A stretch of 64,000 nucleotides of DNA, taken from Artemia franciscana. Taxonomy: Eukaryota; Arthropoda; Branchiopoda; Anostraca; Artemiidae. The notes beneath the pieces were generated by a model. That model made no database searches. It saw only the letters and a program-made list of their open reading frames with translations, and was not told the origin of the DNA. A program made the position numbers and the translations under genes. The DNA is taken from the NCBI RefSeq assembly GCF_032884065.1, contig NC_088866.1, positions 25,175,580 through 25,239,579 on the forward strand, in the 5' to 3' direction. This document shows, in pieces, positions 1-64,000 of the stretch (its first letter is position 1; each line of letters begins with the position of its first letter).

Positions 1-1183
<1,183 letters not shown>

Positions 1184-1534
1184 TAATATGGGGGATAAAG
1201 TTAGATTAGCAATGAGGCTTATCAGATAGTAGTTGCGCGTTCTTGAAAGGCGGTCATAGAAAATAAAATTGAATGTAGTAAAGCATAAAGATATATCTAA
1301 ATAGAGAAAAATCAATAGAACTAGCGGTCAGTCATCAGGGGGTTGTATATATAATCTTCTTGCTAAAAAGCCCTTTTAATTTTGGATGCTCACTTTACTT
1401 CTGTTTTTTTTTTCTTCGTCTCTCTTTCCCTACCTCCCTCTTTCACTTTTTTAATTTTTGAAATTGGATCTGAAGTTATACATCATCTTTAGCTTATAGT
1501 GATAATGGTAAAGGAAAAAAAAAGGTAAAGGATA

Positions 1535-1812
1535 CGGCACTACACTTTACAGTCCGTACCGGCGGTGCTGATCTCCGTTTCTTGGCCCTTCAGCCAGGAA
1601 GTGCAATGGGGGATTGGCGGCCAGCCATCCTGTGCTTTCGCACACCCTTCCTGTTTACCTTCCCCAGATTTCTCCAGGTACCCATTTAGAGCTGGCTCGA
1701 CTCTGGCTAAGCTTACAGATTCACGCCACTGACCCCCGTCCCAAACTGAAAAATTGGGTTCACTGGGATTCGAACCCGCGTCCTGTGATAAGTATCACAG
1801 GATACTTATCAC
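1535..1812 (-). repeat. tRNA-derived SINE-like element
   Basis: On the minus strand a perfect B-box-like GGTTCGAATCC lies at 1776-1766, as in tRNA-derived SINEs. It is followed by a body of about 200 bases that recurs at 3795-3985 in the same orientation. Both copies share blocks complementary to GCACTACACTTTACAGTCC-like and CAGGAAGTGCAATGGGGG-like stretches. A recognisable A box is not clear. At the head end a perfect 12-bp inverted repeat (1785-1796 with 1801-1812, loop ACAG) is present. The element sits in the PI4KA intron, antisense to the gene. Confidence 0.65.
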
Positions 1813-2177
1813 GTACCACGTACAGCATAGTGATATTGCTGTATTTATTACCAAACAAAAAAATTAACATAAAAGCAGGAAACCATTAGAGGAAAGAAAG
1901 TTTTTATAAGCAAACAAGACCAATTAACTATAGACTAAGCTGGATAGGGGATGAAAAAGGGCAAAACAGTATTTTCCTTATTAATACACTGAGAAAAAAC
2001 CGAGAAATTCTAAACATTAAATGGCGTTGGTGATTTTTTTGAGACTAGCGACAATTTCCATTGTCTTATTTGATTACCTAGACCTTTCACTGTATGCTAT
2101 TTACAATGTCACGTTATGTCTTTCAGCTCTCTTCATCCCAGAAACACTGTCAATTATATCTAGTTGGTATATTAGGT

Positions 2178-2293
<116 letters not shown>

Positions 2294-2356
2294 ATTTTTG
2301 GAAACTTTTTGTTAATTAACAGTGAAAGGAGTGGTAATAAATTTTTTTATTTTCAG

Positions 2357-2516
2357 ATTTCGGATTTATGTTCGAGTCATCACCTGGAGGGAACATAGGC
2401 TTTGAACCTGATATTAAGCTCACAGAAGAAATGCTAATGATTATGGGTGGTAAATTAGATGCAGCGCCTTTTAAATGGTTTATGGAACTGTGTGTTCAAG
2501 CTTTCTTGGCTGTCAG
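2357..2516 (+). CDS. PI4KA: PI4KA exon: DFG loop and C-lobe
   Basis: Begins after ATTTTCAG and ends AG|GTAAAC. The first two bases complete the Asp codon begun in the previous exon, so the activation segment reads [20 protein letters not shown]. It continues with [21 protein letters not shown] and the start of the next helix ([13 protein letters not shown]). This matches the conserved C-lobe of PI4K alpha, including the MIMGG and PFKWFME stretches. The exon ends in phase 2 (AG) and is completed by the G opening the exon at 14208. The intron that follows is about 11.7 kb and full of mobile DNA. Confidence 0.96.
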
Positions 2517-3790
2517 GTAAACATATTCGTAAAAAAAAAATCTAGAACAATATCATGTTCTTGTTTTCAATGCCCTTGTTTTCACTAGAAAAGTATCTAG
2601 CGACGAAATTGATTGACGGCGACAACAATACTTTTAAACAAAAAACAGAAGTTATTTTGAAATGAGAAATTTTCTGAGAAGAATGATTAAAATCAAATCT
2701 ATGTGAACATTTCGGCCACATGAAAAATAGCCATTATTGACGAAATAGCATGCAAAAACCAAAGACAAAAAACTATCTTAATACAAAACAGATGTCCGAC
2801 GGAATATTTTTTTGATAACCGATAGATTTTGCGAGTGTTCTCGTCAGTCTTCATTTTCTCCCAAAGATCTTTTCATGAATGTTTCCCACTAATAGTAAGT
2901 TTATTCAGAACATTGGACTATTACGAAAAAAGTCAAGAAAATTAAATAGAACTTATAAAATAATCACAAATTTTCTTGTGATTTCTTATCAGTTTTAACC
3001 CTGTGGTCGTTTTATATATGTTGATTAATAAATCTAAGTTGATCATTGGAATAAATCCATCGTTTAATAAGCATGGCAACACGGTCTTCTAATATAAACC
3101 ACTGTCATCACAAATAGCTTCAGGGCACACTTAATACCCGGGGTTATTTTTTAATAATGTATGGTAGGCCTGTTGGACATCTATATTATATACCTTTTTT
3201 CTGTGGTTTTGGACCAGCGATAGACACAGTAAATAGAACCAACCAGAGAGAAGATTTTCATTGGAATTTACTCAACGTTGCCTGCCTTAAGAGATTTCAG
3301 GGTTATTAGTTCCAGAAAAATTAGTTAGATCCAAAACATATTGGATTATTGGCTCCCTTTCAAGCCTATCTATAGAGTTCAAAAACATTCTCAAGCTACA
3401 TCTTAACTTTTGTTAAGAAAAAGTGAAATAAATTCCATCCCTATCTGTAAGAAAGAAAATACCTATGCGTGTTACCTATCTGTGAAAATATAGATTTTCA
3501 TTGTCAATCTTGAAATTTCCACCTTTACTCTGATTGGTTAAAAGGCATAGAATTTTTGCAACCCTCTCAGATTTTGAAAATACTTATGGTTGGTATTTTC
3601 ATTGAAAAGCTGTGTTTTGGAATTATATACATTTAAAAAAAAATATTTCGCCTCCCCCCTCCCTGGATTTTCGTGAATTGATATCTGTGATGGTTAATAA
3701 TAGTATGTACCATTAAAACTAAATAATAACAGGACCTTAGCTTCATAAATTCATAAAAGTTGAATTATAACCCAAGATGCGCGTACGTAA
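2517..3790. other. PI4KA intron, no recognised feature
   Basis: AT-rich intron sequence. I see no conserved exon, no long open frame and no clear repeat boundary here. Confidence 0.5.
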
Positions 3791-3794
3791 AAAA

Positions 3795-3985
3795 GGTAAA
3801 GAATATGCACTGGACTTTGAAGCCCCTACAAGCGGTACTGATCTCCATTTCTTTGCCCTTCATCCAGAAAGTGCAATGGGGGGGAGGTAGCCACACTTTC
3901 CTTTCGTAGACCCTTCCTGTTTACTTTCCCCCGATTTCTGCTGGTAGCCATTAAGAGCTGGATCAAGTCCCATAAGACCGTCCAA
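3795..3985 (-). repeat. Second copy of the SINE-like element, truncated
   Basis: Matches the body of the element at 1535-1812 in the same orientation: the AAAAGGTAAAG lead, a GGTACTGATCTCC-like block, the CAGAAAGTGCAATGGGGG block and CCCTTCCTGTTTACTTTCC. It stops before the B-box end, so the tRNA-related head is missing. Confidence 0.6.
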
Positions 3986-4204
3986 ATTGCCCTCTTACCT
4001 TCTTTCCTTGTTTTATGTGTTCTGAAAGTCCGTCATAACTTCTCCTTTTCAGGTGATAGAATTCAGTCCGATGAAATACCACTATCCGGATTTTTTTAAA
4101 CGTAGAGATAGTAAATGCATATAAGACGACCAATCAAAATTCATGCGTCAGAAGTGACAAAATCAAGCCCTGTAAACGCCCCAAAATTGGCCTTTTACCT
4201 AATT

Positions 4205-4430
4205 CTATTTTAGTATTTTCGGTATTCTATTTTCTCTATGTTCTACTTTTTCTCAATTTTTTCTCTGTATTCTGCTTTTTTCTCAATGTATTCTCTTTTT
4301 TCTCTATGCGATTTACTATTTTCTATATTCTATTCTCTCTGTATTTTATTTACTATTTTCTGTATTCTATTTTATCTGTATTCTACTGTTTCTCAATGTA
4401 TTCTCTATTTTCCGTATTCTATGGTATAAA
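4205..4430 (+). repeat. Pyrimidine-rich degenerate minisatellite
   Basis: Repeated variants of TTCTCTGTATTCTATTTT over about 220 bp. The 63-residue open frame in it consists of Phe, Leu, Ser and Tyr and is a product of composition. Confidence 0.6.
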
Positions 4431-4555
4431 ATATGGAAAATCCGACTCTAATTCTAAATTCTATTCTCTTATTCTGTGTTGAGATATCACTAGATTAAAG
4501 AGAAAATTGTTGCAATGGAAGATTACTAAAGTTGCCTTCAATTTTTTTTTTATGG

Positions 4556-6340
4556 CACTTGGTATCTACCAAGTGACATATAGCGATCGCAAATTCTGTT
4601 GGTCGTTCTGTCTGTCCCGGTTTTGCTAGTTTAGGCACTTCCAGGTAAGCTAGGACGATGAAATTTGGCAGGCGTATCAGGAACCAGAACAGATTAAATT
4701 AGAAATTGTCTTTTCTCCGATTCGACCTTCTGAGGGGGAGTGGGGGGACGGTTAAATCGGAAAAATTAGAAAAAATGAGGTATTTTTAACTTACAAATGG
4801 GTGATCGGATCTCAATGAAATTTGATGTTTGGAAGGATATCGTGTCTCAGAGCCCATATTTTAAATCCCGACCAAATCTGGTGACATTGGGGGGAGTTGG
4901 GAGGGACCTAAAATCTTGGAAAACGCTTAGAGTGGAGAGATCCGGATGAAACTTGGTGGGGAAAATAAGCACAAGTCTTAGATACGTAATTGACATAACC
5001 GGAACGGATCCGCTCTCTTTGGAGGAGTTGGGGGGAGGGTTGGTTCTGAAAAATTAGAAAAAAATATGTATTTTTAACCTACGAAGGAGTGATCGGATCT
5101 TAATGAAATTTCATGTTTAAAAAGACCTCGTAACTCAGATCTCTTATTTGGATCCCGACCGGTATCATTGAAGGGGGACCGGAAATCTTGGAAAACGCTT
5201 AGAGCGGAGAGATCAGGATGAAACTTGGTGGGAAGAATAAACACAAGTCCAAGATACGTGACTGACATAACCGGACCGGATTTGCTCTCTTTGGTGGAGT
5301 TGGGGGAAGGTAATTTGGAAAAATTAGAAAAAATGAGGTGTTTGTAACTTACGAACGGGTGATCAGACCTTAATGAAATTCGATATTTAGAAAGATCTTG
5401 TGCTTAAGAGCTGTCATTTTAAATACTGACCAGATCCGGTGACATTCGGGGCGGGGCTGAAGGGGGAAACCGGAATTCTTGGAAAACGTGAAAATTGATG
5501 CATCTTTATCTTACGAATGGTTGATCGGATTTTAATGAAACTTGATATATAGAAGAATCTTATGTCTCAGATGATCCATTTTTAATTCGAATTGGATCCT
5601 GGGACATAGGGGATAGGAGGAGGGAAACAAATTTTGGAAATCGGAAATTTTGGAAAACGCTTAGAGTGGAGAGACAGGTATGAAACTTTGTGGTAAGAAT
5701 AAGCACAAGTTATAGATACGTGATTGACATAATTGGAACGGATCCTTTCTCTTTGGGGAAGCTGGGGGTGTTAATTTGGAAAAATAAGAAAAGTTGAGGT
5801 ATTTTTAACTTTAGAATGGGTGACCGGATCTTAATGAAATTTGATATTTAGAAGGGACTCATGTCTCATAGCTCTTATTTCAAATCCCGACCAGATCTGT
5901 TAACATTGGGGGGAGTTGGAGGGGGGAAACCAGAAATCTCGGAAAACGCTTAGAGTGGAGAGATCGGGATGAAACTTGGTGGGTAGAATAAGCAAATGTC
6001 GTAGATACGTGATTGACGTAACTTGCCTGTATCTGCTCTCTTTGGGAGAGTTAGGGGGTAGGGTTCAGTGCTTTGGTGAGTTTGGTGTTTCTGGACGTGG
6101 TAGGACGATGAAAATTGGTAGGCATGTCAAGGAGCTGCACAAATTGACTTGATAAATTCGTTTTCCCGGTTCGACCATCTAGGGGGGGGGCTGAAGGGAG
6201 AGGAAAAATTAGAAAAAATGTGGTATTTTTAACTTACGAGTGGGTGATCGGATCTTAATGAATTTTGATATTTAGAAGGACTTCCTGATTCAGAGCTCTT
6301 ATTTTAAAGCCTGTTCGGCATTAAAGCCTCTGATTTTCCC
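4556..6340 (+). repeat. Degenerate tandem-structured repeat with hairpin end
   Basis: The block opens with a perfect 9-bp stem hairpin, CACTTGGTA-TC-TACCAAGTG. After it come at least six diverged copies of a unit containing GATCGGATCTTAATGAAATT (about 4796, 5084, 5354, 5517, 5814 and 6238). They are separated by G-rich stretches such as GGGGGGAGTTGG, and by units containing GAGATCNGGATGAAACTTGG. Spacing varies from roughly 160 to 420 bp. No transposase or other coding frame was found, so the class of element is unknown. Confidence 0.6.
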
Positions 6341-6442
6341 TTTAAATCAATCTATTGATTCTTGCTAGTGTTCATACCATATGAGCTCTTGGCTCTTCCG
6401 GCCTCGTCACAAGTGCCATATGAGCTCTTAGTTCTTGTTTCT

Positions 6443-6524
<82 letters not shown>
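6325..6524 (+). repeat. Duplicated block ending in (TA)n, copy 1
   Basis: A block of about 118 bp (GCCTCTGATTTTCCC at the start, CCATATGAGCTCTT inside, twice) leads directly into a (TA)n run at 6443-6524. It is nearly identical to 8266-8510, including the interruption TATATACATATA just before the pure TA run. Confidence 0.85.
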
Positions 6525-6525
<1 letters not shown>

Positions 6526-6690
6526 TAGCTGTTGAAGCACCACCCCAACACCTAGTTGGTTGTCCCGGTCGTCATTTATATCCCCCTGTTTCCCCCGGTG
6601 TCCCCGTTGTAGTTGTGTCCCTGTGTCCCGGTCGTCATTTATATTCCCTGTGTCCCGGTCGTCATTTGTATCCCGGTGTCCCGGTCTGTA
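6525..6690 (+). repeat. Hairpin plus short tandem GTCCCGGTCGTCATTT repeats
   Basis: Directly after the (TA)n run lies an imperfect palindrome, ACTAGCTGTTG and CAACACCTAGT (one mismatch). It is followed by three or more copies of a unit of about 29 bp containing GTCCCGGTCGTCATTTAT. Further copies of this unit recur within the T-rich tract downstream. No protein was recognised. Confidence 0.6.
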
Positions 6691-8265
6691 TATACATTCG
6701 TTTTTTAGTTTTGTTTTTCTCCTTTATTTTTTTCCTTTTTTTTTTCTTTTTAGTTTATTTAGATTTTTAGATTTTTTAGTTTTTTTATTAGTTTTTAGTT
6801 TTTTTTCTTTTTAGTTTTTTTGTAGTTTTTACCTTCTTTTTAGTTTTGTTAGTTTTTTTTTTTTACTTATGTCCTGGTCGTCATTTATACTCCCTGTGTC
6901 CCGGTGCTTTGTTGATTGCTAATCGAACATTCCTTTTGTCCTGGTCGCTTTCTCTTTGAGTGTCGTCATTTATTTTTTTCTTTTTTAGTTCTTTTAGTTT
7001 TTACCTTTTTTAGATTTTTTTAGTTTTTTAGATGAAAATTTTTTTTTTTTTTTCCTTTTTTTCTTTTTAGTTTTTTATTGGTTTTTACCTTTATTTTAGC
7101 TTATTTTTCAGTTTTTTCCTTTTTTTAGTTTTTTTTTATTTTTTATTTTTTTAGTTTTTTACCTTTTTTTAGTTTTTTTAGTTTTTTTAGTTTTTTAGCT
7201 TTTTTACTTTTTTTATTAGTTTTTAGTTTTTTTTTGTAGATTTTGCCTTTTTTTAGTTTTTTCAGTTTTTTTTTAGTTTTTTATTGGTTTTTACCTTTAT
7301 TTTAGCTTATTTTTCATTTTTTTCCTTTTTTTAGTTTTTTTTAGTTTTTAGTTTTTTTAGTTTTTTACCTTTTTTTAGTTTTTTTAGTTTTTTTAGTTTA
7401 TTAGTTTTTTTAGTTTTTTAGTTTTTTTATTAGTTTTTAGTTTTTTTTGTAGTTTTTGCCTTTTTTTAGTTTTTTTCTTTTTAGTTTTTTTGTAGTTTTT
7501 ACCTTCTTTTTAGTTTTGTTAGTTTTTTTTTTACTTATGTCCTGGTCGTCATTTATACTCCCTGTGTCCCGGTGCTTTGTTGATTGTTAATCGAACATTC
7601 CTTTTGTCCTGGTCGCTTTCTCTTTGAGTGTCGTCATTTATTTTTTTATTTTTTAGTTCTTTTAGTTTTTACCTTTTTTAGTTTTTTAGATGAAATTTTT
7701 TTTTAGTTTTTTCCTTTTTTTCTTTTAGTTTTTTATTGGTTTTTACCTTTATTTTAGCTTATTTTTCAGTTTTTTCCTTTTTTTTAGTTTTTTTTATTTT
7801 TTATTTTTTTTTAGTTTTTTACCTTTTTTTAGTTTTTTTAGTTTTTTTAGTTTTTTTAGCTTTTTTACTTTTTTTTATTAGTTTTTTGTTTTTTTTTGTA
7901 GTTTTTGCCGTTTTTTAGTTTTTTCAGTTTTTTTTTTAGTTTTTTATTGGTTTTTACCTTTATTTTAGCTTATTTTTCAGTTTTTTCCTTTTTTTAGTTT
8001 TTTTTAGTTTTTAGTTTTTTTTAGTTTTTTACCTTTTTTTAGTATTTTTAGTTTTTTTTAGTTTTTTAGTTTTTTAGTTTTTTTATTTTTTTTTATTAGT
8101 TTTTAGTTTTTTTTGTAGTTTTTGCCTTTTTTTAGTTTTTTTAGTTTTTTAGCTTTTTTATTAGTTTTTAGTTTTTTTTTGTAGTTTTTTGCCTTTTTTT
8201 AGTTTTTTTAGTTTTTTAGCTTTTTTATTTTTTTTATTAGTTTTTAGTTTTTTTGTGTAGTTTTT
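6691..8265 (+). repeat. T-rich (TTTTTTAG)-like low-complexity tract
   Basis: Nearly 1.6 kb in which the sense strand is mostly T runs broken by AG, giving endless variants of TTTTTTAGTTTTT with occasional ACC and GCC. Within it a segment containing CTTATGTCCTGGTCGTC and GATTGNTAATCGAACATTCC occurs twice, at about 6866 and 7534, so there is an internal duplication of period 668 bp. The hydrophobic open frames here (Phe, Leu, Val) are composition artefacts. Confidence 0.85.
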
Positions 8266-8511
<246 letters not shown>

Positions 8512-8522
8512 TACTACTACTA

Positions 8523-11447
8523 CTAATAACTCACTGCAGCACCAAGCCGCCTGAGGCCAACACAGCTACGCACGCTCCTCCTCCAACCTAATCTATTTAA
8601 AGCCTCCCTCTTTACACCCTCCCAGGAAGTTCCCATTTCCTTTAAATCCTTATTTATGACATCCTCCCAACCCAGACAAGGACGACCTGCTTTCCGTGTA
8701 GCCCCAGACGGTTGGCCAAAAAGGACAATCTTCGGTAATCTGTCATCCTTCATCCGTAGAACGTGGCCTAGCCATCTCAACTTTTCTTTCATTATAGCCC
8801 CAGAAAGCGGGATTGAACCACGCTTTTCGTACAACCTACTGTTTGAAATACGGTCAGTCAGCCGGGTACCCAGAACAATCCGTAGGCAATTTCTCTGGAA
8901 AACATCTAGTAAATTTTCATCTGCTTTTCGGAGTGTCCATGCTTCAGAGCCATATTTGACCACTGTCATCACTGTAGCTTCCAATATTCTAATCTTGGTT
9001 TGTAGGCTTATCTTTCTATTCTTCCAAACTTTTTTTAACTGTGAAAAAACACCCTGAGCTTTAGCTATTCTACTTCTAACATCTTCACTGCTCCCACCAT
9101 CTTTACTAATAATACTACCAAGGTAACTGAAGCTCCCAACCTGATCAATCTTTTCGTTACCTAAGGTCACCTGCTCATCTTCACTTATTCCTAACCTTAG
9201 TGACTTAGTCTTCTTAACATTAATTTTCAAGCCTATTTTAGCACCCTGAACTCGTAAAACCTCTAAAAATTCATTCATTTTGCTCACACTTTCATCTAAT
9301 ATGCTTAAATCATCAGCATAATCTAAGTCCAGGAGCGTTCTTCCTCCCCATTTGATTCCATGGTCTCCAATTGCCTTTCCTGTGCTCCTTAAGACGAAGT
9401 CCATCAAAATGATCCATATAAAGGGGGATAGAACACAACCCTGCTTAACTCCTGATTTAATACAAAACCAGTTGCTAACCTCATTTCCTACCTTAACCGC
9501 AGCAGTATTATTCTCGTACATAGCGCAAATCACTTTAATGTATTTTTCTGGTATACCATATAACGATAAGACCTTTGTTAACGCTGTTCTATCAACAGAA
9601 TCGAAAGCTTGCTCATAATCGATAAAACTAAGGACCAAAGGTGTTTGACAACGAAGGGACTTCTCAATTATTAACCTAAGAGTGAAAACATGGTCGACAC
9701 ATCCTCTACCTTTTCTAAAACCGCATTGTTCTTCCCTTAAAACTTTGTCTACAGCATGTCTCAGTCTAAAAAGTATCATATTACTCAGTAATTTGCTACC
9801 TACAGAGACCAGACTAATGCCTCGATAATTCCGACATTCACTCTTGTCGCCTTTCTTATACAGAGGTTTAATTAAGGTTTTCCTAAAATCATTGGGTACT
9901 TCCCCTTTTTCAAAAATCATGTTCATAATCTTCAGTAGCTTATTCCTAACCTCAGAGCCACCATATTTAAGGAACTCATTAATCATACTATCAGCACCTG
10001 GGGCCTTATTATTTTTTAATCCTTCTAGCACTGTCGCTAATTCTTCCTCACTAAACAAATCTTCCTTCACATCCAAGGTATCACAAACTTTTTCATTTTT
10101 ATCTATATCTTTTCCTGCAACTGTATCTCGGTTTAGCACATTCTCAAAATGTTCCACCCATCTTTCTTTAACTTTTTCCTTATCACTAATTGTGACCCCA
10201 TTTCTATCTTTAACTGGGACTAGTCCGGATCGGCTACTCCCTTTCAATTTATTAACATGCCAGTATAATATTTTACTATTATGCCGTCTAGCCGCATCTT
10301 CCAGATCCTCAGCAATTTTATCCATCGCCTCCATTTCACATCTCCTTAGTTCATATTTTAATGCTTTCTCCACTTTCTTTACATTCCTTTTGTTTTCATA
10401 CGACCTATCGCTCAGATAATTCTTATACAAACCCCTTCTACTCTCTATTAAACCTAAAGCTTTTTCACTTATATTCCTAGTTGCTGTCTTAGCACTCTTC
10501 CCTAGGACACCATCAGCAACTTCACAAATTGTTTTTCTGAAATTATTCCAACCATCTTCCACATTGTCAAATTTTAAACCCTCAAGTTTAGTACTCAACT
10601 GTTCCTGGAATTTTTTTTTCAAATTTTCATCCTGAAGTCTACCAACATCATAACTTCCCGGGAGGGAGTTACTCTTCCGAAATTTCAGCTTTAAATTAAC
10701 CTTAGACACTACTAGATGGTGATCTTTACTTTTAACATCAATAACGGCACTCCTATACACCCTAGTATCTTGTATTGATCCTGCTAGTCTTCTGTTTACA
10801 ATAACATTATCAATAAGGTTTGCTGTCTTACCATCACGTGAATACCATGTCAACTTATGGGCCATTTTGTGACCAAACACCGTATTGGTTATAACTAGGT
10901 TGTTATACCTACAAAATTGCAAAAGCCTATAGCCATTACTGTTTTCTTTTCCTACACCAAAATTACCTAGGCTAGGATACCATCTATCCCTATTTCTACC
11001 AACCTGGGCATTAAAATCTCCTAGCAATAACACCATATTTCTACCTGGTACCCTGTCTATTTGCTCCTGTAACTGTAAGTAAAATTCATCTGAGTCACTA
11101 GTATCTCCATCAATTGGTTCAATGGGGGCATATACTACTATAACTGATACCCTAAACTTTTTAGTCATAAAATGAGCAATTAGTATTCTATTATTAATAC
11201 CTTCCCAGCCTAAACAAGACTTAGCAGCTTCCTTATTCATCATGAGCCCTACTCCCTGTCTATGTACCCCATCCTTCCTTCCTGAGTAAACAAATTCTAT
11301 GTCACCTAATTTCATGCTTCCTACCCCTGGGATATGAGTTTCTGAAACTCCTAATAAATCCAGTTCAAACCGTCTGAATTCGTCAGTCAAAATGTCGATG
11401 CGATAGTCATTTTTTAACGTCGTAACATTCCAAGTTCCAATTTTCAT
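8523..11447 (-). CDS. LINE ORF2: endonuclease and reverse transcriptase
   Basis: A 974-residue polyprotein without internal stop or frameshift. The N-terminal APE-type endonuclease (about 1-245) shows GTWN (N7), SETH (E36), GDFNAQVG (D144, N146), LIDNV (D213) and KDHHLV (D242, H243). The reverse transcriptase (about 470-740) shows [20 protein letters not shown], motif [10 protein letters not shown] (D610), [11 protein letters not shown] and YADD (710-713). The C-terminal region has [10 protein letters not shown] and [10 protein letters not shown], typical of RTE-type elements, and no RNase H domain. Size and domain order fit the RTE group, which copies RNA into nicked target DNA. The start ATG is followed at once by the endonuclease motif. 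The stop codon is the first TAG of the element's triplet tail. An intact frame implies recent insertion. Confidence 0.93.
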
Positions 11448-11753
11448 GTTCTTTAAATCTTTGAAATTATTTTGCCCTCAAGAAAAGCAGTGATCCCGGA
11501 TACCAGTGCAGGATGGGGACCAACATATCTTCTCAAGTCTACACCGAAGCGCTTAAGCCGGCTTAGAACCGGACAGCAAGAAGTCCCTGGGACCTCCAGT
11601 AAGTTGGAGGCCTTGTGCAATCCTGGGCCCATCTTGGTCACAACATGGTTTTCAGCACTTGGCGATGCTCTTCTATCAACAAGAGTCGAAATCCTGCACA
11701 GACAGTCCCAAGCCTATTACCTCCGACTCATTATATATTCATGCCTACAAATA

Positions 11754-12194
11754 TTATGCTACTACGGGGAGGCAGCCCATAGTAGATAAATTAGCTAGGA
11801 AGAGGTTTTTCAGCCCGAAAACGCCCATCAAAACAAACCAAGCCCAGAAAATTATCCAATAATCAGAATCCCGTACGAGTGCTGTGTTGTTTACTAGGCT
11901 ATAATTTCCTCGAGGGGCGCCACTCCTCAAGTGGGAAAAATTGACCGCAAGTTTCCCAGTCTTGCAGGTACCCCGAAAGGGTCGAGGCAGCCCTTTACAG
12001 AGGCCGTTGTCCATAAATCTGGATCTTACGCCCTGCCGCAGTTGTCCTCCTATAGAGGATCCTCCCACGATGGTGTTCTGCTTCACCATGCAATTTAACC
12101 CATTACTGGGAGAAGGTTTGTAACTCATCTGACGCGTGAACACGGCAGTTGGCCCTGCTGAGTGTACATTTGAGGGGCCTTCTTCCTCCTCCAC
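11754..12194 (-). CDS. Possible LINE ORF1 or 5'-leader frame
   Basis: A 146-codon frame upstream of the reverse transcriptase ORF on the same strand and in the same reading frame, separated by about 306 bp including a stop. It begins with a Glu-rich stretch (MEEEEGPS), has Gly- and Arg-rich middle parts such as GLPRPFRG, and a hydrophobic segment near residues 112-122 (YWIIFWAWFVL). I recognise no nucleic-acid-binding motif. It may be an accessory protein or simply an open 5' leader. A second short frame (11453-11641) ends 5 bp before ORF2 in another frame and has no recognised motif. Confidence 0.35.
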   Translation of the reverse strand: MEEEEGPSNVHSAGPTAVFTRQMSYKPSPSNGLNCMVKQNTIVGGSSIGGQLRQGVRSRFMDNGLCKGLPRPFRGTCKTGKLAVNFSHLRSGAPRGNYSLVNNTALVRDSDYWIIFWAWFVLMGVFGLKNLFLANLSTMGCLPVVA

Positions 12195-12309
12195 CTGAAA
12201 TTATGACCCCCAGGGGAGGGTTTCCCAGTTTCTATTATGGGCCCCACTGGGACAAGGTCCTACTTGGCCTAAGCCTCCTATGGAGCTACTCTACCTATCT
12301 ATAGGGCTT

Positions 12310-12311
12310 AC

Positions 12312-12372
<61 letters not shown>

Positions 12373-12440
12373 CATGTACATACATATACATACACACATA
12401 CACATACACATACACACATATACACATACATACACATATA
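12310..12440. repeat. (TA)n followed by (CACATA)n microsatellite
   Basis: Pure TA run at 12310-12366 that grades into ACATACACATA-type repeats up to about 12440. It flanks the 5' end of the LINE. Confidence 0.9.
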
Positions 12441-12600
12441 CTCACTAACGTGCAAATATATACCCTGAATTGGTATAGGCTAGGTCTGTATATGGTGAAT
12501 ATTAATTTCCTTTCTGATGCAAATGCACAATAACTTTGGATTCATGGATGCAATTCTGACTATAGAGATAAGTATTTTTCTTACTTGAAGTGTATGTGCA

Positions 12601-13510
12601 GAATTAGAAATTCTGCTGGTACTACAAAAGTAGACCTAAGTAGCCAATTTAGCCTGTCTGAAACATCTCACAAGCCAACACCTTATAAAAAACACCTTTG
12701 ATAATTTAAATGAATAAGAAAACTTATTAGAAATTCTGCTGATACTGCAAAAGTAGACCTAAGTAGCCAATTTAGCCTGTTTGAAACATCTCACAAGCCA
12801 ACACCCTATAGAAAACACCTTTGAGAATTTAAATGAAGAAGAAAACTTATTAGAGACTCTGCTAATACTGCAAAAGTAGACCCAAGTATCCAATTTAGCC
12901 TGTTTGAAACATCTCACAAGCCAACACCCTATAGAAAACACCTTTGACAATTTAAATGAATAAGAAAACTAGTTAAAAACTCTGCTAATACTGCAAAAGT
13001 AGACCTAAGTAGCCAATTTAGCCTGTTTGAAGCATCTCACAGGCCGACACCCTATAGAAAAACACCTTTGACAATTTAAATGAATAAGAAAACTAGTTAA
13101 AAACTCTGCTAATACTGCAAAAGTAGACCTAAGTATCCAATTTAGCCTGTTTGAAACATCTCACAAGCCAACACCCTATAGAAAACACCTTTGGCAATTT
13201 AAATGAATAAGAAAACTAGTTAAAAACTCTGCTAATACTGCAAAAGTAGACCTAAGTATCCAATTTAGCCTGTTTGAAACATCTCACAAGCCAACACCCT
13301 ATAGAAAACACCTTTGACAATTTAAATGAATAAGAAAACTTATTAGAAATTCTGCTGATACTGCAAAAGTAGACCTAAGTAGCCAATTTAGCCTGTTTGA
13401 AACTTCTCACAAGCCAACACCCTATAGAAAACACCTTTGAGAATTTAAATGAAGAAGAAAACTTATTAGAGACTCTGCTAATACTGCAAAAGTAGACCTA
13501 AGTACTGCAA
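12601..13510 (+). repeat. 123-bp tandem satellite, about 7.4 copies
   Basis: The block NTCTGCTNATACTGCAAAAG recurs at about 12608, 12731, 12854, 12977, 13101, 13224, 13347 and 13470, a period of 123 bp (once 124). Other landmarks in each unit are AGCCAATTTAGCCTGT and CTCACAAGCCAACACC. The final unit breaks off at about 13508. Units fall into subtypes by the joint sequence (TTATTAGAAATT, TTATTAGAGACT or AGTTAAAAACT). The 63-codon minus-strand frame inside is a consequence of the repeat. Confidence 0.95.
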
Positions 13511-13768
13511 AATACTAATGATGAATAAAACATGAATTGAAAGCGACGGAAAGCTCTGATTATCTGACTAAGCTAAAAACCAACCCTAAGAATATATATT
13601 CCTATACAAACTAAAAAAATGGCATGGGAAAGAAATTAAAGACATTTTTAGGCCAATGAGAATGTGCTATTTGCTTCTTTCAGCAAGAAGCATTATCAAG
13701 TAGTACTATCAATTAAAAATGTAATTTTGCCTAAAAAAAAATGTAGTATCTCTTTTGAGATACTACAT

Positions 13769-14051
<283 letters not shown>

Positions 14052-14207
14052 GCATAATTTATGTTTCTTCTGAATGACTTTCAAACGGAACTAATTTCTA
14101 CTTTAGATTACAATATTTTCTAATCTTTCACAATCAAATATTGCATAATTTTATAGTCCCCCCTAAACTCATAATTCTGGGTCTCCTTTAATTTTTGTTC
14201 ATTTCAG

Positions 14208-14433
14208 GCCATACCATGAAGCCATCATATCTCTAGTCTCTTTAATGCTGGATACTGGTTTACCATGCTTTCGAGGGCAAACCATTAAGCTGCTTCGGGC
14301 TCGGTTTGGACCACAGATGACAGACCGGGAAGCCGCCGCTTCTATGATTGAAGTTGTCAGGAAATCTACTTTGAATCCCAGAACTAAAACTTATGACTAC
14401 ATTCAGTGGGTCCAAAATGAAATTCCGTACTAA
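14208..14433 (+). CDS. PI4KA: PI4KA terminal coding exon
   Basis: Follows the acceptor CATTTCAG. Its first G completes an Arg codon from the preceding exon, giving PYHEAIISLVSLMLDTGLPC and then FRGQTIKLLRARF. The stop TAA is at 14431-14433. The ending (TKTYDYIQWVQNEIPY) is the characteristic C terminus of PI4K alpha, whose last residues contribute to the kinase C-lobe and membrane-facing helix. With the two upstream exons this gives about 188 residues of the catalytic domain without a defect, so the gene appears functional. Its 3' end faces UFSP1. Confidence 0.97.
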
Positions 14434-15193
14434 AACAACTATGTTTTATCTTTATTATTGTTGCATATTAATCAATGTTATTTAGCTGCTTCTTTTATTG
14501 ATTGTTTAGTTTACCTGATTTTTAGAGTGAAAACACGGAGGAACAAGGAGGAACTATTCAAAATCTTGTGTGGTGCCAAGATTTATGGATTTAACTGGTC
14601 CAGAACTTTACATGAAAAATCTAAATTACCCAAAATCTGCTGGTAACTCTCTATATAAAATTCTCGCAAACTGCGAACGAAGCCTTCAAGTCAAAACTGC
14701 TCTAAATCATATAAAAAAAGAATTCGAACGAAAAAATATGAAATTCAGTGTAAAAAAACTGAAAAATTGCTTTTTAAGTCAAAATCACTCCAAAGTATGA
14801 AAGAGAATCCGAACAAAAGCTAATAAAATGCACTGTATATGCAGTAAAATAAAACTAAAATTTTAGTCTTGGCTCATAACAGGTTCAAGTTGTAGCACGT
14901 AAAATCACCAAACGAAGATTTAGTTCTAGACTTATATCCCCTCATAGGTCGTGTTAGGGCCATTTCCTTCACACATTTATCAACTACTTCCTTATATGAT
15001 GCTAGGTTGTCAACTTGTTTGAGAAGGCATAGATTTAGTTCAGTTTTTAATATTCTTTCCTATTGAGTCATGCTCCCTCTGAACTCCCTGAGTCACATTG
15101 CTCCCCTCTATCTAAACTTTCGTTAACTAAAAAAACGGTGCGGTTGTTAAGTCTTAATTGTTCCAGGGAAACTAAAAAAAAAGAACTACTACT
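14434..15193. other. PI4KA-UFSP1 convergent intergenic region
   Basis: A 760-bp interval between two stop codons of convergent genes, presumably both 3' UTRs. AATAAA occurs on the plus strand at 14822-14827 and 14848-14853 (for PI4KA). On the minus strand AATAAA at 15198-15193 overlaps the UFSP1 stop. The short open frames at 14458-14800 show no recognised motif. Confidence 0.6.
14822..14853 (+). terminator. Candidate PI4KA polyadenylation signals
   Basis: Two AATAAA hexamers, 389 and 415 bp after the PI4KA stop. Position and orientation fit the 3' end of the PI4KA transcript. Cleavage site not established. Confidence 0.55.
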
Positions 15194-15443
15194 TTATTTT
15201 TGGTTCGTAGAAGATTTAAGCTGTGGTAAGCAAAAGTTGTAAAAGGAAGATTCAGTAAAATCTTTAATGTTGACCCATGCAACCCAGTGTTGCTGTTGCA
15301 GTTGCTCTTTGTTCTTGGGATGCCCGTAATAATGTGGATCGACAACTAACATCCAGTGATTATTACCTGCTGATGCAGTACCAATGATGCATTTAGAGAT
15401 GGCGTCTAAATTTCCTCCCATCATCACTGGGGAGCCGAAGTAG
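15194..15443 (-). CDS. UFSP1: UFSP1 exon 4 (C-terminal, catalytic Asp-His)
   Basis: Final exon of UFM1-specific protease 1, a cysteine protease that matures the ubiquitin-like modifier UFM1. The minus-strand acceptor is TTTTCAG. The first base C completes a Ser codon (AG+C) begun in exon 3. The translation gives YFGSPVMMGGNLDAISK, then WMLVVDPHYYG with the catalytic Asp169 and His171 (numbering from the assembled start), then WVAW and the family-typical FYNFCLPQL near the end. The stop TAA is at 15196-15194. The pattern GGNLDAISK and DPHYYG fits UFSP1 better than UFSP2, which has a long N-terminal extension not seen here. Confidence 0.94.
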
Positions 15444-17635
15444 CTGAAAATAGGATTCTGTAGTTATTAATTTGCAATGTAAAAAAAATAATACAGAGTT
15501 GGGGAACACAGAAGTCTCGCGCGCTTATACTTCTTCACCTAAGCTACTTAATCGTTTGAGCAAAATTCTTAGAGTATTGCAGACACCAAATTATATTGTA
15601 GGTAACCTCTGTGTCTTTTCTCTGAGGGCAGAATACATCTTATAGGGCAATGTTCGCGAGCTGGCTTATTAAGAGCCATTCACTGCTAGATTTTACTAAT
15701 GTCGAGGTTTGTCTAGCGCTAATATGAACCAATCGTAATATTCCATAGAATTTTGCAGCCAATAAGGAAACTATAAAAACTCTGATTGGCTCAAATTAGT
15801 ATTAGCTAAATTTTGGTATTAGTAAAATGTCATTGTGTTTTCAAAATTTCAGTGAAAGCCAAGCCGGCTTAGCTTTCCATGTGCTATTCGCTACTATTAG
15901 ACTTTCCAGCTTTCAGTATGCGGTAAAAAAGACAGAGTTTTGTAAAAGAACATAAATAAAAGAGAATGAGAAACTTATAAGAATTGGATCTTCGGTGGTT
16001 TAATGTTGGATGCTTTAATAGCTAGCGCCACAACGTGGCTTCTAAAAACCTTTTTAAACAAACTAATTGTGCAGCATTCACTAGGATTTTTTGGGTCCTA
16101 GTGTTATTCTTTTGTTCTCAAACCCAAGTTGGAAGAAGCTAAGATAAAAATGTTCTCTAGGAATGTTTTATAACATTTGCTCAACACCTGCGAGAGAAAG
16201 AACTAATGCCATCTATATAATAATAAAAAATTAAAAAAAGTAAGCGCTATGGAGCATGAAACACATTTTTTGAAAAAGCGTTCCGAGCAAACTGGTTTGT
16301 TATGTTTCCCTTTGTTTTTTGCATTCTTAAAACCAGCCCTTTACTGAACTCTAATCTTTTTGTAGTTTTCTTAGAGAATTAAAAATTGTGTCGTAAAAGT
16401 TATAGATTTCATGGCCAGTGAAATACTGTTGAGAGCTTTATGAATTCATTCCTTTATTTCCTGCGGGTCACTTCAGATTTTTACTTTTTCTATTTCAGTT
16501 TTGTTGCGTCGGTTCTGTGCTTTCAGTAAAGCGTTTGTTTTTCAGAATACTACAAATACAGGAAAGTACCGCGAGCCAACTTGTTAGAAACAGTTTTTCA
16601 AAAACATGCTACATAAATCGAGAAACAGTAATTTTTTTCTCTTTAAGTTTTAATTTCGCTCTTTACTTTCATCAAAAAAATATTTTTTTAAACTAATTTT
16701 AAAATAGCATAAGATAATATTTATTCTAACTAGTAGAACTAGTTAAGATAATTTTTATTTTCCAAAAGACTAACACAGCTCTAATGGAGCTGAATATGCT
16801 TCTTATCTCACATAAAAGAGAAAAAAACCGAAGCCACCAAAACAAAAGAAAATGTCAATATGAAAAATGGCAACAATTATTGTGACAGTCCCGGAAACAA
16901 AAGAGAGACGAAGGAGCTTCATTTTGTTCATGAAGAATACCAAGAGTTATTTAGGATCTCCATGGTAAAGGGAATTAAACTCTTTCGGAATTTGTTGCCC
17001 GTAATAGGATAAATGAGTGAGTACGTTGGGACAGCTTAGAATGCTAAGCAGGGGGAACGGGCTCTAGTTAGGGTCTAGATGTAAAAATCGGAGGAAATGT
17101 CTCAGTTGGGACATTAGAAATAATGGATTTAGCAAAAAAAAACAAACAATTATTGCATCCCCCTTTGGTTTAAGGTGGTAAGGCGTGCAAATTTAAGAAC
17201 GACGGTGTATGGTATCCTTCAATCTTTACGAACCCTTCTGGACGGTCTCAATTTTTTTCGTAAGATACTCTAGAAAGCTGCGGATGCTAGACAGGACATG
17301 CGTATTCCAATATCGGCCTGACTAAGGATAGGAAAACACGGAGAGCATGTACTCTTGGGAACTTGAATTTATTCAGCAGTTTAAACAAGCACGGCGATGA
17401 TCTTACTTGTTTTACAACGTTCAAAACATTGTGTATATCTACTTATAGATTGCTGAAAATTGTGATACTATTGAGCTTAACCTGTTTCATAACCATTTTT
17501 TAGGGAGCTGGGGGTCTAGGAAATCGGGTGTAAATTTGAAGAAGTTCAAAGTCATAATCTGTGATTTAAGAGTACTTACTTTTACATTTAGATTACCAGC
17601 AGGATCCGAGGTATGGTACGAGGTATTTACGATAA
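15444..17635. other. UFSP1 intron 3, proximal part
   Basis: AT-rich intron. The only structure I see is a diverged dispersed repeat at about 16550-16710 that matches 20300-20440 (CNAACTTGTT..AACAGTTTTTCAAAAA.. and TTTTAATTTCGCTCTTTACTTTCATC). That second motif is also a distant relative of the palindromic-core arms. Confidence 0.45.
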
Positions 17636-17639
17636 AGTT

Positions 17640-19141
17640 TTTAATTGTTTTCAAAAGTAGAACTGTGGCAAAGAGTCAAACTTTAGCGTAAAGAGCGAGG
17701 GATTGCGGAGGGGACAACCCATTTCATATACGAAGTAATTTCTGTTCGTTTTAAGTTTCAATGTCGCTCCTTACTTTCAGTTAAAAAAAACTAGCTTTTT
17801 TTATTTAATTTCTGAACGTTTTTGAATTAATACATGTTTGATATTGGCTCTCCGCACGTAAATTATTAAAATGAAATTTGCATATTAATTCTTTTTTTGG
17901 CTAAATGGCTTTCTCTTAGTTTTGATCAGACAATTTTGAGAAATAAGGGGTGGGGAAGGAGCCCTGTTGTCCTCCAATTTTTCGTTTACTTAAAAAGGCA
18001 ACTAGAACTTTTAATTTTTAACGAACGTTTTTATTAGTAAAAAATATACGTAACTTAAGAATTAAATTACGTAACAAACTTTTATATTCTTATATTTTTA
18101 TTATGTATATGAGGGGGTTCGTCCCCTCGTTCATACCTCGTTCTTTACACTAAATCTTAAGTTTTGTCCCAATTCTTTAAGAATAACCCCTGAATCAGAA
18201 AGGCCGTAGAATAAATAGTTTAAATTACTAAAAATACTTTAGCATGAAGAGCGAGGTATTTATCTTCTCCTAAAGACCTCGCTCTTTATGCTAAAGTACT
18301 TTTAGAACCCCTCATACGCATAATAATCTCTGTTCGTTTTAAGTTTTAATGCTACTCAATAATTTCAATTGAAAAAACTTTTTCATGTTTATTTTTTCAT
18401 TGTTTTTTATAGTAATGCTAGAAAATCCCGCGCCCTTTTCATGGAATTTCTCTTCCCCCATGACATATTCCTCCAAGGAAAGATCCTCCCGCATAGCCCC
18501 CTCCCATCAACCCCACCCCCAAACCAACAAAATCCCACTGAAAACGTCCGTACGCTTCCCAATAACCATTACTGTATGTAAACACAGGTCAAAGTTTGTA
18601 ACTTGCAGCCCCTCCCACAGGGACTGGGGGGGAGTAAGTCATCCCCAAAGGTGCCCTCCAATTTTTTTGGTCACTTAAAAAGGGCACTAGAACTTTTCAT
18701 TTCTGTTAGAATGAGCCCTCTTGCGAGATTCTAGGACCACTTGGTCGATACGATGACCCCTGGAAAAAAAAAACAAAAAACAAATAAACGCACCCGTGAT
18801 CTGTCTTCTGGCGAAAAATACGAAATTCCACATTTTTGTAGATAGGAGCTTGAAATTTTTGCTATAGGGTTTTCTGATACGCTGAATGCGATCGTTAAGA
18901 TTCTATGACTTTTAGCGGGTGTTTCCCCCTATTTTCCAAAATGAGGCAAATTTTCTCAGGCTCGTAACTTTTGATGACAAAGACTAAATTTGATGAAACT
19001 TATCCATTTAAAATCAGCATGAAAATCCGATTCTTTTGATGTATCTTTTAGCATCAAATTTCCGTTTTTTAGAGTTTCGTTTACTATTGAGCCGGGTCGC
19101 TCCTTACTACAGTTCGTTACCACGAACTGTTTGATAAAGTC
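17640..19141 (+). repeat. Palindromic-core repeat family, longest copy
   Basis: About 1.5 kb non-coding element. In order it shows a right half of a palindromic core (AACTTTAGCGTAAAGAGCGAGG to CTCCTTACTTTCAGTT, about 17680-17790); a module with TTTTGATCAGACAATTTTGAG and ACTTAAAAAGGCAACTAGAAC; a second core at 18105-18380; a region with CCATGACATATTCCTCCAAGG; a second related module at 18655-18720; a 400-bp conserved tail; and an end at the perfect hairpin ACAGTTCG-TTACCA-CGAACTGT followed by TTGAT. Other copies share this end. No open frame suggests a protein. The class (MITE, SINE-like or other) is undetermined. Confidence 0.75.
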
Positions 19142-19884
19142 AACTAAAGAAAAAGAAAATCACAGTAGTAACCAAGATTTCTAAACAAATGATTGAATGC
19201 AGATTGACAGTTTAATATGTAGTGAAATCCATTCAGAGCAAATTTGGACTTATTAACGCTATAAAAGAAGAAACTTTGAAGTGTATTTGATTTTTACTAA
19301 AATACTAAGTGCCGCTTGGATCATTAGATGGCTTAGGGTGCATCAGCCCTACTCCTGTCTAAGGTAGTCTTGTTCGTTTTAAGATTGACTTGATTGTTTA
19401 TTGTAATTTCTGTTCGTTTTGGGTGTCGTTTATTTATTGATAGTGATTTATATTCGTTTTATACTTTTTTTTAAATTACTTTTCTGTTTGTTTTTAATAG
19501 AAACTATTTTTATCGGTTAGTCAAATGAATATTTTGTTTAGTGAATTTAATGGTTTAGTTCAGTTTTTCTCTTCCAGAATCAAGATTTTTGCTTGCCATG
19601 TATATATTTTAAACAAAATTTTGCAACACATCTTAATAATAGTTGTACTATAGAACTTGGCGGGTACGGCTAATATTATTCAACTAAATGGATAGTAAAT
19701 CTATATAATCTTTGGGCTTGTATACAGCTGAACCCGTTCCGACCCCCATTCTGACCGCTTGGTACAGACAAATATTAGTCGACCATTTCGTTATAAGATT
19801 TGATTGTGTAATATTTGGTTTTAACCGATTTTTTCTTTAAATAAATGAGTTCATTTTGGGTTCTTTTATGAAGAGATCTCTGAC

Positions 19885-19889
<5 letters not shown>

Positions 19890-19916
<27 letters not shown>

Positions 19917-19917
19917 C
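19890..19917 (+). repeat. Poly(A) run
   Basis: Run of about 27 A residues. It could be the tail of a retroposed sequence, but no element was recognised to its left. Confidence 0.7.
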
Positions 19918-20299
19918 AACCTTGTAACCTAGAAAAGAGCAAACCACAATCCATAGTAGCCAAAAGTTTAAAAATGGATCTAAAAAGGGTTGTCTATTAA
20001 GAACAATGCCATTTTGCTGATTCAGGAATGGTAACTATTATTTCCATTAATCTTAATGATAAAATGTTATTGCGAAAAACATATAGGGACTTGGAAAAAG
20101 AACCTGTAACCCCTTGAAAATAGCATCAAATCGAAATAAAGTGTGCACAATTAGAGTCGTTGTGGTCAAAAAATTAGATCCCCCCACCTTGAACAACGAG
20201 GACAGCTATTTTTTTTGCATGGAAGGCATTGATTAATACATAATTTTGTATTATTAATATTCTTCATGAAAGAAAAACGCTCATTATCTACGAATATTG

Positions 20300-20440
20300 G
20301 GAAATGCAGCGAGTCAGTTTATTTGCAACAGTTTGTCAAAAATATATTACAAAAACTGCGAAGCAGCTATTTTATAAATTTTAAGTTTCAACTTTGCTCT
20401 TTAATTTCATCATAAAAAGATATTTTTTAAAATTAGTTAG
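20300..20440 (+). repeat. Dispersed repeat, second copy
   Basis: Diverged copy of 16550-16710 in the same intron and orientation. Function unknown. Confidence 0.45.
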
Positions 20441-20689
20441 ATGTTAATAATCAGTACAGTCAGATTTGACTTGGCTCTTCCTTTGGTTCTGAAAGTTTAA
20501 TTTAGGTGTCTTCACGGCCCGAAATTTCAATAAAATCAACAACAAAAAAGAAAATTTCACGCTAAGAATCAATACAACCACAGTTCAGTCAGAAATTTTT
20601 TGCCCTTGATAAACTTTTCTTGCCCCCTCCCCTAAGTCAAAATTTAAAGTCTACTTTACATCCAATATTACCTCAACGTTTCAATCGGG

Positions 20690-21010
20690 TCCCTTAAGTC
20701 ATTAATTTACATCCAAAGTGGTACCTGAGATATTGCAGATACACCTTTTTGACAATCCGGATGCACATGCTGCGTAATAATTTGGTTCAATACCCCCCTC
20801 AAAATCCCCTGAAAGTTTTCTGAGATGTTGCAAATACACACTTTTGACAGCCTGGAAGTACATAGTGTGTTTTCATTTATGTCAACGTGCACTGAAATTT
20901 TCAACTTAGCACCCTTAACCGTTCCTGAAATATTCCAGACACGCCCTTTTAAAAGCATGGACGGACAGAGCGTCTTTTGATTTAGTGAAAAATCCCCTGT
21001 AAGTTTCAAC
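20690..21010 (+). repeat. Degenerate minisatellite of about 100 bp, three units
   Basis: The block GAGATATTGCAGATACACC recurs in altered form at about 20727, 20822 and 20927. Each is followed by TTTTGACAATCCGGA-like and ACATGCTGCGT-like stretches. A single further unit appears at about 42655-42710. The 100-codon minus-strand frame through it is probably fortuitous. Confidence 0.6.
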
Positions 21011-21313
21011 TTAATACCCTTAGTCTTGCGCTGCCTATGATGAATATACTGTATAAATGGACAATATATCTATTTATAGGAGGGAGGAGGTGAGATGTAG
21101 TGTGAAGCAATTTGTCATGAGAAACAAGACTTATAAATGCTTATGATTGTTTTGAAGTAGTTCTCGGAACGTTGTGGGTTTATTTCAAATGATCCTCTGA
21201 TCTGCACATTTACTATAAATGAAAGTTAGCACTACGGAGCGCTGAGGCATATGTAAGATTTTATAATAGTACAAGACGATTTAAACTTTCTAGAAAATAA
21301 ATTTGTAAATTAC

Positions 21314-21420
21314 CTGAAATGATTTTGAAGGACCGTAATTATGTTGTCAATGTCATTGCCACTTTTGATATGCTGAATTTTGCTTGGGATATCATATAGC
21401 TTGTCCAATACATAGCATAC
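21314..21420 (-). CDS. UFSP1: UFSP1 exon 3
   Basis: A 107-bp minus-strand exon preceded by TTCTTGAAG and followed by AG|GTAATT. It starts in phase 0 and ends with two bases of a codon. The translation VCYVLDKLYDIPSKIQHIKS and NDIDNIITVLQNHF(S) corresponds to the segment between the GSREWIG motif and the PVMMGG motif of UFM1 proteases, a region that packs the papain-like fold. Phases on both sides agree with the neighbouring exons, which is strong support for the assembly. The introns on either side are about 5.9 and 9.0 kb. Confidence 0.9.
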
Positions 21421-21599
21421 CTTCAAGAAAAATCAAAAGTATTTAAATTGGATTTTACCAAGAGGCATGTTGACAAAGAGACATTCATTTTGAATTCTCC
21501 AGCCTATGACTCGCCTAATCAGTTTTCTTTTCTCTATATTGTTAAATTAATTTTTCTATTTTCAATAAGAAGTTTAAAAAAAAGTAAAGTGCAATATTA

Positions 21600-23250
21600 A
21601 GCTTGAGACGAGCAGGAAAGAAGTCCTATTATTATTCAAGCTAGAGACCGCCATAAATTACTACCAAGTAATATATGAACCCCAGAACGAACAGAAATTA
21701 AAACAAACAGCCATATGACACATAAATGTAACAGATATTAATGCAGAGGAGTAAATAAATCCCAAACCGAGCAAGAGCTAAATCCATGACTCGAGTTTAA
21801 ATTAAAACATACAAAAATTACTACAAACAGAGATTTGGCTACTACCACACCCACTCCCTAACCGTAAATATTCTAAAGCCTATTGTGTTATTTGCCTTTT
21901 ATTAAAAACTGCATTTATTTTGAGTAGTGCATTGTATTTTTTATAAACGACGACAAAAATGAAAAATAAATCACTATGATAATCAAGGTTTACTGGAAAG
22001 AACTAATGAAAATAAACTGAACGTTTGATATATAATGATATGAATTCTGAGAAATTTCAGCAATTCGAGATTTAATTTAGCTATATTCAAGTTTATAAAT
22101 ACAAAAAACAAATGTTAAAACTATATTTTGTTTTCAGTAAAGCACAAATGACGCAATATGCTTTAGAAAGTTTAGTACTTTTACGACTATGAGAGGGAAT
22201 AGGGCAGTAGCAACATTTTTTGAAGAAAAGCAGGATAAAGTCCTATGGCAACTTGAATAAATAAGCAAATAATTTCTTTTATCAAAAAATAAGTGAAACC
22301 CCATAACGAACAAAAACAAAAATAAATATTCGTACAAAACATAATGATAAGAGACATAGATGAGCAAATATATTTAAAACGAGAAAAATTAAACTGAATG
22401 CTCGAGTCAAACTTAAAATGGATAAAAATTACTACAAACAGGGAATGGCTAAGGCTAATAAGGCCCCCCCCCTCTTCCTCCCACCCTAAGCTGTACATCT
22501 TCTAAGGCATATCGCGTCCATTTCCGTTTTATTGAAAACTATATGTATTTTAAATAATGTATTTTAAATATTCTAAACGTCGATAAAAATAAAAAAATAA
22601 AACCATGGAGTAAATAAGGTGACCAAAAAGAACTCATTAAAATAAACTGAGTTTTCAATATATGATAATATGAATTCCTATAAATCCTACCAATTCAAGA
22701 TTTTATTTAACTTTTTTTCCACGTTGTAAATATATAAAACAAATGTTTACACTATATTTTGTTTTCAATGAAGTGCAAAGCATGCAATAGGCTTTTGAAC
22801 TTTTATGGCATTGAGATGAGGTGGGGCAGTAGACAAAACACTTTTTCTAAAGGCAAGCAGAGGTTAAGTCTTATAATAAAACGAACTTAAAAAAACCAAA
22901 AGTCAGTATCAAAGATTAAATGGAATCCCTAACGAACAGAAATAACAATAAATAATGACGTCAAACATAAAGATGAGAAATGTTAATATAGATGAGTGGA
23001 TAAATATTTAAGCGAATAAATATTAAATTGAATATTCGAATCAAACTTAAAACAGACACAAATTACTACAAATGGGGGTTTGGGTAGTACCCCCCCCAAT
23101 ACCCCTTAGACGTAGATCTTTAAAGCCTATTGTGTAATTTGCGCTTCATTGAAAACTATATTGGTTGTTAATAATGTATTTTAGTTTTTTAAACGTCGAC
23201 AAAAATAACAATAAATAACTTTAGTAATCTGAATCATTACTACAACCAAA
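21600..23250 (+). repeat. Degenerate tandem repeat, period about 620 bp
   Basis: Three diverged copies of one unit. The landmark TCTAAAGCCTATTGTGTTATTTGC occurs in variant form at about 21874, 22501 and 23121, each followed by an ATT-AAAAACTGCAT-like stretch and then by TTTTGTTTTCAGTAAAGCACAAATG-like sequence. A related block lies at 34440-35800. No coding potential seen. It occupies UFSP1 intron 2. Confidence 0.65.
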
Positions 23251-25630
23251 TTGTGTGGTGTTTGAAATACGCTGAGAAGGTTGCTGTCCCTCCGGAGCGA
23301 ATAAGAAGCAGTACAGGAAAACAAATCAAGTCGTGAGAGCCTGAACTGAAAATTGTGAAAATAAAGCCATAGCGTGGCTGTGAATATTGCTAACGGTCGA
23401 CCACCATCCGGGAATGTATTTGAAATGACACAAAAAAAAACTAAGTGTTGGTTTAAGAGATGTTTGCGATCAAGCTTATATAAAGGGGCTATCCCTATCA
23501 TAGACATCCTACCGATAAGAAAGAATTGGAAACAGTGATTAATTCATCTAAATTAGATGACTCAGCAAATCCTAATTACGTCATCTCACCAGCTGCATGG
23601 TCCGACCACTATTCAGTTATATTTTCCAAAGGTAATCATGAAGTGCAAACGATTTATTTGAAACTGCTCTCTAAAGAGTTCCAGAAAAAACCTAAAACTC
23701 GAACTCATGTTTTGCTTTAGCATCATTCAATGTAAGCGATGATCGAACCTTCAATAGCCGTAAACTTTTCAGCTTCAAAGTAGCTGGAGAACCTTAGCAC
23801 CATGTCAATTTAGCGGCACATCCATTACAAACCTCTGAAGGTGGTTTTGAACCACTTTCAAATAGCCAAAACATTTTTCAGGCCAGATAAAGCTGTTGAA
23901 GAATGGTTTGCATCTTTTAATAATGAAATCCCTCGTAACCTAATTGATTTCTTGGAACAAATATTACGAAACACAAACAACCATACCAATGGTAACGTTT
24001 GGCGATGTTGTTCGGTCAAGCAAGCAGCAACCTCCAGATGAATCACCTTTGTTGGCAACTCTTTCCTCGAGAAAATAAAGGACTACACAGTTAAAACATA
24101 CAACCTTGAAGGGTCCCAATGTCTCTTAGTTAGAACTTGCGTAGTTTAGTGAATCTTTGTAGGTTTGTACTGGGTTTTGCGGCGTAGTTTGTTACAGTTT
24201 AAGATTACGATGGTGTTGCCCTCCTAACATACAATTTCTTTCTACTTCACTTTCATTTTCGATAGGTTCTGATTATTGCTGTCGCTCGTCTTCTAACAGT
24301 ACGATTCTTTGTTCTTCGCTTTCAGTTTTGACACGTTATGGAACGCACTTTCGCGTGTGTGATAATCACAAGATTTTTTTTTCTACACTTTAATTTTGAT
24401 ACATTTTGGTTTTCGCTATCGCTAATAATTATCGCTACCGCTTATCTTCTAACCACATATTTCTTTGTCCTTGCTGTCACATATCTTTTAACCACATATT
24501 TCTTTATTCTTTACTCTCATTTCTTTTCGTTCTGACCGTCTTTGTGCCATGTTTTGTAACCGCATATTTGTTTGTGTTTAGGGAAGCCATTCTCGGCTCT
24601 CACCCTCTTGTGATTTAATTTGATTTCAGTCTTTGTTATTTTGGTGATGAAAATGACCAACATCGACATTCGTTCGTGAATTCCGAATTACGCACTACAC
24701 TACGGTATGTACTACTAGCAAGGGCAAATTATGTCCTGGTCTAGAGAACACGTGGGGAGACGTCAGCCCCACTCATATTAGTTTCTGCTGATTTTGAGTT
24801 TGACTCGCTTATCTATTTTTATTATCTGCTCATTTAGGTTTCATTGATTTAATAATGGCTATTTTTGGTAGTTTTACGCTTGGGAAATTATTTGACTTTA
24901 TTTCATCTCATTTTTGGTTTAACGGAGCTCTTTACTTTTATAAGCAAAAAACTTATTTTGAGGAAAATAAACGAAGACATATTTCTCCTTTTTGGGCAAT
25001 CCTAGGAAGGTTTGAGTAGAGTATGTGCAGAGCTGTTTAGGTTCTCGGGATGATGAGCTAATACGTTTTAAAGAAAAGAGAATAAGAAAAAGTATGGTTT
25101 ATAATTAAAGAGAGAAGCAAGTGTATATACACTGTAGTATAATGGCTCTTACGCAATAACATGTATATACCTTCTTAAAAATCGCAGTCCTTTTGGTCGA
25201 ATCGGTAACTTACAGTTCTAATAACAAAATATGGCTTTTGGAAAATCTGGACCTTTCTACTCTACGAATCTGTCCAAATTTTTGCATGTACTATAACTAT
25301 ATATTAGTGTTGGACGATAATTAGATTAAACAATATATCGATATTCTTACTTTCGGTATTCGATGTATCGATTTCAAAATTTCTGATCATTCTTTGCTCA
25401 GGCTAACTTTTGGTTTTGCCAAAGTTCAATAACAAAATTTATAACTAAAGAGCAATATGCACAATTTTTTCCAAACTGATAAACTTCAATTCCATAATTG
25501 AAAACCAAAAAATTGAGGGCTATTACTCGCCCTCAGGATAAAGAAGAATAAATTGAAGGCTATTCAAAATCAGCAACATGTCAATGTTTTTTCTGAGAAT
25601 CAATTCTTTCTTTCAGCGATTAAAGGAAAA
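23251..25630. other. UFSP1 intron 2, unassigned
   Basis: Open frames at 23526-23720 and 23841-24041 (+) have mixed composition (for example AKTFFRPDKAVEEWFASFNN) and may be remnants of a mobile-element protein, but I recognise neither. From about 24190 to 24560 a loose repeat of CTTCTAACCACATATTTCTTTG variants occurs. The remainder shows nothing. Confidence 0.4.
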
Positions 25631-25634
25631 AACA

Positions 25635-26345
25635 GGTGCTTCTCAACCGAAAGTAAGGAGTAATACTAAAACTTAAAATGATCAGGAACTTTTCGGTACC
25701 GTGTATCAGTGGGATACCCTCTACTCAATACCTAGCCCTTCACACTAAGATTTTTTAGTATTAAAAAACATACTTTATATTTTAATTAAACAACCTTTGT
25801 GTTTCAGGTGTAGTTCTTAATGGACAGGGACAAAAGTCATATTCAACTTATCCCCTCATAGATTTTTTATATAGATTCATAGATTTTAATTTTGTTCCTT
25901 ATTAAAGTTGCAAAATTTGTTGTTTTTTTAATTGACTTTGATCAATTTTAAAATAGTCCTGGAAAATCTGCCTTTCCCCTCCCTGAAAAATTCCCTCCCC
26001 ATGAAAATTCCTCCTTGGAAAGCTCCTTCCGCAAAAAATCCTTTCGATCATTCCATACCTGCTGGAAAATCCACCCAGAAAATTTTTTGCGGACAATTCC
26101 GTCTGGAAAATTTTCTTGAGCCTACTTTCATTTGAAAAAAAAGACTTCTTTTTAATTAAATTTCAAGCTGATTTTCACTTCATGTCAAAACCCATCATCC
26201 GTGGAAAATAATTCCTGGAAATTTTCCCCTCCCAATGGGATGTTTCACCCGCAGAAAAATCCTCCCATTGAAAATTACTCTCGTGAAAACTTCCCCATGA
26301 AGAAGTTTTTCCGGGTAACTTTCCTGGAACTTCACCACATGTAAA
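25635..26345 (+). repeat. Degraded palindromic-core family fragments
   Basis: A left-arm-like stretch (CAACCGAAAGTAAGGAGTAATAC and following) at about 25650 and a core-like part to 25870. Then comes a run of repeated GAAAATTCCTCC-like motifs at 25965-26335, which also occur in other family copies (about 18460, 29560 and 32735). Confidence 0.5.
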
Positions 26346-26689
26346 ATTGAATTAGCAAAGAGAAAGTAAGTCAAATAAAAAGAATCTCGCAAAGGAGTAG
26401 GTAAGTTTTACTTGGGGTAGGTTTTACTACCCTAAGAAATTCTGGTTTGACTCGTAAAAACGTAAGAAAATGCATACAAACACAGTTTTGATGTGTTTTT
26501 CGAAGTTTTTCTTCATAAACACCCCTTTCAATAGGTCTGTCGCTAAAAAGCATTGCTAAATGGAGAATAATTTGCAAATCGACATGAAAAACTTAAAAAG
26601 GGTGTTTGTTTAGTTTTGCTTCTTCTACTTTAAGAAAAATTTTAGAAATTCAATTTGAAGAATTTCTGAAATTTCAGAAATTCAATTTA

Positions 26690-27337
26690 GAGAAAAAAGA
26701 AAAGGCTGCTCTTCGGGCAAAAGAAATGGAGAAGCTCCTTGACCCTTGTATTAAGCACCTCAAAGCTGAAACCAAAATAATGCAACGTCGACGTGACTAC
26801 AAAAAGGCAATGGAGAAGTATGGAGAATTCGTGAAAATCTTCACAGATGGCTCAGCATTAGGAGAGGGAGTCGCTGGATGTGCAGTAGCTATTCCTGATC
26901 TAGGACGAATCAAAATTCAAAAAATCCGATACGAAAAAGCAACTCAAGCAGAGTTACAAGGCCTTTTGGAAGCTCTTTTACTGATTTTAGACTCGACCTG
27001 GAAGTTGGGCGATTCTGTTGCCATTTGTACAGACGCGCTAACCGGCTTAGAATCCTGAATAAGTGTCAAGGCTCACAAAAAAGAATCATTAATTCGACGC
27101 ATTCAAGATACTGCCTTTAGAGCTTCAAAAAAGTTAAAAGTTCTGAAGTTTATGTGGCTACCAGCCCACATGGGAATAGCAGACAACGAACAGGCTGATC
27201 TAGGTGCAAGGCACGCGGCAAACATCATGAACAGCAAGCCAGACATCATATGTTATTATCCAAGAGTAGAGAAGGATTTTTTGCGCGACAATTTAGCAAA
27301 GAAAGCTAAATTTCTTCCAAAAAAAAGAGAAGCCTGA
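26690..27337 (+). pseudogene. RNase H domain of a non-LTR retrotransposon, one stop
   Basis: An RNase HI domain read through one in-frame TGA (27056-27058). Visible motifs are IFTDGSALGEGVAGCAVAIP (catalytic Asp), QAELQGLLEAL (Glu), VAICTDALTGLE (Asp), then after the stop FMWLPAHMGIADNEQADLGA (with the His and final Asp). All four catalytic positions are present. This pattern is that of the RNase H of jockey, R1 or I-type retrotransposons and not of the RTE-like element elsewhere in the window. No reverse transcriptase is adjacent, and upstream there is only a Lys-rich stretch (about 26690-26840). Most likely an isolated, decaying fragment in UFSP1 intron 2. Confidence 0.75.
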
Positions 27338-29204
27338 GAAAAATAAGAAAAGGCTGTTGGAACCTGATCAGAAAATGTGCTTTAATAGGGCTCCGAAGGA
27401 TGCTCAGTTACTGGTCAGCTACTCTTCAGTCAGCTACTAAAACCTATTTCCGTTAGAAAAAAGAAAGATATTCAAGAACATATACTTACGAAATGCATGT
27501 CATCTATATAATATTCCTGAGTAGAGTATTTTCATCTATTCTTGTGACTTTCAGTGCTTTATGGATAAATTTTGTTTCTTTTATACAAATAAATCCTAAT
27601 TATCAACATTTTTAATTGTTCAATTAGGAATGCCTTAGCTAAAGATATCACTGATTTAGGTTGCGATTAGAAGTTTACGATTCTGCAAACTATGTTAATT
27701 ACAATTAGCTTTTTAATTGTTAAATTATAGTAAGAAAGCCTTACCTTCTCCTTAGTCGTTGTTGATGAAGGCCATGACTGGAGCTTTGTGATACCCTAAA
27801 TTACTTTCGCCGGATGGATTTGTGGATCTCTTTATGGGGGAGGGAGGGGTAGTGGCTTATAAATCCTGACGCCACGCAAATTTGCGTTACGCCGGCAAAT
27901 AGCAGATATTAGGAAAATCATTGGCGCGCCCCCTATTTTTTTTATTAGTAAGGTGCCTCAAACTTGTTCAAAACACCTTGGTGACGTATCATTCAAATTT
28001 GAACAAAAAGATGATTTTGTTAAAGCCCTTTAGAACTTCAAAGGTTTGTACTACATAATGAATAACTTAAATTTGAGGAAAACACGAAAACCTGCTATCT
28101 CAAATACTTAGTTGAAGACTCTATGGGATCAAGAGTATTTTTTAAGACTTTTAATCTCTTACTTTTCAATAGACGGCAGAACACTGAAAAAGTTCAGTAC
28201 TCAGTTCGTCTAGGGGAAGAGGGGAAAACTACAGAAAAACAACATCTTGCAAAAGCCCAGCCGCATAACATTTATACCACAACCCATTTGGAGGCACTAA
28301 CTAGGACAAGATTTAGACGATGGAAGCCGCAATGAATGCAAATGCAAGAGGAAACTACCTTATATCTCCATTCTAACAGGCAAGGGCCTTGGAACGGGGG
28401 GGGGCAGCACCTCAAATTTTTTTATTCGGTTAAACTTAGACTAAGAGTCCAAAATTATGCCGAATTACTTTAAAAAAGGAGTAGATACAATAAAATCTCG
28501 GATAATCCAAAATTTTAATCCGATTTTGATACCAATTCAAGATTCGGCAAAAAAGGTCAAAAATTCAAAAATTAAAAATATAAGTTCTTTGAAGGAATAC
28601 CTGGAACTTAGTGGCTGGAACTTTTTCCAGCCACTTGAGTATTATGTTGGTAAATGTAAAGCATTTTCAATAATCATTTATAGATACTAATGATTCACTT
28701 GCAACAAACCTACTATGTAATTTAAATAGTTTTTACGATTTCCAATGGGACCTGAGATTAAGTTTTTTATTTCTTTTTCTACATCTCTAAACTTAGAATT
28801 TTGTGCATTTAGAGAACTACGAAATGCAAAAGCTGCAATGACAGCAGTTTGAAGCGCCAAACGAGCATTTTAAAGCTCATATTTTTCAAATTGTATTAGT
28901 GGTTTTATAAGTCAATATGGATATTTAAAGGAATTATCTAAACCAAGCGTGCAATATGGATTTTGACGGGTGATAATTTCCTTTTATTACTAAACATTCC
29001 CTATGTAAAATAAATGGTTAAATTCCGATGCTTAACATTACAGAAATAAGATGAGTTGGCCTAAGAAAAATTACTGCCCGAGGAACCCATCCTCAAAATG
29101 TTAAATTAATGACCAGAAATTGTTTTAGACGTTTCTGAACTTAATCTAAATTTAAATGAACATTAAATAGACTTAATCACATTAACTTCCTTTAAAATTA
29201 AATA
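27338..29204. other. UFSP1 intron 2, no recognised feature
   Basis: AT-rich sequence. I see no exon or clear repeat. A small palindrome, ACGCAAATTTGCGT, lies near 27875. Confidence 0.45.
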
Positions 29205-30338
29205 AAAATAACAAGTTTTTTCAACTGAAAGTAAGGGGCAACATTAAAACTTAAAACGAACAGAAATTATTCCGTACATGAAAAGGACTGTCTCCTCATC
29301 AACATCCCGCTCTTTACGCTAATATTTTAAAAAGTAGAGTTGGGACAAAGAGGCAATGTTTAGCGTAAAGAGCAGGGCGTTGATGAGGGGACAGCCTCTC
29401 CACTGACAAACTCTCCACTGAAAAATCCTTCCTCCCAAAGGGTGAAAATTTACCAAAGACAATTACCCTTAACGTCTCCATGCATAAAATTGAGTAGGCA
29501 GTGAGAAAGTAAGACATGAGAAGAATTTCGTATAGGAATTCTGGCAAATCCCCCTATGTTCAATTTCCTCTGAAAAATTCTCCCGCTGGAAACTTCCATC
29601 CCCATGAAAAACTCTCCCCGTGGAAAATCCCACCAGTAGAAAATCCCCCCCGAAAAATGCATGCATACTTCCCTATAATAAATACGATACCTAAACAATA
29701 GACAAATTTTGTAACTTTGACCTTTCCTCAGGGACTGTGGGGGTCCTGATATCTCCAAAGGCAGATTGTTTTGGCCTTTTGGTTTTAAAATTTTGATAGA
29801 CAATTTTGAGATAAAAAGGGGCGTGGGAGGAGGCCTGGTTGCCCACAAATTTTTTGGTCACTTAAAAAGGGCGCTAGAAAATTTCAATTTCCGTTCGAAA
29901 GAGCTCTTTTCCGATATTTTAGGATAACTATGTCAACACGATCGCCTCTGGGAAAAACAAACGAAAAACAAACAGATAAGCACGCATCCGTGATCTTTCT
30001 TCTGGCAAAAATACAAAATTCCACTTTTTTCAGATAGGCGCTTGAAACTTCTGCAGTAGGATTCTCTGATATGCTGAATTTTAAAGTTTTATTTTCATAA
30101 GGATTCTATGACTTATAGGTGGTTTTCCCCTTTTTTCAAAAATCAGGCAATTTTTTCCAAGCTCGTAATCTTTCATGGATGAGACCAAACTTAATGAAAC
30201 TTATTCGAAGTCAGCATAAAACTCCTATTCCTTTGATATATCTATTAGTATCAAAATCCCGTTTTCTAGAGTTTCGGTTACTATTGAGCCGGGTCGCTCC
30301 TTACATACAGTTCGTTATCACCAACTGTTTGATGTTGC
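29205..30338 (+). repeat. Palindromic-core family copy
   Basis: Starts with a left arm (CAACTGAAAGTAAGGGGCAAC) at about 29218, a core at 29300-29390 with a truncated right arm, and GAAAA-TCC-type motifs. Then come a module with TGGTCACTTAAAAAGGGCGC (about 29855), the conserved 400-bp tail, and the hairpin end (TACAGTTCGTTATCACCAACTGTTTGAT, one stem mismatch) at about 30311-30338. It lies 71 bp beyond the UFSP1 exon 2 donor. Confidence 0.7.
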
Positions 30339-30408
30339 CCTTTTTGATGTTTCATTGGTGTCATTATTAATATTACCAATTATATGTTATATTTATCTAT
30401 GCTGATAC

Positions 30409-30582
30409 CTCAAGACTTCCGATCCATTCCCGTGATCCAATGAATGCCTTAGGTTTATCTTCAATTTCGACAAGGATCTCTTGAATATTCCTCAAGGTGG
30501 GTACTTTCTTCATATCCAATTGTTTTTGGGTGCAAACCCATGAACAGATGGTCTGAAGGGTTCTATAGCCGCATCCCCAACC
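30409..30582 (-). CDS. UFSP1: UFSP1 exon 2 (catalytic cysteine)
   Basis: A 174-bp exon of exactly 58 codons in phase 0 on both sides. The minus-strand acceptor is ACTTTCAG and the donor GAG|GTATCA. It opens with [15 protein letters not shown], the signature of UFM1-specific proteases in which the Cys (residue 44 of the assembled protein) is the nucleophile. It continues to [18 protein letters not shown], with the conserved GSREWIG motif. The combination GYRTLQT and IGSREWIG matches UFSP1. No defect is visible. Confidence 0.96.
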
Positions 30583-30769
30583 CTGAAAGTAGAATTATTA
30601 GTGACATATGCTATTTTGTTTGTTTTTGTTAGTCAAAAACACGGAAGACAAACTAGGTGTCGCCCGTGTTAATCGCTTTTGATTTTTTATCCTAATTCTT
30701 TAGTACAACTGCTCAAGTAAAAGGGCCTTTGAATTGGAAGAAGGAATATTTCTAACAAATTATAACACT

Positions 30770-31318
30770 TTAGCAGGAAGAGGGGGAGGTTGAGATGGGT
30801 CAGCCCCCCTCGTACACAGATAGTTTCTGCTTTTAATTTTTTTTATGTAGTTCCTTACTTTCATTTGAAAAAACTTGTTTATTTTTTTAAGTTAGTTTCT
30901 GGTCGTTTTCTAATCATACTCACGCCTATCCAGGATAAAATGAGGGCCATCGCACCCTTAATCCCCCTTTGTCTGTTTTTGACTGTATATACATATGTAT
31001 ATCAATACTATTATTAATAAATTGGTATTAATATATTATTAATAAATTGGTAGCATCCTGACTTTCATTAAAAATGGCTTGAATTTGGCGGGTGGGGAGG
31101 GCTTTTCCATTTTTTGAAAATTAGGTATAATTTTTCGAGTTGGTAACTTTTGATGGGTATCATTAAACTTAATGTACTTTATATATTTGGAATCAGGATA
31201 AAAACCCAATTCTTTTTTGTATCTATTGTTTTCAAAACTCTGTTTGAAGAGTTTCGGTTACTATTCAGCTAAGTCACTCCTTACTTACAGTCCGTTACAA
31301 CGAACAGCTTGACCCGTG
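30770..31318 (+). repeat. Two truncated palindromic-core family pieces
   Basis: A diverged right arm at about 30775-30885 (AACACTTTAGCAGGAAGAGG to TTACTTTCATTTGAAAAAAC) and a separate tail piece at about 31080-31318 that ends in the family hairpin (ACAGTCCGTTACAACGAACAGCTTGA). Both are plus-oriented. Confidence 0.6.
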
Positions 31319-31837
31319 TGACTAGAATATTCAACCAGGTCAAAGAGATGAGACACTGAACCTTATAGTATCGTTCATTTCTGATTGAATGATATTCACT
31401 TAAACTATCGAATTTCAGGAGTTTCGATACGGGCCATAAATAGAGTGTCGTCATATACGGTAGGTGAGGGTGTCCCCTGTAGTACTCTACTCCCAAAGTA
31501 TATAGCACTATCTAAATAATGCAGAGTAATTACATCAATTTACCATGTGAAAAACGCCGAATGATTTTAAGAAGAATTTTGAATTTGGTAGTCACTACTT
31601 GTCGCTACTGCTTGTCGATAGCAGCTTATTCAGTAGCAATTAGCTGAGAAAAAGGCTTGTCTAATATCAAGGCTGATTATTAAGCTCACAAATTAATTAC
31701 AGAAGTAAAAATTTCCTATCGTTTAAAAATTTCCTAGGATAGTTTCTAGGCCAATCGATTAAAAATAAGTGATTTGAAGTTATCTGAGTTATCAAACCTG
31801 AGATTTACGCTACATTTCTTTAATACATTAACTAAAA

Positions 31838-33450
31838 AAAAAACAGTTTTTTTTAACGGAAAGTAAGGAGCGGCATTAAAACTTAAAACGAACAGAAATT
31901 ACTTCATATATGAAAGGGGCTGCTTCCTCATCAACGCCCCGCTCTTTACGCTAAAGTTTGACTCTTTCTCTTAACTCTACTTTTTAAAACAGTAACAAAC
32001 TTTAGCGTAAAGAGCGGGGCGTTGATGAGGAAGCAGCCCCTTTCACATACGAAGTAATTTCTGTTCGTTTTAAGTTTTAATGCCGCTCTTTACTTTCCGT
32101 TAAAAAAACTTGTTTTTTATTTAATTTCTGAACGTTTTTGAATCAATGCATGTTTTGATTTTGGCTCACAGCAGATGAATAATGAAAACGAAATTTGCAT
32201 ATTTACTTTTTTGGCTAAATGGCTTTCTCATAGTTTTGATCGAATGACTTTGAGGAAAAAAGGAGCGGGGGAGGAGGCCTAGTTGCCCTCCAATTTTTGG
32301 TTACTTAAAAAGGCAACTAGAACTTTTAATTTTTTACGAATGTTTTTATTAGTAAAAGATATACGTAACTTACAAATTAGCTTACGTAACGAACTTCTGT
32401 ATTCTCATGTTTTTATGACGTATATGAGGGGCTCCCCCTCGTCAGTACCTCGCTCTTTACACTAAAGCTTAAATTTTGTCCCAATTTCTTAAGAATGACC
32501 CCTGAATCACAAAAGCCGTAGAGTAAATAGTTGAAGTTACTAAAAATACTTTAGCGTAAAGAGTGGGGTGTTAAGAGGAGGTGAGCCCATCATATGCGTA
32601 ATAATTTCTGTTCGTTTTAAGTTTTAATGCTTCTCCTTACTTTCAGTTGAAGAAACTTTTTCATATTTATTTTTTCATTTTTTTTTAAATAATGCTAGAA
32701 AATCCTGCGCTCCCTTCATGAAAATTTTCTGTCCCCATGACAAATTCCTCCAAGGAAAGTTCCCAAAACATATCCCCCTCTTCTCAACACCCCCCCCCCC
32801 CAACCTAAAAATTCCCCTGAAAACGTCTGTACACTTCCAAATGACCATTACTATATGTAAGCACTGGTCAAAGTTTTTAACTTGTAGCCCCTCCCACGGG
32901 GACTGCGGGGGAGTAAGTCGTCACCAAAGACATAGTTATAAGGTTTTACGCTAAATAAAATGGCTATTCCAGAATTTTGATCCGGTGACTTTGGGAAAAT
33001 AATTAGCGTGGGAAGGGGCCTAGATGCCCTCCATTTTTTTGTCACTTAAAAAGGGTACTAGAACTTTTCATTTCCTTTAGAATGAGCCCTCTCGCAAGAT
33101 TCTAGGACCACTTGGTCAATACGATCACCCACGGGGAAAAAACAACAAAAAAACAAACAAACAAATAAACACGCATCCGTGATCTGCCTTCTGGCAAAAA
33201 ATACAAAATTCCACATTTTTCTAGATAGGAGCTTGAAACATTTACGATAGGGTTCTCTGATACGCTGAATCTGATGGTGTGATTTTCCTTAAGATTCTAT
33301 GTCTTTTAGGGGTTGTTTCCCCCTATTTTCTAAAATAAGGCAATTTTTCTCAGGCTTGTAACTTTTGATGGGTAAGATTAAACTTGATGAAACTTATATA
33401 TTTAAAATCAATGTTAAAATGCGATTCTTTTGATGTAGCTATTAGTATAA
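31838..33450 (+). repeat. Palindromic-core family copy with near-perfect palindrome
   Basis: The first core (about 31846-32110) has two arms of about 114 bp that differ at about three positions, around a spacer of roughly 20 bp. Then come the module (TTTTGATCGAATGACTTTGAG, 32237), a second diverged core (32405-32660), the CCATGACAAATTCCTCC part (32740), a second module (32975-33075) and the tail. The tail breaks off at about 33440 without the terminal hairpin. It sits in UFSP1 intron 1. Confidence 0.8.
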
Positions 33451-34139
33451 TATTCCATTTTTCCCCCAACCCCAAAAAAAAACCTTCCCCCAGAAAATAG
33501 GTAGTGCTTATACAGTCCTTAGCTCTTTCTGGTCCTAAGACACTTGTTGTTTCTTTCTAGATCTAAATGGCCAGAAGACTTGAGATACATGTGTAACAAG
33601 TCGACTGTGTCACCCAAATCAGATTATGAGATAATGAATCAATAATCAACAAGCTTCATCAATATATCAACTCTACCATCCCTTGCTCCTCCAAGAACAC
33701 ATTAATTCGTGATTCATAAAAATTCATAAGAATTAATAATGTCTAATTCATAAGAATTAAACATTTATTTTTTATAGAAAGCTTTCTAGGTTATATAGAA
33801 AGAAACTATTGTACCATCTATTTCATCTATTTATTTTCAAAGGGTACTGGATATGGCAAGCTCCCATCCTGAATTTAGGCACATTTGGTTCCCAAATTAG
33901 CAAGCTACTACCTTGAGTTTAGACTCAATAAGATTCCTATGGACACCAAACAACGCTGCTTAAGTGATCTTTATGCATTTCTTCTTTCTGGATTTTGTAG
34001 CGGACTTTCTATGTACTGTCAAGTAAGACTTTACTCAGTAAAACTAAATTTTCACACCCATGAATGTTCTAAACATTACAAGAGATATCAAAAACATCAC
34101 AGAAGATATTTAAAATATCAAAGGAAGCATAAAACTTAC

Positions 34140-34259
34140 TCTGTCATCCACTCCATCGCAGCCATAGTTGAAATAAATGTAATCACCAGATATCCTCGTT
34201 ACTTTTCTAATGGGAGAATCAGTTGGGTCTTCCAATCCTAAATGAATATTTTTAAGCAT
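34140..34259 (-). CDS. UFSP1: UFSP1 exon 1 (N-terminal)
   Basis: Forty codons from ATG (34259-34257) to the donor AGA|GTAAGT, phase 0. The translation starts MLKNIHLGL and ends GDYIYFNYGCDGVDDR, so the join to exon 2 reads DGVDDR-GWGCGYR. The family has the same arrangement, with a Tyr-rich strand just before the catalytic Cys. A possible acceptor (GTTTCAG|TG) stands right before the ATG, so the leader may contain a further non-coding exon or the protein may start slightly upstream. Starting here, the four exons give 216 residues, close to the length expected for a compact UFSP1. Confidence 0.88.
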
Positions 34260-34439
34260 CACTGAAACGGCCTGTAACGAGAAAGTTCCTATTTGAAATT
34301 ACAACAATTTATTTTTACAGAAGAAGCCAAAACTTACTTGCTTGAATTTCAAACGAAGCATTGACTTTAGTCCCAATTTAATTTACAGGGTCAGCTTCGA
34401 CTCCTAGGAGACTATTTATCCAGATTAATTTAAAAAAAA

Positions 34440-35830
34440 ATCCAAAAAAGAAGTTTTCTAAAGAAAAGTAAAGGCCAAATTAAACTTAAGATCAGAAGAA
34501 ATAGAAACCTACAATAACTTAAACTCAAAACAGCCAGAAATCATTATTAAAGAATAAATAAAACCCAAAACGAACAGAAATAGAATAAGCAATCATGGTA
34601 AAAAATATACAGCAGGTATTAATAGAAATGAATAAATAAATCTTAAAGCGAGTGAAACTTAAATTGAGTGTCCAAATAAACCTTAAAACGAAAAAAAAAC
34701 CACTACAAACATGAGTTTGGATTTTACTTCCTTCTCTCACCGTAGAAGTCTAAACCTGTTGCGTTATTGGCGCTTTACTAGAAACTGCAAATGTCTTGAA
34801 AAGTCTTCGATAGTACAGATACAATCAAACTAAGGTTTGATATAATGTTATTGATTGTTGAAAGATCATCAGTTCAAGAATCTATTTCACTATAATTTTA
34901 TTTTCATTTTCAATGCTGTTATAACTGGAATTTGTAATAAAATTTGCTTTCAGAAAAGCACAAATGACGCAGTAGGCTTTAGACTTTTACAGTTAGGGAA
35001 GGGGATAGTATCCAACTCCTGTTTGTAGTGAAGCTATATTTGTCCTGAACAGTCTCGGAAAGAACTAATAAAATTCAACTGAATATTTGACTTATATAAT
35101 GATATAATTGCTGAAAGCTCATCAGTTCAAAATCTAAGGTTACAGTAATTTTTATGTTTATCTTCAATGTTGTAATTAGTACAAAAGAAAATATTTGTAA
35201 TGTAATTCAGTAAAGGGCCAATGACACATCAGGTCTTAGGCTTTTACAGTGACAGAAGAAGGCAAAAGCAAACTCTTGTTTGTAATGATTTTTGTTCGTT
35301 TCAAGCTCGATCTGCATATTCAATTTAAGTTTCAATCGTTTTAAGATTTCAATTTTTTCAAAATCCCCTATTTCAAAATAATTTTTATTCCAAAATAAAT
35401 TAACAGTCTTTGCAAGAAATAGTAAAATTAAATTGAATATTGGATATATAATGATACTAATTACTGAAAGCTCACCAGCTCAAGATTTTGTTTCACCCAG
35501 GCCGGATTTAAAGCTTTGACGCCTCTATGCTCAAGCGTTTTTCCCACTCCGTTGCTGCAAGATTTTCGGGGAATCCCCAAAACTTCGGGACTATTGAAAG
35601 CGATAGAGCCTAATGGGTCTATTGGTTAATCCTGGTCTGGTTTCACTGCAATTTTCATTTTATTTTCAATGTCGTAATATGTACAAAGGAAAATATTTGT
35701 AATATAATTCATTTTAGTAAAGTGCCAAATACCCAGTAGGCCTGATGCTTTTACAGTTAGAGAAATGGGCAGTAGCCAAATTTTTTTGTAGTGAAGAATA
35801 TAGGTGTCTTCAAAAGTTTTAGAAAGAGCT
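34440..35830 (+). repeat. Degenerate tandem repeat related to 21.6-23.2 kb
   Basis: Copies of a unit including AAAGCACAAATGACGCAGTAGGC (34957) and its variants at about 35215 and 35720, each followed by TTTTACAGTTAGNGAANNGG. The part at 34520-34800 matches the 620-bp unit in UFSP1 intron 2. A MITE interrupts the last copy. Confidence 0.6.
35498..35639. mobile_element. hAT-like MITE, 142 bp
   Basis: Inserted in a copy of the surrounding repeat, which allows the empty site to be inferred. The ends read CAGGCCGGATTTA and, inverted, CAGACCAGGATTA (about 10 of 13 match). Flanking octamers are GTTTCACC on the left and GTTTCACT on the right, an 8-bp target duplication with one mismatch, as expected for hAT elements. 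No coding capacity. Confidence 0.75.
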
Positions 35831-35869
35831 AATAAATTGAATTCCCGTAATTTTGGGAATAGAATATAG

Positions 35870-38800
35870 AATACAATATACCCCCGGGGTAGAATTTACA
35901 ACACTTGCCCTCTGGGGGGCGGTGTTACCCCTGGAGTTTTTGTTATATGATCTTTGGTCTATTTTGAAAAAAAAATGGCTATATAAAAATTCGATCGGAT
36001 GCATTTGAAGAAAAGGGGGTGTGGGGAGGAGATATATACCCGCAGATCACTTTTAATGATTCTTAAAAAGGTAGCAAGAACTTTCAATTTCCAATCAAAT
36101 GAACCACCTCTGATGTTTACACGACCACCCCTTACATAAAACCTTATCTGCCCTCTGGGCATAGCTTACAAGACTCTCCTCAGGCTCTGGGGGGATATGT
36201 CGACCCCTGAGTTTTTCTTATTTGATCTTTAAACTATTTTGAACAAAATCCCTGTCTCAAAATTTTGATCGAATGCATTTGGGGAAAAAACAGCCGAGGG
36301 GAGGGGGAGCTAGTTGCCCTCTGATCACTCTTGACTCTTAAAAATGGCTCTATTAATTCCTATTTACAATCGAATTAGCCGCCTCCGAATCTCATACGAC
36401 GATGTCTTCCATAAGAACCTTATATGTCCACGGGACATAATTTAAAACACTTGCCCCGGAGGTTCTGGAAGACTGTATTATCCCTGGAGTTTTTGTTATA
36501 TGATCTTTCGTCTATTTTGAACAAAATGGCTCTATAAAAAATTCGATCGGACGCATTTAGGGAAAATAGGGTTGCAGGGAGGGGGGAGCTAATAGCTATC
36601 GCATCACTTTTGACTCTTAAAAAGAGAATTAGAACTTTCAATTTCTAATTATTTGAGTCCCCTCCAAGGTTTATACGACATCTTCTTCCATAAAAACTTT
36701 ATATGCCCAGGGCGTAAGTTACAACCCTTCCCCTGGGCTCCGGGGGATGGGGGGGATGTTGACCCCGAAATATTGGCTATCTGATCGTTGGACTATTTCA
36801 AACAAACTGGGAATCTCAAAATTGTGATCAGATACATTTGGAGAAACAAGGGTGTGGGGGGATGGGTTAAATACTCTCGGATCCCTTCTGACTCATAACA
36901 AGGCAACATAAAATTTTAAAGTCCAATCAAATGAGCCATACATTAAGTTTATGCGACCAACCATTACATAAAAACCTTTTATGTCCGCGAGGCATAGCTT
37001 GAAACACTTGCCCCCAGGCTATGAGGGTTTGTGCCGACAAAAATAGTGTTTGAACTATTTTTTTTAAAAAAACTGGGCATCTCAAAAAAAATTTCGGATA
37101 GGTTTTAGAGAAAGGGGCATGGGGGCTAGTTGCCCTCTGATCTCTTTTGACTCTTAAAAAGTGAACCAGAACTTTCAATTTACAATCAAATGAGCCCTCT
37201 CTGAAGTTTATACGAAAATCTCTTCCATAAGAACCATATATGCCCCAGTGCATAATTTGCAACGCCTGTCCTCGGGCCCTGAGGGGTTGTGTTGACACCG
37301 GAGTTTTTGTCATCTGATTTTTTAGCTATATTTAAAAATGGTTATTTAAAAACTTATATCAGATGGATTTGGGAGAAGAAGAGCGTGGGGGGAGGCTAGT
37401 TGCCCTCTGATCACTTAGGACTCTTAAACAGAACACAATAATTTCCGATTTCCAATCAGATGAGCCCAGTCTGAAGTTATACGACCATCCCTTCCGTAAA
37501 AACCTTATATGCCCCCGGTGCATAATTTACAACACTTGCCCTGGAGGTTCTGGGGGGCTGTGTTATCCCTGGAATTTTTGTTATATGATCTTTGGTCTAT
37601 TTAAAAAAAATGGATGTATGAAATTCGATCAGACACATTTGGGGAAAAGCGGGTTGCGGGGGGGGGCTAGTTGCCATCGGATCACTTTAGACTCTTAAAA
37701 TGGGAATTAGAGTTTTCAATTTTTAATCATTTGAGTCCCCTCCGAGGTTTATGCGACCACTTCTTCCATAAAAATTGTATGTACCGGGGCATATACAGGG
37801 CATAAGTTAAAACCTTTCCCCTGGGCTCTGGAGGGTTATGTTGACCCCTAAATATTTGTTTTCTGCTATTTCAAACAAACTGGCCGTCTCCAAATTATGA
37901 TCAGATGCATTTGAAGAAACAAGGGTGTGTTTGGGGGGTGTCATCCAGTCAAATGAGCCACCTATGAAGTTTACAAGACAAACCGTGACTCTTAAACAGG
38001 GCACTAGAACTTGCGATTTCGAATCGAATGAGCCCCCTTCAAAGTCCCTAGGTATTGGGGGAGGGGGGGCTATGTTATCCCTGTTGTTTTTGTTATATGA
38101 TCTTTGGTCTATTTTGAACAAAAAGGCTATATAGAAATTCGATCAGACGCATTTGGGGATAAGGGGGTTGGGGCAAGTTGTCATCGGTATATCTCAAAAT
38201 GGCCATCTCAAAGTTTTGATCGGACAAATTTGGGGAAAAGAAGGTGGGAAGAGAAGGTATATGCCTGTAGATCACTTTTGATGACTCTTAAAAAGGCAAA
38301 TAGAACTTTAAATTTCCAATCAGATGAGCCACCTCTGATGTTTGTACGACCACCCCTTACATAAAAGCTTATCTACCCCCTGGGCATAACTTACAATGCT
38401 TCCCCCAGGCTCTGGGGGGAGGGTGTCGACCTCAGAGTTTTTATTATTTGATCTTTAAACTATTTTGAACAAAAGGGCAATCTAAAAATTTTGATTAGAC
38501 GCCTTTGAGGAAAAAGGGCCTAGAGGGGGGGGGACTTTTGCCCTCCGGTCAACCTTTACCGTAAAAGGGGCTCTATAAATTCCAATTTACGATGAAATCA
38601 GCCCCCTCCGGAGTTTATACGACCTTCCCTTCCATAAAACCTTATATACCCCTGGGGCATAATTTACAACACTTGCCCCCAGATCCTGGGGCAAGTATTG
38701 CAATCTATTGCAACAGTTTGTAATCTGATCTTTGATCTATTTTTAAAAATGACTATCTCAAAATTTTTATCAGATGCATTTGGGGAAAAAAGAGCGTAGG

Positions 38801-38900
38801 GAGGGCTAGTTGCCCTTCAATCACTTATGGCTCTTAAAAAGGGCACTAGAGCTTCCGATTTCCCATCAAATGAAGTTTATTATCCTCCGGAGTTTATACG
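35870..38900 (+). repeat. Tandem array of about 270-bp monomers
   Basis: About eleven diverged monomers. The landmark ACCTTATATGCCC-like followed by GGGCATAATTTACAACACTTGCCC recurs at about 36133, 36413, 36691, 36971, 37229, 37498, 37769, 38362 and 38634, with a rearranged stretch between 37.9 and 38.3 kb. Each monomer also has TTGTTATATGATCTTTGGTC, TTTTGATCGGACGCATTTGG, a G-rich run, and GACTCTTAAAAAGGGCACTAGAAC. The last two motifs are shared with the modules of the palindromic-core family. Open frames here are composition artefacts. Confidence 0.85.
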
Positions 38901-38944
38901 AATAACACTTCTTTATGAAGTGCCTCAGGGAAAAAAATAAAACA

Positions 38945-39345
38945 TTGAAGCCGGTGTGTGACAACTAAGACGCTTCTCAATTATTAACCTAAGAGTGAAA
39001 GTTTGGTCGACACATCCTCTATCTTTTCTAAGGTAGACTCTTACCTTTTCTAACTGTTCAACTCTTAAAACTTTGTCAACAGAATGTCTCAGTCTAAAAA
39101 GTATCATATTACTAACTAATTTGCTACCTACAGACACCAGACTATTACCTCGATAATTACAACATTCAACTTCTAAACTCAGATCCGCCATATTTCAAAA
39201 ACCCATTTACCGCACTATAAGCACCTGGAACCTTATTATTTTTTAGTCCTTTTAGTACTGTCGCTAATTCTTCCTCACAAAATAAATCTTCCTTCACATC
39301 CAAGGTATCACATACTTTTTCATTTTTTTCTATATCTTTTCTTTA
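38945..39345 (-). pseudogene. RTE-like LINE fragment, RT region
   Basis: Minus-strand remnant matching residues of about 453-603 of the intact element: a degraded [14 protein letters not shown] stretch, then [31 protein letters not shown] and [17 protein letters not shown]. It has an insertion before the last block and frame breaks. Truncated at both ends. Confidence 0.85.
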
Positions 39346-41435
39346 TATACCACTAAATTAAAAATCTGGTTAGTCTGGTTAGTTTCACGAGTCTATTATA
39401 TACTAACTTTTATCAATATTCTCTTCTTTCTAAAGGCTAAGGACCTGTTATTTTCAAGATTGGCTTTTGGTTCAGTCATCTAGAGAAAACACTTTCTAAT
39501 GTTTACCTTTTATTTTCTAATGTGTTCGAGTATGGGGGATTTTCTTACAAGCATTTTTGAATTGACTTACTTGAAATCCTTCAAAAAAAATAATGTTTGT
39601 TGGTATTTTTTTTCTAATTTTTTTGTAATAGCTTAAAAACCTTTTCCAAAGCAGATCAAAAAAAATTAAAGATTTGCATCCACGTTTAAAACCCGCAAAA
39701 GTAAAATTCTATGATAATCCAAACTTAGAACAAACAGAAATTACCATAAATAAAAGTAAGGCTATCACTTTTGAGCCCTCTAAGGCCTGAGCATCTGATC
39801 AGACAGCCAAGATCAAACAACCCGCATATTTTTTGTTAAAACCTTATCTACACAACGGCTAATTAAAATAATTAGGTTTGCTGCTCCTGGGGCTGTGGGG
39901 GTCACGTCAGCCCCAGAGGTAAACATTTTATACTTTTCGAAACTTCTGAACAAAACAGTTATCTTACAAATTTGAATCAATACCATGGAAGACTATGGAA
40001 GTACCCAGGACTATAAATCAAAAGATGCTGGTTACCCTCAGAGAGTCTTGACCCTTAAAAAGACCACTAGAACTCTCAATTTTCTATTGAATGAGCACTT
40101 TCATAAGTTCCAATAACCCAGCTTTCCATACAAATGTTTTGACAAAAAAATAGCACATTGAAAGCACATCACTCTTTATTGAAGCAACAAATAATACATT
40201 GCCTTTGATAGGTATTATCATATTACTGAATATCAAGCAACTATTTTGAGATTAATATTATTTAATTGTGTAAGAAATGAACACACTTAAGCACTCTTTT
40301 GAAGGCTCAAGGACTAAATTAATTTTACTTTACTTGATCATTTAAGCAGATTTAACCTTGGATATCCATTATTACACAAATATTAGTTAATATGTTAACT
40401 TAATGTCTTCGTGGTTTCAGGCTTAGAGAGACGTATTATCTAGATCCTTTCAGTGTCATCTGCCATTTCAAGAGCAAAATATGGTTTAAATATCACTTGT
40501 GTGCTTATATTACTGACATTTCATTATGTCACTTGCATGAGAGTTTATATTGATAGTGGCCAATATTATAATTCAGCATGGTCACTAGTTGGAAAAGCAG
40601 GAGGGGGGGGATTGTCCCACCATAGATTTTGAAAAGAATTTTTTTTTTGTATTTTCATTAGACAAATAAAAAATTATGCAAAGTCTTCCCTTACATTTTG
40701 AAATAGTTCTTTTGTGCATTTCTTTTGAAAACAGAAGACAAGTACCTGTCCCCTGACTATATATATGTGAATTAATAAGGTAGGGAGTTTGAAAATTTTC
40801 TACAAATAATTACATGGCACCCTAGAAAATGCTCTCCTTATCCTTATGTCTCCTTGTTCTTAGATTAAATTATATCTTAAAACAACATTTAATGTCCTCG
40901 GAGTGTTGCGTAGTTACTTAGCATTGGACATACTTAAATTAGTATCTAGTATCTAGTTTCATTAGTATCTAGTTTCATTTAGCGTTTCAAGGAAAAAGCA
41001 ATAAAAAAAAAATTGTATTTCAATTGAAATGCTACAGTGAAATTGGTTTGAGATCAGAGACATCTATATATATTTCAAATATTCTAATTTAAGTTTCGGA
41101 CATTAATGGGAAGCATCGGCAATCAAGAACCAAATAGATAAAAGCATAATTCCGTTCATTTACTTACTAAAAGCAATATAAACTACTGAGCAAAACATCC
41201 GCTGCCTGTCACAAAAATAAATCTCCTCTTGATGTTATAATTTTTATAGATGACACTTTAATAGCGCTAGACAAAATAATATAACTGAAGACTTTTTGCT
41301 AGAACTGAAGGTAATCATGAAAGGTAAGTTTAATACATTTGGAGAAATGAGCATTCGGAAATTAAACTTTTGAAAAAAAACTAACAAATTTCTTGTTTCA
41401 TTCCTTGAATTATCAGTAAATTTTCGTTTATTAAT
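39346..41435. other. UFSP1-TRAFD1 intergenic, mostly unassigned
   Basis: AT-rich. A single diverged monomer related to the 270-bp array can be recognised at about 39840-40140 (GGGGCTGTGGGGGTCACGTC, then CTTAAAAAGACCACTAGAAC). Nothing else supported. Confidence 0.45.
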
Positions 41436-41890
41436 GCTGCTGAATATGGCTCTGAAGCTTGGGTGCTCCGAAAAGCGGATGAAGGTTTACCGGATATTTT
41501 CCAGAGAAATTGTCTACGGATTGTTCTGGGGACCCGACTGACTGATCGTGTTTCAAGCAGTAGATTGTACAAAAATGTGGTTCGATCCCGCTTTCTAGGG
41601 CTATAATGAAAGAAAGGTTGAGATGGCTAGGCCACGTTCTACGGATGAAGGATGACAGATTGCCGAAGATGGTCTTTTTTGGCCATCCGTCTGGGGATAA
41701 ACGGAAAGCAGGTCTTCCTAGTTTTGGGGGGAGGATTTCATAAATAAAGATTTAAAGGAAATGGGAACTTCCTGGGAGGGTGTAAAGAGGAAAGCCTTGA
41801 ATAGATTGCGTTGGAGGAGGAGTGTGCGTAGCTGCGTTGACCACAGGCGGCTTGGTGCTACGGTGAGTTATTAGTAGTAGTAGTAGTAAT
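41436..41890 (+). pseudogene. RTE-like LINE 3' fragment with TAG tail
   Basis: 5'-truncated copy starting at the AEYGSEAWVLRKADE region of the reverse transcriptase C-terminal part. It ends GTGAGTTAT followed by (TAG)n, exactly as in the intact element. It carries frameshifts (for example after LYKNVV) and small deletions. Truncation at the 5' end with a conserved 3' end is typical of target-primed reverse transcription. Confidence 0.9.
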
Positions 41891-42654
41891 GCTACTGAAA
41901 TGTAATTTGTTAAGTTAAGTTCAGTTGACGCTCTGGCCCTTAGCAGGCCTAGGAGGCTTTAGTTCTACATCTGTTTCGTTGTAATTTTTGCTCGCTTGGA
42001 GTTTAACTTAACTATTTATTTTGTTTTGTGAGTGTTTTGGTGTTGTAAACTCGTTGATAGTAATTTCTGATCCATTTTGAGTTTGAACTATTTTATGACC
42101 ACTTTCGCTCGCCTTCGGTTTTTAAATAGCTCTTTACTTTTTTTAAAAAATTTCTTTTTTGGAAAAAAATTGAATAAAACCAATTTTTGTTTCTTTTTTA
42201 TAGACGTAGTTTAAATTGACATGATCTTCTTTGTATAATAAGAATATTTGCACTTTTTTTCAGTTTTTCTGCTTAAGATTTGGTCTTGCTATTTGAATTT
42301 CGGACAAAAATAGAATATTGAGTCAAAATTCTTGATTGACCTGATTTTTTGGCATTAAACTTTTATATTCAGCTTTAATAGAAAATTCAGGAAAGAGACG
42401 CGCAGTTTTAGCCTCTCCCTGCACTACCTCAAGTTTCTACTCAATCCACAATATGTTCCCGACATATCACATATATGGTTTATTGATAACCTGGACGTAC
42501 ACGTTTATTTTAGATTCCGTTCTACTCTCTGCTATTTGCCTCTTGATTGCATCCTTTGATTTAGCTTCGCCCTTTCCTCCAAGTCATAATTCAGTTTCCT
42601 TTTGTCCCCCCCCCCTTCCGAACATTTCTTGAAAGTATAACCTAATCCATTGCT

Positions 42655-43090
42655 GAGATATTTCAGATACACCATTTTGACAACCTGGTGACATCTTGTG
42701 TTTTTTTTATTGTGACAAGTCTATAGCTTTCTTCTGTGTTGAAAAAAAATAAAAATTAAAAAAAAAATATTATTTATCTCGCTACTTAACCAAGTGTAAA
42801 TTTTAAGTTCTGTAGGAGCGTACGGTGCCAAAGCATAAACGGTAAGCTGTTCGAAAAATGTGGTCCAATCCCGCTTTCTACGGCTAAGATGAGAAAAAAG
42901 TTATGATGGATAGGACACGTTTTGCAGATGAAGGATGACAGATTGCTAAATATCATTTTTATTAGCCCACCATCTAGGGTCCCTTGATAATTCTTGGGAG
43001 GGGCTAAAAGGGGAGGCTTTAGACAGATTGGAATGGAGGAGGAGCGTGGGTAACTGTGTTGGCTCAAGTGGTTTGGTGGAGCAATGAGTT
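42655..43090 (+). pseudogene. LINE 3' fragment plus a lone minisatellite unit
   Basis: 42655-42710 matches one unit of the minisatellite at 20.7 kb. 42820-43090 is a diverged LINE 3' end (AAAGTTATGATGGATAGGAC and CAGATGAAGGATGACAGATTG correspond to the [15 protein letters not shown] region). It reaches the GAGTT terminus but lacks the TAG tail. Confidence 0.7.
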
Positions 43091-44820
43091 CTTTGTGTTA
43101 GCAATATCACTAATCAACAGTTGGTTTATAATGCCAAATCATATATATTTGAAGAAAAAGTCAATAAACTTTTGTATATACCCTCGGTCTATATCCATGC
43201 AATGGAGCAAAGAAACTTAGGATGAATTTACAAAAGAAATACTCCTTAACATATGGTATATTAGATTTTGTGAACTTAACTAAGCAAGATTTTGTTATTG
43301 TTGTGTTCAGTTACGAATTTGAGCGCTTAGAGCTATTTTTGAAATCATTGGGCTGGGTAACACATTTCTAATTCACGTCATCGAGGATAGTCGATAAGTA
43401 GTCACTTAAGAATTTTGGAAAAATTGCGCATGGGGCTTGAAAATCTGTATAATGTTGATAATAAGGTATTTAAGAAAGTACCCCATTTAATTTCTCTGAC
43501 ATTTTTTTGAATTGATATAAAAGGAAATTTAATTGGTATTGGCTTATAACAACGGAAAGCTTGTTCACGAAAATGCAGTTCATTATTATTTATATCTTCA
43601 ATCCTTATCTGTATTTTATGTCATAATAATGTACGAACCAATAACAATGTAGTTATTATATAATATATTATTAATGTAATGTAGTAATAATCATGCTATA
43701 TTATTACAAATGCTATATTATTACAATCTGTGATTAATTTTTAATCTAAGATTTAAGGTTTTATAATTTCCCTTAGTTTCCTTTAAACTTGCATGCTTGA
43801 ATTGCGAAACAGGGTATTACCATACAAAAGAAAGTGAACAAAAGAGCTAAAAGCATTAATAGTGAAAAGACATCTGGAAGCTCTTTTCTGGCTGACATTA
43901 CTATCCCGAAAACACAGAATCTAGAAATCCTAGCGCAAAGGTTAAAAAACGCAAGCTTTTTATTGATAGATTCAGGCTGTAGATTATTAAATTGATCAAT
44001 GAAGACTAAACTTTAATTTTTGGCTTTTTGACCAGGCTTGAATGATTTCAACAACTTTCTACTCTTTAGATCCAAGAAATCCATGTCTTCCTCCAAAAAA
44101 AGCTTGATAATGATCAAAATATCAGGCATATCCATGGTATTTCTTAAAAATCCATACCAAGAAACGTATATAATTATGTGTGTACCCTTATCCATGGTGG
44201 TGGCAACTATAATAATTTATTTGTTACCCACTTGTTTTGACAAATTAAGCGGAGTAAAAACATTAAGGAAAGAAAAACGAAATAACACAAACAATACAAT
44301 TAATACAGTCTAACCAAAGGGTGGTAAGGGCCCAAGCGTTGACAGGCCTCAGCACCTAATCTAGCATAGAGTTTTTTATAAATGAAAATAATATTTTCGT
44401 TTTTGTTTTTTAATAATAAAAAAGACAAGTCAGCTTTGTCTTTTCTTTATACATCAATTTTCTTAAGAAAATGGCGAAATTCTAGTCTTGCCAATCCCCC
44501 TGAATTTTAAATTTTCTCCGAATTTGGCGTTCAAACAACTGCATTTGATGCAAAATTTCAAAAATTCCAATTACATGTAGTTTGTAATTGGAATTGGGAT
44601 TGGAAATTGTAATTCATAAGCTTTGAATCTTTGGAAGGCTGTTGAGTCAGGTAAATGAAACTACTAAGAATTGATCTACCACCCAAATTATATCTGAGGT
44701 TTAAGAAAGTGTTTGAAGTAACCAAGCTGAAGACTAGTTTTTGTTCTGAAACCAAAAGGGTAAATGCCTGCAGTAGCATTTATCATAGACTATAAATTCA
44801 AAAATTAATATCATATATTT
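43091..44820. other. Intergenic, nothing recognised
   Basis: AT-rich. I see no gene or clear repeat. Open frames near 44013-44313 on both strands lack any recognised motif. Confidence 0.45.
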
Positions 44821-44829
44821 GGCATAGTT

Positions 44830-47310
44830 CTAATTTAGGGGCTTCTTTGTGTCTTGAAAATTATATTTTATAATTCTAGTATAGGCTAGCTACTTTTTGC
44901 TATTTTGGAAAGGAGTTAGGTTTGGAAAATAAAGCTTAGTAAAGAATCTAAGGCCCAAAACATACTCTAGGAAGGTATTGCCAAGCTTCTATGTTAACTC
45001 TCTTCTAATTTCTAAGTCTTAGAAATTTCCCTAGCCTACTTGACAAGTCTATTACCCATTGGCATTTTGACAAAGATGCAATTCCTGTTATGAGAATAGG
45101 ATTTTGAGCCATATTAATTTTTGCAGATCTTTGAAGCCTCATAAGGTAAAATTCTGGTTTAGCTTCTTTTTGCTATCTTGGATGTGTGTTAGGTTAGGAA
45201 AATGAAGCTTTCAGGGATAGGTCTACAGACCAAAGTCTGTCCTGGGATGGTATTTTGAAGTACCTTCTGTCACTCCTTCTCCATCTAGGGAGCAGTTACC
45301 TTTATAGTGTTTGTGCTTTAAAAGTGAGACCTTGTGAAACAAATCTTCTTTTTAATTGAAGCACATTCTTGTGCTTCAATTCTTGTTATTTGAGTAAAAT
45401 TTTAAATCATTTTAATGTTTTTTTTTAATTTAGGAAAAATATTTACAGATCTTGAAAACTTATAAATTGGGATTGAGCAAAGTTGTGAAGCTGAAAATAC
45501 TTTTCTTATTCTTCATTTAAGCAGAAGATCCATTTTGCAAGTTTTCACTTTTATAAAACAAATATTTTGAAGGACAGTAAAGTTCAATGCCCTCTACAGG
45601 GAGAAGGAATAGAGGTGGGTTCTTCAAAATACCTTCCCATGATATACTTTAGTCTATAGGTCCATCCCTAAAAGTTTCATTTTCCTAACTTAGCTAGCTA
45701 CTTTTCAAGATGGCAAAAAAGAGCTTGTCTAGGATTTTGTCACCATTCCTGAATCAGCTACAATTAGAAATTTTTTGCAATAGACTGTGATTTTAGAAAT
45801 AAGTTTTTGAAATTTTGGCTTTTATGGAATGTTTTACCTTTTGGACCCCATTAAAGGTTCAAAATTTAATTTCCCCTGGAAGCAATCATTAAATTTTGAA
45901 ATAGCATAAAACAGCATCAAGTGATGTGTTCATTTTCATCCTAGTTGAATTGTGTTGGCGACTGTATATTTAAGCAGCCTAATGTAAATTTCTGCTTAGG
46001 AACAACAAGATTAAATAATTGTAGTAGTATTTTAATTCTAGACAAGGAATAATAAGATATAGGGAAGAGTTAAGAAGAAACCATAGAAAATGCCAGTATA
46101 GGCTGTTTGCCAATTATGGGTGAATGTATGCTAGGCTATAAATACAGAAAGTTTTTCCATGCATTTGTGAGGCTCTAGTTTAGGGGTGAGGTTCTAGTTC
46201 TTGGTGTCTTAGTTGGAACTTAGTTGAGTTATGTAGGCTAAATAAATCTACCAGGAATGAATCAAGGACCTAAAATAGGTATTGGTAAGCTATGCCTACG
46301 TTATTTCAGTAAAAATTGCTAAGTTAAGTTATTTCAGTAGAATTTTCTGCCTTATCAAGGGTTTTTTCCTAGATCTAAGTGTTAATTTTGCAGATTATTA
46401 AATCCTTATAAATCGGGGAAACATGAGACCTAAATACATTTACTCTGCCTCATTTGAGGTGTTTATTTCTTTCTTAATTATTTCTTTTTTCCTCACTTTT
46501 ATGCTATTATTTATTTATATTTTTCATTGTTGTTGTTTAATGGTGCTGGTTTTCAAGTAGAACCCACTTTGTAGGCACCTTCTGTAAGTATTTTGATTTT
46601 CTGTTGTGGATCATAGTGTTAATTTGTCATTTAGTGTGCAGTGTGAATTAGTATTGAAATTAAAAGAACTTGAGCAGAAGATTTATCTTATAAGGTTTCA
46701 CTTTTATAACAAAAGATTATTAAAGACCATCAAAAGATCAGTATCCTCTGGAGAGAGAAGGAGAAGAAGTCTCAGAAGCAGATTCAGAACATGAATGATC
46801 CCCCAGGAGATATAGTATTTTGAAGCACAAACTCTACTCCTCCCTCCTCCAAAGAGCAATTACATTTGATGACCTTTTACAAACTTTATTATTAATAAAG
46901 TGAAACCTCAAGAATTAGATCTTCTGCTCAAACAATTGTTTTTTAGCCTCACACCTTTGCTGATTTGCTGGGATTTATAAATTTGTAAATCTACTTCTTA
47001 ATTTAGGAAAAGACCTTTATATGGTTTAAAAAAGGGATTAAAAGGAATTTTGTTTTCAAAAATATAGCCAATTAAAAAGAGATTGAAAACCTAAATTTAA
47101 GATATAACATTTTATTGTCAATATTTAGATAGGTATGGACCATTCATGTATGCAATCTTTGAAGCCATAAAAAAAAGGAAAGGGCAATAGATAGTGGGTT
47201 TGTAATACCTTCCCAGGGCATATTTTTGGCCCTGGATTCTTGCCTGACAGTTTCATCCATGTAACTCAACTAATTTCTAGGACCCTCAACTAGCCTAGTT
47301 GAACTAGCTA
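44830..47310. repeat. Dispersed repeat block in both orientations
   Basis: A unit with TAGCTNCTTTTTGCTATNTTGGA, GTTAGGTTNGGAAAATNAAGCTT and a GGAAGGTATT-like end occurs plus-oriented at about 44888-44985 and 45158-45265. It occurs inverted at about 45615-45730 and, more degraded, near 47195-47300. Near the units are further shared stretches with CTCTNNAGGGAGNAG. Family unknown. Confidence 0.55.
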
Positions 47311-49280
47311 ACCCACCATAAAAACCTTGGTAGTTCTATACCACTCAAAAAGTTGATTTGTAACAACTAAATTTATCTAACTTTCTGTAATTTGTGTGTC
47401 ATAACTTTAATGTTTCAGCCATCTAAAATATAAACTATTTTTGATGCACTTATCATTAATTGGAGGTCCTAATCATCAATGCACATTTTTAGCTTGAGTA
47501 TAATCTTGGAAAATACTGCCCAATCCTTAAGATACACAGTATCTTAAAGATGGAACAAAGCCCCTCAATCATAGACAGATTCAATGACAGAGAAGAATTA
47601 AAGAAATAATATTGTATTTGAATGACCTAGGCTACAAGGGTAGCCCAACTTTAGCTTAAGCTTGAATGTGTAAAAAAAAACTTGAAAAAGATTTTAGTCC
47701 CCAATCCCAGCTGTCTACCTCTTATCCTAGGTTAAGAACCTGCTATATATTTTAATTAAGGTATTTGATTATGCACTGTCCATGTACTGGGGATTTTGTC
47801 ATAAGAGAAAATTTAATTATATTATTGTTTGTACTGTACAAACAAATTAACCCTTCAGTAATTGTGTGGTGCAAGAACAAAGAACTTAGGGAATATTATA
47901 TATTAAATGTATTAATAACATAAGCATTTGCAGAATCTTACATAGTTTGTACTTGCTGGATTATTTGAAAACAGTGTTTCCATTTATTAAAAGTATTAAA
48001 GGAAAAGTTAGATGCATTTATGATTAAAATAAACACTATTTATATTTTCCCAGCCAAAAAAAGCATTGAATGTTATGTAGAATTAATCAATGTTAATGCA
48101 CTTATAATAAACTACTCAAACACTAAAAATTTATTTAACAAAGAAAAAAAAAAGAGAACTATTGACCTTGAACACAGTGACAACCTAGAATTATTATTTC
48201 TTTTGTATTTTCATTGAAAAGGGCTACAAATTTGCCCTGCTCTAGATATTGAAAAGCATATCTCCCCTCCTAAATTTTGTGAATTTACGCCACTAGTAAC
48301 AAGATCATTTCCTCCACTCAACAGGAGTCTAGAAATACCATGAAAAATCTTTTTTTTTGCAAAACTTAGGGTCTTCAGATTTTGTGAACACAATTCCAGG
48401 AAGAGATAGTTTTGCCTAAAAAAAATATGACACCAACCTCCAACAGGTAATTGCAAACAGCACTCATTCAGCATGTTAGCTAGCATTTTTCAAGATTAGG
48501 TTATCAATTCTATTTCTGCCTTGTGTTATTGTGAGACTATGCTCCTGGATTTCTTAATAAGAAGCTGGGAAGAGAGATAACACCCTTGTCTCATCCCATA
48601 GATCCTTGACTATCTCTTAGGCAAGGAAAAATAATATCTTGTTTCCAATGCTAGTCTCAGTCAATTTTAGAAGGTATCACAGTGTTCACTAATGTCCTAG
48701 TGTTTTAATTTGCGTTGTTAATATTCATTTTAATTATAGTGTTGGTATTATTGTTTATATTTGTATTAAGTAGTGAGGGCAAATGGCCCTCACCTGTTGG
48801 GTCTTGCTTGGCCAAGTCTGATTGAATATGTCCCCTCTCAGAGAGGGCCTAGTATATCCTTTCTTTTTAATGTAAAAAGCCATATAATACTATAATCACA
48901 GAATAATGTCCAGGGTTAAAGACCATTTCATAAAGTTCCATTTTTCTAGCTTAAATACTTAAGCTGAAACCTAGCACAAAAGCCAGCCATCACACAGAAA
49001 ATATCCCTGCTTATAGGTATTTGGTTGCTAATCATGTTCTCTCTTTGTGTGACTTGTACTAGGGCCTTACCCCTTACAACTAGGATATTGCTGGTCATGC
49101 AAAAATATACCTTTGCTGACTTTTGTTTCTGTTCTCCAATTATTTTGCTTGTCGCTTCAGTAAACAAAGGGTTCAGTTGAATGTAAATCTATCTGAATGT
49201 CCTATATACAAGGATACAAAATGGAATAGTTTCAGCTACATAGAAGATCAAAAATGACTCCTTGTCCATCTAAAATTTCT
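47311..49280. other. Intergenic, little recognised
   Basis: AT-rich. Two adjacent short hairpins occur near 48777-48850 (GAGGGC-AAAT-GGCCCTC and CCCTCTC-A-GAGAGGG). The 91-codon minus-strand frame at 48211-48486 has an unusually even amino-acid composition (for example SGVNSQNLGGEICFSISRAG) and may come from a repeat. I do not recognise it. Confidence 0.4.
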
Positions 49281-49289
49281 TGGTAAGAA

Positions 49290-49960
49290 CAGCAATACAA
49301 ATTAATAATCAAAGGGAGAGCTAAATTAATAAAACCAACAGAATTCATTTATTGAAATTAAATAAAGATTAAAAAATAATGCAAATAAAAAAAATAAAGC
49401 TATGAACAATGAAAAATTTTGAGTGTAGGTGGATTTTTTTTTTCTGAAATTTAAATTGCAGTAAAACATTTTAGACTATAAGCAAAAAATGCAGAAAATA
49501 GTTTTCTAAAGGTTTTTTAGTTCCACTGTTAAGTTATGTTCCATAGATTAAACAAATTTCAAACAAAAACAAGGAACAATCTTAAAATCTAAATAAAGCA
49601 GAAATAAAGTCATTTATTAAGTCAAAATTAAACCATCATAAATTACTATGAATGAATAGGTGTTCATTCAACTGAAGCCTTGTGTGAATGGACTCCTGTG
49701 CAACTTATGCCATTTAACCGAACCCTCATTCAACTGAATCTTTACGCAGCTCAATCCCATTTGCAGCTCATAAATAATGTAAATAATGCAAATTAAAAAA
49801 AAACTATGGACAATCACAAATTTTGAGTGTATATGGATTTTTTTCTGAAATTTAAATTGCAGTAACATATTTTAGATCATAAGCAAAACAAAAACAAAAA
49901 AAATCAGAGAATGGTTTTTATTTAAAATGTTTTTAATTCCATTGTAAGTTATGTTCCACC
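49290..49960 (+). repeat. Direct repeat of about 190 bp, spacing about 400 bp
   Basis: The block with AATTTTGAGTGTA, GGATTTTTTTCTGAAATTTAAA and TTGCAGTAA at about 49420-49550 recurs at about 49820-49950, with CTGTTAAGTTATGTTCC in both. Confidence 0.7.
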
Positions 49961-50220
49961 TATCCATTTTATGGGTAGGTGGTCTAGGTTGAATTGGCAA
50001 AAGTGTTGATATTTGTCAAGTGCCTGGGAATCTCTTAACATGTGGAGTAATTGGGGAAAAACACTATTATTTCCATTCTTTGCCTATATGTTAAATAAAG
50101 CCTAGACAGTTTTTTTTTAAATTTATTATTATTATTTTTTTTTTTACTGAGCCCTTTTTCACTGAATCTCCATTTAATTTAACCCTCATTTAAATCAAAC
50201 CCTGTTAGATTTTAGTCAAC
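49665..50220 (-). repeat. Minus-oriented CAGTTGAATGAGGGTT-like minisatellite pieces
   Basis: Two clusters (49665-49765 and about 50145-50210) are complements of the unit arrayed at 50815-51040, for example TTCAACTGAANCC and AACCCTCATT. Confidence 0.6.
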
Positions 50221-50814
50221 CCTTCCCTCCAATCTTCAACCTCTTAAGGTCGATCTAATGCCAAAATCATTAAAATTGCCATTAAATCAATCTATTGCCA
50301 AAATCATGGTTCATAATTTTTTTTTGGTTTTATTGCAAACTGTGAACATTCATGACAGATCTATCTTTTCTTTTGTTTTGCTTAGATTTATCAGCTGTTT
50401 TATGATGCTCATAACTTTTAATTGACTTCCAATATAGTCATATGCTTTCAAGTTTTGAGCCTTTCATAGGATCCCAAGCAAGGCATATCAAGTAATTTTC
50501 CAGCCTACTCTATCAAAGAAGGTGAGGTAGAGGACACCTTTAAAGTAAAGTTCATGGTTCATGTCTTAGTTCAGACTTTCAGGGCATATTATCAAGAGGA
50601 AAAAATACCGAGCGTAACAAGTTTCAATGATTTTCAAGCATGAGAGTAAGGGAGTCATTACCCCCCCCCCCACTTCCCTTTTTAGAACATGACTATTTTA
50701 CCAGGACTGATTTGCGGCTGTACCTTTTACTTGCATCAACGCATGGCTCTATGTAAAACCGGGTTATTTTTATTCTATTAAATATTAATAAGACAAAAAT
50801 TTTAGAAAATAGAG

Positions 50815-51040
50815 ACCTGAATAAGGGTTCAGTTGAGTGGGGGTTGCGTTGCACGAGAGTTCAGTTAAACTGGGTTGGGTTGCACAAGGGCTCTGTTAAA
50901 CAGGGTTGAGTTGCACTAGGATTCAGTTGCATGAGAGTTCAGTTTCATGAGGGTTGAGTTGTACAGGAGTTGAGTTACGCAGGGGATCAGTTGCACAAGA
51001 ATTCAGTTACATGAGGGTTTAGTTGCAATCGAACCAAAAC
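50815..51040 (+). repeat. Minisatellite with about 19-bp units
   Basis: About eleven degenerate units of the form GAGGGTTCAGTTGCACGA. The array ends about 155 bp before the candidate TRAFD1 start exon. Confidence 0.8.
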
Positions 51041-51195
51041 AATAAATTGAACCTAAGGTAAACAGAATCTAAAATGAATAATCGAATTAAACTGAAAATA
51101 ATAGAATTAAAAAAAAAATCAAAATTATTTCATTTTTAGGTAACCTGACAAATGGAATTTTGCTGATATAGTTGAAGCTAGATACGGAAACAACA

Positions 51196-51215
51196 ATGGG
51201 ATTATGTGATAATTG
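51196..51215 (+). CDS. TRAFD1: TRAFD1-like gene, candidate first coding exon
   Basis: ATG followed by GLCDN and two bases of a split codon, then the good donor TG|GTGAGA. Joined to the exon at 56131 (first base T), it yields MGLCDNCRKEVEVNF, which supplies the two Cys of the first zinc finger that exon 2 needs. Human TRAFD1 has a LCDNCKKE sequence at this point. The in-frame stop TAG at 51169-51171 leaves this as the only ATG in the local frame. A spliced upstream exon (a TATAG acceptor lies there) would extend the N terminus. The exon is short, so support comes from the phase-perfect join and the motif. Confidence 0.75.
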
Positions 51216-52092
51216 GTGAGAATTTGAAAATAGAGTTTATGTTTTCATTTTTTTTTTTAAGTTCAAATACTTTACATTTCTGTTTCAGCTTTTGTTGTAC
51301 TTAAAAGAATTATCATCAGTACTGTTGTTAGTTTTATCAGGGAATTCACAGTACTTAGTAGATGCTCTGGCCACAAAAGCTTATCCCCTCCTCTCAGTAA
51401 AAGCCACCAATATCTTAGCTGCTTGGCTGTTTGTGTTCCCCTACGCATCTCCTGTTGAGAGTATTTGTCTATCTCTTTGTTCCCCTTTGTGGAAGAGTCA
51501 TCCCTGGTATATTCAAGGTATTCACCATTGTTTTCCCCAATCCTGAGGACCCCACCTGGTAGCTTGACACTGGCTTATACATGCAAAATTCTTCCCTAAA
51601 AAGACAGGAGAGAGTCATCGACCACTTGCCAGCCATCAGTGGGAAGGGATACAGGATCTACAAAACCAGTACTAGTAAGAGAAATTGTTCCCCTCCCCCT
51701 CTCAGTTTGTTTCTCAAGTGATCCTCTCTTGCACCATAATTGGAACTTAATGTGTTCAAGGTGATCAGCCTTGGGTATGATTTGGCAGCCAATACTGGCA
51801 GTGTACTTCAGTACATCCAATCTTGGCAGCAATCTTACCTCCCCCCCCCCAAAAAAAAATACAAATTTTCTTAGTACAAAAAGATCAGCCTAATTTCGGT
51901 CGTTCACCCTTTCTGTTGTCTCCTGTCGTATGTTTAGTAGGGCTAAACAATAGTCGGGATATAGTCTTTTTCAATCCATAGGATGTGGATTATAAGTCAT
52001 TTTTGTCAGCGTCCTAGCTATAGTGAAACGCAAAAGGTTCTTAATTAGGATGGGATGGAAATTATTAAAGCTTCTAAACCTTTTTGAATATC

Positions 52093-52390
52093 TAGTACTG
52101 CTACTAACAACTCACCATAGTACCCAGCGGCTTGAGGCTAACACAGCTATGCACGCTCCTTCTCCATCGCAATCTCTGCAAAGCCCCCCTCTTTACACCC
52201 TCTGAGATGTTTCCATTTCCTTTGAGTATTTCCTTACGACATACTACCATCCCAACCAAGGACGACTTGTTTTCATTTTAGCCCTGGACGGATGGCCGAA
52301 AAGGACACTCTTTAGGAATCTGTAGTGTCATCCATCATCTTCTGAAGCCCCCTAGCCATTTCAACCTGTCTCTCAGATATTGGTGAATAT
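52093..52390 (-). pseudogene. LINE 3' fragment in duplication unit 1
   Basis: Complement of the RTE-like LINE end: a degenerate TAG tail, then CACCATAGTACCCAGCGGC, CCCTCTTTACACCCTC and the [10 protein letters not shown] region, up to about the LRWLGHVLR region. Frameshifted. Confidence 0.8.
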
Positions 52391-53231
52391 CTTGGGAAGG
52401 AGTATAACGTTTAAAATGGGTGAGATGGAGTAGGAATATGGACAGAGCCAGTGAAGCAGCCACATTTGGCTTTGCTCTGATATAAATTTGCTGTAGTTGT
52501 AGTCACAAAAGCCTATCGCCCCCTCCCCTCAGTAAAAAGCACCAATGTCTTAGCTGCTGGGCTCTTTGTGCTCCCCTGGGCATCTCCTATTGAGTATGTT
52601 TGTCTATCTCTTTTTTCCTCTTTGTGGAACAGTCATCCGTCGTATATTCATGGTATCCACCATTGATTTCCCCAATCCTGAGGACCCCACCTGGCAGCTT
52701 GACACTGACATATACATGCAAAATTCTTACCTAAAAAGACAGGAGAGAGTCATCCACCACTTGCCAGCCATCAGTGGGAAGGGATACAGGATCCACAAAA
52801 CCAGTACTAGTAAGAGAACTTGTCCCCATCCCCCTCTACGTTTGTTTCTCAATAGATCCTCTCTTGTAGCATAATTGGAACTTCATATGTTCAAGGGGAT
52901 CAGCCTTGTGTATGATGTGACAGCCAATACTGGCAGCATACTTCAGTACATCCAATCTTGGCAGCAATCTTGCCTCCCCCCCCCAAAAAAAAGAAAAAAA
53001 CACTTCTTTAGTACAAACAGATCAGCCTAGTTTCGGCTGTCTACCCTTTCTGTTGTCTCCTGGGGTATGTTTAGTAGGGCTACTCAATAGTCGGGATATA
53101 GCCTTTGTCAATCCATAGGATGTGGATTTTAAATCATTTTTGTCTGCGTCCTAGCTATAGTGAAACACAAAAGGTTCTTAATTAGAATGGGATGGAAATT
53201 ATTAAAGCTTCTAAACCTTTTTGAATATCTA

Positions 53232-53530
53232 GTACCACTACTAACAATTCGCCATAGTACCCAGCGGCTTGAGGCTAACACAGCTATGCACGCTCCTTCT
53301 CCATCCCAATCTCTGCAAAGCCCCCCTCTTTACACCCTCTGAGAAGTTTCCATTTCCTTTGAGTATTTCCTTACGATGTACTACCATCCCAATCAAGGAC
53401 GACTTGCTTTCTGTTTAGCCCTACACGGATGGCCGAAAAGGACAATCTTTGGGAATCTGTAGTGTCATCCATCATCTTCTGAACGCCCCCTAGCCATTTC
53501 AACCTTTTTAACAGATATTGGTGATTATCA
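53232..53530 (-). pseudogene. LINE 3' fragment in duplication unit 2
   Basis: Duplicate of the fragment at 52093-52390, at the same offset as the rest of the 1.13-kb unit. A degenerate TAG tail is retained (ACCACTACTAAC on the plus strand). Confidence 0.8.
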
Positions 53531-53640
53531 TGAGAAGGAGTATAACGTTTAAAATGGATGAGATGGAGTAGGAATATGGATGTAGCCAGTCTAGCAGCCA
53601 CATTTGGCTTTGCTCTGATATGAATTTGTTGTAGTTGTAG

Positions 53641-56130
53641 CAACTTATTCCAAATATTTTTGGTTGAAACAAAGTTTTAAGATTAGTTTGGATTCGGAGT
53701 TGCTATATACTCTGCACTGTTTAATCACTTTTTCATTCGTAATTTTCATTCTTGTTTAATTACTATCGTTATTATCATTGTTATTTCAAAAGGACTTTTC
53801 CAGCGTTTTTTTTTCTACAAAGCAAAGCAAGGAACAATATTAAAACCTAAAGTAAGGAGAAATAAAATTGAATAATAAATCAGACTTGAAACAAACAGAA
53901 ATGACTATGGCTGAATAAAGGAAACCTACAACAAACAGAAATGCACAATAATTACTGCCAATAAGGTCAAAACTTAGGTAGTACAGCTTCAATAAAGTTG
54001 GTAGGTCTTTTTTACACTCCAGCCTTTAGTGGGATTTGGGAGAGTGGTAGTATTTGTGATTTTGTTCGTTTTAAGTATGGTTTGATTTTCAAATTTAATT
54101 TATCTGTTTTTTGCTATTGTTTGTTTACTCATAGGCGTTTCTAATCGTTTTTAAGTGCTGCTCGTTTTAGGTCTTAATATTTACCTTTAATGCTCTTTTT
54201 ATAAACTTTCTTTTTTGCTAAGTTCTTATATTAATGTCTAAAACAGTGTTGTGTCTTTCTATTTGTTTTACTACCATGTAATTTTACCGTATATAGTCTA
54301 TAAATATCATTTGAGAATCGCGTAAAATTATTCGATAATTCCTTTTGACAAAACTAAGTGATTCTCATATTTCTTAAATGATATCATCAGTTCTTATCAA
54401 CTTACATTGAATAAACAAATAAAAAAAAGAACAAGAAAAAAAATCTATATTTTCTGTTTGCATTATGAGCTAAGAGATAAGGTTTTTTATTTTTAATGCT
54501 TATTATAAGTATCAATGACTGTCTTTTTTTCTGGGGGAGGGAGAAAGGATAATTACCAACCTTTACCTTTTAGCTGTATGAATCAGGGCCATCTCCAGGA
54601 TTTTTTTTTGTCGGGGGAAGGGGGTGGTGGTAAAAAACGTCAAAAATGTATATAGTTTTTTTACATTCATTTTTGTTACGTTTTTACTATTCGGACAAAT
54701 ATTTCGGGGGGGGATTCAAACCCCCTAATCCCCCCTGCATATGGCCTTGCCACGAATGCATTAAGAAAAAGAAAAAAAAGTATTCGACCATCCTAGCTAA
54801 AGTCAGCCTGTGTAAACCCTTTAATTTTGCAAATCCAAAGAGCCCCAAGAGATGGAATAGCTCAGTTGTGTAACCAGGATTTTATTTCATAAGGGGAAAT
54901 ATGTGTGGGAGTGCCCAATTTCGCTAAAAGAACAAAAAATAGGTGGGTTTTATAAAAGATAATGTAAAATACGGACAAGATTGCTTATACCAAGTGATTT
55001 TGGATTAGGGGCAATTCTTTCTCTATTTACATGCCTGTTATAAGTTGGCCTGCAGTTTTCTTTTTGCAGCTTTACTAATTTACTATTTATTCAACCGGTG
55101 TAAACCCTTAGTTTTCCTATTGAAATTTCCCTGTTATCTTATCTTTCTTTCGGTGCTACACTAACCCCGGCTACGGACCCCTTTCCAGCTGCTGAAAGGA
55201 GAATTAGACAATTCTGAGATAAGGCGATTATTACACAACAATACCTAATGTTGCACCATATTACAGACTCTCTTCACCTGTTGAAATGAGAATCCCTCCT
55301 TAGACACCACTAATGAAAAGTTCGCAATGACGGGTCTATTGTAGGAAAATCTAGAGAGGGTTTTCAGAAATATTAAACAACGCCTATCTTTTTCTGGCTA
55401 ATTTCTTCAAATAAAAGTGCAAGGATTGAGTTTAACTCTCGATTAATTAAATATTGAATTTAAAGTGGCCCAGCTTGCTTTAACTTGGAACTCGTAACTG
55501 ATTGAAATTATATTGTTTATAAAGGCAACTGTTAAATATGCAATCACTTAGAGGGCTGCCTAAAATACTCTTAGTATCCCAACTCAAATCTGAACTTGCT
55601 ACCTCACAATGCAAGCTTGCTTGTTATCTGAATAGCATCCCTAGTAACTTATTCCCCAGTAATAGTATCTTATTGTCCTAACTAAACAATCTTAGTACTA
55701 AAAATCTATACGAAGGAGATACTGTACGTTTTGAATCCATACTATCCCAGCTAAAATCTGAACATGCTATATTGCTATCCGAACTTTCTTACTATCTTAT
55801 TAATAGCTTAATTAGTAAAGTGTGTCCTAGTAGCTTAATGTCTAACTTACTATCCTAAGTCGCAAAGCATAAAAATCATACGAAGGAAATACAGCGTGGC
55901 AATTGAACCTGCAATATTAGGTACATAAGATCACCCTTGGTATCCTAGCTACTATCTCAATTTACATGCTATCTTAGTATCTTGTATCTTAATAACTTCT
56001 TTAACATCTTCTAATTTAGATTAAATTAAATTAGATTGACTAAAGTTGATTAGATAATCAAATAAATTATCGTGCATCTTCTTAACTTCTTAGATGGTTG
56101 GTTTTATACGATATAAATAATTTTTTCCAG
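53641..56130. other. TRAFD1 intron 1, remainder
   Basis: AT-rich intron. A small element-like segment at about 54585-54755 starts CAGGGCCATCTCCAGG and ends CCCCCCTGCATATGGCC, with G- and C-runs typical of degraded transposon ends, but the class is unclear. From 55560 to 56000 loosely repeated TATCTTA and TACGAAGGA stretches occur. No exon seen. Confidence 0.45.
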
Positions 56131-56326
56131 TCGAAAAGAAGTGGAAGTGAACTTTGATTTACATACAATACATTGTTTGAAGCACCTGAGATTGTGTCCA
56201 AAATGTGATGAACCTTTCCCTCGGGATTCTATACTTGAGCACATTGAGAACGATCATAAGAGAGTCATTTGCTCTAATGGCTGTGGAGAAAGTTTTGAGA
56301 AATTCTATGAGCAGAAACATCTGTTG
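56131..56326 (+). CDS. TRAFD1: TRAFD1-like exon 2 (zinc fingers)
   Basis: Acceptor TTTTTTCCAG and donor TTG|GTAAGC. The first base completes a Cys codon. The translation has HTIHC finishing the first finger, CPKCDEPFPRDSILEHIENDH as the second, and CSNGCGESFEKFYEQKH as the start of a third. The order and spacing match the N-terminal TRAF-type zinc fingers of TRAFD1 (FLN29), a protein linked in vertebrates to negative feedback on innate immune signalling. XAF1 is the other relative. The exon ends in phase 0 and continues directly into the exon at 61616. The function in this organism is inferred only. Confidence 0.9.
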
Positions 56327-57109
56327 GTAAGCGTATACTTCTTGTTTATCTGTCAAGTCTGTAGAGTTAAATGTGCTATATCTCGATGTTTTCAACACTA
56401 AGATACATGCAAAGCATACGGAGTACATTTACCTTGCGAACTTCTATATAACCGTCATATACTCGAAAGACTACTGTTTCTTCGTTATTCCGCATGTTCT
56501 GTCTTGTGCGATATTTTCTTTCTTCATGGAAAACAGTATGTGTTCAGCCCGGTGGTTTGGCTACAAGCATCTTTTAAGTGTCCTACCTCGGGGAAAAAAT
56601 TCAAGATTCAATTTTTCGTAAAATTCATTTTTTTCCATCATTTCATTTTTTTTTCGTAAAATTCGTTCATTTATCCATTGAGTAATTTTAAATCTTGTAT
56701 CATTCCCTCCCTTTTCAAAATAATTTGTTGTCGTGCCGAGCTATTTTTTCTAGCTATTTTCAATGAAAATATCCCCCAGAAATATATTTTCCAAAGTCTA
56801 TGGGGGAAGGGGTAAAATCTAGGGAGGGGAAATGGCAAAGAAACTCAAATACACTCTGCGCAAAATAATTTAAATTTACCATCATATACGGAAAAAATGG
56901 TCGACCTCAAGAATGACCAAGGGTTTTGAGTCCTACCTTGAATGGAGTAGCTATTCGGCACATCATAGCCATTATACCGACCAAATTATTGAAAATTTTT
57001 GGGTCCTTCCTTTAATGACTTCAGTGCATCTCAGCCCTTTCATATAGACCGTAAATCTATAAATGAGTTTTGTATGCAAATTCGTTTGATGAGTTAAAAA
57101 AATCTGTTA
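56327..57109. other. TRAFD1 intron 2, proximal part
   Basis: No exon or defined repeat recognised. A G-run-rich segment is at 56795-56830. Confidence 0.45.
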
Positions 57110-57345
57110 GCACATGGCCGGCTAACTTTTTTGAAAATAAAGACGACCTTATCCCTGCATCAAAAATCCACCTAAATAGCAGATTAACACAGCTTATTAC
57201 AGGACATAGCAGATTGCTTCATCTTTAAAATAGAATTGGGAAAGCTGACTCTCCATTGTGCTTGTGCGGTCTAATGGAAGCATGTAGTCATCTTCTATTT
57301 GATTGTCCTGTTTATTGTAGAATACGTATAGTAATGGAATTATAA
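57110..57345 (+). pseudogene. C-terminal fragment of an RNase H-bearing retrotransposon
   Basis: One frame reads WPANFFENKDD, LTQLITGHSRLLHL, a stop, NRIGKADSPLCLCGLMEACS and HLLFDCPVY. The TGHS, CxCG and HxxxxCP pattern is the zinc-knuckle-like end that follows RNase H in R1, jockey or I-type elements. One in-frame stop. It may belong to the same family as the RNase H fragment at 26.7 kb, but no overlap exists to prove it. Confidence 0.75.
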
Positions 57346-57480
57346 TTAAGTGAATATGAAACAATTTAATTTTAAATTTAACAATTTAATAAGATATTTA
57401 CACAAATGATTTTATTTGAATAGACTACATTGTTGATTACAAGCAAATATAGCCCAAAAATATTTTAAACTAGAACTCTA

Positions 57481-57951
57481 GAGCCATATCTAAAATGCAG
57501 AAAGGGGGGGGGGGGAGGCTTGCGGAAACACGAATCAATGGATTGGAAGTGTATTTTTATCATGAAAATATCTGAGAATGCCTTAGGAATGATAGGGGAA
57601 GGCTCATTCAAGAAATGTTTTAAATTCTATGTCCTTTTTCAAACAATATGGAAATTTAAAATTAAAGACGAAACACATTGCAATGGATCATATGTTTTGC
57701 TAGAGCTAAGGAGTGATGTTAAAACTTAAGAGCCATATCTAAAATGCAAGGAGGGGTGGCTTGCGAAAACATGAATCAATGGATTTAAAGTATGTTTTTA
57801 TCATGAAAATATATGAGAATGCCTTAGGAATGGTAGGAAAAGGCTCATTCAAGAAATGTTTTAAATTCCATGTCATTTTTTATGCAATAAGGATCTATGA
57901 CGAAATATGTTGCAAATGTTTTGCTAAAGCTAAGAAACAATATTAAAACTA
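57481..57951 (+). repeat. Tandem duplication of about 245 bp
   Basis: Units 57481-57729 and 57730-57951 both open GAGCCATATCTAAAATGCA and share GAATGCCTTAGGAATG and GGCTCATTCAAGAAATGTT. The second has a deletion of about 25 bp near its end. The open frames in the two units (69 and 61 codons) are similar, but nothing identifies them as genes. Confidence 0.85.
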
Positions 57952-58029
57952 AAGAGCTCCCGTTATGGAATGGATCGAAAATGACACGTAATCACGGCCA
58001 AACCTTTTGTTATTGCTAAAAGATCACCT

Positions 58030-58640
58030 TATTCTACCCAAACCCTTCGATACTAGTCTCTTATATGAAGACATAAACAAATTATCACCATAAATTATTG
58101 ACATTACTTGTAATTCTATCAAAATACTACCGTAATTCTACCAAAATTCTAGCGTAATTCTACCCAAAGCCCCTGATAGTACTCTCTCATATGAAGACAT
58201 AAACAAATTATCGCCAGAAGTTACTGACATTACTCGTAATTCTACCGTAATTCTAGCCAGTACCCCCTGATACTAGTCTCTTGTTTGAAGACATGAACAA
58301 ACTATCACCAGAAAATATTAACATTGCTCGTAATTCTATCAAAATTCTATCGTAATTCTACTCAACGTCAATGATAATAGTCTCTTATACGAAGACATAG
58401 ACAAATTATCACCAGAAATTATTAGCATTACTTATAATTCTACAGTAGTTCTAGCCAGAGCTCCTGATACTAGTTTCTTAAATGAACACACAAACAAATT
58501 ATCATTAGAAATTATTGACCTTGCTTGTAATGAAACCATGTTTCTAGCGTAATTCTACCCAAAGCCCCTGATACTAGTCTCTTAAATGAAGATATAGGCA
58601 AATTATCACCAGAAATCATTGACATTTCATTACTCGTAAT
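58030..58640 (+). repeat. Degenerate minisatellite, about 104-bp period
   Basis: Six units with CCCCTGATACTAGTCTCTTA, GAAGACATAAACAAATTATCACC and TACTCGTAATTCTACC. The GAAGACAT landmark occurs at about 58068, 58193, 58288, 58391, 58482 and 58588. Confidence 0.85.
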
Positions 58641-59610
58641 TGTAGCAAAATAATTGAGGACAATGGGCTACATAGGAGAATCTTCCATTGGAGAAATTTG
58701 TCATGGGAGAGGAAAAACTCCATGAAGGGGGTGCAGGATTTTCTAGCACTATTTAAAAAAAAACAATGAAAAAATAAATATGAAAAAGTTTTTTCCACTA
58801 AAAGTAAGAACCAGCATTAAAACTTAAAACGAACAAATATTATAACGCATATGAGGAGTTCATCTTTTCCTAAATACCTCGCTCTTTATGCTAAAGTTTT
58901 TTAGTAATTTCAACTATTTATTCTACAGCCTTTGTGATTCAGGGGTCAATCTTAAAGAATTGGGACAAAATTAAAGCTTTAGTGTAAATGCGAGGTATTT
59001 ACGAGGGGGCAAACCTCCTCATATACATAATAAAAATAAACGAATATAGAGGTTCGTTACGTAAGTTAATTTGTAAGTTACGTGTATTTTTTACTAATAA
59101 AAACATTCGTTCAAAATAAAAAATTCTAGTTGCCTTTTTAAGTAACCGAAAAATTGGAGGGCAACTAGGCCTCCTCCCCCACCCTTTTTGTCAAAATCGT
59201 ATGATCAATACTAATATAAGGCCATTTAGCAAAAAAAAACAAAAAAAAACGCAAATTTCGTTTTAATTAATCATTTGCAGAGAGCCAAAATCAAACATGC
59301 ATTAATTCAAAAACGTTCAGAAATTAAATAAAAAAACAAGTTTTTTTAACTGAAAGTAAGGAGCGACATTAAAACTTAAAACAAATAGAAATTACTCCGT
59401 GTATAAAAGGGGCTGTTCCCTCCTCAACGTCCCGCTCTTTACGTTAAAGTTATTTACTGTTCTATGAAGTAGAATTGAGAGAAAGAGTGAAACTTTAGCG
59501 TAAAGAACGGGACGTTGAGGAGGGAACAGCCCCTTTTGTACACGGAGTAATTTCTGTTCGTTTTAAGTTTTAATGTTGCTCCTTACTTTCAGTTAAAAAA
59601 CTTTTTTTAT
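58640..59610 (-). repeat. Palindromic-core family copy, inverted
   Basis: Minus-oriented copy in reverse order: the CCATGACAAATTCTCC part (58690), the diverged core (58790-59045), the middle module (59070-59290), and a well-preserved core at about 59340-59600 with two arms of about 111 bp (about six differences). The long tail and the terminal hairpin are absent. Confidence 0.8.
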
Positions 59611-59995
59611 TTGATATTGCGTAAGACCCAGGTGGACGCAATAGCGTTTAACAGAAACCCTTTGTTCTTGAAAAATCAGTTCAGGATCACGTAACGCTTC
59701 GCCCTTTGTTCGCCCAGAAGATTTCTGGGGGGGGGGTGAAGTTTTCAGGGAAAAAGTTTAAGTGAAGTTTACACTGGGGGGATTTTCTAGAATTCCTATA
59801 CAATTTTTTGTTATTTGTCTTACCTTCTCTTTGCCGACTCAATTATAAATGTGGACATGTTAAGGGTAATTGTCCGGGGTAAAATTTCGCCATAATTTAG
59901 TTGTCTTAACGATTGTGCTGTGGGGTGAAATTTTTCTGTAAAGGGAGAGATGGGTATTCCCACTTTGCTTAAGAACTACCAGTAGTTAAGTAAAA
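59611..59995. other. TRAFD1 intron 2, unassigned
   Basis: No feature recognised apart from short G-runs. Confidence 0.4.
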
Positions 59996-59999
59996 GAAC

Positions 60000-60320
60000 A
60001 AGTTGTTGAAATTGAAAGTAAGGAGCAGTATTAAAATTTAGAAGGAACAGAAAGTACTACGTATATGAGGAAGATGTCCCCTTCTTAATACCTCGCTCTT
60101 TACCCTAAAGTTTGACTTTTTGTCATAACTCTTTAAGAACGACTCCTGGAACAAAAGGGTCGTTTAATTAGAACAATAAAAATCTTTTTTAAAAGTACTA
60201 AAAAACTTTAGGGTGAAGAGTGATTATTTAGGAGGGGACAATGCCCCTAATGCACGGAATAATTTCTGTTCGTTTTAAGTTTTAATTTTGCTCCTTACTT
60301 TCAGTTGAAAAAACTTTTTT
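60000..60320. repeat. Isolated palindromic core
   Basis: Diverged core with both arms (TTGAAATTGAAAGTAAGGAGC at the left, CTCCTTACTTTCAGTTGAA at the right) and a longer spacer containing the GACTCCTGGAACAAAAGGG block seen in the second cores of longer copies. Both arms carry the variant CTTTAGGGT in place of CTTTAGCGT. Confidence 0.75.
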
Positions 60321-61615
60321 ATTTGACTTCCAAAGACAAATACGCCTTTTGTTATGCCTTTTGTAGCTGTTTAATGTCATTTTTAATTTTTAGTGGACAA
60401 CGTTTTTTCAATGTTCAATGCTTCTTTAATGTTCAATTTTCTTCAGCTGTTTAATGATAAAATACCATCTCCTCTTCATTCATAATCCCTTTCTAGGCAA
60501 AATATAGTATACATGGGGGAATATACAGCTTTTATGGTATATTACATAATTGCTAAATCAGGTAATTATGTGGGTGATGAACTATAGATATTCTAAATTC
60601 ATTCTAGCTTATGGGAATTTCATGTTTGAATTGACATAATTGATATATAAAAAAAACTATAACAATATTTTGAAAAATTGGAGCTATGATAATTTTTTTT
60701 ACAGTTGGATGTTCTATTATTCACGGGGCTGAGAACTCCCGAATATGTTATTGGCTGCATTCCAGGTTGCAAGCAGTAGTAACTTTACATTAACTACAGA
60801 AGTTACTTAAACTTGGCATCCGCCGGGAAGGGTGGTGAAGTAACTAAGGGCTTATTAGGCTTAACAACATAATCTTCTTGAGTTTGAATTGTATCCATCT
60901 CTTTTTCGCTCTAGTGGTCTCATTTTATTTCAATCTAATAGTAATACCAATTATGATCATTAATACAGATTTAGTTCGCTAATGATGCCCATTAGCTGTT
61001 TTATGTAAAAGTTACTGCAAAAGTAAGTTTAAAGTTACTCTTCTATCTTTCGACTATTGCGAAAGCGTCAGATGGAATGAAAAGAGTGGATTTTAGTAGC
61101 TTTTCTTCGAACCTAGAACGTATTCTTCGTCATCAGGCATGTACGTAGATTTTAGGGTGGTGGGGTGCAAAGTAAAAAAAATATTTGGTAATTGTAATAA
61201 CAAGTGTCCAGAAATTTGTAAAACATAGGATTTCAGGGGAGGGTGTGACCTCGTTCGCACGCTTCCCTAATTTTAATATATTAATTACATTTTATCAAAA
61301 TTATACACATATATGTAGCAGCGTTGCCATTGAGAATTTAACACTATTTTAAGATTCACATGCAAAAAGTCTCAAGGCTTAAAAAATCTCAATATATTAA
61401 ATAATGATAATATGTATGCTAACTATACTGTATGATGGTGATGTTCATATATTCTTTTTCAAAAATCGCAAACTCAGGAGTGGCATCGCAAGAACTTGAA
61501 CAAAAACCAAGAAGTGGCAGCGCTAGTTTGTACCACCATGGTTCGTGATCCCTTATGTAAGACCACCATAGCCGCTAATGTCTATAATCTATTTAGTGTC
61601 TAATTTTTTTTTTAG
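60321..61615. other. TRAFD1 intron 2, distal part
   Basis: AT-rich; no exon. A G-rich degraded repeat may lie at 61135-61270. The acceptor TTTTTTTTTTAG lies at its right end. Confidence 0.45.
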
Positions 61616-63278
61616 GATGAATGCAAAAACAGGTTAAGACAATGCGTATACTGCGAAATTGAAACAACAATTGCAAACATTTTTGAGCATGAAGATAGCT
61701 GTGGTTCTCGTACCGAATTGTGCCCTTACTGTGACAAATACATTGTGATAAAAAACTTTGCTGAACATGAAAAAATACATATTGATTGGATTACAACAAA
61801 GAATGAGAATAAGGATAGGGTTTCAAACCCAATCAAGTTAACACGACCTGACAATGGTGAAAGTACGTTACAAGAGAGCGTCAAAGACCTGACCAAAAGT
61901 AAAGCGCCATCCAATAATTTGAGATCATCTGTGAATTCTTCTAATGCTGTGCCAAGTGTGAAAACCACTCAGTCAAATGAGAAAAAAACAGATCCTTATA
62001 ACACGGTAGCTGAGCCAAAGAATAGACCTCCTTTACCTCATAGTAATGAACGGAATTCGAGTAACGATAACATCAAAAATATCAAGGATATTAAGGCAAT
62101 AACACAGAGTAAAGTTGCTGGAATTAATAAGTCAAACTTGTTTGAGCACTCTAGGGCTCAGACCTCAACCAATATTGAACCAAACGAAGTAATAAGAGAT
62201 CTTTCTAAAAATAGAGAGTTAATATTTCCAGAAAAAATAAGGGGAGGGGCCAAGTTCTGTCGAGGTATTGATGCAATGGATTCATATCCATCATTGGTTA
62301 ATCCTGGTGGAAAAAAATTCATGACTCCTGGTAAGTCTGATGAATCCGTATCAGAAGCTCTCATGAATAAAAATATGAATCCGCATGAACAAATGGAAGG
62401 ACGCTTTTCTTGCAGATCGTCGTTCGAAAAGAATTTTGAACCAAAATCACCTCTTACCGCTAAAATTGACGAGGAAAAGAGATTTGGTGCACAAGATGAA
62501 CGAATTATATCACATATATCCAATGACAACGAGGATAAAGATGCAGAACTGCGTGAAAGGTTGAAAGCGTTCTTTTCTTCCAGTTCATATGGTCAAAGCC
62601 AGAATTCTAGAAAAAATGAACCAAACGAAAGAGAATTTATGATTCGTAACAATTCTGATAGTTTTATTTCTGAAGTCTCAAAAAATATACGTGATAAAGA
62701 GGAAGAGCAGTACTTTTCTTACAGTTCTTATGAGGAGACAGAATGTTCTAAAAGAGATGAACCCACACCAACTCTGTATGCTAAAGATTACCGAGTTGAA
62801 AAAACAGCAAATTATCTGGCCAATAAAGCTGTCAAAACTTGTAACCTTGATAAAGAGGGTATAAAACGTGGATGTAGAGTGAAAGCTGATCTTCCAAGCA
62901 CAAGCCGCTCAATTTTTGATGTAGAAAGTAAGTTTCTTGAAGAGGAAGAAAATGATGAATTGACAATGATTTTATCAGCTTTAGATATGCCTGTTTATAG
63001 AGGCATGAGCAAAGTAGAGAAGGATAACTTAATGGCAAAGTTATTATCGGAGCAGGAATTAGTTGAGTTTTCGAAGAAGAAAAAGAACAGTGATCCAACT
63101 TTGAAGGTTTCCACGCGTCCTTGGTTGGAAGGCGGCCAGTCTAGAACAAAGAGTTTTGGAGAACCTCCTGAAACAGAAAAACGGATAGAATCTATAAGCT
63201 ATGAAGATAACCTGAGTGAAGCCCAACAAAAAAATGTACCTGTGAAACGTTTGAATGGTATTGTTTTGAGAGAAGAGG
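61616..63278 (+). CDS. TRAFD1: TRAFD1-like exon 3 (last fingers and long tail)
   Basis: Follows a long T tract ending TTTAG. It starts in phase 0 with DECKNRLRQCVYCEIET, continuing the third finger from exon 2. Next are EHEDSCGSRTELCPYCD and KNFAEHEKIH, matching the C-terminal part of the TRAFD1 finger array. The remaining 500 residues or so are low in hydrophobics and rich in Ser, Asn, Lys and Glu, thus probably disordered. A candidate short conserved patch is ELTMILSALDMPVYRGMSKV (near 62960-63020). The likely donor is GAGG|GTAATA, as the frame beyond runs into (CT)n and (TA)n. From the candidate ATG the three exons give at least 626 residues. The C terminus is beyond the window. Confidence 0.9.
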
Positions 63279-63319
63279 GTAATATTTTTGATTTTTCCTT
63301 TCAAATATTTGTCAAGGTG

Positions 63320-63559
<240 letters not shown>

Positions 63560-63774
63560 TAACAGATAAATTATTTATGCAAGAAAATTGTAATTTTCTG
63601 CGAATAGATCTGGAGCTTTGAACACGAGAATTAAGCTATTAAAAAAATAGAAATTTGAAAAATGGTGTTTGCATAAATTGCAGAGCAAAACTACATATTT
63701 TCTTATATTTAAACAAATTTCTCAAAATAGCCATTGCATACTTTTTTTTATTGATTATAAGTATATGCGTGTAT

Positions 63775-64000
63775 CAAACAGTTTGTGGTAACGAACTCTA
63801 AGTAAGGAGGGATATGGCTCAACAGTAACTAAAACTCTAAAAAAGGGATTTTGATATCAATAGATATATAAGCCTTCTCACATGTCCTTTTTGTCTATCC
63901 CAGCCCCGTAAACTTCCAAGAAATCTGCTTGAATTTTGGATGTTTTCATTTAGTTCAAAATAGTCGAAAGGGTATCTAAAATATGTTTTGGGGGATGACC
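63775..64000 (-). repeat. Palindromic-core family tail, inverted, cut by window end
   Basis: Minus-oriented terminus: ATCAAACAGTTTGTGGTAACGAACT, then the family tail with AGTAAGGAGGGATATGGCTC, AAAAAAGGGATTTTGATA and TAGATATATA. Similarity fades after about 63880, so the copy may be chimeric or strongly diverged there. Confidence 0.65.

Follow-up and report, generated by a model that had tools for sequence, protein, structure and literature searches.

Symmetric changes between subfamilies and mostly one-armed changes in resident copies at the 5'-terminal palindrome of an abundant Artemia franciscana element

Palindromic cores found in a 64,000-nt stretch of the Artemia franciscana genome (hereafter the window) raise the question of whether the two arms of a dispersed palindrome evolve together and, if so, by which route they are kept alike. 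The original prediction, made from the letters of the window, held that the arms of each core co-evolve, either through arm-to-arm conversion or through repeated new formation of the palindrome by template switching. In mammals and willow, gene conversion between arms is described as keeping the two halves of large sex-chromosome palindromes alike (PMC8981503, PMC7023750).

The palindromes themselves are real. The arms of core 1 are 131 nt long and 95% complementary, and those of core 2 (59330-59451 and 59491-59612) are 122 nt long and 92% complementary; as had been claimed, the arms show 3 differences in core 1 and 6 substitutions plus a loop-edge gap in core 2 (~107 aligned nt). The diagnostic sites described for each core are likewise present in both of its arms, namely AACGGAAAG and CTTCCTCATCAACGCCCCGC in core 1, AACTGAAAG and GTTCCCTCCTCAACGTCCCG in core 2, and CTTTAGGGT in a third, isolated core. 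Among 37 copies of the third family, the isolated core included, the CTTTAGGGT base occurs in both arms only in the isolated core and in one arm of two others. Folded as single-stranded DNA, core 1 yields -137.7 kcal/mol against -29.9 +/- 4.1 for 100 shuffles, far beyond chance. The features of the window are collected in Table 1.

Table 1. Palindromes and element copies in the 64-kb window.
Feature	Position	Strand	Remarks
Core 1, 5'-terminal palindrome of copy A	31828..32126	+	host A at 31827; end placed by comparison with other copies
Core 1 left (outer) arm	31830..31960	+	131 nt
Core 1 loop	31960..31996	+	37 nt; inverted in other copies
Core 1 right (inner) arm	31996..32126	-	131 nt; terminates in inverted terminal sequence ATTTAAT
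Copy A spacer/tail	32127..32412	+	
Copy A inner palindrome	32413..32604	+	arms ~32413-32488 and 32533-32604
Remainder of copy A	32605..33462	+	homology with other copies stops at 33462
Copy B	58682..59615	-	5' end is core 2 at 59330-59612
Copy C	17626..19135	+	without outer arm; 3' hairpin at 19110
Copy D, degraded	29187..30333	+	3' hairpin at 30308
Third-family 5'-terminal palindrome (isolated core)	59992..60324	-	family related to that of copy A; terminus on high-coordinate side

Searching the A. franciscana genome (1.27 Gb, 6468 contigs) revealed an abundant element, with 3120 to 9184 first-look candidates per core query, of which the best 40 were scored; copies were ranked by their similarity to the palindromic queries, a caveat that applies to the sample as a whole. 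Element orientation was set using positions 32127-32530. Across 70 copies retrieved with ~1.5 kb of flank (L001-L070), the left host flanks are unrelated, save in duplicates and nested copies, and the right arm is followed by a conserved tail; at the 5' boundary, the end motif (T/C)TAAAT could be located in 56 of 66 loci, and a host A directly precedes it in 55 of these. Because of the unrelated flanks, the common boundary and the conserved tail, we read the core as the 5' end of a longer element, the 5' end of copy A itself reading TTAACTA. Full copies measure ~1.6-1.7 kb (about 1.65 kb) and end in a hairpin, CAGTTCGT-TACC-ACGAACTG, followed by TTTGA. This hairpin or close variants of it gave 43 matches in 42 of the 70 loci, at least 3 of these matches being stray, and the 3' flanking base is T in 26, A in 5 and C in 1 of 32 loci. 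Copy A stops short of the 3' hairpin carried by other copies, and the interval 31828-33462 contains no ORF of at least 120 aa. A 12-bp subterminal inverted repeat is formed by GTAAGGAGCGAC, which lies in the 5' arm consensus ~33 nt from the element's 5' end, and its complement GTCGCTCCTTAC, located just before the 3' hairpin. No long inverted repeat joins the two ends, which have 12-13 bp in common; since both palindrome arms lie at the 5' end, the element is not a foldback element or MITE with long terminal inverted repeats. Judged by comparison of its copies, the palindromic core thus appears to be the 5'-terminal palindrome of a longer non-coding, non-autonomous element of Helitron/HINE-like (rolling-circle-like) type. 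The element also resembles an internal dimer of palindrome plus spacer (32217-32342 is similar to 32958-33084, 80%), and three loci (L070, L058, L014) hold head-to-head or nested copies; in L070, for example, only 15 bases separate two cores, and a tail follows on either side.

A rolling-circle class is plausible for this element, which shares features with two known groups without coinciding with either. HINE/DINE-1 elements are described as non-autonomous Helentrons, non-coding, with subterminal inverted repeats of 12-15 bp, a 3' stem-loop and insertion at TT without target duplication (PMC4067079). As in that description, the element is non-coding, dispersed and abundant, has its 12-bp subterminal inverted repeat and a short 3' stem-loop, and is accompanied by related tandem units, here in the window. 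It differs from the elements described there in being flanked by A at its 5' end and mostly T at its 3' end rather than TT, in the distance of the subterminal repeat from the 5' end (~33 nt, against 2-4 in the mite HINEs) and in having a palindrome of ~300 bp at the 5' end where DINE-1 has a short inverted repeat (PMC4067079). Given flanks of A and T instead of TT, we did not file it as a HINE. Such flanks, found in 55/56 (A) and 26/32 (T) filled sites, resemble those of canonical Helitrons, from which the element differs in lacking 5' TC and 3' CTRR, its ends being (T/C)TAAAT and TTTGA. Helitrons make up 8.81% of a published A. franciscana assembly of 6486 scaffolds (PMC11492255).

Whether arms pair by copy or by side was assessed on an alignment of 81 copies, 53 belonging to family 1 (core 1 or core 1 plus tail queries) and 28 to family 2 (core 2 query). 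Four segmental duplicates (L003, L007, L059, L065) were left out of these statistics together with L071, L079, L083 and W3; three copies (L096, L099, L104) were left out of family 3, leaving 37, among which L102 and L112 were retained with their common flank, and L129-L134 enter none of the statistics. Fifteen of 18 fetched copies have two usable arms, L071 and L079 being left-truncated and L083 having lost almost all of its loop; the one-armed elements suggested by an apparent start in the loop in most of the best copies proved to be an artefact of separate local matches.

The mean distance between the two arms of a copy is 0.050 over the 81 copies, against 0.092 for left arms among themselves, for right arms among themselves and for left and right arms of different copies. 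The corresponding values (own, left-left, right-right, left-right of other copies) are 0.047, 0.063, 0.065 and 0.064 in family 1, and 0.055, 0.072, 0.063 and 0.069 in family 2. Mean distances give no side signal. When partners were shuffled, none of 10,000 permutations was as low as the true pairing in either family, nor within subfamilies 1T, 1G and 2 taken separately, and no shuffle in 10,000 was as close in family 3 (n=37). The 15 copies from the tail-including query pair in the same way (own 0.084, others 0.097-0.099), again with none of 10,000 shuffles as close. In a quickly built arm tree of the kind that the original prediction had proposed as its check, a clade of all left arms was rejected (p-AU 0.00025, with one group of identical rows unconstrained), and side changes 51 times. 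Pairing of arms by copy, seen in the permutations, is weak at the level of single arms: the tree contains 12 own-partner cherries for 81 copies, and the own partner is among the nearest arms in 34 of 162 cases. Nearest-arm counts carry a weak side signal, with 61 of the 162 arms having nearest arms on the same side only and 34 on the opposite side only, which indicates that some arm asymmetry is inherited.

A sharper picture emerges when differences between subfamilies are separated from changes private to single copies. The majority left arm equals the majority right arm in 1T (15 copies), 1G (33), 2 (28) and 3 (37), with the exception of one loop-edge gap in family 2. Between 1 and 13 substitutions separate the subfamilies and every one of them is present in both arms, so that the symmetry of differences claimed for the cores extends to all inter-subfamily substitutions; three further edge columns that differ with respect to family 3 originate in how the arms were cut. 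Since groups 1T and 1G were defined by the same state in both arms at their single diagnostic site, that site is symmetric by construction; considered independently, 15 of its 16 carriers are two-armed and one is left-only, and 5 of the 53 family-1 copies, with another or mixed state, were placed in neither group.

Private changes, in turn, are one-armed in 219 of 228 cases. Those present in both arms number 5/79 in family 1, 2/65 in family 2 and 2/84 in family 3, where ~0.2 would be expected by chance in all, and this excess of nine may represent either minor subfamilies or some conversion in residents. The two arms of a copy partly share their deviations from the subfamily consensus, the LR/(L+R) ratio being 0.66, 0.62 and 0.76, not 1. 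Segmental duplicates give the same result: three of four pairs differ, at 14 positions in total, and all 14 changes are one-armed. Two-arm changes account for 6/6 of the source differences (1T vs 2, loop-edge gap omitted) and for 7/144 of the resident ones, a contrast (Fisher p 1.2e-7) that must be read in the light of the different ascertainment of consensus and private sites. Symmetric differences between subfamilies together with one-armed private changes imply that arms are equalised in transposing lineages and mostly drift in residents; the co-evolution of arms put forward in the original prediction holds for the former and fails for the latter.

Nor are the arms equalised at every transposition. 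At column 67 of family 1, G is found in the right arm alone in 7 copies, in both arms in 7 and in the left arm alone in none; G is taken as derived because the consensus of the other subfamilies is A. Five of the seven right-only copies are 1T and all seven both-arm copies are 1G, so the two states were not observed as steps within one lineage. In many family 2 copies the two sides also differ at column 114, which lies next to the loop. Asymmetries common to several copies at these two columns indicate that asymmetry is inherited and symmetry restored only now and then, and the asymmetric states common to several related copies rule out a strict form of renewal at every transposition. Divergence of arms and tails was compared in 66 copies and gives no support to a simple clock: tails deviate from their subfamily consensus by.056 (1G),.100 (1T) and.052 (2) and arms by.011-.038, tail deviation is uncorrelated with own left-right distance (r.04, -.34 and.17 for 1G, 1T and 2), and arm/tail divergence is in any case unusable as a clock because the core-based choice of copies lowers arm divergence.

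The inner palindrome provides a contrast within the same element. This palindrome could be extracted from 56 of 66 copies, in which its arms group by side, with distances of 0.230 between own arms, 0.133 among left arms, 0.136 among right arms and 0.235 between left and right arms of other copies. The side-separated pattern named beforehand as refutation is therefore seen in the inner but not in the terminal palindrome; position is not the sole difference between the two, since the inner palindrome is also shorter-armed, with a loop of ~70 nt. Family 3, which is terminal, has identical arm consensuses yet much drift. The expectation that its longer loop would make it side-separated was not borne out (own.161, left-left.171, right-right.174, left-right of other copies.175, n=37).

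The loops add a second record of events within the palindrome. Most copies of families 1 and 2 have loops of 37-38 nt, homologous between the two families (37/38 nt, z 10.5), which argues against new formation of their palindromes. In 4 of the 86 loops read (L021, L029, L037, L088), the loop is inverted relative to the tail. An inverted-loop probe for family 1, cut from L029, gave 33 loop-spanning matches among the 40 scored, its own locus included, and a joined inverted-loop probe for family 2 gave 29 of 40, by probe match alone. Six fetched copies from those 33 are all loop-inverted, with both 1G and 1T loop types and differing arm changes, and several independent inversions would be the simplest reading. 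Among inverted-loop copies, the left arm is incomplete in L131 and L133, and L132 has fully identical arms, with four changes from the 1G consensus in both. In L130 the loop is duplicated and the two loops enclose a stretch of arm, an arrangement that may be a scar of template switching. Family 3 loops are longer (86-92 nt, 40 copies read) and resemble the loop of the inner palindrome in inverted orientation (z 7.8, 0/2000 shuffles), an orientation that would reflect an older inversion. Between the family 1 loop and the inverted family 3 loop the resemblance is weak (z 3.4, 6/2000), and the family 1 loop shows no match to the inner loop (z -0.1 and 1.2).

On balance, the symmetry of the 5' palindrome is probably maintained by conversion between its arms, coupled to transposition and occasionally accompanied by inversion. 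The arms would pair as a hairpin or cruciform, for instance in a single-stranded transposition intermediate, where mismatch repair or gene conversion between the paired arms could equalise them; conversion without crossover would leave equal arms, and crossover-type events would invert the loop. Marks of both kinds, equal arms and inverted loops, are present. Equalisation would be tied to transposition, as in the case of rolling-circle single-stranded DNA, and after integration the arms of a resident copy would mutate largely independently. That residents show little equalisation suggests that arms pair mainly in the transposition intermediate. What the copies display directly are subfamily changes in both arms, private changes of residents that are mostly confined to one arm, asymmetries that are passed on, and inverted loops. 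It is also possible, if rather unlikely, that transposition renews the tip through fold-back copying of the terminal hairpin, as a chromosomal counterpart of flip/flop hairpin transfer, erasing arm differences and sometimes inverting the loop; symmetry would then be a by-product of replication and not of gene conversion in residents.

The main rival, which we consider unlikely, is selection for symmetric hairpins: only near-perfect hairpins, of DNA or RNA, would transpose, and either compensatory changes would follow in the second arm or only symmetric copies would found subfamilies. The palindrome is indeed very stable on folding, and arms may be constrained, given that the consensuses of families 1 and 2 differ at 6-7 of ~107 arm positions and at 38/390 and 33/398 tail positions. 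However, several related copies carry asymmetric states at column 67 and at the loop-edge column 114 of family 2, which shows that elements need not be strictly symmetric; moreover, some of the symmetric changes are transversions, for which no wobble intermediate exists, and a single copying event is likelier than two independent hits at each site.

Parvovirus ends carry a terminal palindrome with an asymmetric loop in two orientations (flip/flop). The element resembles them in exactly these respects, and a terminal hairpin transfer of this kind, in which the folded strand serves as template for its own tip, inverting the loop and exposing mismatches to repair, would fit the terminal position, the palindromic arms and the occurrence of both loop orientations in family 1 and, by probe, family 2. 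We find it more doubtful than selection, as inverted loops are a minority (3/40 in the first sample and 0/29 in the judged family-2 sample) and not near half. Unlike parvoviruses, the element is a chromosomal repeat without viral genes, and inversion in it is confined to that minority.

The second route of the original prediction, in which template switching made the palindrome of each subfamily afresh with identical arms, is disfavoured and appears improbable. New switch points should produce new loops, yet families 1 and 2 have one homologous loop together with symmetric differences at 6-7 sites. The duplicated loop of L130 resembles a scar of template switching, and it is not clear that families 3 and 1 have the same loop, which would allow new formation between family 3 and families 1 and 2.

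An assembly or polishing artefact, with reads from one arm correcting the other, is very improbable: near-identical arms are indistinguishable to short reads and such correction could create perfect copies such as L132, but most private arm differences survive, and identical symmetric states turn up in copies that are unlinked. The absence of any arm exchange, with a single perfect ancestral palindrome spreading and its arms merely drifting, would account for equal left-left, right-right and left-right distances inside one subfamily and is scarcely credible, as it explains neither the symmetric fixed differences between subfamilies, which already contradict it, nor the pairing of own arms inside each subfamily.

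If arms are converted, and loops now and then inverted, in the course of transposition, this system would stand apart from the sex-chromosome palindromes, where the published accounts place conversion in residents (PMC8981503, PMC7023750): in the element it is the transposing lineage that is homogenised, whereas resident copies mostly drift. The system thereby separates homogenisation in the mobile lineage from drift in resident copies, which are usually mixed. With its many copies and its internal palindrome control, it could record the fate of a hairpin during rolling-circle-type transposition, and symmetric changes and loop inversions would together yield a conversion:crossover ratio within a 300-bp palindrome. 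No comparable case was found among the titles and abstract openings of the literature searched.

The A. franciscana genome contains many open Helitron frames. At locus L128, the one Helitron locus read out of 150 scored matches, some 286 bases lie between the end of the element and the start of a 1663-codon Helitron frame, which belongs to a canonical-looking Helitron with a CTAG-type end (L128:1864-6852, G000:C4) whose ends differ from those of the element. This Helitron was considered as an autonomous partner and rejected: 39 of the 40 scored matches to a junction probe start at the element's end and one joins it to the element, which points to a chance neighbour. Its start has 39 other scored matches at 99-100% identity, which suggests that it may have been recently active.

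Further repeats occupy other parts of the window. Tandem-like units of ~270-280 bp at 35900-38900 are ~61-74% related to the element spacers. A 974-aa ORF on the minus strand (8523-11447) presumably encodes a non-LTR retrotransposon endonuclease/reverse transcriptase. A tandem array at 12481-13642 has a spacing of 123-124 bp and copies 65-93% identical to the reference copy, and a direct duplication at 51385-53277 has an offset of ~1136 bp and an identity of 90-91%.
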